This document shows positions 1-64,000 of a stretch of DNA of 64,000 bases, piece after piece. A program made the translations under genes and the position numbers. Source of the stretch: Mercurialis annua (taxonomy: Eukaryota; Streptophyta; Magnoliopsida; Malpighiales; Euphorbiaceae); NCBI RefSeq assembly GCF_937616625.2, contig NC_065577.1, positions 18,427,501 to 18,491,500 of the forward strand. Reading direction: 5' to 3'. A model generated the notes under the pieces. It was not told the DNA's origin. It did not search any database and worked only from the letters and a program-made list of their open reading frames with translations. Every line of letters starts with the position of its first letter. Position 1 is the first letter of the stretch.

Positions 1-135
1 GACTTAAGGCAATCGCTTTATCCGAGTCAAGCCATAACTTAAAAAGACTTAAAGCAATCGCTTTATCCGAATAAAGCCATAACTTAAAACGACTTAAAGC
101 AATAGCTTTATCCAAATCAAGCCATAGCTTAAAAC
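1..135. repeat. 45-bp tandem repeat, three copies
   Basis: Three head-to-tail copies of a 45-bp unit beginning GACTTAARGCAATMGCTTTA start at 1, 46 and 91, with a few substitutions. The array may continue left of the window. It lies downstream of the antisense gene and inside the putative Tat-like element. Known for that lineage: the region between pol and the 3' LTR often carries variable tandem repeats. Assignment to that region is inference. Confidence 0.85.
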
Positions 136-168
136 AAAGTAGAGTTAATACTAAAATAAGAAACACAG

Positions 169-171
<3 letters not shown>

Positions 172-242
<71 letters not shown>

Positions 243-308
243 TAAGAATAAACCGAGCATAAAGATAAAACAAAAAGGAAGAATAAAAATATATATATAT
301 ATATATAT
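172..308. repeat. TA-dinucleotide microsatellites
   Basis: An uninterrupted (AT)n run covers 172-239 and a shorter one 289-308, separated by about 50 bp of A-rich sequence. Short frames of Ile-Tyr repeats on the minus strand come only from these runs. The rest of 309-522 is the 3' flank of the antisense gene, where I see nothing else. Confidence 0.95.
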
Positions 309-522
309 CACTGGGAATGATCCGAACAAAAAGATGAAACAAAAAAGGAAGCAAATACAATGCCTAATCTATTATAGCCCGAGAAACATCATCAGGCAAC
401 TGCACACCATTTCCAGACATAGAACAACCACCCTCGCTCAATTCGGCCTCATCATAATGACTCACATCAAGCTGGCCGGGCACCGAAGGAGCAATAGGAA
501 AATCGGTTGTCTGACCAGTCCT

Positions 523-1134
523 CTAATCACTAACAGCTTGGGCATTCTCTTGATCTATCTGATCAAACTCCTTGCTCAGCTCGGCTACCATTTCAGTAGC
601 AGCATCAGACACCTCAGCCTTCTTTCGCATCAACACCTCATATCTAGCGGCCACGTCAAGATAGAGACATTCCAGATCAGCATCAGGTAACAACAGAGGC
701 CCCACTCTCTCTTTCAAGTTATCCTCCAAAAGATCAGTTAATTGACCGAATTCAGCAGTAACTTTGGTACGAACAACCTTCATAGCTTTCTCAAGCTCCT
801 CCGAAGCTAACCGTTTTTGCTCAGCTAGAACCGTATCATGCTGCTCTCTTTGCTTGATAAGCTCCAACTCATGTTTTCGTTTCAATTCAACTCGAGCCTC
901 GGTCAAACTAGTTTTCTTCAGCTCGGCAATCTGAGCATTATACTCATTGATATGGTTATCAAGCACAGATTGAACGTTGGCTCGAGCAATCTGCTCAGAC
1001 TCTAAGGCAGCAGCAGCAGACTCGGCTTTCTCCCGATCAGCGGACGCCTGATTGACCAAATCGTCCTGAACCGAACGAGCACCGAGCAGATGGTTGATCA
1101 ACTGTCAAAAATAAACCACGGTCAGCACAGACCA

Positions 1135-1203
<69 letters not shown>

Positions 1204-2826
1204 AAGACAAAATCTTCTACCTGAAATGCCAAAGAACAACCCCCATCAATGAAGTCCCGAGGATGGACAATCTTCATGCTATCCACGTCTTTAGGAAGCG
1301 AACAAAGACGAGCCAACGAAAGGGCGGTGGGATAATTCTCAACAGTGTCCGCCGACGTCTTCTTCTTCAAGAACCGAGCAACGAAAGAAGAAGTCAAAGT
1401 CGGATCGGCTACAGTCTCGGCAGGGACTTCAACAGAATCCACAGCCTTACTCTTCCCCTTCCGAGACAGACCTTTGTCAGCCGGAGATAGATCATCATCA
1501 AAAACCGCGATAGACTCTGACTCAACCCCAAGACCAGCAGCCCCCATGCCGGCGTTCAGAGCCAAAACCACAGGTTCATTCTGCCTCTCATCGCCAGACA
1601 CATCCTGAAAGGCGTCAATCTCGGCAGATAAAGGATCAGCACCCTGATCAGAAGGCCTTTTGCCAATGGTCTTCCCCCTCTTTCGTTTCTTCTCAGCAAG
1701 AGGAGGCACCGCCTCTAGGTTTACACCTTGACTACCCGTCTTAAGAACATCAGCCATCTTTGGCTGAGAGTCATCCACAGCTCGGGACGTCTGCCCCTTA
1801 GTTGGTCTAGCCCGCCTCCCGGCAGTAAAAGCAGCCATGTCCATCGCTACAAAAAATAAAAATAAAACCACCGATCAATAACATAACAACAAACACATAC
1901 TTAAGCAAATACAACACACAAACAAAAATATAATAATAAAAACCGAGAACAACCTTTGCGATTGGGGTTAAACCTTAAAATCCTCAACCGAGGAATGATC
2001 TCCTCGGTATTCACAGGGTCGATCTGCCCCAATAAAACCTGAAGACGAGCATGTGCTGTTTCTCGGATTTTATCCCTCCTAATATAAGTATGCTCCGGAG
2101 ATACACATGACCAGCAACGAGGCAGTTCGGCAAAAGCGGAGGGATGTCTAAGTCGGAACCAGTCTACCCTAAAACGCTTAAGGGACGTGGTAACATTATC
2201 AACTACTCGCCTAGGCTCCGACTTAAAAATTTTAAAATGGGCAAAGTCAAACTCGCCATTAAAAACTAGACCATACATGCTGGCAAAAATTTAACCGAGA
2301 AAGGAATTTTATTTTTTAAGCAAAGAGCCCGAACGGTAAAGAAATGCCTAATATCGTTCGGATGAAATTGACTCAAGGGCATACGATACCACCGAAGCAG
2401 CTCAACAAGGTCGGACTGAAAGGGAATCCTAACATCAGAGTGAAGATGCTCTACGCAGACAATCACATACTCTGGGTCAACAGGGGCGTTTAAGGTTATA
2501 CTCGGAGGAGACAACTCTAAAGTGTAACCATCCGGAATTCTAAGTTTCGATCCTAAGTAGTCCAAATAGTGTTGGGTATGCTCGGCAAACATAGTTTCCA
2601 TCATCACCCTCCTAACAGCTGCAGGTTTGGATTTCCTAGGTCTAACACGCCTAGGCCGAGCATAAGAAGTTGCTTCCGAGCACACCAAATCATCTAACCT
2701 ATTTTCCCCAACAATACCATCTTCGGTATCCTCGACATGGTCACTGTCACAACTACTAGGATGGTCATTAATACTCATATCTAGGTCTCGCTCAGACAGG
2801 TTCTGAGAATCTTCTTCGCCCGACAT
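523..2826 (-). pseudogene. Spliced antisense gene of a Tat-like retrotransposon (gypsy-type transposon domain), frameshifted
   Basis: Reading leftward from ATG 2826, coding blocks are 2826-1954, 1846-1221 and 1101-523 (TAG stop). Introns 1953-1847 and 1220-1102 have GT/AG ends and keep frame across both joins; the second contains the (AT)n run 1139-1200. About 700 residues in all. The N-terminal region is acidic and Ser/Asp-rich, then comes a segment with LVELLRWYRMPLSQFHPND, which resembles the plant Transposase_28 ('putative gypsy type transposon') domain. The third block has basic KKRKRGK patches, possibly nuclear signals. The last block is a long charged coiled coil rich in Ala, Glu and Lys. 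The frame is lost near 2288-2292 in a T run (minus strand), where a one-base length change separates the two halves of block one. Known: Tat-lineage Ty3 elements carry an extra antisense gene before the 3' LTR, and the plus-strand LTR at 3321 fits that. Its molecular role is unknown. Confidence 0.75.
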
Positions 2827-3100
2827 TTATTCACTAAAGACAAAAAAAAACAGACAATCAAAAGAAATAAACCCTAAATACACAATATCAACGAGCAAAC
2901 AAAAAAAAGCACATGCACAAATTAAAAAACAGATCAAATGGAGCAAAAGTGGAAAAACTTACGATTAAATCTTGAAGAAAAACTTGAAGAAAAAGAAGAA
3001 CAGCAAGAACAGCAAAGAACGACAAGAAAAAGAAAATTGGAGAGCGAAAAAAAACAAGAAGAAAGAAAATGAGAGAATAAACAAGGGAATGTTTATATAG
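2827..3100 (-). promoter_or_regulatory. Promoter and 5' UTR intron of the antisense gene
   Basis: On the minus strand a TATA box CTATATAAAC lies at 3100-3091, followed by a pyrimidine-rich leader. A GTAAGT donor begins at 2962 and a T-tract followed by TTTAG ends at 2834, so a 129-nt intron in the 5' UTR is likely; the ATG follows eight bases later. The block is copied in all seven array units. It shows the antisense gene had its own promoter, separate from the LTR. Transcription itself is not shown by the sequence. Confidence 0.55.
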
Positions 3101-3308
3101 AAACCGAACAAGGGAAACTGAAGAGTCACCTCAAAAAACGAGCCAAAACCAAGGGACACATCAATAAATGCGCTAGTGGGGGACAACATCAGATACACAA
3201 CAGCAAAAAGGCGACACATGTAACAAAAGCGGCGGCAATAAATACATGCAATAAAAGCAAAACACGTACGGACAAAAAATCATAATTGGACATAAATATC
3301 CAACGCGC

Positions 3309-3320
3309 CAGGGGGGGACT
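3309..3320 (+). other. Polypurine tract of the Tat-like element
   Basis: A run AGGGGGGGACT lies directly before the LTR start TGTGATAAC, as expected for the plus-strand priming site of an LTR retrotransposon. Its place to the left of the LTR marks that LTR as the 3' one of a plus-strand element. Unit 2 has one G fewer. Confidence 0.7.
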
Positions 3321-3909
3321 TGTGATAACAAGATAAATGGACCGACGACAGCAAAGGCCAATCCACAGCACATCTCGGACCCACCGAGATACATCAAACA
3401 TAATAAACAAAGCACGCCCGGAGCAAGTCATAGCACATCTAGGACTCACTGAAATACATCAAACATAACAAGCAAGGATATCCCGAAACAAGCCAACATC
3501 ACGTACCGATCAGAGCGAAAGCCTAAAATGAGCATATCTCGGAGTCACCTAGCACAACCACTCGGAGCACTCTGAACAAATCTGTCAGAACGTACCCTGA
3601 CATTCCAGACAAACTTCTGCACAGACAAAGAGAATGAGGTCAGACCTGTCGGCCCAGACAAAGAGAAACGAAGACATAGTATAAAAGGCAAAAGGAAAGT
3701 AGGTGAAAAGGTTAATTCTCTTTTTCTCTCAACTCTTAACTCCCTTTCACTTCTTATTCTTTCTCTCACTAAACAATCACTAATTAGACCGTCGGAGTGG
3801 TTTGCCGGAATCCCCTTCCGGCATCCTTCTTACGGTTGTGTTGTGCCTTATGGGTACGGCCTTGAAGCGTCTACCAGATTGGAGCGTCGCCTGAAGTCAC
3901 AAGTTATCA
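3321..3909 (+). repeat. 3' LTR of the Tat-like element (589 bp)
   Basis: It begins TGTGATAAC and ends GTTATCA, so TGATAAC is inverted at the two ends; the start could be 3321 or 3323. A TATA box TATAAAA is at 3680-3686, followed by a C/T-rich tract and the GTCGGAGTGG motif, a layout common near the R-U5 of Tat/Ogre-like LTRs. The base after the end, 3910, is minisatellite, so the element inserted into the minisatellite; GTAAC (3910-3914) should be the target duplication. The 5' LTR is outside the window. Short minus-strand frames across this LTR are not genes. Confidence 0.8.
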
Positions 3910-4277
3910 GTAACGTTTAAACGTTTGGATTGGTTTCATAACGTTTTAATCGTTTGGTTTAAGTCACTAAAAAGGTGAAACGTTTGGATTTATTTCTTAA
4001 CGTTTGTAAACCCTTGGCTTAAATTGCTAATGAGGTGACAGGTTTGGATTTGATTCGTAACGTTTGTAAACGGATGACTTAAATTGCTAAAAAGGTGAAA
4101 CGTGTTGATTTGTTTCGTAAAGTTTTAAACGATTGGATTGGTTTCGCATAGTTTTAAATGTTTGGCTTAAATCGCTTAAAAGGTGAAACATTTGGAATTT
4201 TTTCCTTACCGTTTGACTTAAATTGCTAAAAAGGGAAAACATTTGGATTTATTTCGTAATGTTTTAAACGTATTGAT

Positions 4278-4511
4278 TTATTTTGTAACGTTTTTATTGG
4301 TTTGTAAGATTTTAAACATTTGGCTTGAACTGATAAAAAGGGGAAACGTTAGGATTTGTTTAGTAAAGGTTGTAAACGTATGGCTTAAATCGCCAACAAT
4401 ACCATCTTCGGTATCCTCGACATGGTCACTGTCACAACTACTAGGATGGTCATTAATACTCATATCTAGGTCTCGCTCAGACAGGTTCTGAGAATCTTCT
4501 TCGGCCGACAT
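4278..4511 (-). CDS. Chimeric 77-codon frame, copy 1
   Basis: It crosses the unit 1/unit 2 junction: 40 codons of the antisense gene's N-terminus run into 37 codons read from minisatellite DNA. The parental promoter, 5' UTR intron and ATG context lie upstream unchanged. This copy starts MSAEED. It may be transcribed; whether a protein is made is unknown. The function of the parental part is unknown, and the tail is Phe/Thr/Ser-rich and looks random. Confidence 0.3.
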   Translation of the reverse strand: MSAEEDSQNLSERDLDMSINDHPSSCDSDHVEDTEDGIVGDLSHTFTTFTKQILTFPLFISSSQMFKILQTNKNVTK

Positions 4512-6078
4512 TTATTCACTAAAGACAAAAAAAAACAGATCATCAAAAGAAATAAACCCTAAATACACAATATCAACGAGCAAACAAAAAAAAGCAAATG
4601 CACAAATTAAAAAACAGATCAAATGGAGCAAAAGTGGAAAAACTTACGATTAAATCTTGAAGAAAAACTTGAAGAAAAAGAAGAACAGCAAGAAAAGCAA
4701 AGAACGACAAGAAGAAGAAAATTGGAGAGCGAAAAAAAACAAGAAGAAAGAAAATGAGAGAATAAACAAGGGAAGGTTTATATAGAAACCGAACAAGGGA
4801 AACTGAAGAGTCACCTCAAAAAACGAGCCAAAACCAAGGGACACATCAATAAATGCGCTAGTGGGGGACAACATCAGTTACACAACAGCAAAAAGGCGAC
4901 ACGTGTAACAAAAGCGGCGGCAATAAATACATGCAATAAAAGCAAAACACGTACGGACAAAAAATCATAATTGGACATAAATATCCAACGCGCCAGGGGG
5001 GACTTGTGATAACAAGATAAATGGACCGACGACAGCAAAGGCCAATCCGCAGCACATCTCGGACCCACCGAGATTCATCAAACATAATAAACAAAGCACG
5101 CCCGGAGCAAGTCACAGCACATCTAGGACTCACTGAAATACATCAAACATAACAAGCAAGGATATCCCGAAACAAGCCAACATCACGTACCGATCAGAGC
5201 GAAATCCTAAAATGAGCATATCTCGGAGTCACCTAGCACAACCACTCCGAGCACTCTGAACAAATCTGTCAGAACGTACCCTGACATTCCAAACAAACTT
5301 CTGCACAGACAAAGAGAATGAGGTCAGACCTGTCGGCCCAGACAAAGAGAAACGAAGACATAGTATAAAAGGCAAAAGGAAAGTAGGTGAAAAGGTTAAT
5401 TCTCTTTTTCTCTCAACTCTTAACTCCCTTTCACTTCTTATTCTTTCTCTCACTAAACAATCACTAATTAGACCGTCGGAGTGGTTTGCCGGAATCCCCT
5501 TCCGGCATCCTTCTTACGGTTGTGTTGTGCCTTATGGGTACGGCCTTGAAGCGTCTACCAGATTGGAGCGTCGCCTGAAGTCACAAGTTATCAGTAACGT
5601 TTAAATGTTTGGATTGGTTTCATAACGTTTTAATCGTTTGGTTTAAGTCACTAAAAAGGTGAAACGTTTGGATTTATTTCTTAACGTTTGTAAACCCTTG
5701 GCTTAAATTGCTAATGAGGTGACAGGTTTGGATTTGATTCGTAACGTTTGTAAACGGATGACTTAAATTGCTAAAAAGGTGAAACGTGTGGATTTGTTTC
5801 GTAAAGTTTTAAACGATTGGATTTGTTTCGTATAGTTTTAAATGTTTGGCTTAAATCGCTAAAAAGGTGAAACATTTGGATTTTTTTCCTTATCGTTTGA
5901 CTTAAATTGCTAAAAAGGGAAAACGTTTGGATTTATTTCGTAATGTTTTAAACGTATTGATTTATTTTGTAACGTTTTTATTGGTTTGTAACATTTTAAA
6001 CATTTGGCTTGAACTGATAAAAAGGGGAAACATTAGGATTTGTTTAGTAAAGGTTGTAAACGTATGGCTTAAATCGCC
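4395..6078. repeat. Array unit 2 (LTR copy 5005-5593)
   Basis: 1684 bp. It has six rather than seven G in the polypurine tract, and differs from the other units in the stretch 5030-5090 (for example CCGCAGCAC and GAGATTCATC). Its first codons read MSAEED where all other copies read MSGEED. Confidence 0.9.
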
Positions 6079-6195
6079 AACAATACCATCTTCGGTATCC
6101 TCGACATGGTCACTGTCACAACTACTAGGATGGTCATTAATACTCATATCTAGGTCTCGCTCAGACAGGTTCTGAGAATCTTCTTCGCCCGACAT
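5962..6195 (-). CDS. Chimeric 77-codon frame, copy 2
   Basis: Same fusion at the unit 2/3 junction; the minisatellite-derived tail has Met at two positions (QILMFPLF, FKMLQ) where copy 1 has Thr and Ile. No stop or shift. Confidence 0.3.
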   Translation of the reverse strand: MSGEEDSQNLSERDLDMSINDHPSSCDSDHVEDTEDGIVGDLSHTFTTFTKQILMFPLFISSSQMFKMLQTNKNVTK

Positions 6196-7762
6196 TTATT
6201 CACTAAAGACAAAAAAAAACAGATAATCAAAAGAAATAAACCCTAAATACACAATATCAACGAGCAAACAAAAAAAAGCAAATGCACAAATTAAAAAACA
6301 GATCAAATGAGCAAAAGTGGAAAAACTTACGATTAAATCTTGAAGAAAAACTTGAAGAAAAAGAAGAACAGCAAGAACAGCAAAGAACGACAAGAAGAAG
6401 AAAATTGGAGAGCGAAAAAAAACAAGAAGAAAGAAAATGAGAGAATAAACAAGGGAAGGTTTATATAGAAACCGAACAAGGGAAACTGAAGAGTCACCTC
6501 AAAAAACGAGCCAAAACCAAGGGACACATCAATAAATGCGCTAGTGGGGGACAACATCAGTTACACAACAGCAAAAAGGCGACACGTGTAACAAAAGCGG
6601 CGGCAATAAATACATGCAATAAAAGCAAAACACGTACGGACAAAAAATCATAATTGGACATAAATATCCAACGCGCCAGGGGGGGACTTGTGATAACAAG
6701 ATAAATGGACCGACGACAGCAAAGGCCAATCCACAGCACATCTCGGACCCACCGAGATACATCAAACATAATAAACAAAGCACGCCCGGAGCAAGTCACA
6801 GCACATCTAGGACTCACTGAAATACATCAAACATAACAAGCAAGGATATCCCGAAACAAGCCAACATCACGTACCGATCAGAGCGAAAGCCTAAAATGAG
6901 CATATCTCGGAGTCACCTAGCACAACCACTCCGAGCACTCTGAACAAATCTGTCAGAACGTACCCTGACATTCCAGACAAACTTCTGCACAGACAAAGAG
7001 AATGAGGTCAGACCTGTCGGCCCAGACAAAGAGAAACGAAGACATAGTATAAAAGGCAAAAGGAAAGTAGGTGAAAAGGTTAATTCTCTTTTTCTCTCAA
7101 CTCTTAACTCCCTTTCACTTCTTATTCTTTCTCTCACTAAACAATCTCTAATTAGACCGTCGGAGTGGTTTGCCGGAATCCCCTTCCGGCATCCTTCTTA
7201 CGGTTGTGTTGTGCCTTATGGGTACGGCCTTGAAGCGTCTACCAGATTGGAGCGTCGCCTGAAGTCACAAGTTATCAGTAACGTTTAAACGTTTGGATTG
7301 GTTTCATAACGTTTTAATCGTTTGGTTTAAGTCACTAAAAAGGTGAAACGTTTGGATTTATTTCTTAACGTTTGTAAACCCTTGGCTTAAATTGCTAATG
7401 AGGTGACAGGTTTGGATTTGATTCGTAACGTTTGTAAACGGATGACTTAAATTGCTAAAAAGGTGAAACGTGTGGATTTGTTTCGTAAAGTTTTAAACGA
7501 TTGGATTGGTTTCGTATAGTTTTAAATGTTTGGCTTAAATCGCTAAAAAGGTGAAACATTTGGATTTTTTTCCTTATCGTTTGACTTAAATTGCTAAAAA
7601 GGGAAAACGTTTGGATTTATTTCGTAATGTTTTAAACGTATTGATTTATTTTGTAACGTTTTTATTGGTTTGTAACATTTTAAACATTTGGCTTGAACCG
7701 ATAAAAAGGGGAAACATTAGGATTTGTTTAGTAAAGGTTGTAAACGTATGGCTTAAATCGCC
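6079..7762. repeat. Array unit 3 (LTR copy 6689-7277)
   Basis: 1684 bp. It resembles unit 2 in its minisatellite part (TTTGTAACATT near 7670, GGGAAACATTAGG), and has a one-base loss at ATCAAATGAGC near 6303. Confidence 0.9.
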
Positions 7763-7879
7763 AACAATACCATCTTCGGTATCCTCGACATGGTCACTGT
7801 CACAACTACTAGGATGGTCATTAATACTCATATCTAGGTCTCGCTCAGACAGGTTCTGAGAATCTTCTTCGCCCGACAT
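7646..7879 (-). CDS. Chimeric 77-codon frame, copy 3
   Basis: Same fusion at the unit 3/4 junction; like copy 2 but with a Ser-to-Gly change in the tail (FIGSSQ). Open throughout. Confidence 0.3.
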   Translation of the reverse strand: MSGEEDSQNLSERDLDMSINDHPSSCDSDHVEDTEDGIVGDLSHTFTTFTKQILMFPLFIGSSQMFKMLQTNKNVTK

Positions 7880-9447
7880 TTATTCACTAAAGACCAAAAA
7901 AAACAGATAATCAAAAGAAATAAACCCTAAATACACAATATCAACGAGCAAACAAAAAAAAGCAAATGCACAAATTAAAAAACAGATCAAATGGAGCAAA
8001 AGTGGAAAAACTTACGATTAAATCTTGAAGAAAAACTTGAAGAAAAAGAAGAACAGCAAGAACAGCAAAGAACGACAAGAAGAAGAAAATTGGAGAGCGA
8101 AAAAAAACAAGAAGAAAGAAAATGAGAGAATAAACAAGGGAAGGTTTATATAGAAACCGAACAAGGGAAACTGAAGAGTCACCTCAAAAAACGAGCCAAA
8201 ACCAAGGGACACATCAATAAATGCGCTAGTGGGGGACAACGTCAGTTACACAACAGCAAAAAGGCGACACGTGTAACAAAAGCGGCGGCAATAAATACAT
8301 GCAATAAAAGCAAAACACGTACGGACAAAAAATCATAATTGGACATAAATATCCAACGCGCCAGGGGGGGACTTGTGATAACAAGATAAATGGACCGACG
8401 ACAGCAAAGGCCAATCCACAGCACATCTCGGACCCACCGAGATACATCAAACATAATAAACAAAGCACGCCCGGAGCAAGTCACAGCACATCTAGGACTC
8501 ACCGAAATACATCAAACATAACAAGCAAGGATATCCCGAAACAAGCCAACATCACGTACCGATCAGCGCGAAAGCCTAAAATGAGCATATCTCGGAGTCA
8601 CCTAGCACAACCACTCCGAGCACCCTGAACAAATCTGTCAGAACGTACCCTGACATTCCAAACAATCTTCTGCACAGACAAAGAGAATGAGGTCAGACCT
8701 GTCGGCCCAGACAAAGAGAAACGAAGACATAGTATAAAAGGAAAAAGGAAAGTAGGTGAAAAGGTTAATTCTCTTTTTCTCTCAACTCTTAACTCCCTTT
8801 CACTTCTTATTCTTTCTCTCACTAAACAATCACTAATTAGACCGTCGGAGTGGCTTGCCGGAATCCCCTTCCGGCATCCTTCTTACGGTTGTGTTGTGCC
8901 TTATAGGTACGGCCTTGAAGCGTTTACCAGATTGGAGCGTCGCCTGAAGTCACAAGTTATCAGTAACGTTTAAACGTTTGGATTGGTTTCATAACGTTTT
9001 AATCGTTTGGTTTAAGTCACTAAAAAGGTGTAACGTTTGGATTTATTTCTTAACGTTTGTAAACCCTTGGCTTAAATTGCTAATGAGGTGACAGGTTTGG
9101 ATTTGATTCGTAACGTTTGTAAACGGATGACTTAAATTGCTAAAAAGGTGAAACGTGTGGATTTGTTTCGTAAAGTTTTAAACGATTGGATTGGTTACGT
9201 ATAGTTTTAAATGTTTGGCTTAAATCGCTAAAAAGGTGAAACATTTGGATTTTTTTCCTTATCGTTTGACTTAAATTGTTAAAAAGGGAAAACGTTTGGA
9301 TTTATTTCGTAATGTTTTAAACGTATTGATTTATTTTGTAACGTTTTTATTGGTTTGTAAGATTTTAAACATTTGGCTTGAACTGATAAAAAGGGGAAAC
9401 GTTAGGATTTGTTTAGTAAAGGTTGTAAACGTATGGCTTAAATCGCC
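7763..9447. repeat. Array unit 4 (LTR copy 8374-8962)
   Basis: 1685 bp. It shares ACAACGTCAG, GAGCACCCTG and TTATAGGTACGG with unit 6, and the last two also with unit 7. This suggests copying of groups of units rather than single ones. Confidence 0.9.
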
Positions 9448-9564
9448 AACAATACCATCTTCGGTATCCTCGACATGGTCACTGTCACAACTACTAGGAT
9501 GGTCATTAATACTCATATCTAGGTCTCGCTCAGACAGGTTCTGAGAATCTTCTTCGCCCGACAT
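9331..9564 (-). CDS. Chimeric 77-codon frame, copy 4
   Basis: Same fusion at the unit 4/5 junction; the tail matches copy 1 (QILTFPLF, FKILQ) and the start is MSGEED. Confidence 0.3.
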   Translation of the reverse strand: MSGEEDSQNLSERDLDMSINDHPSSCDSDHVEDTEDGIVGDLSHTFTTFTKQILTFPLFISSSQMFKILQTNKNVTK

Positions 9565-11132
9565 TTATTCACTAAAGACCAAAAAAAACAGATAATCAAA
9601 AGAAATAAACCCTAAATACACAATATCAACGAGCAAACAAAAAAAAGCAAATGCACAAATTAAAAAACAGATCAAATGGAGCAAAAGTGGAAAAACTTAC
9701 GATTAAATCTTGAAGAAAAACTTGAAGAAAAAGAAGAACAGCAAGAACAGCAAAGAACGACAAGAAGAAGAAAATTGGAGAGCGAAAAAAAACAAGAAGA
9801 AAGAAAATGAGAGAATAAACAAGGGAAGGTTTATATAGAAACCGAACAAGGGAAACTGAAGAGTCACCTCAAAAAACGAGCCAAAACCAAGGGACACATC
9901 AATAAATGCGCTAGTGGGGGACAACATCAGTTACACAACAGCAAAAAGGCGACACGTGTAACAAAAGCGGCGGCAATAAATACATGCAATAAAAGCAAAA
10001 CACGTACGGACAAAAAATCATAATTGGACATAAATATCCAACGCGCCAGGGGGGGACTTGTGATAACAAGATAAATGGACCGACGACAGCAAAGGCCAAT
10101 CCACAGCACATCTCGGACCCACCGAGATACATCAAACATAATAAACAAAGCACGCCCGGAGCAAGTCACAGCACATCTAGGACTCACCGAAATACATCAA
10201 ACATAGCAAGCAAGGATATCCCGAAACAAGCCAACATCACGTACCGATCAGAGCGAAAGCCTAAAATGAGCATATCTCGGAGTCACCTAGCACAACCACT
10301 CCGAGCACTCTGAACAAATCTGTCAGAACGTACCCTGACATTCCAGACAAACTTCTGCACAGACAAAGAGAATGAGGTCAGACCTGTCGGCCCAGACAAA
10401 GAGAAACGAAGACATAGTATAAAAGGCAAAAGGAAAGTAGGTGAAAAGGTTAATTCTATTTTTCTCTCAACTCTTAACTCCCTTTCACTTCTTATTCTTT
10501 CTCTCACTAAACAATCACTAATTAGACCGTCGGAGTGGTTTGCCGGAATCCCCTTCCGGCATCCTTCTTACGGTTGTGTTGTGCCTTATGGGTACGGCCT
10601 TGAAGCGTCTACCAGATTGGAGCGTCGCCTGAAGTCACAAGTTATCAGTAACGTTTAAACGTTTGGATTGGTTTCATAACGTTTTAATCGTTTGGTTTAA
10701 GTCACTAAAAAGGTGAAACGTTTGGATTTATTTCTTAACGTTTGTAAACCCTTGGCTTAAATTGCTAATGAGGTGACAGGTTTGGATTTGATTCGTAACG
10801 TTTGTAAACGGATGACTTAAATTGCTAAAAAGGTGAAACGTGTTGATTTGTTTCGTAAAGTTTTAAACGATTGGATTGGTTTCGTATAGTTTTAAATGTT
10901 TGGCTTAAATCGCTAAAAAGGTGAAACATTTGGAATTTTTTCCTTATCGTTTGACTTAAATTGCTAAAAAGGGAAAACATTTGGATTTATTTCGTAATGT
11001 TTTAAACGTATTGATTTATTTTGTAACGTTTTTATTGGTTTGTAAGATTTTAAACATTTGGCTTGAACTGATAAAAAGGGGAAACGTTAGGATTTGTTTA
11101 GTAAAGGTTGTAAACGTATGGCTTAAATCGCC
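9448..11132. repeat. Array unit 5 (LTR copy 10059-10647)
   Basis: 1685 bp. Its minisatellite part carries the unit-1 variants CGTGTTGATTTG, CATTTGGAATTTTTT and AAAACATTTGG, so it is closest to unit 1 there although four units away. Confidence 0.9.
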
Positions 11133-11249
11133 AACAATACCATCTTCGGTATCCTCGACATGGTCACTGTCACAACTACTAGGATGGTCATTAATACTCA
11201 TATCTAGGAATGGCTCAGACAGGTTCTGAGAATCTTCTTCGCCCGACAT
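11016..11249 (-). CDS. Chimeric 77-codon frame, copy 5
   Basis: Same fusion at the unit 5/6 junction; it has SEPFLDMS in place of SERDLDMS in the parental part. Open throughout. Confidence 0.3.
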   Translation of the reverse strand: MSGEEDSQNLSEPFLDMSINDHPSSCDSDHVEDTEDGIVGDLSHTFTTFTKQILTFPLFISSSQMFKILQTNKNVTK

Positions 11250-12817
11250 TTATTCATTAAAGACAAAAAAAAACAGATAATCAAAAGAAATAAACCCTAA
11301 ATACACAATATCAACGAGCAAACAAAAAAAAGCAAATGCACAAATTAAAAAACAGATCAAATTGAGCAAAAGTGGAAAAACTTACGATTAAATCTTGAAG
11401 AAAAACTTGAAGAAAAAGAAGAACAGCAAGAACAGCAAAGAACGACAAGAAGAAGAAAATTGGAGAGCGAAAAAAAATAAGAAGAAAGAAAATGAGAGAA
11501 TAAACAAGGGAAGGTTTATATAGAAACCGAACAAGGGAAACTGAAGAGTCACCTCAAAAAACGAGCCAAAACCAAGGGACACATCAATAAATGCGCTAGT
11601 GGGGGACAACGTCAGTTACACAACAGCAAAAAGGCGACACGTGTAACAAAAGCGGCGGCAATAAATACATGCAATAAAAGCAAAACACGTACGGACAAAA
11701 AATCATAATTGGACATAAATATCCAACGCACCAGGGGGGGACTTGTGATAACAAGATAAATGGACCGACGACAGCAAAGGCCAATCCACAGCACATCTCG
11801 GACCCACCGAGATACATCAAACATAATAAACAAAGCACGCCCGGAGCAAGTCACAGCACATCTAGGACTCACTGAAATACATCAAACATAACAAGCAAGG
11901 ATATCCCGAAACAAGCCAACATCACGTACCGATCAGAGAGAAAGCCTAAAATGAGCATATCTCGGAGTCACCTAGCACAACCACTCCGAGCACCCTGAAC
12001 AAATCTGTCAGAACGTACCCTGACATTCCAGACAAACTTCTGCACAGACAAAGAGAATGAGGTCAGACCTGTCGGCCCAGACAAAGAGAAACGAAGACAT
12101 AGTATAAAAGGCAAAAGGAAAGTAGGTGAAAAGGTTAATTCTCTTTTTCTCTCAACTCGTAACTCCCTTTCACTTCTTATTCTTTCTCTCACTAAACAAT
12201 CACTAATTAGACCGTCGGAGTGGTTTGCCGGAATTCCCTTCCGGCATCCTTCTTACGGTTGTGTTGTGCCTTATAGGTACGGCCTTGAAGCGTCTACCAG
12301 ATTGGAGCGTCGCCTGAAGTCACAAGTTATCAGTAACGTTTAAACGTTTGGATTGGTTTCATAACGTTTTAATCGTTTGGTTTAAGTCACTAAAAAGGTG
12401 AAACGTTTGGATTTATTTCTTAACGTTTGTAAACCCTTGGCTTAAATTGCTAATGAGGTAACAGGTTTGGATTTGATTCGTAACGTTTGTAAACGGATGA
12501 CTTAAATTGCTAAAAAGGTGAAACGTGTGGATTTGTTTCGTAAAGTTTTAAACGATTGGATTGGTTTCGTATAGTTTTAAATGTTTGGCTTAAATCGCTA
12601 AAAAGGTGAAACATTTGAATTTTTTTCCTTATCGTTTGACTTAAATTGCTAAAAAGGGAAAACGTTTGGATTTATTTCGTAATGTTTTAAACATAATGAT
12701 TTATTTTGTAACGTTTTTATTGGTTTGTAACATTTTAAACATTTGGCTTGAACTGATAAAAAGGGGAAACGTTAGGATTTGTTTAGTAAAGGTTGTAAAC
12801 GTATGGCTTAAATCGCC
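11133..12817. repeat. Array unit 6 (LTR copy 11744-12332)
   Basis: 1685 bp. Variants special to it include TAGGAATGGCTC near 11206, ACGCACCAGG before the polypurine tract, and AACATAATGA near 12690. Confidence 0.9.
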
Positions 12818-12934
12818 AACAATACCATCTTCGGTATCCTCGACATGGTCACTGTCACAACTACTAGGATGGTCATTAATACTCATATCTAGGTCTGGCT
12901 CAGACAGGTTCTGAGAATCTTCTTCGCCCGACAT
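12701..12934 (-). CDS. Chimeric 77-codon frame, copy 6
   Basis: Same fusion at the unit 6/7 junction; it has SEPDLDMS, one step from both the parental form and copy 5. Open throughout. Confidence 0.3.
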   Translation of the reverse strand: MSGEEDSQNLSEPDLDMSINDHPSSCDSDHVEDTEDGIVGDLSHTFTTFTKQILTFPLFISSSQMFKMLQTNKNVTK

Positions 12935-14430
12935 TTATTCACTAAAGACAAAAAAAAACAGATAATCAAAAGAAATAAACCCTAAATACACAATATCAAC
13001 GAGCAAACAAAAAAAAGCAAATGCACAAATTAAAAAACAGATCAAATGGAGCAAAAGTGGAAAAACTTACGATTAAATCTTGAAGAAAAACTTGAAGAAA
13101 AAGAAGAACAGCAAGAACAGCAAAGAACGACAAGAAGAAGAAAATTGGAGAGCGAAAAAAAACAAGAAGAAAGAAAATGAGAGAATAAACAAGGGAAGGT
13201 TTATATAGAAACCGAACAAGGGAAACTGAAGAGTCACCTCAAAAAACGAGCCAAAACCAAGGGACACATCAATAAATGCGCTAGTGGGGGACAACATCAG
13301 TTACACAATAGCAAAAAGGCGACACGTGTAACAAAAGCGGCGGCAATAAATACATGCAATAAAAGCAAAACACGTACGGACAAAAAATCATAATTGGACA
13401 TAAATATCCAACGCGCCAGGGGGGGACTTGTGATAACAAGATAAATGGACCGACGACAGCAAAGGCCAATCCACAGCACATCTCGGACCCACCGAGATAC
13501 ATCAAACATAATAAACAAAGCACGCCCGGAGCAAGTCACAGCACATCTAGAACTCACCGAAATACATCAAACATAACAAGCAAGGATATCCCAAAACAAG
13601 CCAACATCACTGTAATACCCCAAAATATTTAATTAGCTAATTGGACCACGTGTCCAGTTTTGATTCACCAGAGTGGCGATATCAGAAGAATTTCTGAAAA
13701 GATAAAGTAAATAAGTTTCAAGTAGGTCGGTTTTGGGAAATTAACTATGAGAAAATTTAAGGTTATATTTCAATTCTAAATTTAGAATTAGAATTAAAAG
13801 GAAAAATGTCAAGAAAAGTCCAAAATAAAGTACAGGGACCAAAGTGGTAATTTAGCCACTTTGTGTCGAAAATGGAAATTTTGGATTTTGACGGAAAAGT
13901 ATTAATATCGAGCTTTGTATTATTTATCGGATATAAATAATACGTAAAGGTAATAATTTAAGAAGTTATTGATTTAGTTATGGATTAAATTGAATAAAAG
14001 AAAAGTTTAAAGGATAAATGATAAGAAACAAAAAGAATAAGGACCAAAGTGGCATTTTTTCCATGAAATATAAGAAGAAGAAGATATGAATCAGAGAAGA
14101 ATCGAGAGAGTGAGGAAAATAACGCCGATCGATTACGTTTCGCCGCCGTTTCGCCGTCCGACGTCCGATTCGAGCAATTCAAGCGGCGATCTCTTCAGAA
14201 TTGAAAGCCCTACCGTTTCCGAGCGTCAAATCAAGGTAAATATCTCGAGAATTGGTGCAAAAATCGGATTTTGTTGGCTGTTTTGAGTTTTATAATCTAT
14301 TGGATTGAAATTGATGTTTTGGACGTTATTATAGCGTTTTTGAGGAAACGGGAGTACGGGTTTTGTGTAGTGGAAAGGTTAGCACGTCGGGAAAGCCAAA
14401 AAAGCCCCGGAAAACGTCTTTCCGGGGGCT

Positions 14431-14655
14431 GTGCACGTGGTACACGACCGTGTACCACGGGTGCACGAACGTGGACTAGAAGTACACGAACGTGCACCTA
14501 GCAAGGTACACGAACGTGTACCTGAAGTACACGAACGTGCACTTTCATGGTGCACGAACGTGTACTGGAAGTACATGAACGCGTACCCCTGAGGTGCACG
14601 AACGTGTACTTGGTTACACGATCGTGCACCCACCAAAATGCACGCCCGTGCACCC
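14431..14655. repeat. Cluster of about ten imperfect palindromes in the U3 of the outer LTR
   Basis: Near-palindromic 16-mers of the type GTRCACGAACGTGYAC start at about 14461, 14482, 14506, 14527, 14550, 14571, 14594 and 14614, after GGTACACGACCGTGTACC at 14439. Spacing alternates between about 21 and 23-24 bp. The core carries ACGTG half-sites on both strands. The copy in the 3' LTR is at 34476-34700. Confidence 0.9.
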
Positions 14656-15607
14656 CGACTCGTATCCATGTGTATGTGATGAATATTTGATGTAGAAATT
14701 CAACGTTTTGAGTAATTTGACTCTAAAGGATGGATTTCGGACTTTGAGAATCATTAATCTTGAGATTAGCTCGACGTTTTAGATAACTAATAGTAATGGA
14801 AAACGTCAAGGACGTTAAGCGATTCTCAATTATGAGAAATGGTATTCGCGAAGTCGACTATACGATTAAAGTTATCGAATACGTAAATAAGTTTAAAATG
14901 AAATTAAACCCTAAAACTTAGAAGTATTATGTGAGTAAAATTACTAGTTTCACGTCTGACTATTAAACGATTTATCAGACGTGTCAGAGCAGAGAGGTCA
15001 GTAGACATGGGATAGCGAGGGCATATCATTTCATCGACCACATTATTGATTGGATTGCGGTCACTGTGAGTTGCACTTTACTTTCGTGTATTATATATAT
15101 AAAGTCATTTTATATTGATATGTATACTGTTTTTACGCATCGCATGTTAGATGATTTGATTAAATATTATATGTTTCTATCAAATGTATATACGAGAACT
15201 AGTATGCGATCCGAAGAAACTAGCTACCTATTGGGTGTCAATAGGCTGTGTGATCACCAGTATCGAGTCAGTCTAGTATGTTTGCATTTGAGAAATGACT
15301 TGACACAGCTGGGAGCTGTTGATGAATATGAAATTTACGATTGGGTTATGATTTCGATACGAGAGTGAACTCGGCTACGGTGTAGCCTGGAAGTCCCCGT
15401 ATCTAGTGGCTGGGCCACCAGCGAGTTGGACTCGCAATTGATATTTACGATTGGGTTAAATGACAATGATTATTTGAGAAATGTGTCGCATGCTAGGATA
15501 TTAGTTTCGTACGGATCAAATACATGTTTATATGTTTTATATTAATATTTTCTTGAGATGCGATGCTATGTTTTTATATTAATATTGTTAGTAAATGACA
15601 ACTCACT

Positions 15608-15627
15608 CAGTATTTTCCCAAATACTG
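15608..15627 (+). promoter_or_regulatory. Hairpin in the R-U5 part of the outer LTR
   Basis: CAGTATTT and AAATACTG form an 8-bp stem around a 4-nt loop, within ACTCACTCAG...ACTGACCCC. The same neighbourhood (CTCAGTATATCTGACCCC) occurs in the other three Ty3 elements. Possible role in RNA folding or 3'-end formation; inferred. Confidence 0.5.
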
Positions 15628-16142
15628 ACCCCTCACCTTTTGATTTCTTTCAGGTACTTAGTATGTGGACCTAGCTAGAGGCCAATTTTGAAGTCCAGAA
15701 GTCAGTTGTATATGTTTAGTTTCTGACTTCTGTGAATGCTGCAGTAGTGGTCCCGCATTGACAGAGTCGTAGTCTATACAGCAGTACATTTTGATTGTAC
15801 ATAATACTTGCTGTCTTGTTTATATGTTTTGATAGGCTACGTGTTTTATGTTTCATTCACGGCACCAGATGCCGGTGATATGTTGGATACACTAACTGAT
15901 GGATATAGTACCGCGAGGCTAGTTCGTACAGGGTACGGTAACTAGAGCCCGCGAGGTTTTGAACAGTTAGTGTAAATATTGGTTTATGTGTTATATATGT
16001 ATATTGGCTTCCGTTGTTTACTGTTGTTTGTTTATTATTTGCAAAAAATTAATAGTGATTTAAGGCTTGCTATGGGTTCCGGAGCTACCACTCCCGTTCC
16101 CTAGCGCCGGTTGCGGCTCAATATTTTGGGTCGTGACAATGT

Positions 16143-16154
16143 TGGTATCAGAGC
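16143..16154 (+). other. Primer binding site (initiator tRNA-Met) of the outer element
   Basis: TGGTATCAGAGC begins four bases after the LTR end, the usual sequence complementary to the 3' end of plant initiator tRNA-Met. Confidence 0.92.
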
Positions 16155-16250
16155 AGTTGGTCCAGTTACCACTGCAAGTTTGTTTTGATGATTGTTTGAG
16201 AGCAGTTGGTCCAGTTACCACCGCTAGTTTGTTTTGGATGTCTGTCTGAA
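16149..16250 (+). repeat. 49-bp direct duplication just after the primer site
   Basis: The segment starting AGAGCAGTTGGTCCAGTTAC at 16150 recurs at 16199. Each copy includes TGGT...ACCA able to form a small hairpin. The duplication includes the last bases of the primer site. The rest of the leader, to 16552, has the complementary motif at 16283-16294 and no gene. Confidence 0.8.
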
Positions 16251-19200
16251 TTGTGAAACTCTGTCAGTAAGTAAACCTAGGAACTACTGCAGCAAGAGAG
16301 TCAAACCTTAGTTGTTTGCATTTGATTGATATGTGCATTATTAGTAAGTTCCATAAAGCGCGCTAAGCGAGATGGTTAAATGAAGATGTGATGAATATCT
16401 GTGTATATGAGCGGCTACGACAACTAAGTGTCTATTACTTGTGTAAGGGGTATACAGTGATTACGTATTTGCGAATTACGTACAGATTGATTGAATCTTA
16501 AATGTTTATATCACTTTATAAGTTGATATGGAAGTTAAGAGAAGAAAAAGGGTGTCACGACCCATTTTCATGAATCGCGACCGGCGCTAGGGTATGGGTA
16601 AAGTAGTACCAAAACCCGTAGCTAGCCTTTCAATTAACATACAAACACATAAACCTGCAGAAATCCAAAGCTCGGGGGCAACCGAGACTTCAGCCTAAAT
16701 CTAGCAGTTATAATATTCAACAGTTAATATAACATACTTATTCAATTCCGAGACTAAAATAGATTCATCATAAACCAATGTAACAATATAGCATGCCAAA
16801 GCAATATAACTAGTCGAACCAATTCGACAAAATAAATAATAATAATAATAAAGACGTCTAGTTACTACTGCGGTCTAAGAATAAAACAGTTTCACAGTTC
16901 TATTAAAATAAATGGAACCTCCGAGGAAAAGTAAATGCGGAGATCACCAGACTCTCTCAGATCATAACCCTGGGGAAAATTTGGAAAACAACGGGGTCAG
17001 ATATACTGAGATGAGTTCATACCACTATTTACATTTATTAAGTGGAAAACCTTTAAAACGTTTAAAACATTTAATAACAATATTACGGATAATAGTTGGA
17101 ACCCTAATCCACAATTCTAAATAATAAATATAATCCAATAGGTCTGGTCCCGAGAGCTGAGCTACACCGAGTTACAACTGACCACACTTATACCAGAGTC
17201 CCGAGAGCTGAGCTACACCGAGTTACTCTACCTGGTCCCGAGAGCTGTGCTCACACCGAGTTACCACATTTCCATATATACCTTACCCAGATCAATACCG
17301 GTGCGCACGCAGTCCTAATGATGCCCATTAGGTAGCATGTTCCAATTAGAAGCCATAATATAAAAATAGTTCGAAATATACGTACATTATATATTTAATA
17401 TTAAAATAACAATTTACTTAATAAAGCGGTAAATAGTAAATACAAACTCACTGCTTGCTAATCCACGTGAAAAACCGGCAAGCAACTAATCCTGGTTCGC
17501 CTCTGAAGCACGAACAGTAGACGGGTCTAGACAAATAAAATAATTATTAAAAACAGACCCTAACTCTAGAGAGTACTAGACACCACATAGGACTAGCACA
17601 AATAACATGTCGGAATAAACAATTCAAAGCACACACAAATAATAACCATTAGGTAATAAATCCTAATTAATATAAGTCTATTGAGTTCCCGCTTAAAAAT
17701 CCAATGTATAAATATTATTTAATAATTTTAAATAATAAATAATTTCCAAATAGTGGGTTAACCGAGTTATCATTAACTACTAAGCTAACCTCACTTGTCG
17801 GGTGACCCAAGTCTAACCCGACTCAAAACGTTTATCAAATATAAACCCGAGTTTATATTTATAAAATAATTCGATAAAATAATAATCCATTTTTAAAAGC
17901 AGAAATCAATAACTTAAATTTCAAGTAACCCAAGTTACAACCCAAAAATCTAACCATTTTAAGTTTATAAAAGTTTAGGGATTAAACTGTACTTTATCCA
18001 ATTTGATATTCGAAATCAAATTAATTTCTCGTTCTCAATTTACTAATTTAATATTTAAAACACAAGTCCAAAAGTTATCTAAAAGATAACTTAACTAAAT
18101 TAAGTTATAACAATGTTCAAGGACTAAATTGAAATTTACCCCATTTGGTCCGCTAAGCCAAAATCCCAAAATATTAATTTAATAATAATAATAATTATTA
18201 ATTTAATTACAAATAATTCAAATATTATTTTTAGAATTTAAAAGTAATATTATCAAATTGGCAAACTCTCAATTTCAATTGAAATCCCACAATAGAAATT
18301 TAAAGTCATTTAAATATAATAAGATTAGTATAAATTCCAAATCTAAAATAATAATGCTTAAGTAATTTAAAATCATAATTGATAATTGAGTTGCCAATTT
18401 AAAGGCCGGGACCAATTCCGTAGTTTAAATCAAAATTAATTTTAAAAGCAACAATTAATAACTTAAGGAATTAAAAGATTTTAGGCAAAACAATTCAAGG
18501 GCTAGGAAGGGCCTTTAGCCAAAACAAAACCCAAAGAGCCAAATACACAACGACATATCATCGTCTCATTCAACATGACAAACCCAATTATACAAACATT
18601 AAACAAAACTAACAGAGTTACGAAATCAAGGACTGAAACTCATGCTAACCAAATCAAGCTTTCAGAAACTCATCAATTCATTATCATACCATAATGAATC
18701 AAGAATAATAATCAAGAACAACATAGTGTCAACATTACATGACACCAACCAAGAGTTCCTCCTTGAGAAAATAAGAACGATGAATCAAACATCCGGGAAA
18801 AATGGAACATCATCAAACTTAGTTTAAACACATGACAACTAACATACCCAAAGTCTTAATATTATCAAACTAATCAAATTAAAGCAAAGGAATCGAACGA
18901 AATTTGGCAGCCGCAAAAGGAATAGAACAGAGGCAGAAAAATATCAAAGAATGATAAGACGGCGGCGACTAATACGGGATTGTTAGCGTACCGTGTTGCG
19001 AAATTAAAGTGTAGAATCGTAGAGAATTGAGTCTACAATCTCTGGGATTAAACGGTTCTGATTTCGATCTAGAAATAAAAGAGAACGATCCAAATTACGG
19101 AGGTATCGATTTATAAGCCAAAGCTGAAATTTAAAAGATGAAAACTTACGATGAACACCAAAGTTTGAGGGCGATGGCAACGTTATTTTCCAGGGATTCT

Positions 19201-19396
19201 TGAGAGAATTTTGACGGCTAAGTTTTGAATAGATGAGTACTGAATGAGATTAGGTTTTGAATCGATATAAATAGGGTGAACGTAAATAACAGGTGCAGCT
19301 ACTGGTTTCAGATGGTTCTTAAATTGAAGCTTAAAAGGACAAGATGATGGGCTTGCTATGTTAATAAGGACATGGGCTTAATTATGTTTTAAAGAA

Positions 19397-22126
19397 GAGA
19401 AAATTACACCATATAACCCAAACAAATGAAAAGTTTATTTTAGTGACTCAAGATTTTGTTTTTTTGCAAAAATCTCCTTTTTTAAAAAATCTCTTTTCAT
19501 GTCTACCTCATTTTAATTTTAGTTCTATTTTACCCTTTCTTTCTCTCCTCCTAAATTTATGAATCACTGCTTCTTCTCTTCAATTACAACAGCCAGCTGA
19601 GAATTCCTCAACCGCTCCAGCCGTTTTTCAGTCAGTAAAAAGAAAAATCATGTCAATGAATAGCTTTCAATCAATTTTATCACTATAGAAATCAAGCTGG
19701 GTAATCGTCCCTTCTGCTAGGTAATCGTCCCTTTTGCTGCCGAGAACTCGCCATTGATGGTGGCCACTGGAGATCACACCTCTTGCCGCTGATAGAAAAG
19801 CTTCAGAAAAAAATAGAGGCAAAAAAGATTGGCAAAGGCTATAATAAATTATTACCCACTTTTATTTCCGTTTGGATTGCTTCAGATGTCTCAATTTGGA
19901 TTTTATTCAGTTTTCTTTTGCTTCACAAAATTAGACTTTCGGCGAGGATATTGCTGAAGCTTATTGTGTACTAGCTAATTCCTATGCTGACAAATGTATG
20001 TGTTTTGTTTCATGGTCATCTAATTTTTGTGTTCTCTGTAATGCATTAGAATATATATTTGCATTTTGTTTTTCCTTCGGTGGGACCAGGTAAGAATCCC
20101 TAAGAGTGAATTTAATAAATTGGTTTACTTAGTTTTTCTTAAAGTCATGTTTATTGAGCTGCAGTCTCATATGACCATGTTAATTTTTAATTGGATTCAC
20201 ACATTTTTATATTAACTAAGTTTTCTTCATATTCAAATAATCAAAATAATATGAAAAATTAAATCTTTGTTGTTGTTGTCGTTGTTATATTCTTTACAAA
20301 CTTAATATAATTTCAATGTATTAAAAACTCAATATAAAGAGTATTTTAAAATTTAAGGTAATAAATAAATTGAATATCTCTTTTAATTATATTATATTTG
20401 ATAGTTTATAAAACCGAAAATCAATCTAATGTTAACCTAATGTGAACTTATATCAACTAAATTAATTTAATTTATTTTTTTATAAAATTTGTTTTACTGC
20501 TTTTAACAATTTTAACAAACATTTTATATAGATACAATTTTGAGATTTTAGGATAGTATACAAATTAAATGTCTCTTTTAAGTGAAATGTATTTGATAGT
20601 TTATAAAACTAAAAAACAACATGATGTGAACCTGATATGAACCTACATCAACTAAACTATCTTATTTTTTTTTTATAAAATTCGTTTTACTGCTTTTTAC
20701 AATTTTATCTGATATTTTATATAATTTTTTTTTGAAATACAGTCTAATTTAAAAATTGAATAGCTGTTTTTAAGTGAAATGTAACTAATAGTCTATAAAA
20801 TTGAAAATCTACCTGATATGAACCAGATGTGAACTTATATCAAACGAACTAGTTTAATTTAATTTTTAATAAAATTTGTCTTACTGCACTTTACAATTTT
20901 AAATATTTGATATAGAGAGAATTTAAAAATTTAGTGTACTATACAAATTGAATATCTATTTTAGGTTTACTGTATATGACATTCTATAAAACCGAAAATC
21001 AACCTTATGTGAACCAGATGTGAACTTATATCAACCGAACTAGTTTAATTTAATTTTTAATATAATTTGTCTTAATGTTTTTTATAATTTTATATAACAT
21101 TTGATATAGAGAGAAGTTTAAAATTTAGTGTACTATACAAATTGAATATCTCTTTTAGGTTTACTGTATATGACAGTTTATAAAACAGAAAATTAACCTG
21201 ATATTAACCTGATGTGAACCTATATCAACTGATCTTAATTAATTTATTTATAAAATTTGTCTTACTGCTCTTTAAAATATTAATTGATATTTTATATAGA
21301 TAAAATTTTGAGATTTAATGTAATATACAAATTGAATATTTTTTTTAAAAATTCGTAATTTAGTAATTGATTAAAAATTATTTTTTAAAAAAAATTATAC
21401 CATCAAAAATAAACTAATAGTAGTTTGGAAATAATTTTTCAATATTTTTTATGGCGTTTGCACAAATTGAATGTGAATTCAAATGTCAACTCAATGCCAA
21501 CTCAATAAAATTTAGAATAAATTAATAATTTTTAGTACATTGATTATAAAATTAAAATTAATTTATTATAATTAATAATGTATTTAAAACCATTTTATAA
21601 CTTATAATGTCATTAGTCCTTTGATATTTTTAAGGAGGGTGCGTCACATGAAATTCTCACGTAGTGTTGGAAAATTAAAATGTTAACAGTTAATGCACCA
21701 CCATTTATAATGTCATTACTCCTTTTGACGTCATCAACCTGCTTCATCTTCTCCGATTTTGTACCGTTCCCTTGCTTTCAATTTCAAAAATTTTGTTCTT
21801 CCATTTTTGTTTGAGCTCACTTTATAGCCATGGCAGAAGCAAATGAAACGATTTCTACACCGCGATTTATGGTTTCGCGTGATTACCACAGTAATTAAAG
21901 TGCTTCCTAAGCCGTCGGATCTCCGGTGGTTGGTGACGGTTATTCTTGCAACACCAAATTAGAACAGGGTTATAATGGTCATTATCTTGTCTCTATTTGT
22001 TGTATATTTAGTTATGAGAGATTTTTGTAAAGATTTTAGATCAGTTGAGAGATTTTTACAAAAAGAAAAATCTTGGGGTATAAACATAAAAGGATGGTGA
22101 TTTTGGGGGAATTGTGTAGTTTTCCC
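19397..22126. mobile_element. Non-autonomous Mutator-like DNA element (2.73 kb)
   Basis: The 9-bp duplication TTTAAAGAA lies at 19388-19396 and 22127-22135, and the undisturbed site is present in the other LTR near 29355. Ends GAGAAAATTACACCATAT and, inverted, GGGAAAACTACACAATTC match at 14 of 18 positions. A 9-bp duplication and such ends are typical of Mutator-like elements. No transposase is seen. The left quarter (19540-19980) is less AT-rich and contains a 63-codon frame of no recognised family, possibly a captured fragment. The region 21720-21960, with a 22-codon frame at 21830, is similarly gene-like. Most of the middle is a tandem repeat. Confidence 0.85.
20335..21345. repeat. About 192-bp tandem repeat inside the Mutator-like element
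   Basis: The landmark TTGTYTTACTGC...TTTACAATTTT recurs at about 20488, 20681, 20876, 21067 and 21257, giving periods of 190-195 bp and about five and a half copies. Each unit also has short internal repeats of the form TGATRTGAACCT. Copies are strongly diverged, so the array is old. Confidence 0.8.
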
Positions 22127-22409
22127 TTTAAAGAAAAAGGATGGAACACGTGAATGCATGGAATTATGCATGATCATATTTCATTTTAAATTCTCTTTTC
22201 CTTTTGTTTTTTTTCTTTTAAGATTTAATAATACCAACCCAATATAAATCGAATCACGACCGAATCAACGAGCGATTCCAATTAAATTAAATTAAAATAT
22301 TTAATAAAAATAATAATAAATTACATAAAGTTTGACGGAATGCAAAAATAAAATAAAATAAACTTTAAAATAATTTAAAAATAATGAAAGAAAAATACGG
22401 GGTGTTACA

Positions 22410-22430
22410 TTCTCCCCAACTTAAAAAAAC
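22410..22430 (-). other. Polypurine tract of the non-autonomous element
   Basis: On the minus strand AAGTTGGGGAGAA lies directly before the 3' LTR start TGTAACACCCC. The chromovirus has nearly the same tract beside its 3' LTR. Confidence 0.8.
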
Positions 22431-25400
22431 AAAATCGTCCTCGATTTTAAACACAAACACAACGAGCACCTAATTCTGCTTCTAACAATTAGGTGCTCCA
22501 ACTAATACTTGTTCAACGCAACGAGAAATAACAATAATTATTCAACTGAGAGTCATAATTACTCTATACCGGAGTGGCTTCCAAAACCAGCTTGAAACTC
22601 ATCTATTATAAAATTATCAATATCAAATATAAGGTCAAGCACTAAGCTCGACTACAGTTCTTACAACTCCAAATCCTATCATCAGAACAGGAATACTGAA
22701 AAACACAAGCTGATAAATTCTTGCGTTCTACAACATTTAATTACTTCCACTTATTACATCTCGATATCAAAATAATCGATAACACAATCAACTTCACAGA
22801 TTATAAAACACAAAACTTATATCATTATTCAAAGGAAAACGTGCACTTAATTCTTGATAACTTAATATCCATGTTAGTATAAACAATCTCAATCATAATG
22901 ATTCCTCCAATCATTTAGAACATAACGCCCCAACTAAACTGACATTGACTTCATCTCACAACTTCAAAAAAAAAAAAAAAAAAAAAATTGCCTCTCACAC
23001 CAAGGGTTCAACAACTGACCCAAACGATATCCAAACATTACGATGATACCATCAATTAACAAAATCGATCAACCAATCATGGTTGTCGTAGCCTATTAAC
23101 CGCGATCCTCGATACTCGAACTAGCTAACTCATAAATTCAAATTAAGTTCACCAAATTATTTCATCAATTTACTATCGCCTCGTATACAACGAGTGATCA
23201 CTACGATCAATACATCACGACCAAATTTTTAGTTATGCTCAAAACCAACCCCTGGGGGTATAAAATGTTTACAAATCATTTTATATTCAAAATTTTCCAC
23301 CTCTTTAAAAGACTCTACGTCTTACACGTCATTTTGCATTCAAACTCGAAATATCTTTACCGTTGAAAAACTATTAGTTTTGTAAACCCATGAAAATTTT
23401 CAAAATATCCACAATTTGAATCCGAATTTTTGCCTTACTTTTCAATACGTTTGTAAATTTATAAAATAGTTCAATTGACAAAATTTATGTTCTCTTTAAA
23501 CCACACTTACTACAATCAATTTATCCCCTTTTCGAAAATACATAAACCGTGGAGAAATCTTTCATATTGAAAATACACATTAATTTTTCAAAACATTAAA
23601 ATTTTATTGTCACTTACAAATCTTAATTTCTAAATAAAATCACGATTTGAAGAAATCGTTAAGCCCACAAAATTATTGTTCCTTTTCTATCCAATTTGAT
23701 AAAATTCCTTCCTTTTCTCAAAAGGGTAAAATTTAACAACACAAATCTCTTTGTTTATGAAAATACTTTTATATCCATATACCCAAAGTACTTGGACAAA
23801 ATCTAATCTGAAAGATAAAGTCTCGTTAAAAACAAAAATATAGTGTATACACGCACATGGAGCATAACCAACATCCTTAATCCACAAATCCCTAAATCAC
23901 AAATTGGAAATTATCACGAACATTTTCTAATTTGAATCTAACCATACACCATACATGGCACAACTTTATCTTGAGTGCAACTGCAAAATTTATTCTTACT
24001 CTCTATAAAACACAAGATTTTGACAAAGCAGACAGATCCATTACAACATAATCATTCAAAGCATCCACCACCATCATCACATAGTATTTGTCTAGCTACC
24101 TTTCGGTAACCGTTTCAAATCATTTGAAATCCGATAACTTTATAAATACATTTATCAGAATGTGACTCGCGAGCTCATTTTAAAACATCTTTCTTAAAAT
24201 CACTTTATCGATAAAATCCATTTTACATAATTGTGCGCCAGGGTGATGACATCTCTCATCCCCAAAGAGTTGCATCCAACCCTAATTATTTCTATGCACG
24301 TGATGAATGTACTATTTTGCATGTATCATTTTTTTTATCTTTTATTTAGTGAACATACTCAATGCTCAATGCAATCCTATTCGTGGCATTCAAAATGCAT
24401 GTTCATGATATGTCTGGGTACAATTACGTGTTGAAAATATTTCAAATATATTTAACAATTCAACCTTTGAAATCAACTTCTCAATAAAATATTTGCTAGA
24501 CGTTAAACTCTGTGAGATGTGCACTCGATAACTTCAAAATATTTCTCAATTCCTTACTTGCAACCTAGCAACATTCGATGCTAAAAAAACGACTCAACCT
24601 AATAATTCTGTCACAACTCTTCTGCATAAATATCCAACTAACCTCAACCCTAATTGAAACTTATACCCAACGAACAATAACATATCACAACATTCCTACG
24701 AAACTTACCCCTAGTTCCCGCATCGAATCATCATACCTGATGAAAACCACCAGTGTATTAATACACCGATCTATCTTCTCGGATCAGAATATCCAATATC
24801 ATTTCTAGGATAATCAGAAATATTTAACCATTACAAAGAAATACTTCCCTCATCTTCCTCGATATCAAAACCCAAAGATTTTGATTCACAACGACAATAT
24901 AGCAAACCCAGCTTAATCCAAAGAAGAAACTAGATCAAAACAGGGTCTGAACAAAAGTTTGACTCACAATCAAACTAAACATCAAGGTATAAACCATAAC
25001 CGCGTGAAATAAATCGTCTCACGTGCTACTTCGCACGGAGAGACGAAACAAAACAATTTACTTACTCCAACATGTAAGCGAATTATACAACGCAAATCAA
25101 AACCAAAATATTACGATTTCTACAACCCATAAATCACGTACGTGTTGCCATTGAACACAATTTACTCAAACATACTTAAAAATAAATTGTGATATGACAC
25201 AACATATCCTTGAAATCTCATTACTAATTCACCATGTAATTATATCGTCATTTAATGGTATGCTTCAAAATTCTTTTTGAAATTAAAAGTCAAATACGAA
25301 AACTTTCAAATTTTATTGAGCCGCACGGTTAAAACAAAATCACAATTTGTAAAAGTCTCTTCTTATTAATCAGTTGCTTTAAAACGGATACCCAAGTATC

Positions 25401-26127
25401 TCAAAGCATAAAATCATCGAGTTAGCCGAGTCATTACAATTACCAGGCTCAACTCCTAAATTTGGGTGACCCAAGTCGAACCCAAAACAATTGTTTATAA
25501 AACGTATTCAAAATATTTGAAAAATCGGAAAAATATTTTTAATAAAATTTCCATCCTTTCAAAATTGAGAGCTCAACCTAACCCAACTGCTAAACGGCAA
25601 TCTAAAATCTCAAATGAGAAATCTTTAATCTCAAACATCTATTCCGTAAATCCCAAAAATTTAAAATGCTGTCGTACTACAACATGATAAATAACTACAA
25701 CGTTAATTTCTTAAAACAATGGCTCATCTCATAAAATATCATTTTGAAATCATTGCTTGTTAACACCAGACCAAACATAATATTTCAAAATACAAAAATT
25801 TATTTTTACTGGTAATTCAACCAAAAATCAAACTTGTTAAGAATTTAAAATCAAATTTCTCTTATGATTTTGTGTCGAAACACAAATCAGATAAAACAAT
25901 ATTCTAATGAAAATCTTTAAAACAACATGTGGTCAAACAATGCATTACTATTGAAACACGTTTTAAGGTTTAACCCAAAATCTCTTTAATTAAAAAACAA
26001 GACTAACGCCCAACATATGATCACATTTAAAATCAACAATCGAGGATAAAGTCAAGATGTACTTGATTAATAAGGCAAAAGCAGTTCAACACATCATGTA
26101 AAATAATCGTAACCATTCCATATATTC
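22431..26127 (-). other. Non-coding interior of the non-autonomous element
   Basis: About 3.7 kb of AT-rich sequence without a long frame or recognisable gag-pol trace in either strand. It holds a poly-A run of about 20 (22966-22987), a conserved island with a stem-loop (24225-24435), and at 25418-25483 a relative of a box also found in the LTRs. Frames of 60-76 codons at 24578 and 25466 have no support. Confidence 0.7.
24225..24435 (-). ncRNA. Conserved non-coding island with stem-loop (non-autonomous element)
   Basis: In sense (minus strand) it runs from CGTAATTGTACCCAGACATA to TTTGGGGATGAGAGATGTC, ending in a stem-loop at 24263-24241 formed by GGGGATGA and TCATCACCC. A homologous island is at 62700-62905 and a shorter relative at 31160-31312. 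Structured RNA is an inference from conservation in elements that have lost pol. Confidence 0.45.
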
Positions 26128-26501
26128 TAAATCGTATCAGGCTTAAATGCCAAAATTTACCAAACAACATCATACCCAAGTATGAGTTTAGAAAACATCA
26201 TCAATAAAAGATTTCCCGAGAAATCAGAAGCAATTAAAATCACCCAAGTAAAATAAAGTCAACACGATAAGACACAGCAAGTAACATCCAAGTGAAATTA
26301 ATTGTCAGACATAGCATCAATACCAAATAAAGACTGACAGACATCACCTATAAGATGTAGGCTGAAAGTTTGAAAACAAATGATGACGTTTTAAAAGACA
26401 AGACACGAATCCTAATTCCGCAGTAGTTCATATGACACGACATCACTTATCATGCCAAAAACACATAACATCATGCATAAGGCCTTGGTTTGAAACCAAA
26501 T
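26128..26501 (-). promoter_or_regulatory. Conserved 5' leader of the non-autonomous element
   Basis: In sense it carries AACTACTGCGGAATTAGGATT, AAAACGTCATC and CACTTGGGTGAT-like motifs that recur in the leaders of the chromovirus (44205-44528) and the element at 60736. The primer-proximal TTGGTTTCAAACCAA can fold into a hairpin. A packaging or dimerisation role is inferred. Confidence 0.55.
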
Positions 26502-26513
26502 GCTCTGATACCA
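26502..26513 (-). other. Primer binding site of the non-autonomous element
   Basis: On the minus strand TGGTATCAGAGC follows the 5' LTR after a 4-base spacer AACT; initiator tRNA-Met type. Confidence 0.92.
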
Positions 26514-26517
26514 AGTT

Positions 26518-29500
26518 TGTCACGACCCATTTTCATGAATCGCGACCGGCGCTAGGGTATGGGTAAAGTAGTACCAAAACCCGTAGCTAGCCTTTCAATT
26601 AACATACAAACACATAAACCTGCAGAAATCCAAAGCTCGGGGGCAACCGAGACTTCAGCCTAAATCTAGCAGTTATAATATTCAACAGTTAATATAACAT
26701 ACTTATTCAATTCCGAGACTAAAATAGATTCATCATAAACCAATGTAACAATATAGCATGCCAAAGCAATATAACTAGTCGAACCAATTCGACAAAATAA
26801 ATAATAATAATAATAAAGACGTCTAGTTACTACTGCGGTCTAAGAATAAAACAGTTTCACAGTTGTACTAAAATAAATGGAACCTCCGAGGAAAAGTAAA
26901 TGCGGAGATCACCAGACTCTCTCAGATCATAACCCTAGGGAAAATTTGGAAAACAACGGGGTCAGATATACTGAGATGAGTTCATACCACTATTTACATT
27001 TATTAAGTGGAAAACCTTTAAAACGTTTAAAACATTTAATAACAATATTACGGATAATAGTTGGAACCCTAATCCACAATTCTAAATAATAAATATAATC
27101 CAATAGGTCTGGTCCCGAGAGCTGAGCTACACCGAGTTACAACTGACCACACTTATGCCAGAGTCCCGAGAGCTGAGCTACACCGAGTTACTCTACCTGG
27201 TCCCGAGAGCTGTGCTCACACCGAGTTACCACATTTCCATATATACCTTACCCAGATCAATACCGGTGCGCACGCAGTCCTAATGATGCCCATTAGGTAG
27301 CATGTTCCAATTAGAAGCCATAATATAAAAATAGTTCGAAATATACGTACATTATATATTTAATATTAAAATAACAATTTACTTAATAAAGCGGTAAATA
27401 GTAAATACAAACTCACTGCTTGCTAATCCACGTGAAAAACCGGCAAGCAACTAATCCTGGTTCGCCTCTGAAGCACGAACAGTAGACGGGTCTAGACAAA
27501 TAAAATAATTATTAAAAACAGACCCTAACTCTAGAGAGTACTAGACACCACATAGGACTAGCACAAATAACATGTCGGAATAAACAATCCAAAGCACACA
27601 CAAATAATACCCATTAGGTAATAAAGCCTAATTAATATAAGTCTATTGAGTTCCCGCTTAAAAATTCAATGTATAAATATTATTTAATAATTTTAAATAA
27701 TAAATAATTTCCAAATAGTGGGTTAACCGAGTTATCATTAACTACTAAGCTAACCTCACTTGTCGGGTGACCCAAGTCTAACCCGACTCAAAACGTTTAT
27801 CAAATATAAACCTGAGTTTATATTTATAAAATAATTCGATAAAATAATAATCCATTTTTAAAAGCAGAAATCAATAACTTAAATTTCAAGTAACTCAAGT
27901 TACAACCCAAAAATCTAACCATTTTAAGTTTATAAAAGTTTAGGGATTAAACTGTACTTTATCCAATTTGATATTCGAAATCAAATTAATTTCTCGTTCT
28001 CAATTTACTAATTTAATATTTCAAACACAAGTCCAAAAGTTATCTAAAAGATAACTTAACTAAATTAAGTTATAACAATGTTCAAGGACTAAATTGAAAT
28101 TTACCCCATTTGGTCCGCTAAGCCAAAATCCCAAAATATTAATTTAATAATAATAATAATTATTAATTTAATTACAAATAATTCAAATATTATTTTTAGA
28201 ATTTAAAAGTAATATTATCAAATTGGCAAACTCTCAATTTCAATTGAAATCCCACAATAGAAATTTAAAGTCATTTAAATATAATAAGATTAGTATAAAT
28301 TTCAAATCTAAAATAATAATGCTTAAGTAATTTAAAATCATAATTGATAATTGAGTTGCCAATTTAAAGGCCGGGACCAATTCCGTAGTTTAAATCAAAA
28401 TTAATTTTAAAAGCAACAATTAATAACTTAAGGAATTAAAAGATTTTAGGCAAAACAATTCAAGGGCTAGGAAGGGCCTTTAGCCAAAACAAAACCCAAA
28501 GAGCCAAATACACAACGACATATCATCGTCTCATTCAACATGACAAACCCAATTATACAAACATTAAACAAAACTAACAGAGTTACGAAATCAAGGACTG
28601 AAACTCATGCTAACCAAATCAAGCTTTCAGAAACTCATCAATTCATTATCATACCATAATGAATCAAGAATAATAATCAAGAACAACATAGTGTCAACAT
28701 TATATGACACCAACCTAGAGTTCCTCCTTGAGAAAATAAGAACGATGAATCAAAATCTGGGAAAAATGGAACATCATCAAACTTAGTTTAAACACATGAC
28801 AACTAACATACCCAAAGTCTTAATATTATCAAACTAATCAAATTAAAGCAAAGGAATCGAACGAAACTTGGCAGCCGCAAAAGGAATAGAACAGAGGCAG
28901 AAAAATATCAAAGAATGATAAGACGGCGGCGACTAATACGGGATTGTTAGCGTACCGTGTTGCGAAATTAAAGTGTAAAATCGTAGAGAATTGAGTCTAC
29001 AATCTCTGGGATTAAACGGTTCTGATTTCGATCTAGAAATAAAAGAGAACGATCCAAATTACGGAGGTATCGATTTATAAGCCAAAGCTTAAATTTAAAA
29101 GATGAAAACTTACGATGAACACCAAAGTTTGAGGGCGGTGGCAACGTTATTTTCCATGGATTCTTGAGAGAATTTTGACGGCTAAGTTTTGAATAGATGA
29201 GTACTGAATGAGATTAGGTTTTGAATCGATATAAATAGGGTGAACGTAAATAACAGGTGCAGCTACTGGTTTCAGATGGTTCTTAAATTGAAACTTAAAA
29301 GGACAAGATGATGGGCTTGCTATGTTAATAAGGACATGGGCTTAATTATGTTTTAAAGAAAAAGGATGGAACACGTGAATGCATGGAATTATGCATGATC
29401 ATATTTCATTTTAAATTCTCTTTTCCTTTTGTTTTTTTTCTTTTAAGATTTAATAATACCAGCCCAATATAAATCGAATCACGACCGAATCAACGAGCGA

Positions 29501-29634
29501 TTCCAATTAAATTAAATTAAAATATTTAATAAAAATAATAATAAATTACATAAAGTTTGACGGAATGCAAAAATAAAATAAAATAAACTTTAAAATAATT
29601 TAAAAATAATGAAAGAAAAATACGGGGTGTTACA
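26518..29634 (-). repeat. 5' LTR of the non-autonomous element (3117 bp)
   Basis: Plus-strand ends TGTCACGACCC and GTGTTACA. Uninterrupted copy; it shows the empty site TTTAAAGAA near 29355. The conserved box is at 27720-27789 and the motif complementary to the leader at 26829-26838. A 70-codon frame present in both LTRs (16912, 26877) is not considered a gene. Confidence 0.93.
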
Positions 29635-29680
29635 AAGGGGCTCAGATGGTCAGTGACATTAGGAATTGTTTCTTTTCAGC

Positions 29681-30523
29681 ATGTCTGGGCAAAATGGAGC
29701 TCAGCTACATGCTGCAGAGAAACAGGAGGAAGCGCCTCCTATATATCAGAATGGATTTCATAACGAAGTAGGCAGACCATCTGGAATCCACCAGAATGGA
29801 TTCCACATAGATATTGGGAGATTGCCTGAGATATATTAGAATTGTTTCATGTCAGTATCAGAAATTGATAGTTCTTCTAGGGTTAGAGGTAGAACTCACT
29901 CGCTTGAAATGGAACACAGTGAGGAAAGTGAGGAAGATCCCGAGGAAAATCCAGAGGAGGATCTAGAGGAAGAATGAGAAGAAGTTCCTCAAGAGGAGGA
30001 CTTTAAAGAAGAAAAGTTATCAGATGAGTCAGATGTCGAGGAATATCAGAGTGAACATTTCTAATCCAATGTGCGGAGATACTGCAATTTGCGAGAGGAT
30101 ACAGAGATAGCTAAAGGTCAGGGACATGTGATTTTGAATCAGGTTAGGAGGCAGATGCGCTCCTTCTCTAGGGGAATGCTACCAGTGGAATTGTATTCCA
30201 TTGACTGTTTATGTATGATCGAAGTAATTCCAGATCTTGATGAAGATAATGAGACAATCAACCGTAGTTATGTGAAGGGATTAGGACCAGAGTTTGATGA
30301 GCTATATGAGCATGTTCACGAGCATTTTGGGACGCTCACTATAATGGCTCGTAGGATCAAGGCTGACCGCGAGTGGGATGGCAATCCTGTTCAACCCTAC
30401 TTTTTCAGACGTGCGTTCTACCCAGATTATATTAGTCGATCCTCTGGTATTAGGACTAACCCCCACTCGTGCATAGAGACGGAGGCAACTCCAGTAGAAG
30501 AGTTAGGGAGGCGTAGCTATTAG
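29681..30523 (+). pseudogene. Decayed gag of the outer element
   Basis: Reading from ATG 29681 (MSGQNGAQ) the frame hits a stop at about 29839, another in a Glu-rich stretch near 29978 and another at 30063. A 150-codon remnant at 30071-30523 has NRSYVKGLGPEF followed by LTIMARRIKADREW, matching the layout of [11 protein letters not shown] and [10 protein letters not shown] in the gag of the intact chromovirus. The Glu-rich stretch is not found there. No zinc knuckle or pol follows. I read it as a gag remnant, not a working gene. Confidence 0.65.
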
Positions 30524-33500
30524 GAAACCTAGTGCCCATATTAGACAACCCCGGTATCAAATGATTAATATGCTTTGTGTAATTGTGTTTACGTGTTGCA
30601 TTATTGTGTATATATGCTGCATTGCATAACAAAGCATAGCAATTAAGGATATGCCTATAGGATAATACCTTCGGTAGTAAGAACCGATAGGAAGCGCTGT
30701 TGTTAAACACGCGACTAATAAAAAAAAAAATAACAAGCATACGAACATAATTTACAAAAGCAATAACATAATAAACACCATATAATACATTTATCGTGAA
30801 CGTAATTCCTGTATTACGTTCTAGAAGTTGTGAAGAAAGAGATGGGATACCAATAGGGAATCGATGTGAAACATCGGTACCTGCGTTTGTATAGGACATG
30901 GTACAGAGTGCTAAAGAAGTGGTTGTGGTGAGTACAGCAGTAGAAAATGTTGAATTAAATTAAGTTATCGGAGATATGGAGAAAGAATTGATGTGATAGG
31001 AGAATAGTCAGAAAAATGACAGAAGGTGACAGCAATACAAAAATTTAAAATGTACCCAATATTAATAGAGAAAGCCGTTAATAGTCGCAGAGTGTACAAT
31101 CTGGAGTAAACTTATGTTTTATGAAAAGTATGAAGAATTTTTAAGATTTTTCAAAGTACGATTGTGCTCAGACATCGCATATGACATTGCATAATCACGA
31201 TAGGAATGCATAAGAAAATGATTTTCGAAATATAGATCATGCATCATATCTTTACAATGATAAAGAAAAATGCGATTTCGAGCAACTCTTTGGTGATGAG
31301 AGGTGTCATCACTCTGAGCTACAATTGTACTAATGATTTCAAACGCTTTATGAAAAGTGATTTAAAAGAGCTGGCCAGCCAAAGAATGTTTTGAAATCTT
31401 TTGTTAGTAAGTGAACTCAGATGTGAAACTCTGCGACGGATAATAAAATGTTCTTAGTAAATAAGAATAAAATTTAAAAGCAAATCCCAATAACAGAATA
31501 AAGCCCTGTTAATGATAATTGTAATAAAGCTAGTAAAGCTAAAGGAGAATGTGAATAAGGAGTTATCGCCAGAGTGTATACGCAGTTAAGCTACGATACG
31601 CTGGCAATATCTAAAGATACAGTATTTATCCTTATGACAAAATAAAGGATGAAATGACAGAGAGTCATATTAAACGAAAGAAATACAACGAAAACGCAAG
31701 AATGAAGAATATAATGAATATCATTATGTTGAGATAAATAATACTGCGATCGAGAGTCATATCGGAGGAAAGAAATTAAAAGTATAAAAGACAATAATAT
31801 GAATGATGAACATCAAGTGATATTTTAAGGATATATAACCTTATTAATATCAGTGTTTGAAGATACAGAAGTAGAAGGAGAAGGAATACGAAACGACGAA
31901 AAAGATAATCTTATAAGACGTGAAAGTTTGAAATTAGATGGATCAAAAGATAAGTGATGCTAATTAACTGATATTAGGTGAAGTCGCTAATATCAGCATT
32001 AAGAGTTATAAGTTGTGTTAGCAGAAAAGAGAAGAATTAAGTTATGAAACTTTAGTATAAGGAGAAAAGCACACGTATAGGTATACATGTCAGTATATAT
32101 AAGAATAATGGATAAGATGAAAGAAAGTATAATGAAGGGACTCATATACCCTTAAGATTTAGTAAGATGAATAGAGAAGTGGAAAGTTCTAGAGATACGT
32201 CAGAAAGATTATCAGAGTGGAACAGCATTAATGGAGCTATTATAAATAAAGGAAGAACGTAATGAATACAGTAATTAAAGGACAAGATGATACTTCATTA
32301 CTATTGGACCGATAGGAGTGAATTGTATCTAAGAAACCACGGTATCATATTAGTACAGAGAAAGTAAGTTGTTTAAAAGATAATTAGAATCTTGACATAA
32401 ATGCTGAAAAAGCATAAGGTGTATAGGACGACAATTCGGAACTATTCCCTAATTTTGGGAGTTACAAAGTCAATTACAATCTAAAATGTTAAGAATAGTC
32501 GGAAAACACTTCAAGAAGGAGATGAAGGACAGAATAAGATAAGCTGAGGAACGGTTATAGTCAATATTAAGATAGTATATTAACGAGCAAAAGTAAAGTC
32601 GTAGAGTTAATTGAGAATAAGAAACTGAAGTGTAAGATAAAAGAGAAAGTTGTTTATACAGTAAGGAAGAATAACGATAAAGAAAGTAAATAAGTTATTA
32701 AGGATTTACTGAAATTGTTAAAGATTAAAGGTAAAGATGAAGTTAAGCGAAGGCTAACTAACGACAAGGATTCTTGAAATAGTTAAATGTTAAAGAAATA
32801 TATAAGATTCTTACGAGATCATCATGAAAAAGGAATGGTAACGCAAAGGTAAGATAGATTTGACTGGAAAGTCAATAAAAGACTCGAGACGTACCTCAAA
32901 AGGGTAATGAGAGGGAAGTGAAAAGGATAAGAATACGAATAGTATTAGTAATAAGGGCAACTGTACAAGCTATATAACCGAAAGTAACGTGAAAGGAAAC
33001 GTTTAAGACAATGGTAAAGGATGAAGGATCACGACCAACAGAACGACGTGAAGTTCACGATAATTTAAAAAGAGCAAGGGAAAAAGAGATTGAAGATAGT
33101 AAAAGATGTAGTAGGCTCAACTACGTTAAGAAACAAGTGAATGTGTTAGACTTGGAGCAAGATGAAAGAGATTGGTAGATTAGGAACGAAGTGCCAGATA
33201 ATGATAAAAAGGAGTAAGAAATGACGAGGACCCGCTAGGAAAGAAAAGCGACAACTACAGACGATAGTAAAGATCATAACCGTAAATTATGATTACAAGA
33301 GAAAATACTCATAGGGAGTATGAATAAGGTAAGTACATCATTAAAGATGTAACTGACACGTCGTGACTAGTCACGTACGGAGGAGACAAGTAGCGACCCG
33401 ATAACGATTAAGAATGAAACAGTAGACTGGGAAAGTATCAAGTGAGGATTAATCGACGCTAATGAGGAACAGAAGAAAGATCACAATCAGTAATAAGTAT

Positions 33501-33640
33501 AAAGTTATAGCTGTGTATGGAAAGCTACGAGTTATGTAAAAGAAAAAGCTACAACTAAAACGTACTAATGAACACTGAAGAAAGTGTAAGGACAGTATAA
33601 GGTCTTAACAAGTTTTATGAAAATTTGAGGACGAATTTTT
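30524..33640 (+). other. Non-coding interior of the outer element
   Basis: About 3.1 kb of purine-rich sequence (many AAG and GAA) with no long frame on either strand. It replaces pol. One short island (31160-31312) is conserved with the other non-autonomous elements; otherwise I recognise nothing. Confidence 0.65.
31160..31312 (+). ncRNA. Conserved island with stem-loop (outer element)
   Basis: It begins ACGATTGTGCTCAGACAT and ends in GCAACTCTTTGGTGATGAG; GTGATGA and TCATCAC (31293-31312) form a 7-bp stem with a GAGGTG loop. The same motif and fold occur in two other elements of this window although the surrounding sequence has diverged. Confidence 0.45.
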
Positions 33641-33642
33641 AT

Positions 33643-33655
33643 AAGGGGGGAAGAA
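33643..33655 (+). other. Polypurine tract of the outer element
   Basis: AAGGGGGGAAGAA lies directly before the 3' LTR start TGTAATACCCC at 33656, preceded by GAGGACGAATTTTTAT, a motif also seen next to the tract of the chromovirus. Confidence 0.85.
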
Positions 33656-36167
33656 TGTAATACCCCAAAATATTTAATTAGCTAATTGGAGCACGTGTCC
33701 AGTTTTGATTCACCAGAGTGGCGATATCAGAAGAATTTCTGAAAAGATAAAGTAAATAAGTTTCAAGTAGGTCGGTTTTGGGAAATTAACTATGAGAAAA
33801 TTTAAGGTTATATTTCAATTCTAAATTTAGAATTAGAATTAAAAGGAAAAATGTCAAGAAAAGTCCAAAATAAAGTACATGGACCAAAGTGGTAATTTAG
33901 CCACTTTGTGTCGAAAATGGAAATTTTGGATTTTGACGGAAAAGTATTAATATCGAGCTTTGTATTATTTATCGGATATAAATAATACGTAAAGGTAATA
34001 ATTTAAGAAGTTATTGATTTAGTTATGGATTAAATTGAATAAAAGAAAAGTTTAAAGGATAAATGATAAGAAACAAAAAGAACAAGGACCAAAGTGGCAT
34101 TTTTGCCATGAAATATAAGAAGAAGAAGATATGAATCAGAGAAGAATCGAGAGAGTGAGGAAAATAACGCCAATCGATTACGTTTCGCCGCCGTTTCGCC
34201 GTCCGACGTCCGATTCGAGCAATTCAAGCGGCGATCTCTTCAGAATTGAAAGCCCTACCGTTTCCGAGCGTCAAATCAAGGTAAATATCTCGAGAATTGG
34301 TGCAAAAATCGGATTTTGTTGGCTGTTTTGAGTTTTATAATCTATTGGATTGAAATTGATGTTTTGGACGTTATTATAGCGTTTTTGAGGAAACGGGAGT
34401 ACGGGTTTTGTGTAGTGGAAAGGTTAGCACGTCGGGAAAGCCAAAAAAGCCCCGGAAAACGTCTTTCCGGGGGCTGTGCACGTGGTACACGACCGTGTAC
34501 CACGGGTGCACGAATGTGTACTAGAAGTACACGAACGTGCACCTAGCAAGGTCCACGAACGTGTACCTGAAGTACACGAACGTGCACTTTCATGGTGCAC
34601 GAACGTGTACTGGAAGTACACGAACGCGTACCCCTGAGGTGCACGAACGTGTACTTGGTTACACGATCGTGCACCCACCAAAATGCACGCCCGTGCACCC
34701 CGACTCGTATCCATGTGTATGTGATGAATATTTGATGTAGAAATTCAACGTTTTGAGTAATTTGACTCTAAAGGATGGATTTCGGACTTTGAGAATCATT
34801 AATCTTGAGATTAGCTCGACGTTTTAGATAACTAATAGTAATGGAAAACGTCAAGGACGTTAAGCGATTCTCAATTATGAGAAATGGTATTCGCGAAGTC
34901 GACTATACGATTAAAGTTATCGAATACGTAAATAAGTTTAAAATGAAATTAAACCCTAAAACTTAGAAGTATTATGTGAGTAAAATTACTAGTTTCACGT
35001 CTGACTATTAAACGATTTATCAGACGTGTCAGAGCAGAGAGGTTAGTAGACATGGGTTAGCGAGGGCATATCATTTCATCGACCACATTATTGATTGGAT
35101 TGCGGTCACTGTGAGTTGCACTTTACTTTCGTGTATTATATATATAAAGTCATTTTATATTGATATGTATACTGTTTTTACGCATCGCATGTTAGATGAT
35201 TTGATTAAATATTATATGTTTCTATCAAATGTATATACGAGAACTAGTATGCGATCCGAAGAAACTAGCTACCTATTGGGTGTCAATAGGCTGTGTGATC
35301 ACCAGTATCGAGTCAGTCTAGTATGTTTGCATTTGAGAAATGACTTGACACAGCTGGGAGCTGTTGATGAATATGAAATTTATGATTGGGTTATGATTTC
35401 GATACGAGAGTAAACTCGGCTACGGTGTAGCCTGGAAGTCCCCGTATCTAGTGGCTGGGCCACCAGCGAGTTGGACTCGCAATTGATATTTACGATTGGG
35501 TTAAATGACAATGATTATTCGAGAAATGTGTCGCATGCTAGGATATTAGTTTCGTACGGATCAAATACATGTTTATATGTTTTATATTAATATTTTCTTG
35601 AGATGCGATGCTATGTTTTTATATTAATACTGTTAGTAAATGACAACTCACTCAGTATTTTCCCAAATACTGACCCCTCACCTTTTGATGTCTTTCAGGT
35701 ACTTAGTATGTGGACCTAGCTAGAGGCCAATTTTGAAGTCCAGAAGTCAGTTGTATATGTTTAGTTTCTGACTTCTGTGAATGCTGCAGTAGTGGTCCCG
35801 CGTTGACAGAGTCGTAGTCTAGACAGCAGTACATTTTGATTGTACATAATACTTGCTGTCTTGTTTATATGTTTTGATAGGCTACGTGTTTTATGTTTCA
35901 TTCACGGCACCAGATGCCGGTGATATGTTGGATACACTAACTGATGGATATAGTACCGCGAGGCTAGTTCGTACAGGGTACGGTAACTAGAGCCCGGGAG
36001 GTTTTGAACAGTTAGTGTAAATATTGGTTTATGTGTTATATATGTATATTGGCTTCCGTTGTTTACTGTTGTTTGTTTATTATTTGCGAAAAATTAATAG
36101 TGATTTAAGGCTTGCTACGGGTTCCGGAGCTACCACTCCCGTTCCCTAGCGCCGGTTGCGGCTCAAT
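33656..36167 (+). repeat. 3' LTR of the outer element, main part
   Basis: Near-identical to 13611-16122. It is cut after TCAAT at 36163-36167 by the chromovirus and resumes at 47498 for the last 21 bp (TCAATATTTTGGGTCGTGACA counted from the duplicated TCAAT). It contains the palindrome cluster (34476-34700) and the TGCTGCAGTAGT motif (35782-35793). Confidence 0.92.
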
Positions 36168-39119
36168 TGTCACGACCCATTTTCATGAATCGCGACCGGC
36201 GCTAGGGTATGGGTAATGTAGTACCGAAACCCGTAGCTAGCCTTTCATATAAAGCATAAACACATAAACCTGCAGAAAACCAATGCTCGGGGGCAACCGA
36301 GACTTCAGCCTAAACTAGCAGTTATAATAATCAACAGTTAATATAACATGCTTATTCAATTCTGATTATAAAATAGATTTATCATAAACCGATATAAATA
36401 ATAAAACATGCCAAAGCAAAATAACCAGTCGAACCAATCCGACAAAATAAATAATAATAACAAGGACGTCTAGTTACTACTGCGGTCTAAGAATAAAACA
36501 ATTTTACAATTTTATTAAAATAGAAGGAACCTCCGAGGAAAAGTAAATGCGGAGATCACCAGACTCTCTCAGATAATAACCCTGGGGAAAATTGGGAAAA
36601 CAACGGGGTCAGATATACTGAGATGAGTTCATACCACTATCTACATTTATTAAGTGGAAAAACCTTTAAAAACGTTTAAAACATTTAATAACGATATTAC
36701 GGATAATAGTTGGAACCCTAATCCACAATTCTAAATAATAATCATAATCCAATAGGTCTGGTCCCGAGAGCTGAGCTACACCGAGTTACCACTGACCACA
36801 CTTATACCAGAGTCCCGAGAGCTGAGCTACACCGAGTTACTCTACCTGGTCCCGAGAGCTATGCTCACACCGAGTTACCACATTTCCATAAATACCTTAC
36901 CCAGATCAATACCGGTGCGCACGCAGTCCTAATGATGCCCATTAGGTAGCACGTTCCAACTAAGAGCCATAATATAAAAACAGTTCGAAATATACGTACA
37001 GTATATATATTTAATATTAAAATAACAATTTACTTAATAAAGCGGTAAATAGTAAATGTAAACTCACTGCTTGCTAATCCACGTGAAATACCGGCAAGCA
37101 ACTAACTCTGGTTCGCCTCAGAAGCACGAACAGAAGACGAGTCTAGACAAATAAAATAATTATTAAAATCAGACCCTAACTCTAAGGAGTACTAGACACC
37201 ACATAAGACTAACACAATTAACACGTAGTAAATAAACAATCCAAAATAACACAAATATATACAAAAGGTAATAAAGCCCAAATAATATAAGTCTATTGAG
37301 TTCCCGCTTAAATCCAATTTATAAATATTATTTAAAAACTTTAAATAATAAATAATTTCCAAATAGTGGGTTAGCCGAGTTATCATAAACTACCAAGCTA
37401 ACCTCACTTGTCGAGTGACCCAAGTCTAACCCGACTCAAAACAATTATCAAATATAAACCCAAGTTTATATTTATAAAACAATTTAACAAAAATAATAAT
37501 CCAATTTAAAAGCGGAACTCAATAACTTCAATATCAAGTAACCCAAGTTACGAACCAAAAACTTAGTTGTATAAGTCAAATAAAGATTCAGGGACCAAAT
37601 TGTATTTTAACCAAGTAGGGACTAAATGGTACTTTTTCCAATTAGGGGCTAAATTGCACTTTAGTCAATTTGATAACCGAAATCAATTTAATTGCTTTTG
37701 TTTATAATTAAAACCAACAATAAAGTTATTAACCAAAAATCCACTTAATTAAGTTATAAAATGAGCTTAGGGGCTAAATTGTAATTTAGCCATTTTTGAC
37801 AAAACGACATTTGAAGGCAAATATAATTACCCGAGTAATTTTATTAACTTAATTTATAAATAATTATCGCTTTACAAAATATCAATTACGATTTATAACG
37901 AATTTGAAAGTTACCATCAATCAAAGTTAAAATTAAAACTAAGGGAATTCATTTGATTAAGTTAAACTAAAATGATGATCAAGTTAGCTATTTAACCATC
38001 ATTCTCAAATTCAAAATAGTAACAGACCCGCCATGCTCAACCAAACCATTTCACCATTTTTGATTCTGAAATTAAGCTCACATCTCAATCCTCATCACCA
38101 AAGCAACTTAATTTATACAAGAACAACACACTAATCACCTAATACAAACCCATAAACATTCAACACCAAGAATCATGAAACGGCAGAAACTTCACGACAC
38201 CAAGAACACCCAATTTACTACGGATCCGAGAATCAATGAAGAAACAATTCAATCTAAAAGCTTGATCTAATAACTACTAATCATGCCAAGGGATCCATAA
38301 TCAAAAGACAAGCAAAAACATAACCAAAAGAGAAAGGAAATGGTTCGGCAGAAACGTAAACTCAAGAACAGTATATAGCAAACAGAAAACGGAAACCGTA
38401 CGGCGATTGAAACGAGATCGGCGGCGTACCGTTCAGCGAAAATGAGGTAGGGAAACGTAGATACGTGAGTCTAGATCGTCTGGAATCAAACGGTTCTGAT
38501 TTCGATTAAGAAACGAGCAAGAACGAATCAGAAAACCGAAAGACGTTTCAAGAGCAAACTGAATTCAAATGAATCAAGGGTACTTACTGAACAGCGATCT
38601 TTGGTGGATGATATCGGCTTCGTTTCTCAGCGAAAGAACAAACCAAAAACGTCAAGGGCTACCTTGCAGCGTGATCTAGGGTTTTTGTGAAGAAATCGAC
38701 TTTAAATAACGAAGGGAAGTGAGCCGAAAATGTGATCGAACAGGGCCGGATGGAAGGGTCAAGGGCCTGCTGCCATTCCCGAACGGAAAGGCCAAAATTT
38801 GGCCTGATCCCGTTCGGGAAAAGGCCTGGTCCCGAACGGGACCAGTGCAAATTTTGCACAGTCCCGTACGGGACAGGCCCAGTCCCGTACGGGACCTTAC
38901 GGGATTTCATCAGGTCTCTTACGAGACCTGGTTTATCCCTTGGTTCAACCATTTGGTTGAACCAAGACCCAAAGGAGAATATATTTTTTTTTTTAAAAAA
39001 CCGAACCGAGGATGAATCGAACCAAAATTAATTTACGAAACTTCAAATACCCCACAAAATACATCCGGAACCACGTCGGAAATTACAAAAATAAATTTAA
39101 AATTTTACGGGATATTACA
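36168..39119 (-). repeat. 3' LTR of the chromovirus (2952 bp)
   Basis: Plus-strand ends TGTCACGACCC and GGGATATTACA. It has the conserved box (37368-37437), the leader-complementary motif (36476-36485) and a palindrome cluster (38790-38963). Short frames through the palindromes at 38659-39031 are not genes. Confidence 0.95.
38790..38963. repeat. Cluster of perfect and near-perfect palindromes in the chromovirus U3
   Basis: In order: GGCCAAA/TTTGGCC (38790), TCCCG/CGGGA (38808), GGTCCCG/CGGGACC (38828), TGCAAATTTTGCA (38846), perfect GTCCCGTACGGGAC twice (38861 and 38882, 21 bp apart), GGTCTC/GAGACC (38913), and a 10-bp stem GGTTCAACCA at 38942-38963. The copy in the other LTR is at 47167-47340. 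Confidence 0.92.
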
Positions 39120-39120
39120 T

Positions 39121-39134
39121 TCTCCCCAACTAAT
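39121..39134 (-). other. Polypurine tract of the chromovirus
   Basis: Minus-strand TTAGTTGGGGAGA next to the 3' LTR start TGTAATATCCC, preceded by GAGGACGAATTTTTAAT. Confidence 0.85.
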
Positions 39135-39236
39135 TAAAAATTCGTCCTCGAATTTAACACGACAAGTAAATCACATCAGAACAACACGTAATACAAGTAA
39201 AAACTGCAAAGGTCACAGAAAATCAAATATCGTACC

Positions 39237-42200
39237 TCACGGAAAAAGAAAAGGATAGCGATTCCGCATATCCAATTCGGTCTCCCAAGTACACTCCTCT
39301 ACAGAATGATTGCGCCAGAGAACTTTGACCATCGGAATCTCCTTGTTCCGCAATTTACGCACCTGCGTATCAACAATCTCAACTGGCTGCTCCTCATAGG
39401 ACAGCTCCTGATCAATCTCAACACTCTGAGGCACAATCACGTGCGAAGGATCAGAAATGCACCTTCTCAACATAGAAACGTGAAACACAGGATGTACTAA
39501 CGACATGTCTGGCGGTAGAACCAGACGATAAGCCACAGCTCCAATCCTCTCCGAAATCTCATAGGGACCAATATACCTCGGTGCCAACTTTCCTTTGACA
39601 CCAAAACGAACCACGCCTTTCATAGGCGAAACCCGAAGAAATACGAAATCACCAACCTGGAACTCAATGTCTTTCCTCTTCGGATCAGCATAACTCTTAT
39701 GCCGACTAAAAGCAGTCTCTAACCTCCGCTTAATCAACGGTACCTTCTCGGAGGTAATCTCAATAATCTCCGCTCCCGAGAGTTTACGCTCTCCGACCTC
39801 CTCCCAACAGATAGGAGATCTACACTTGCGTCCGTACAAAGCCTCATACGGCGCCATCTCGATACTCGCGTGGTAACTGTTGTTATAAGAAAACTCAATC
39901 AACGGCAAATGAGTATCCCAGCTACCCTGAAAGTCGAGAACACACATCCTGAGCATATCCTCCAACGTCTGAATAGTCCTCTCAGACTGACCGTCAGTCT
40001 GAGGATGAAAAGCTGTACTGAAATCCAACCGAGAACCCAAGGATTCCTGTAACGCCTTCCAAAACCTCGAAGTAAACACAGAACCTCTGTCTGAAACAAT
40101 AGAAACCGGTACACCATGCAAACTGACAATCCTGTCGATGTACAACTGAGCCAACCTCGAAGCAGTATACGAAACCTTAATCGGAAGGAAATGAGCTGAC
40201 TTGGTCATACGGTCAACTATCACCCAGATGGAGTCGTATCCCTGTCGAGTACGTGGTAACCCAACCACAAAATCCATAGCAATCCGCTCCCACTTCCACT
40301 CTGGAATAGGTAGTGGCTGCAGATAGCCAAAAGGTCTCTGATGCTCCAGCTTCACCTGCTGGCACGTCAGACACTTAGAAACATACTCAGCGACATCCTT
40401 CTTCATCCCGCTCCACCAGTAGGTACCCTTAAGATCATGGTACATCTTAGTAGAACCCGGATGAACACTATAAGCAGACTTGTGCGCTTCTTCCAGAATC
40501 TGGTCCCTCAAACCATCTGAATCCGGAACACACAGTCTCGAACCATGTCTCAGAACACCATCCACTAAAGTAAACTCAGAATTTCCATCCTGCTGAACTT
40601 CCTCAATAATCCGTTTCAATTGTGGATCCTCAGCTTGTAAAGCTTTGATCCGATCAATCAAAACGGGTTGCACTTGCAACTGTGCTAACAAACAACCAGT
40701 CTGAGAAATCTGAAACTCATAGCCTGAAGCTATCAAACTGTGCCACTCTCTAACCATGGGTCTACGCCCAATCTCAGAAATATGAGCCAAGCTGCCCGAA
40801 GACTTGCGACTCAACGCATCGGCTACCACATTAGCCTTACCAGGATGGTACTGAATAGTACAGTCGTAGTCTTTCAGCAACTCTAACCACCTCCTCTGTC
40901 TCAAGTTCAACTCTCTCTGATCAAAGATATATTTCAGACTCTTATGATCAGTGAAAATCTCACAAGTAGCACCATACAAATAATGCCTCCAAATTTTCAG
41001 CGCAAAAACCACAGCTGCCAACTCTAAATCATGAGTAGGGTAATTCACCTCATGCTTCTTCAACTGTCTGGAAGCATAGGCAATCACCTGTCCATGTTGC
41101 ATCAGAACGCAACCCAAACCAATCCGAGACGCATCACAATACACTGTGAAACCGTCAATGCCAGAAGGCAATGCCAACACCAGAGCTGTAGTCAAAATCT
41201 CCTTGAGCTTCTCAAAGCTCGCCTCGCACTTGTCAGTCCACTCAAACTTGACACCCTTCTGTGTCAGTTTAGTCAAAGGTGCAGATATTCTGGAGAAATC
41301 TTGCACGAATCGACGATAGTAGCCAGCTAAACCCAGAAAACTTCTGATCTCGGTAACTGACCTTGGCCTTTGCCAATCCATGACCGCCTCAATCTTCTTC
41401 GGATCAACCTTGATCCCATCTTTCGACACCACGTGTCCTAGAAAGGTAACCTGATCCAACCAGAACTCACATTTTGAAAACTTAGCATACAACTGATGCT
41501 CACGCAACGTCTGTAGTATAGTCCTCAAATGGTAAGCATGCTCCTCCTCACTCCGAGAATAGATCAAAATGTCATCAATGAAGACGATCACAAATTGATC
41601 CAAAAACGGCTTGAACACTCTGTTCATCATGTCCATAAACGCTGCTGGTGCGTTCGTCAGACCGAAGGACATAACCAGAAACTCAAAATGCCCATAACGA
41701 GTCCGGAAAGCAGTCTTAGGCACATCTGCATCACGGATCCGTAGCTGATGATACCCAGACCTCAAATCAATCTTGGAAAAACACTTCGCACCCTGCAACT
41801 GGTCAAACAAATCATCGATGCGAGGAAGAGGATATCTGTTCTTGACAGTAACCTTGTTCAACAGTCTGTAGTCGATACAGAGTCGAAAGGAACCGTCTTT
41901 CTTCTTCACAAACAGAACTGGAGCACCCCACGGAGAAGTACTCGGTCTGATGAACCCGCTATCCAACAACTCTTGTAACTGGTCCTTCAACTCCTTCAGC
42001 TCTGCAGGAGCCATCCGATACGGCGGTATCGAAATCGGAGCTGTACCAGAAACCACATCAATGCAAAACTCAATATCACGATCAGGTGGTAATCCAGGCA
42101 ATTCCTCTGGGAACACATCGGTGAACTCATTCACTATCGGTACACTATGCATATCACTACCACCAGCCTCCAAATCACGAACCACAGCAAGAAAACCCTG

Positions 42201-44204
42201 ACAACCCTTGCCTAACATCCGCTTTGCCTTGATGGCGGAAATCAGATTCTTAGGTGTCTCTGCCTTTTCTCCCTGAAAGGAAAAAGGTAGACCACCTGGA
42301 ATCCTGAACTCGACTGACTTCTCTCGACAGTCAATAGAAGCATAATGGCGTGACAACCAGTCCATCCCCAAGATAACATCAAAAGAAAGAACGTCAAGTA
42401 CAATCAAATCAGCACATAATTCTCTACCCTGAATAACCACAGGACAAGAAGGATAGACGACGTCCACTACTACACCTTCAGACATAGGTGTAGACACAGC
42501 TAGAGGTTCATTCAAAACAGATGGTGCTCTACCCAATTTCCCAGCAAAACAAGTAGAAACAAACGAATGGGTCGCACCCGCATCAAATAATACCAAAGCA
42601 TCAGTAAAAGAAATCGGAATGGTACCTTGCACCACAGCATTTGATGCACGCGCATCCTGAGGAGTAAGTGCGAACACTCTGGCCTGACCCTGCGGCTGCT
42701 GCTGCGAACTCTGTCCAGTACCATAACCGTTGGAACCTCTACCGCCGTTACCACGGCCACCAAAACCTCTGCCACCAGAACCACGGCCCCGCTGGCCACC
42801 AAAAGATGCTGCAGGTTGAGAGTACCCTACAGACTGTGTAAACGCAGGTCTCTGCTGCTGATAAGATGACTGCGCCACACTGGAGTTAGACATCTGCTGC
42901 CCAGATGTCGGACACTCCCTAGAAAAATGACCCGGCTGGCCACAAGTGAAACAACCTCCAGGAGCTAACTGACACTGTCCATAGTGCCTGCGTCTGTAAT
43001 TCTGGCAGAACGGAATGTTCGATCCACCACTGTACCCGCGTCCTGAACCACGGTTGCTCCCACTGCTACTGGAACTGTACGGAGCACTCCTGGCACTATG
43101 CCTCCCTTTGTTGTGAGTCCGTCGACTCCCCCTGTTGGCCTGAGAAGAGCCACTGTAGTAGTTCCCACTACCATGCTGCACTGGGGCCTGCTGCCCCCCA
43201 CTAGGAACGTCACTCTTTCCCTTCTGATTCTGGAAAGGGTCAGAGATCGTCCCAAACTGAACCATCGAGTTCTCCATCCGCCGCGCACTATCCACTAACC
43301 GGGCAAACTCCATGTTTGTCCCTATCAGCAAAGGGAGAAACTCCGAGCCTAAACCCCTAACATAACGGTCGTTCACTCGCTCTTGATCACCCTGTAGATC
43401 TGTAGCAAACCGCCCCAAACGTACAAACTCAGTAGTGTAGTCTGTCACTGATCTATCCCCCTTCTTCAAAGTGAGCAGCTTTTCTCTGAAACTCTCAGTA
43501 ACAGAGAAGGGTAGATAGTAACCTCTGAACCTGGTCACAAAATCAGCCCAAGGCAAAGTATCCATAACTGGCCTGATGTTATCGCGATACCAATCCTTAG
43601 CTGGACCCTTCAGCGACATTTCCACAAGCATCACTGATTGACGATCAGACGCTTGAATCCTCTGACTGTTGTACTCAAATTCCTCCAAAAAGTCAAGAGC
43701 ATCCCCAGTACCATCAAAAGAAGTCGGATTCAACTTCAAGTAGGTCATCACCAACTCTCTGTCTGTTGGAACATGACCGACACCAGCAATTCCACCAATA
43801 CCAGCTACAGCACCAACCTGAGGTTGCTGTTGCTGCGCTAACTGACCCAGTATATTACACTGATTCTGCAGTAGAGCCTGATTGTTCTGCATCTCGACAA
43901 CGCCAGCCAAGAAAGTAGTGAAGTCGAACGCTTGCAAATTTGGTGCTTGCTGCACCCCTGGTGCCTGCTGCACATTCGGTGCCTGAACACCTGCTGCACC
44001 GCGCCCTCTAGCTCCACCTCTACCAGCACCAGCTCCTCTGCCTCTACCAGCACCTCTACCTCTGCCAGCACCTCCACCTCGACCACGTCCAGCATTTGCC
44101 TGAACTGGTGGTGCGTTCTGATCGACTTCCATGGAAATCGCATCATCAGCCACAGCTTCTTGCTCTGCCGCAGCACGAGCACGAGTACGAATAACATTGT
44201 CCAT
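39237..44204 (-). CDS. Gag-Pol polyprotein of a Tekay-like chromovirus (1655 residues)
   Basis: A single uninterrupted frame from ATG 44204. Order: an Arg/Gly-rich stretch (about 38-72), a Gln-rich linker, the Ty3-type gag domain (about 150-330), a CCHC zinc knuckle [14 protein letters not shown] (418-431), a second Gly/Arg-rich linker, protease with DAGATHSF (Asp541; Ala where Ser or Thr is usual), reverse transcriptase with FIDD (Asp877, Asp878), RNase H with YCDAS (Asp1024) and FTDHKS, and integrase with a zinc finger ending CLTC (1278-1281) and catalytic Asp1311, Asp1372 and Glu1408 (35 residues between the last two). A GPY-type module and a C-terminal chromo-like domain (about 1605-1653, [18 protein letters not shown]) follow. 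It would form virus-like particles, copy the RNA in the cytoplasm and insert the cDNA; the chromo-like domain is thought to steer integration to heterochromatin. All catalytic residues are present. Frames on the other strand, such as the Ser/Thr-rich one at 43932, are shadows. Confidence 0.95.
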
Positions 44205-44528
44205 ATCCTAAGATTGAACAACAACAATTTAAATAACAGATATTTCATACTCAAGTATGAACAAAACAAGCAACATATTGGATTTCCCAAGAAATCAACA
44301 GCAATAAAATGTTCACCCAAGTGAAATAGCATTAACAATTAAAAGCATCAAATCAACAAATAATGACTGACTCGACGCAATCCTATTGGTGTAGGCAGAA
44401 AGTTTTAAAATCAAAAGATGACGTTTTTAAAGACATGACAGAATCCTATATCCGCAGTAGTTCCTAAGACACAACCAAATTTAACAGAGTAAACACATAG
44501 CAAGCAATGGCCTTGGTTTGAAACCAAA
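44205..44528 (-). promoter_or_regulatory. 5' leader of the chromovirus
   Basis: In sense it contains a hairpin TTGGTTTCAAACCAA next to the primer site, GGAACTACTGCGGA (44465-44451), AACGTCATCTTTTGATTTT, CACTTGGGTGA and CTCAAGTATGA-like motifs, most of which recur in the leaders at 26128-26501 and 60752-60990. Such conservation in front of the gag start suggests packaging or translation-control signals. Confidence 0.6.
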
Positions 44529-44540
44529 GCTCTGATACCA
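44529..44540 (-). other. Primer binding site of the chromovirus
   Basis: Minus-strand TGGTATCAGAGC, separated from the 5' LTR end (44545) by AACT; complementary to initiator tRNA-Met. Confidence 0.95.
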
Positions 44541-44544
44541 AGTT

Positions 44545-47497
44545 TGTCACGACCCATTTTCATGAATCGCGACCGGCGCTAGGGTATGGGTAATGTAGTA
44601 CCGAAACCCGTAGCTAGCCTTTCATATAAAGCATAAACACATAAACCTGCAGAAAACCAATGCTCGGGGGCAACCGAGACTTCAGCCTAAACTAGCAGTT
44701 ATAATAATCAACAGTTAATATAACATGCTTATTCAATTCTGATTATAAAATAGATTTATCATAAACCGATATAAATAATAAAACATGCCAAAGCAAAATA
44801 ACCAGTCGAACCAATCCGACAAAATAAATAATAATAACAAGGACGTCTAGTTACTACTGCGGTCTAAGAATAAAACAATTTTACAATTTTATTAAAATAG
44901 AAGGAACCTCCGAGGAAAAGTAAATGCGGAGATCACCAGACTCTCTCAGATAATAACCCTGGGGAAAATTGGGAAAACAACGGGGTCAGATATACTGAGA
45001 TGAGTTCATACCACTATCTACATTTATTAAGTGGAAAAACCTTTAAAAACGTTTAAAACATTTAATAACGATATTACGGATAATAGTTGGAACCCTAATC
45101 CACAATTCTAAATAATAATCATAATCCAATAGGTCTGGTCCCGAGAGCTGAGCTACACCGAGTTACCACTGACCACACTTATACCAGAGTCCCGAGAGCT
45201 GAGCTACACCGAGTTACTCTACCTGGTCCCGAGAGCTATGCTCACACCGAGTTACCACATTTCCATAAATACCTTACCCAGATCAATACCGGTGCGCACG
45301 CAGTCCTAATGATGCCCATTAGGTAGCACGTTCCAACTAAGAGCCATAATATAAAAACAGTTCGAAATATACGTACAGTATATATATTTAATATTAAAAT
45401 AACAATTTACTTAATAAAGCGGTAAATAGTAAATATAAACTCACTGCTTGCTAATCCACGTGAAATACCGGCAAGCAACTAACTCTGGTTCGCCTCAGAA
45501 GCACGAACAGAAGACGAGTCTAGACAAATAAAATAATTATTAAAATCAGACCCTAACTCTAAGGAGTACTAGACACCACATAAGACTAACACAATTAACA
45601 CGTAGTAAATAAACAATCCAAAATAACACAAATATATACAAAAGGTAATAAAGCCCAAATAATATAAGTCTATTGAGTTCCCGCTTAAATCCAATTTATA
45701 AATATTATTTAAAAACTTTAAATAATAAATAATTTCCAAATAGTGGGTTAGCCGAGTTATCATAAACTACCAAGCTAACCTCACTTGTCGAGTGACCCAA
45801 GTCTAACCCGACTCAAAACAATTATCAAATATAAACCCAAGTTTATATTTATAAAACAATTTAACAAAAATAATAATCCAATTTAAAAGCGGAACTCAAT
45901 AACTTCAATATCAAGTAACCCAAGTTACGAACCAAAAACTTAGTTGTATAAGTCAAATAAAGATTCAGGGACCAAATTGTATTTTAACCAAGTAGGGACT
46001 AAATGGTACTTTTTCCAATTAGGGGCTAAATTGCACTTTAGTCAATTTGATAACCGAAATCAATTTAATTGCTTTTGTTTATAATTAAAACCAACAATAA
46101 AGTTATTAACCAAAAATCCACTTAATTAAGTTATAAAATGAGCTTAGGGGCTAAATTGTAATTTAGCCATTTTTGACAAAACGACATTTGAAGGCAAATA
46201 TAATTACCCGAGTAATTTTATTAACTTAATTTATAAATAATTATCGCTTTACAAAATATCAATTACGATTTATAACGAATTTGAAAGTTACCATCAATCA
46301 AAGTTAAAATTAAAACTAAGGGAATTCATTTGATTAAGTTAAACTAAAATGATGATCAAGTTAGCTATTTAACCATCATTCTCAAATTCAAAATAGTAAC
46401 AGACCCGCCATGCTCAACCAAACCATTTCACCATTTTTGATTCTGAAATTAAGCTCACATCTCAATCCTCATCACCAAAGCAACTTAATTTATACAAGAA
46501 CAACACACTAATCACCTAATACAAACCCATAAACATTCAACACCAAGAATCATGAAACGGCAGAAACTTCACGACACCAAGAACACCCAATTTACTACGG
46601 ATCCGAGAATCAATGAAGAAACAATTCAATCTAAAAGCTTGATCTAATAACTACTAATCATGCCAAGGGATCCATAATCAAAAGACAAGCAAAAACATAA
46701 CCAAAAGAGAAAGGAAATGGTTCGGCAGAAACGTAAACTCAAGAACAGTATATAGCAAACAGAAAACGGAAACCGTACGGCGATTGAAACGAGATCGGCG
46801 GCGTACCGTTCAGCGAAAATGAGGTAGGGAAACGTAGATACGTGAGTCTAGATCGTCTGGAATCAAACGGTTCTGATTTCGATTAAGAAACGAGCAAGAA
46901 CGAATCAGAAAACCGAAAGACGTTTCAAGAGCAAACTGAATTCAAATGAATCAAGGGTACTTACTGAACAGCGATCTTTGGTGGATGATATCGGCTTCGT
47001 TTCTCAGCGAAAGAACAAACCAAAAACGTCAAGGGCTACCTTGCAGCGTGATCTAGGGTTTTTGTGAAGAAATCGACTTTAAATAACGAAGGGAAGTGAG
47101 CCGAAAATGTGATCGAACAGGGCCGGATGGAAGGGTCAAGGGCCTGCTGCCATTCCCGAACGGAAAGGCCAAAATTTGGCCTGATCCCGTTCGGGAAAAG
47201 GCCTGGTCCCGAACGGGACCAGTGCAAATTTTGCACAGTCCCGTACGGGACAGGCCCAGTCCCGTACGGGACCTTACGGGATTTCATCAGGTCTCTTACG
47301 AGACCTGGTTTATCCCTTGGTTCAACCATTTGGTTGAACCAAGACCCAAAGGAGAATATATTTTTTTTTTTAAAAAAACCGAACCGAGGATGAATCGAAC
47401 CAAAATTAATTTACGAAACTTCAAATACCCCACAAAATACATCCGGAACCACGTCGGAAATTACAAAAATAAATTTAAAATTTTACGGGATATTACA
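44545..47497 (-). repeat. 5' LTR of the chromovirus (2953 bp)
   Basis: Virtually identical to 36168-39119; I noticed a G/A difference near 45434 and differences in the T/A homopolymers near 47360. Box at 45745-45814, leader-complementary motif at 44853-44862. The frame at 47096-47596 reads out of the LTR into array DNA and is not a gene. Confidence 0.95.
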
Positions 47498-47518
47498 TCA
47501 ATATTTTGGGTCGTGACA

Positions 47519-48414
47519 ATCACGTACCGATCAGAGCGAAAGCCTAAAATGAGCATATCTCGGAGTCACCTAGCACAACCACTCCGAGCACCCTGAACAA
47601 ATCTGTCAGAACGTACCCCGACATTCCAGACAAACTTCTGCACAGACAAAGAGAATGAGGTCAGACCTGTCGACCCAGACAAAGAGAAACGAAGACATAG
47701 TATAAAAGGCAAAAGGAAAGTAGGTGAAAAGGTTAATTCTCTTTTTCTCTCAACTCTTAAATCCCTTTCACTTCTTATACTTTCTCTCACTAAACAATCA
47801 CTAATTAGACCGTCGGAGTGGTTTGCCGGAATCCCCTTCCGGCATCCTTCTTACGGTTGTGTTGTGCCTTATAGGTACGGCCTTGAAGCGTCTACCAGAT
47901 TGGAGCGTCGCCTGAAGTCACAAGTTATCAGTAACGTTTAAACGTTTGGATTGGTTTCATAACGTTTTAATCGTTTGGTTTAAGTCACTAAAAAGGTGAA
48001 ACGTTTGGATTTATTTCTTAACGTTTGTAAACCCTTGACTTAAATTGCTAATGAGGTGACAGGTTTGGATTTGATTCGTAACGTTTGTAAACGGATGACT
48101 TAAATTGCTAAAAAGGTGAAACGTGTGGATTTGTTTCGCAAAGTTTTAAACGATTGGATTGGTTTCGTATAGTTTTAAATGTTTGGCTTAAATCGCTAAA
48201 AACGTGAAACATTTGGATTTTTTTCCTTATCGTTTGACTTAAATTGCTAAAAAGGGAAAACGTTTGGATTTATTTCGTAATGTTTTAAACGTATTGATTT
48301 ATTTTGTAACGTTTTTATTGGTTTGTAACATTTTAAACATTTGGCTTGAACTGATAAAAAGGGTAAACGTTAGGATTTGTTTAGTAAAGGTTGTAAACGT
48401 ATGGCTTAAATCGC
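47519..48414. repeat. Second half of array unit 7, after the insertion
   Basis: 47519-47523 is the right-hand ATCAC target duplication. The LTR copy begun at 13429-13610 continues 47524-47930 (182+407 = 589 bp), then minisatellite follows to 48414. Here the sequence reads on as TCGCTAAAAC instead of jumping to AACAATACC, so this is the right end of the array and the original flank of the element. Confidence 0.9.
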
Positions 48415-51400
48415 TAAAACGGTGAAACGTTTGGATTTGTTTCGTGACATTTTAAACGTCTTGATTAGTTTCGTAACGTTTTAAATATTTGACTTAAATC
48501 GCTAAAAAGGGGAAATGTTCAGATTTTTTTCGTTACATTTTTAAACGTTATGCTTAAATTTCTAAAAAGGTGAAACGTTTGGATTTGTTTCGTAACGTTT
48601 TAAGAGTTTGGCTTAATTCGTTAAAAAGGTGATACGTTTGGATTTGTTTCGTAACATTTTGAACGTTTGGATTGGTTACATAACGTTTTAAATGTTTGGT
48701 TTAAATTGCTAAAAAGGTGAAATGTTTGGATTTGTTCCGTAACATTTTAAATGTTTGTATTGGTTTCGCAACGTTTTATATGTTTGGCTTAAATCACTAA
48801 AAGGGAGAAACATTTTGATTTGCTTCGTAAAGTTTGTAAATGTTTGGCTTAATTCGCTAAGGGTGAAACGTTCGTATTTGTTTCGTAAAGTTTGTAAACG
48901 TTTGGCTTAAATCGCTAAAAAGGTGAAACGTTAGGATTTTTTCGTAACGTTTAAAATGTTTGGCTTAAATTGCAAAAAAGGTGAAATGTTTGAATTTGTT
49001 TCGTAACTTTTTAAACGTTTGGATTGGTTTTGTAACGTTTTGCTTAAATCGATAAAAAGGTGAAACATTTTGATTTGTGTCCTAAAGTTTGTAAACATTT
49101 GGCTTAAATCACTAAAAAGGTTAAACGTTTGGATTTCTTTCGTAGCATTTTCAACGTTTGGGTTGAATTCGTAACGTTTTAAATGTTTGGCATAAATCGC
49201 TAAAAGGGTGAAACTTTTGGATTTGTTTCGTAACGGTTGAAAATGTTAGGCATAAATTGCTAAAATGGTGAAACGTTTGGATTTGTTTCGTAACCTTTTA
49301 AACTTTTGGGTTGGTTTCATAACGTTTCAATGTTTGGTTTAAATCGCTTAAAAGATGAAATGTTTGGATTTGTTTTGTAAAAAGTTTTAAACGTTTGGCT
49401 TAAATCGCTGAAAAGGTGAAAGTTCGGATTTGTTTTGTATTGTTTTAAACGTTTTGATTCGTTTCGTAACATTTTAAATGTTCGGCTTAAATCGCTAAAA
49501 AGGTGAAACGTTTGGATTTGTTTAGTAACGTTTTTAAACATTTGGCTTAAACATCTAAATAGAGAAAATGTTTGGAATTTTTTTGTAAAATTTTAAACGT
49601 TTGGCTTCAATCGCTAAAAAGGTGAAACGTTATGATTTGTTTCATAACGTTTTGAATGTTTGGATTGGTTTCATAATGTTTTAAATGTTTGACTTAATTC
49701 AATAAAAAGGTGAAACGTTTGGCTTAAATCGCTAAAAAGATGAATTGTTTGGATTTGTTTCGTAACGTTATCAATGTTTGGCTTAAATCGCTAAAAATGG
49801 GAAACGTTTGGATTTGTTTTATAATGTTAGTAGACGCTTGGGTTAAATCGCTAAAAAAGGTGAAACGTTTGGATTTATTTCGTAACGTTTTAAACATTTG
49901 GATTTGTTTCGTAACATTTTAAATGTTTGGCTTAAATCGCTAAAAAGGTGAAACTTTTGGATTTGTTTCGTACGGCTTAAATCGCTGAAAATGTGAAACA
50001 GTTGGGTTTGTTTCGTAACGGTTTAGACGTTTGGCTTAAATTGCTAAAAAGGGGAAACATGTGGATTTTTTTCGTAACGTTTGTAAACATTTAGCTTAAA
50101 TCGCTAAAAAGGAGAAACATTTGGAATTGTTTCGCAATATTTTCAACTTGTAGATTGGTTTCGTAACGTTTAAAACATTGGCTTAAATCGCTAAAAAAGT
50201 TAAAGGTTTGGATTTTTTCATAATGTTTTAAACGTTTGGCTTAAATCGCTAAAAAGGTGAAACGTTAGGATTTCGTTCGTAACGTTTTAAATGTTTGGCT
50301 TAAAAAGCTTTAAAGGTGAAACGTTAGGATTTGTTTTGCTACGTTTTAAATGTTTAGCTTAAATTGATAAAAATGTGAAACGCTAGGATTTGTTTCATAA
50401 GGTTTTAAACGTTTGGCTTAAATCTCTAAAAAAGAAGACGTTAGGATTTGTTTCCTAACGTTTTAAACGTTTGGCTTAAATCGCCAAAAAGGTAAAACAT
50501 TAGGATTTGTTTCGTAACGTCTTAAACATTCAGATTGGTTTCGTTACGTCTTAAACGTTGGGATTGGTTTCGTAACATTTTAAACGTTTGGCTTAAATCG
50601 CTAAAAAGAAGAAACGTTTGGATTTGTATCATAACTTTTTATACGTTTGCATTTGTTTCGTAACATTTTAAATGTTTGGCTTCAATAGCTTTAAAGGGGA
50701 AACGTTTGGATTTGTTATAAACGTTAGACTTAATTTGCTAAAAAGGCGAAACATTTGGATTATTTTCGTTACGTTTGTAAGCGTTTGGCTTAGATCGCTA
50801 AAAAAGTGACACGTTTGGATTTGTTTCGTATGGTTAGAAAAATTTAGATTGGTTTCATAATGTATTAAATGTTTGGCTTATATTGCTAGAAACGGGGAAC
50901 ATTTAAATTTGTTTTGTAACGCTTGTAAACGTTTGGACTAAATAGTTAAAAAGATGAAAGGTTTGGATTTGTTTCATAACGTTTGGATTGGTTTTGTAAC
51001 GTTTTTAATGTTTGGCTTCAATCATTAACGAGGTGAAATGTTTGGATTTGTTTCGTAACGTTTGTAAACGTTTGGCTTAAATTGCTAAAAAGGTGAAACA
51101 TTTGGATTGGTTTCGTAATGTTTAAACGTTTGGAGTGGTTTCATAACGTTTTAGACTTTTGGTTTAAATCACTAAAAAGGTGAAACATTTAGATTTATTT
51201 CTTAACGTTTGTAAACCATTGGCTTAAATTGCTAAGAAGGCGACAGGTTTGGATTTGTTTCGTAACGTTTGTAAACGGTTGGCTTAAATTGCTAAAAGTT
51301 TAGACGTGTGGATTTGATTCGTAACGTATTAAATGATTGGATTGGTTTCGTAACGTTTTAAACGTTTGGCTTAAATCGCTAAAAAGGTTGGATTTTTTCC

Positions 51401-54400
51401 TTATCGTTTGGCTTAAATTGCTAAAAAGGGAAAACGTTTGGATTTGTTTCATAACGTTTTAAACGTATTGATTTGTTTTGTAACGTTTTTATTGGTTTGT
51501 AACATTTTAAACATTTGGCTTAAACTGACAAAAAGGGGAAACGTTTGGATTTGTTTAGTAAAGTTTGTAAACGTATGGCTTAACTCGCTAAAAATGTGAA
51601 ACGTTTGGATTTGTTTCGTGACATTTTAAACGTGTGAATTTGTTTCGTAACATTTTAAATGTTTGACTTAAATCGCTAAAATGGGGAAATGTTCGGATTT
51701 GTTTCGTAACGTTTTTAAACGTTTGACTTAAATTGCTAAAAGGTGAAACGTTTGGTTTGTTTCGTAACGTTTTAAAAGTTTGGCTTAATTCGCTAAAACG
51801 GTGATACGTTTGGATTTGTTTCGTAACGTTTTGAACATTTGGATTGCATACATAACGTTTAAAATGTTTGGTTTAAATTGCTAAAAAGGTGAAATGTTTG
51901 GATTTGTTCCGTAACGTTTTAAACTTTTGTATTGGTTTCGTAACATTTTAAATGTTTGGCTTAAATCGCTAAATGGGCGAAACATTTGGATTTGCTTCGT
52001 AAAGTTTGTAAACGTTTGGCTTAATTCGCTAAAAGGGTGAAACTTTCGTATTTGTTTGGTAAAGTTTGTAAACATTTGGCTTAAATCGGTAAAAAGGTGA
52101 AACGTTAGGATTTTTTTCGTAATGTTTAAAAAGTTTGGCTTAAATTGCAAAAAAGGTAAAATGTTTGAATTTGTTTCGCTGCTTTTTAAAAGGTTTGGAT
52201 TGGTTTTGTAACGTTTTGCTTAAATCGCTAAAAAGGTGAAACGTTTTGATTTGTTTCCTGAAGTTTGTAAACATTTGGCATAAATTGCTAAAAAGGTTAA
52301 ACGTTTGGATTTCTTTCGTAACATTTTCAATGTTTGGGTTGGATTCGTAATGTTTTAAATGTTTGGCAGAAATTGCTAAAAGGGTGAAACGTTTGGATTT
52401 GTTTCGTAACGGTTGAAAATGTTTGGCCTAAATTGCTAAAATGGGGAAACGTTTGGATTTATTTCGTAATGTTTGTAAACGTTTCAATTTGTTTCATAAC
52501 GTTTTAAACTTTTGGATTGGTTTCATAATGTTTTCAACGTTTGGTTTAAATCGCTTAAAAGATGAAACGTTTGGATTTATTGTGTAACGTTCTAAACGTT
52601 TAAATTGGTTTCGAAACGTTTTAACTATTTGTCTTTAGTCAAAACGTTTGGATTTGTTTAGTGACGTTTGTAAACGTTTGGCTTATATTGCTAAAAAGGG
52701 TAAACGTTTGGATTTGTTTCGTAACGTTTAAACATTTGGATTGGCTTCGTAACATTTTAAATGTTTGGCTTAAATCGCTAAGAAGGTGAAACATTTGAAT
52801 TTCTTTATTAACGTTTGTAAATATTTGGCTTACATCGCAAAAAAAGGGAAACATTTGGATTTTTTTCGTAGCGTTTGTAAACTTTTGGCTTAAATCAATA
52901 AAAAGGTAAAACGTGTGGATTTTTTTCGTAAAGTTTTAAACATTTGGATTGGTTTTCTAACATTTTATACGTTTGGCTTCAATTACTAAAAAAGGTGAAA
53001 CATGTGGATTTGTTTCGTTACGTTTGTAAACGTTTCGCTTAAATTGCTATAAAAGTGAAAGGTTTGGATTTGTTTCATTACACTTGTAAACGTTTCGCTT
53101 AAATTGCTACAAAGGTGAAATGTTTGGATTTGTTTCGTAACGTTTTGAACAATTTGGATTTGTTTCGTAACGTTTTAAACGTTTGCCTTAAATTGATAAA
53201 AGGGGAAACGTTTGGATTTCTTTTGTAAAGTTTGTAAACTTTTGGCTTAAATCGCTGAAAAGATGAAAGTTCGGATTTGTTTCGTAATATTTTAAACGTT
53301 TCGATTTGTTTCGTAACGTTTTAAATGTTTGGCTTAAATCGCTAAAATGGTGAAACGTTTGGATTTTCTTAGTAACGTTTGTAAACGTTTGGCTTAAATA
53401 GCTAAATAGGGAAAATGTTTGGATTTTTTTTGTAACGTTTTAAACTTTTGGCTTCAATCGCTAAAAAGGTGAAACGTTAGGATTTGTTTCATAACGTTTT
53501 GAACATTTGATTTGAATTCATAATGTTATAAAATGTTTGGCTTAATTCAATAAAAAGGTGAAACGTTTGGCTTGAATTGCTGAAAAGGTGAAATGTTAGG
53601 ATTTGTTTTGTAACGTTTTAAATGTTTGGCTTTAATCGCTAAAAAGGCAAAACTCTTGGATTTATTTAGTAACATTTGTAAACGTTCGGCTTAAATCGCT
53701 AAAAAGGACAAACGTTAGGATTCGTTTCGTAACGTTTGGCTTAAATCGCTAAAAAGGTGAAATGTTACAATTTCTTTCGTAACGTTATAAACATTTTGAT
53801 TAGTTTCGTAACATTTTAAATGTTTGGCTTAAATCGCTAAAAATTGGAAACGTTTGGATTTGTTTCATAACTGTTTAAACGTTTGGATTTTTTCCGTAAC
53901 GTTTTAATCGTTTGGCTTTAATATCATAAAAGGGGAACTGTTCAGATTAGTATTAAACGTTTAGCATAAGTCGCTAAAAAGGTGAAATGTTTAGAATTGT
54001 TTCGTAATGTTTGTTAATGTTTGACTTAGTTTTGAATGTTTAGCTTATGTTGCTAAAAAGGTGAAATGTTTGGATTTGTTTCGTAATGTTTGTTAACGTT
54101 TGGTTTAAATCACTAAAAAGGTGAAACATTTGACTTTGTTTCTTAACGTTTGTAAACGTTTGGCTTAAATCGCTAAAAAGGGGAAACGTTTGGATTTGTT
54201 TTGTAACGTTGTACACTTATTGATTGGTTTTGTAACGTTTTGATTGGTCTGTAACATTTTAAACATTTGGCTTAATTGATAAAAAGGGGAAATGATTGGA
54301 TTTGTTTAGTAAAGTTTGTAAACGTATGGCTTAATTCGCTAAAAAGGTGAAACGTTTGGATTTCTTTCGTGAAATTTTAAACGTTTAGATGTGTTTCGTA

Positions 54401-57400
54401 ACAAAAGTAAATGTTTTGCTTAAATCGCGAAAAAGTTAAAACGTTTGGATTTGTTTCGTAAAGTTTGTAAATGTTTTGCTTAAATCGCTAAAAAGGTGAA
54501 ATGTTTGGATCTATTTTAAAAGGTTATAAACGTTTGGATTGGTTTCGTAACGTTATAAACGTTAGGCTTAAAATGCTAAAAAGGTGAAACGTTTAGATTT
54601 GTTTAGTAACGTTTGTAAACGTTTTGCTTAAAGCGCTAAAAAGGTGAAACGTTTGGATTATATTTGTAACGTTTGTAAATGTTTTGCCTAAATCGCTAAA
54701 TGGGTGAAACATTAGGATTTATTTTGTTTATGTTTTAAACGTTTTGATTGCTTTCATAACATTTTAAACGTTTGGCATAAAATGCTATAAAGATGAAACG
54801 TTTGGATTTGTTTTGTAACGTTAGTAAACGTTTGGTTTAAATCGCTAAAAAGGAGAAACATTTGGATTTGTTTCTTAACGTTTTAAATGTTTGGATTAGT
54901 TTCATAACATTTTAAACGTTTTTGTTAGATCGCTAAAAGGTGAAACGTTTCGATTTGTTTCGTAGCGTTTGTAAACGTTTGGCTTAATTAACTAAAAAGC
55001 TGAAACGTTTGAATTTGTTTCGTACGTTTATATATGTTTGGCTTAAATTGCTAAAATGAGAAATGTTTGGATTTATTTCATTAATTTTTAAACGTTTAAA
55101 TTGATTTCCGAAGGTTTTAAACGTTTTGTTTAAATCATTAAAAAGGTGAAACGTTTGAATTTGTTTCGTAACGTTTGTAAACATTTGGCATAAATCGCTA
55201 AAAAGGGGAACGTTTGGATTTGTTTTGTAACGTTTTAAACGTTCAGATTGGTTTCGTAACATTTTAAACATTTGGCTTAAATTGATAAAAAGGTGAAACG
55301 TTTGGATTTGTTTCGTAACGTTTGTAAATGTTTTGCTTAAATCGCTAAAAAGGTGAAACGTTTGGATTTGTTTCGCAACGTTTGTAAACGTTTGGGTTAT
55401 CCCTATAAAGGAGAAACGTTTGTTATTTTTTCGTAGCGTTTTAAACGTTGGGGTTGGTTTCATAACATTATAAATGTTTGGCTTAAATCTCTAAAAAGTT
55501 GAAAAATTTGGATTTGTTTTTGTAGCGTTTGTAAACATTTGGCTTAAATCGCAAAAAAGTGAAACGTTTGGATTTGTTTTGTAACATTTTAAACATTCGT
55601 ATTGGTTTCGTAACGTTTTAAACGTTTGATTTAAATCGTTAAAAGAGGTGAAATATTTGGATTGATTCCGTAATGTTTTAAACGTTTGGCTTAAATCACT
55701 AATATGGTGAAACGAAACGTTTGGATTTGTTTCGTAACATTTGTAAACGTTTGGCTTAAATCGCATAAAAGGAGAAACGTTTGGATTTGTTTCGTAAAGT
55801 TTTAAACGTTTAGACTGGTTTCATAACGTTTTAAACGTTTGGAGTAAATCGCTAAAAAGGTGAAACATTTAGATTTTTATCATAATGGTTGTAAATGTTT
55901 GTCTTATATCCCTAAAAAGGTGAAACGTTTAGATTGATTTATTAAAATTTTAAACGTTTGGCTTAAATTGATAAAAAGAGGGAACATTTAGATGTGTTTC
56001 GTAATGTTTTAAACGTTTGGCTTAAATTGCTAAAAATGTGAAACGTTAGGATTTGTTTCGTAAGGTTTTAAACGTTTGGCTTAAATAGCTAAAAAAGGAA
56101 ACGTTAGGTTTTGTTTCGTAACGTTTAAAACGTTTGGCTTAAATCGCTAAAAAGGTGAAACATTAGGATTTGTTTCATAACGTCTGAAACATTCAGATTG
56201 GTTTCGTAATGTCTTAAACATTCGGATTGGTTTCGTAAAGTTTTAAACGTTTGGCTTAAATCGCTAAAAAGGAGAAACGTTTGGATTTGTATCATAACTT
56301 TTTATACGTTTTTATTTGTTTCGTAACATTTTAAACGTTTGGCTTCAGTAGCTTTAAAGGGGAAACGTTTGTATTTGTTTTAAACGTTAGGCTTAAATTG
56401 CTAAAAAGGCAAAATGTTTGGCTTAGATTGCTAAAAAGGTGAAACGTTTGGATTTGTTTCGTATGGTTAGAAAATTTTTGATTGGTTTCATAACGTATTA
56501 AATGTTTGGCTTAAATTGCTAGAAACGGGGAACATTTAGATTTGTTTTGTAACACTTGTAAACGTTTGGACTAAATAGTTAAAAAGATGAAACATTTGGA
56601 TATGTTTCATAACGTTTCAAACGTTTGGATTGGTTTTGTAACGTTTTTAATAATTCTCTTAAATCATTAACCAGGTGAAACGTTTGGATTTGTTTCGTAA
56701 CGTTTGTAAACGTTTTGCTTAAATTGCTAACAAGGTGAAACGTTTGGATTGGTTTCGTAATGTTTAAACATTTGGATTAGTTTCCTAACATTTTAAACTT
56801 TGGGTTTAAATCACTAAAAAGGTGAAACGTTTGGATTTATTCCTTAACGTTTGTAAACCCTTGGCTTAAATTGCAAAGAAGGTGTCGGTTTGGATTTATT
56901 TCATAACGTTTGTAAACGGTTGGCTTAAATTGCTAAAAAGGTGAAACATTTTAAATGATTGGATTGGTTTCATAGCGTTTTAAATGTTTGGCTTAAATCG
57001 CTAAAAAGATGAAACATTTTTATTTTTTTCCTTATCGTTTGGCTTAAATTGCTAAAAAGGAAAAACGTTTGGATTTGTTTCGTAACGTTTTAAACGTATA
57101 AATTTGTTTTGTAACGTTTTTATTGGTTTGTAACGTTTTAAACATTTGGCTTAAACTGATAAAAAGGGAAAATGTTTGGATTTGCTTAGTAAAGTTTGTA
57201 AACTTATGGCTTAAATCGCTAAAAAGGTGAAACGTTTGGATTTTTTTTGTGACATTTTAAACGTTTGGATTTGTTTTGTAATGTTTTAAATGTTTGACTT
57301 AAATCGCTAAAAAGGGGAAATGTTCAGATTTGTTTCGTAACGTTTCTAAACGTTTGGCTTAAATTGCTAAAAAGGGGAAACGTTTGGATTTGTTTCATAA

Positions 57401-57490
57401 CGTTTTAAAAGTTTGGCTTAATTCGCTAAAAAGGTGATACATTTGGATTTGTTTCGTAATGTTTTGAACGTTTGGATTGGTCACATAACG
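48415..57490. repeat. Minisatellite of alternating 30- and 29-bp sub-repeats, about 9 kb
   Basis: Sub-repeat A is GGCTTAAATCGCTAAAAAGG plus TGAAACGTTT; sub-repeat B is GGATTTGTTTCGTAACGTTT plus TAAACGTTT. A+B gives 59/60-bp units, and A+B+B (the second B with GGATTGG) gives 88-bp units, mixed along the array with many substitutions. Well over a hundred A copies are present. The same DNA forms the last 485 bp of each array unit from 3910 on. Because 60 is a multiple of 3, repeated peptide frames (up to 159 codons, 54984-55463, minus) appear; I do not regard them as genes. Confidence 0.93.
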
Positions 57491-58471
57491 TGTAATACCC
57501 CGTGTTTTTCCGGCTTGTTCTAATGAACTTTCCAATGTGTTTTGGGTTACTATTTGGTGGTTTGGTTCTTTGAAACCTAGTTTTTGTGTGCTTTACCTTT
57601 GTATTGATGTTAGATCTTGTTTTCAACTTGATTTCAGATTGGTTCGGATTGCTTTTTTGCATTGTGACACCTCGATTGAGCCTTGTTTTGTATCTTATAT
57701 GTTTCACATGTGTCATGCGGGTATTCGATGTTGATTTGATTCGTTTCCGGGTAGTTATGGTAGATGTGTTTGTGCAGTTTTTAAATCTGGCATGGTTTAG
57801 TAAAACGTCAATATATCTCAATTCAACCGTCGGATCGGGCCGCGGTTCAGATATGTTGTTCCTACGAGAATTTGCTTAAAAGTGTTCGTTAAGATTATTT
57901 TTGGACTTGTCATGGGCGTGACACAAGCATATCACGGGTGTTGTGACTTGTAAAATTATGTTTTTGCCTTGTTTTAAATCTGGAAATTTATATTAGGATG
58001 TGGTTTTAACTTGTTGATGTTGTTCATACCTTGGGTGATTTGGAATCCTTGTTTAGATTAGAGGGTATATCAAATTGTGGATTTTCTTAGAATCATTTAC
58101 TGTTTTTAAGATGTTTAAAGCGCTGGATATATTATACCTAGAGCTGATTCATTGTATTAGAAATATTACTTTGGGTGTGCAATTATTTAGTGATTTGATG
58201 GTTGGTTTTCGCACTTGTTTTATTTTGGTTTGAGTTGGTTAAATGGATTATATGCCTACATATGTTAGTGACTGTCTATGGATGTTTAAAGGGTTGTTTT
58301 GATGATTTAAATAATGTGGATTTTTGTTTTAGATTGTTTGGTAATCGATGGTTGGAATTGTATATAAGTTATGTTGGGTTTTGCAAAGATTTTGTGGTTA
58401 ATTAAATTGTATTTTCAGATATGAGTTTAAGTGTAACGTCCAGGAAAAGAAAATTAAATAAATGAACAATT

Positions 58472-58505
<34 letters not shown>

Positions 58506-60735
58506 TCGGGCAAAACTGTAAGTTTATCTTTATACAATTAATAATAGTAATATGATAATAAAATAATGGACAGTATTGTAATTTTATGTTTATATAATAA
58601 TACTCTAGTAAGAGCATTTAAAGGAGATTAGTATATTTGAGATACAAGCCCAACGAACTACAAAAAAAAATGGAAAAAGGAGCCGTCATCTTAGAACTTT
58701 TATTTACTGTTTAACACACTGATGCGTATAAACCTAATTAGTCAGAATTGGTTTAAGTCTTAACTGTAAGGGAAGGACAATGGTAGAGCTTCTAAAGGTA
58801 TTATTTTTATTTTTATTTGTTTTATGATAATGCAATTTAGTTACCTGGAAGTGTGAAAGGCATATAAAAATCATGTTTCTAGTATACAGTAATTTGAATC
58901 TGATTTTGTATTTTAATAAAAGAAATTAATCTTGATTTCTATTAGTGAAAATAATATTAAAAGTTGATGCTAAAGAAACAAACCCAACTCTTGATTTCAC
59001 GCTAATCTATACGAATGTATCTTTTGTTTTTATTTTTCTCTCCATTCGTTATATGCTCAGAATTTTTTGTCTTTAAATTCTAAAAATATCACATTAATAT
59101 TACTTAAACTTCTAAAGTTTGAAAAGATGACATCTTAACCAATAAAAATATAATAGCAGTAATTTACTGTTAATTGAAATATTTGATAAATTAAATTATA
59201 TTTGAGTAATATTCTTAGAAAATAATAATAGTAGATAATAATTTTATTTCATTATTAATGAGTATGAGAATTATGAATATTTCTAGGAGACATTGACAAA
59301 GTAGATTATTAAGTACCAACATTTGATAATTAATTTATTGGGCAATTGAAGTAAGTATAGTTAATTATATTTATGTATATTAATTGATTATTAAATGTGA
59401 ATTATTTTACTTATGTTAGTTAAGTAATTGTCGGTAACAATAGATTACTTTTATTTAAAGATATTGGGTTCCGTTTTTAATTAATAATTATTATTTTTCC
59501 AAATTATTATTTTTAGGAATTTTAAACTATGGTTTATATTTTTGATAAAATATTTGGATCGGGTTAGACTTGGGTCGCCCGACATGTGAGGTAGCTTGGT
59601 AGTTATCGGTATAACTCGGCTAACCCGCTATTTGGAAATTTATTTATTTTATTATTTAGATAATATTTTTTCGAAACGGGCTCAAAAGCGAGAACTCAAC
59701 AGACTTGTATTATTTTGAGCATTATAACTTATTTGAGTATTGTGCTTACTATGTGTGATTTTACTTAATTTGTTGTTTGTGCTAGTCCTACGTGGTGTCT
59801 AGTACTCTCTAGAATTAGGGTCTATTTTAACCATTTTTTATATTGTCTAAACTCGTCGACTGTTCGTGCTTCGCAGACGAATCAGGATTAGTTGCTTGCC
59901 AGGTTATCACTTGGATTAACAAGAAGTGAGTTTATATTTACTATTTACCACTTTATTAAGTAAATTGTATTTTCGCTATAAAAAACTGTTTGCAGCTTTC
60001 GAAATGTTTTCGAAAATCATTATGGATCTAGATTGAAACGAGCTACTCGATGGGCATCATCGAGACTGAATGCGCACCGGTAATGATACTTGGTATTGAG
60101 GTATGGTTTGAGATACGTCTCGCCTTAGTGAGGGCGCCGGTGGTAGATTCGTCTCCTGGGACTCACTCGTTTATATATGTTGAGTGACGGTCGGGGATCG
60201 GTTATGGAGATACGTCTCACCAACACGACACTTGGATATTAGTTATATTTGTGGTTTAGGGTTTCAATACTCATCCGTAATGTTATATATTTATATAAAC
60301 TGAGTATTATTGTTTTTAATGGTTTTCCACTTAGTAAATGTAAATAGTAGTATGAACTCATCTCAGTATATCTGACCCCGTTGTTTTCCCAAATTTTTTC
60401 AGGGTTATGATTATGAGCGATTCAGCTGGTCTCCAAATTCTTATTCCTCGGAGGTTTTACTTATTTTAAATAAGTTATTAAACTGATTTTATTCCTAGAC
60501 CGCAGTAGTAATTAGAAGTCTTACTTGTCTAATAATTGTTATTAGATTTATTCTATTGGATTATACGTTGTTTATATAAACTGCTAGACTAGGTTGGAGT
60601 CTCGCTTGCCCCCGAGCAGTGGTTTTCTTGAAGGTTTATATGTCGAGTGGTTGTCCGCAAGGTTTGCTATGAGTTTTGGTACAACCATACCCATTCTCTA
60701 GCGCCGGTCACGATTCATGAAAATGGGTCGTGACA
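57491..60735 (+). repeat. 5' LTR of the partial element (3245 bp)
   Basis: Starts TGTAATACCCCGTGTTTTTC and ends GGGTCGTGACA. A TATA-like TATATAAAC is at 60292-60300, which would put the RNA start near 60325. Downstream are CTCATCTCAGTATATCTGAC and the motif CCGCAGTAGT (60500-60509). Box at 59557-59628. The pair LTR is outside the window, so the end is set by the primer site. Confidence 0.85.
58470..58505. repeat. AAT trinucleotide microsatellite
   Basis: About eleven (AAT) triplets within the U3 of the LTR. Confidence 0.9.
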
Positions 60736-60739
60736 AACT

Positions 60740-60751
60740 TGGTATCAGAGC
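60740..60751 (+). other. Primer binding site of the partial element
   Basis: TGGTATCAGAGC after spacer AACT; initiator tRNA-Met type. It is followed by TTGGTT...AACCAA able to form a hairpin. Confidence 0.93.
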
Positions 60752-60990
60752 TTTGGTTATGAAAACCAAGCCCTTTTTTCCATGTTATGTGTTTACTGTC
60801 TTATGACATGTTAAGTTGTCATTTTGACATAGGAACTACTGCGGAATTAGGATTCAAGTCCTGTCTTTTAAAACGTCATCTTTTGATTTTTAAAACTTTC
60901 TACATAAACCTATAGGAATGTTGTGTGTCGGTCATGTTAAAACTGGCGTTATGTTATAATGATTGTTTTCACTTGGGTGATTACTTGTTG
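60752..60990 (+). promoter_or_regulatory. Conserved 5' leader of the partial element
   Basis: Contains GGAACTACTGCGGAATTAGG, AAAACGTCATCTTTTGATTT and CACTTGGGTGAT, in the same order as in the chromovirus and in the non-autonomous element at 26128-26501. Confidence 0.6.
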
Positions 60991-62699
60991 GCTCTTGTAG
61001 TTTGTTTGTGATCATGTTGCATTTCTTTTCTCTTGTTGATAAGTGCTTGCGGCTTTGGCTTTAATTATTGGTTAATAAGTTTAATGGCATAATAGGTGTT
61101 GGCCGTAATTTTTGTTTATAAATGAATTTTCTCTTGAATTTATTTTGTTGCTACATGTTGGTTTTATGGTTATTACTGAGAAAAAATTATTTTGATTTGA
61201 TTTGTGTTTTGACACGTTGGAAGAGAAGTCTGATCCTAATACCTTATAATGTGATTTTTGGTTACCTTGCAAGTAAAATGAATTTCAAGTGTTTCAGAAT
61301 CTTGCGTTTGACCTGGTATTGACCGACGATTATTTCCAAAGTAATATTATTTAAATGATGGAATATGATTTTGATAATTTATTATGACTTTTATGATCTT
61401 AACATGTTTTGGTTTATGGACATTGGAGGTGTCTTTGGTCATATGCTTTATATGTTATGTTTGGTGAGAGTATGCGTTCTCGGAATGGTTGTTTATGATA
61501 AAGGGTTTTCTCACTTAAGTTTTTAAATTGCTGTTTGATGCTTGGATTACGTTGAGCTCCTATTTTTGAGAAAAGATTGAGATTTTATTAAAAGGCATTT
61601 TCCGGATTTACAAATGTTTTGAGTACGTTTTATAAATGATTATTTTGGGTTCGACTTGGGTCACCCAAATTTTAGAGTTGAGCTTGGTAGTTGTAATGGC
61701 TCGGCTAACTCGATGGTTTAATGGATTGAGATACTTTGGGAATTTATATTAAAGCAGTTGATTTATAAAGGAGGTTTCCCGAAAAATAAATTTTTGAAAA
61801 TCGAGAGGCTTAGCTAGAACTTGCAAATTTGCGATTGATTTTATATTTCAGAATGAGTTTGATGTATATTTTGATCGATGACATACTACTTGTTGTTCAT
61901 GGGTACGATGAGTCATAGTGTGTTATAGCATGCTTTATTTATGTCTTTTTAAATATCTTTGGGTTAATTGCGATTAACGGCATGCTTGGGTGGTTTGTGG
62001 TTTGTAGAATTTATAATATTTTGGTATTGATTTGCGTTGTATACCTCGCAAGTTTGATTGGACTATGTGGATTGTTTTATTTTATCTCTTCGTGCGGAGT
62101 AGCATGTGAGGTAATTTCTTTCACGCGGTGCTTTGGCTTAACCTTGATGTTTGCTTTTGAATTGTGAGTCGAACCTTCGTTAGATACTATATTGCTTTAG
62201 TTTCAATTTTGGGTTAGGCTGAGTTTTGTATGTTATTTTGTGGGTCGAGATCTTCGGGTTTTCTTATCGAGGAAGATGAGGGAAGTGTTTCTTTGGAAAG
62301 GTTGGTGGTTTCTGATTATCTTGGGAAAGGATATTATAAATTCTGACGCGAGGAGATATATCGGTGTATTAATATACTGGTGCTTTCGTCATGTTAGACG
62401 GCGCGACGCCGAAACTAGAGGTTAGTTTTGTAGAGACGAATGTTATGTATTGTTTCTCTTTAAGTATAATTCCTGTTTGGTTGGGGTTAATTTGAATATT
62501 ATTTTCACATACGGGAATTTAGTTGTGTAGTCGGTTTGAAATGTTATGTTAGTATCGTATGATTTGGTAGATTTCAAGTACGAAATTTGAAAAATATTTT
62601 GAGGTTATCGAGTGCACATCTCACGGAGGGTAATGTCTAGCAAATGTTTTATCGAGAAATTGATTTTAAATGTTGATTTGTTAAAGTATTTGAAATGTT

Positions 62700-62905
62700 G
62701 TTATCACGTAATTGTGCCCAGACATATCATGAACATGCATTTTTGTATGTCACGAATAGGGAATTGCATTGAGCACTGAGTATGTTCACTAAATAAAAAG
62801 AACATAAGTAATTGGTACATGCATAGTAGTACATGCATCACGTGCATTGAAATGGTTAGAGTTGGATGCAACTCTTTGGGGATGAGAGGCGTCATCACCC
62901 TACCG
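62700..62905 (+). ncRNA. Conserved non-coding island with stem-loop (partial element)
   Basis: Closely related to 24225-24435 on the opposite strand. It ends with CTTTGGGGATGAGAGGCGTC and a stem-loop at 62878-62900. The rest of 60991-64000 shows no gene; the box at 61646-61716 is the only other recognised piece. Confidence 0.45.
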
Positions 62906-64000
62906 CACAATTATATAAAAAAGGATTTTAACGATAAAGTGTTTTTGAGGAAAATGTTTTGAAACGAACTCGCGATTCACATTGTGATAAATTTATTTAT
63001 AAAGTTGATGGATTTCAAACGATTTGAAATTTTATCAAAAGGTAGCTAGACAAATACTCTGTGAAGATATTGTCAAATTGAGAACGATTGTGTTGCAGTT
63101 ATCAGTTTCGTGTTGTTGGAATAAGTGTGTTTCATAGGAATTAGTATTGAATATAAGGTTGCACTCTAGTTATTGTTGTTATAACTGTGATAAGATTTAG
63201 GATTTTGAAGTCGGATTAAAAGGCTTGCGTGTTAGCTTCCGATTTATGATTTGAGGGTTGATGGATTAATGGATTTTGTTATGCTCTACGTGTATGTATA
63301 CACCGTGATTTTAAAAGAAGTTTTTTTTTCTACATATTCCATTTTATTTAAATATTTTGGTATACTCGTATAAAAATATTGTGTGAACAAAAAGAATTTT
63401 CTTTGCAAAAAATTTTCCATTTTGACAAAAGAATAAATTTTTATCAAGCATTGAATTAAAGAGAATAATAATTTTGTTAGTTGAACGATTATATAGTTTT
63501 ACAAACTTATTTGAAAGTAAGGTGTAACTGCGAATTCAAAATATGAATATTTTGAAAATTTTAATGTGTTTACAAACAACAGGTTTTCAAACGGTAAAAG
63601 CATTTTGGTTTTAAATATAAAGAGAGGTAAAGATGTTAACGTCTCTAAAAGAGAAGTGGAAAATATAAATATAATATTTTGTATTTTGGATATTTTGTTT
63701 CTAATAAGTTTGACTTTAGCATAACCAATGACCCAGTTACCAGTGAATTTGATCTTGGTGATCTCCTGTTTGCAAGATTACAATTATATTTGGTGGAATA
63801 ATTTTGGCAATTTCAGTTTGGCTTGGATATATGAGTTAGCTGATTCGAGGATCGAGTATCGCAGTTAATAGGTTCCGCCAGCAAGGGTTGAATGGTCGAT
63901 TTTGTTGATTGATGATATTATTGCGAAATATTTGGATATCTTTTTGATCGGTTGTTGAAGCTTTTGTGTGTGCTACGTGGTAGTAAGTTTGTGTAATATA

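Follow-up and report, generated by a model that had tools for sequence, protein, structure and literature searches.

The window, by which we mean the whole stretch of 64,000 nucleotides that was analysed, contains four LTR elements considered here. The chromovirus lies on the minus strand, with LTRs at 44545-47498 and 36168-39120 and an open reading frame at 39237-44204. This reading frame contains gag, PR, RT, RNase H, integrase and chromodomain in the order of chromoviruses (Ty3/gypsy); the matches to the chromodomain (23.9 bits, cut-off 25.1) and to the integrase core (26.9 bits, cut-off 32.6) were under the Pfam cut-offs. Tekay, as clade name of the window elements, is a label taken from an earlier note on this DNA. 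A non-autonomous relative has its 5' LTR end at 26518 and its sites on the minus strand. Further, a partial relative (LTR end at 60735) and an outer element (5' LTR end at 16138) lie on the plus strand. The left part of the window (2705-13719) is a tandem array of approximately 1685-nt units. The right part (47519-57432) is an array whose repeats are spaced by 147/148 and 59/60 nt; it has sequence in common with the left one. An insertion at approximately 19397-22126 lies in the 3' LTR of the non-autonomous element and contains tandem repeats at 20332-21348.

Complementary LTR and leader sites in the window

The earlier note had proposed that a short segment of the 5' LTR pairs with a segment of the leader, forming a long-range RNA duplex around the primer site. 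We found all eight motif sites at the coordinates and on the strands it gave, and every LTR/leader pair was exactly complementary. In the chromovirus (family 1), the 5' LTR site CCGCAGTAGT is at 44853..44862 and the leader site ACTACTGCGG, its exact complement, at 44452..44461, both on the minus strand. Between them, on the same strand, lies the primer binding site TGGTATCAGAGC (44529..44540), which we take to be of the tRNA-iMet type. The non-autonomous element carries the LTR site at 26829..26838 (minus strand), the leader site at 26418..26427 (minus strand) and the primer site at 26513-26502; in the partial element these are at 60500..60509 (plus strand), 60835..60844 (plus strand) and 60740-60751. 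In the outer element (family 2), the 5' LTR site TGCTGCAGTAGT at 15737..15748 and the leader site ACTACTGCAGCA at 16283..16294 form a 12-nt exact complement on the plus strand, with the primer site at 16143..16154. Thus the 12-nt primer sites, which read TGGTATCAGAGC in each case, are bracketed by the paired sites in all four elements, as proposed, and this is the arrangement expected of a long-range LTR-leader interaction. The outer element does differ from the others on both sides, and the earlier note was right that it alone gives independent support within the window.

We assessed how often such matches occur by chance using Markov-shuffled 600-nt LTR ends and 300-nt leaders, with 40 shuffles per window element. 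A complement of at least 10 nt was present in 5/40 shuffles for the chromovirus, 4/40 for the non-autonomous element, 6/40 for the partial element and 5/40 for the outer element. For at least 12 nt the respective values were 0/40, 0/40, 1/40 and 1/40. In the chromovirus, a longer, 12-nt AT-rich complement exists elsewhere. The match within any one element is only modestly unusual and is weak evidence. Therefore the evidence has to come from conserved position and joint changes across families, and we sampled elements by LTR end and primer site, not by the motif.

Conservation and joint changes across families

All comparative data came from one genome, the window's own (451 Mb). The search key, LTR end plus primer site, avoided selection by motif and was present at 3312 exact places. 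From 100 matches listed we took 36 elements, namely the first 30 (L021-L050) and six hand-picked for spacers that are mostly AAG (L051-L056). We added L057 and L058 (unusual spacers, from another list), seven of the eight matches from 200 kb of sequence next to the window, and the four window elements; the eighth match had no such LTR end and was excluded. Four of these 49 elements were dropped. In L027 and L036 the LTR end is of another type and the leader site is absent, which suggests another lineage. The other two are disrupted: L046 is without the usual leader, and the leader of L056 is inserted or rearranged, because a second primer-site sequence stands approximately 210 nt beyond the first. 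This left 45 elements in 13 families. The LTR site was located by its likeness to a fixed 8-mer, blind to the element's own leader. For five LTR sites (those of L041, L033 and L058, and two in the adjoining 200 kb) and for four leader sites, the position was assigned manually from the context; the leader site of L058 was corrected later, and the LTR site of L044 was set separately. In the sample, the LTR site lies 209-656 nt before the LTR end and the leader site 69-147 nt after it; L051 has a leader site at 179 and no LTR partner.

The two 10-nt cores were well conserved. Their identity between families was 0.87 and 0.89 (11 representatives), compared with 0.30 and 0.28 for neighbouring 10-nt stretches. 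By hand count, all eight core pairs were kept in 36 of the 45 elements, one of them with G:U; L044 keeps all eight given one bulged base. At least one core pair was broken in eight of the 45, namely L021, L041, L047, L048, L051 and L058 together with two elements of the adjoining 200 kb.

We observed joint changes at several pairs. Pair 1 changed on both sides in two separate clades, family 3 and L052/L055 in family 4, the latter change being confined to a small subclade, with the older letters retained in its sisters. In L047/L048, close relatives of L052/L055, the leader side alone has changed at pair 1, leaving a mismatch; the two subclades seem to show a stepwise change, the leader alone in one and both sides in the other. 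Pair 5 changed jointly in L024 and L033, and pair 9 is C:G in five clades and T:A in nine. Counted by clade (without L051, and with L044 included after removal of its extra base), pair 1 was paired in 11/14 and unpaired in 3/14, while pairs 5 and 9 were paired in 14/14. Pairing was thus kept through two-sided change at pairs 1, 5 and 9, less clearly so in one reduced tree test given below. Pair 11, scored in 44 elements, was G:C in 24, T:A in three and unpaired in 17, and none of its changes fell on a shared branch; at pair 12 pairing was mostly absent. In families 2, 6, 7 and 8 the complementarity is longer, with 11-12 pairs, and family 6 has T:A for G:C at pair 11.

For mapping of the changes we built a tree without the two sites. 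On shared branches there were four double changes in pairs 1-10, while 0.65 were expected (P = 0.0002); one-sided changes numbered 9 to 12. Without L044 there were again four double changes (P = 0.0016), and without L041 as well there were three (P = 0.0042). When L021 and one more decayed copy were also left out, five rows in all, two remained (P = 0.069). In the register test (43 elements, 13 distinct rows, as in the shuffle tests), 93.1% of cells paired in register and 8.6-64.7% when one side was slid by 1-3 nt. The covariation score was matched by 4/2000 shuffles and the per cent paired by 5/2000; the number of two-sided pairs was reached in 273/2000 and the number of pair types in 1735/2000. 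Among 14 representatives, an element's own LTR-leader duplex beat permuted ones (P = 0.002). The own leader was the best partner for only 2/14 LTRs, because the core is common to many families.

Further, we counted letters at exact matches in the whole genome. At pair 1, in one geometry, the LTR/leader letters were T/A in 753 copies, A/T in 243, A/A in 86 and T/T in 25. The partners match in 996/1107 copies (90%, against approximately 60% if they were independent) and are mismatched in 111; the 86 A/A copies mean that this end pair can be lost. At pair 9, in a second geometry, we counted C/G 481, T/A 161, C/A 9 and T/G 6, so that 642/657 copies match (97.7%, against approximately 62%). Five among 100 T/A matches listed have, by eye, a longer, chromovirus-type span. 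Since the copies share ancestry, these counts are associations and not independent trials.

The excess of paired over unpaired changes that the earlier note called for was therefore found, both in the 13 families and in the genome-wide counts, with the reduced tree test and the 273/2000 shuffles as caveats. One could still suppose that a few families carry inherited letters and that no pairing exists. A 10-nt match is indeed not rare in a single element, and shared ancestry applies to the genome-wide association too; however, the joint changes arose in separate clades, and the slid and shuffled controls speak against this view, as does the genome-wide association. We consider chance and ancestry an extremely improbable explanation. 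A different view is that the paired sites are inverted copies of a single site bound by a protein of the host or of the element, so that joint change follows the preference of the protein and not pairing. The nearly invariant cores are what a binding site would give. The genome-wide counts alone do not separate this from RNA pairing, because at pair 9 wobble (6) is about as frequent as mismatch (9), and RNA pairing is not singled out. However, complementarity that reaches 11-12 pairs in four families, including the T:A at pair 11, and the L052/L055 change in a small subclade among sisters with older letters argue against protein preference, which we regard as unlikely. What the sequences sampled show are the sites, their conservation between families and the joint changes that preserve pairing.

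Folding of the 5' region and neighbouring features

We folded the region from -700 of the LTR (-800 where the site is further away) to +220 of the leader, approximately 920 nt. The helix had a mean probability above 0.5 in 25/43 elements and was not favoured in 18/43, with families 5 and 9 wholly among the latter. In the window, the values were 0.94 for the chromovirus, 0.15 for the non-autonomous element, 0.04 for the partial element and 1.0 for the outer element. With longer putative leaders, whose 5' ends were guessed, they were approximately 0.96 (1162 nt), 0.27, 0.94 and 0.77-1.0, respectively. Thus folding, one of the checks suggested by the earlier note, favoured the helix in most elements but not in the non-autonomous and partial elements of the window when the ~920-nt region was used.

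The LTR site is also present in the 3' LTRs of the chromovirus (36476..36485, minus strand), the non-autonomous element (16864..16873, minus strand) and the outer element (35782..35793, plus strand), so that all three elements of the window that have two LTRs carry it in both. The leader site might then pair with the 3'-end LTR site of the same or a partner RNA to form a circle or a dimer, like CYC5:CYC3 of Ty1, in which, according to an excerpt of PMC4974528, a 5' segment pairs with a 3' segment. Such pairing would require the site to be within R, and the folds, in which local pairing alone was offered, favour the local helix in 25/43 elements. We find the circle or dimer quite unlikely.

Several other helices were evaluated. 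An extension on the outer flank (LTR UCUUA / leader UAGGA) was rejected, since shuffled flanks were as good in 106/200 cases and the comparison with flanks of other families gave P = 0.79. For the inner flank (leader UAGG / LTR CUAG/UCCU) shuffles were as good in 1/200, but the comparison with other families' flanks gave P = 0.18. A second, AT-rich helix (LTR ACGTTTTTAAAG at approximately -509 / leader CTTTAAAAACGT) is T5/A5 in the chromovirus and T4/A4 in the non-autonomous element; it was rejected because neither the partial element nor family 4 shows it, and because L028 combines T4 with A5. For the outer element we considered an inner helix of 11 bp (15757-15767 / 16258-16268); by eye it was also present in L021 and ambiguous in the other five elements of family 2, and we do not claim it. 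Pairing of the site with initiator tRNA came to approximately five bases by eye and was dropped. A search of Rfam with 44100-45500 gave no match up to E = 1.

In 11/13 families we also noted a hairpin that precedes the LTR site by 84-123 nt; it reads UCAG-stem-CUGA and then CCC. In the window its 5' copies are at 44983-45004 and 26959-26980 (minus strand) and at 60357-60378 and 15602-15631 (plus strand); the 3' LTR copies are at 36606-36627 and 16994-17015 (minus strand) and at 35647-35676 (plus strand). The stems differ yet still pair (UCAGUAUAU/AUAUACUGA, UCAGAAAUA/UAUUUCUGA, UCAGCU/AGCUGA), and the hairpin could act at the RNA or the DNA level. In most family representatives examined it is followed by CTGAC, a pyrimidine-rich stretch and CAGG, e.g. 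at approximately 44960-44990 (minus strand) and 15625-15665 (plus strand). This looks like a branch point and a 3' splice site inside the LTR. Another hairpin lies further upstream, at 45305-45323 (minus strand) and at the corresponding positions of the partial and outer LTRs, and its stem changes between the window elements (CCTAATG-GGCAT-CATTAGG, CTCGATG-GGCAT-CATCGAG, CCTATTG-GGTGT-CAATAGG). TATA-like strings were found upstream of the LTR site in 15/16 elements examined, where such AT-rich strings are common; TATA and AATAAA strings cannot place the transcript, because they are too common in an AT-rich LTR.

In plant pararetroviruses, ribosomes shunt across a folded leader region. The helix might aid translation here in the same way. 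Judged from the first three elements of each family, 11/12 families that have an LTR partner carry a stop codon 1-5 nt before the stem, but just 3/12 had a start codon in frame with it. The short reading frame ending just before the stem, which is the signature of a shunt, is thus lacking in most families, and we hold this role to be very improbable.

Proposed helix, its possible role and comparison with known systems

Since both sites changed together in many families, the RNA of these elements probably folds back on itself, and the joint changes support the long-range duplex around the primer site that had been proposed. Judged from comparison of sequences, we think it fairly probable that a conserved helix between 5' LTR and leader closes a primer-site domain in these plant chromoviruses. 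In this model, 8-12 nt of the 5' LTR, at a site that would lie in the transcribed part, pair with 8-12 nt of the leader, and the helix presumably forms in the cell. It would close a loop of several hundred nucleotides that contains the primer binding site. By likeness to Ty1, the helix may keep this region in the fold required to start reverse transcription, and perhaps it also serves packaging of genomic RNA. A broader proposal is that three features make up one conserved 5' RNA domain in these plant elements: the UCAG...CUGA-CCC hairpin, the 3'-splice-like CAGG that follows it, and the long-range helix. This domain would act as a switch that either lets the RNA serve as message or keeps it for packaging and reverse transcription, in parallel to the leader switch of retroviruses. 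We put this forward as a speculative and rather doubtful extension.

LTR elements form a large part of many plant genomes. The earlier note knew of no description of such a helix for this clade, and our keyword searches of one literature collection listed no description of long-range RNA structure in leaders of plant chromoviruses or other plant Ty3/gypsy elements. Excerpts of a 2013 survey state that LTR models could not be made for plant Metaviridae because their LTRs vary in length (PMC3601003). A search of viral contigs with the RT protein gave no confirmed relative outside the host. The LTR-end/primer pattern had no matches in viral contigs and six in bacterial and archaeal records, all without the TAGCGCC LTR-end block and taken as chance. 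A helix backed by joint changes is a concrete landmark for testing the folding, packaging and priming of genomic RNA.

The earlier note likened the pairing to U5-leader pairings of retroviruses. This is apt, but the R-leader pairing of Ty1, as given in excerpts of PMC4974528, is closer. There, nt 1-7 of the 5' R pair with nt 264-270, past the primer site, as part of a pseudoknot; the pairing is needed for an efficient start of reverse transcription, while attempts to show a packaging role did not succeed. As in the elements described here, a short 5' LTR segment and a segment downstream of the primer site enclose that site, at a distance of approximately 260 nt in Ty1. Unlike here, Ty1 is a yeast copia element, its pairing starts from nt 1 and was shown by mutation. 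In the plant chromoviruses the distance is approximately 300 to 760 nt, the site lies inside a long LTR and the support is comparative.

In MMTV, the LRI-III'/IV helix of approximately 11 pairs holds the packaging region, and mutants proved that its sequence is exchangeable if pairing is kept (PMC11449360, in part). These are the points of likeness to the proposed helix, but the revised model in the same source puts both strands in U5, approximately 195 nt apart, and not in LTR and leader on either flank. In HIV-1, U5 pairs with a later leader segment (U5:AUG), which was first proposed from sequence comparison (excerpt of PMC7599994). Here too an LTR segment has its proposed partner further on in the leader; in HIV-1, however, the partner is at the start of gag, whereas the chromovirus leader site (44452) is well before the gag ATG (44204). 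Among chromoviruses, Tf1/Sushi and Tcn1 self-prime, according to parts of PMC3601003 and PMC6317226. There too a 5' part of the transcript pairs with the primer-site region, but this pairing creates the primer itself, whereas here the paired sites are away from a tRNA-type primer site. Because they lie outside TGGTATCAGAGC, self-priming does not fit the window elements. A helix backed by joint changes suggests that pairing between LTR and leader around the primer site is common to copia elements, plant gypsy elements and retroviruses.
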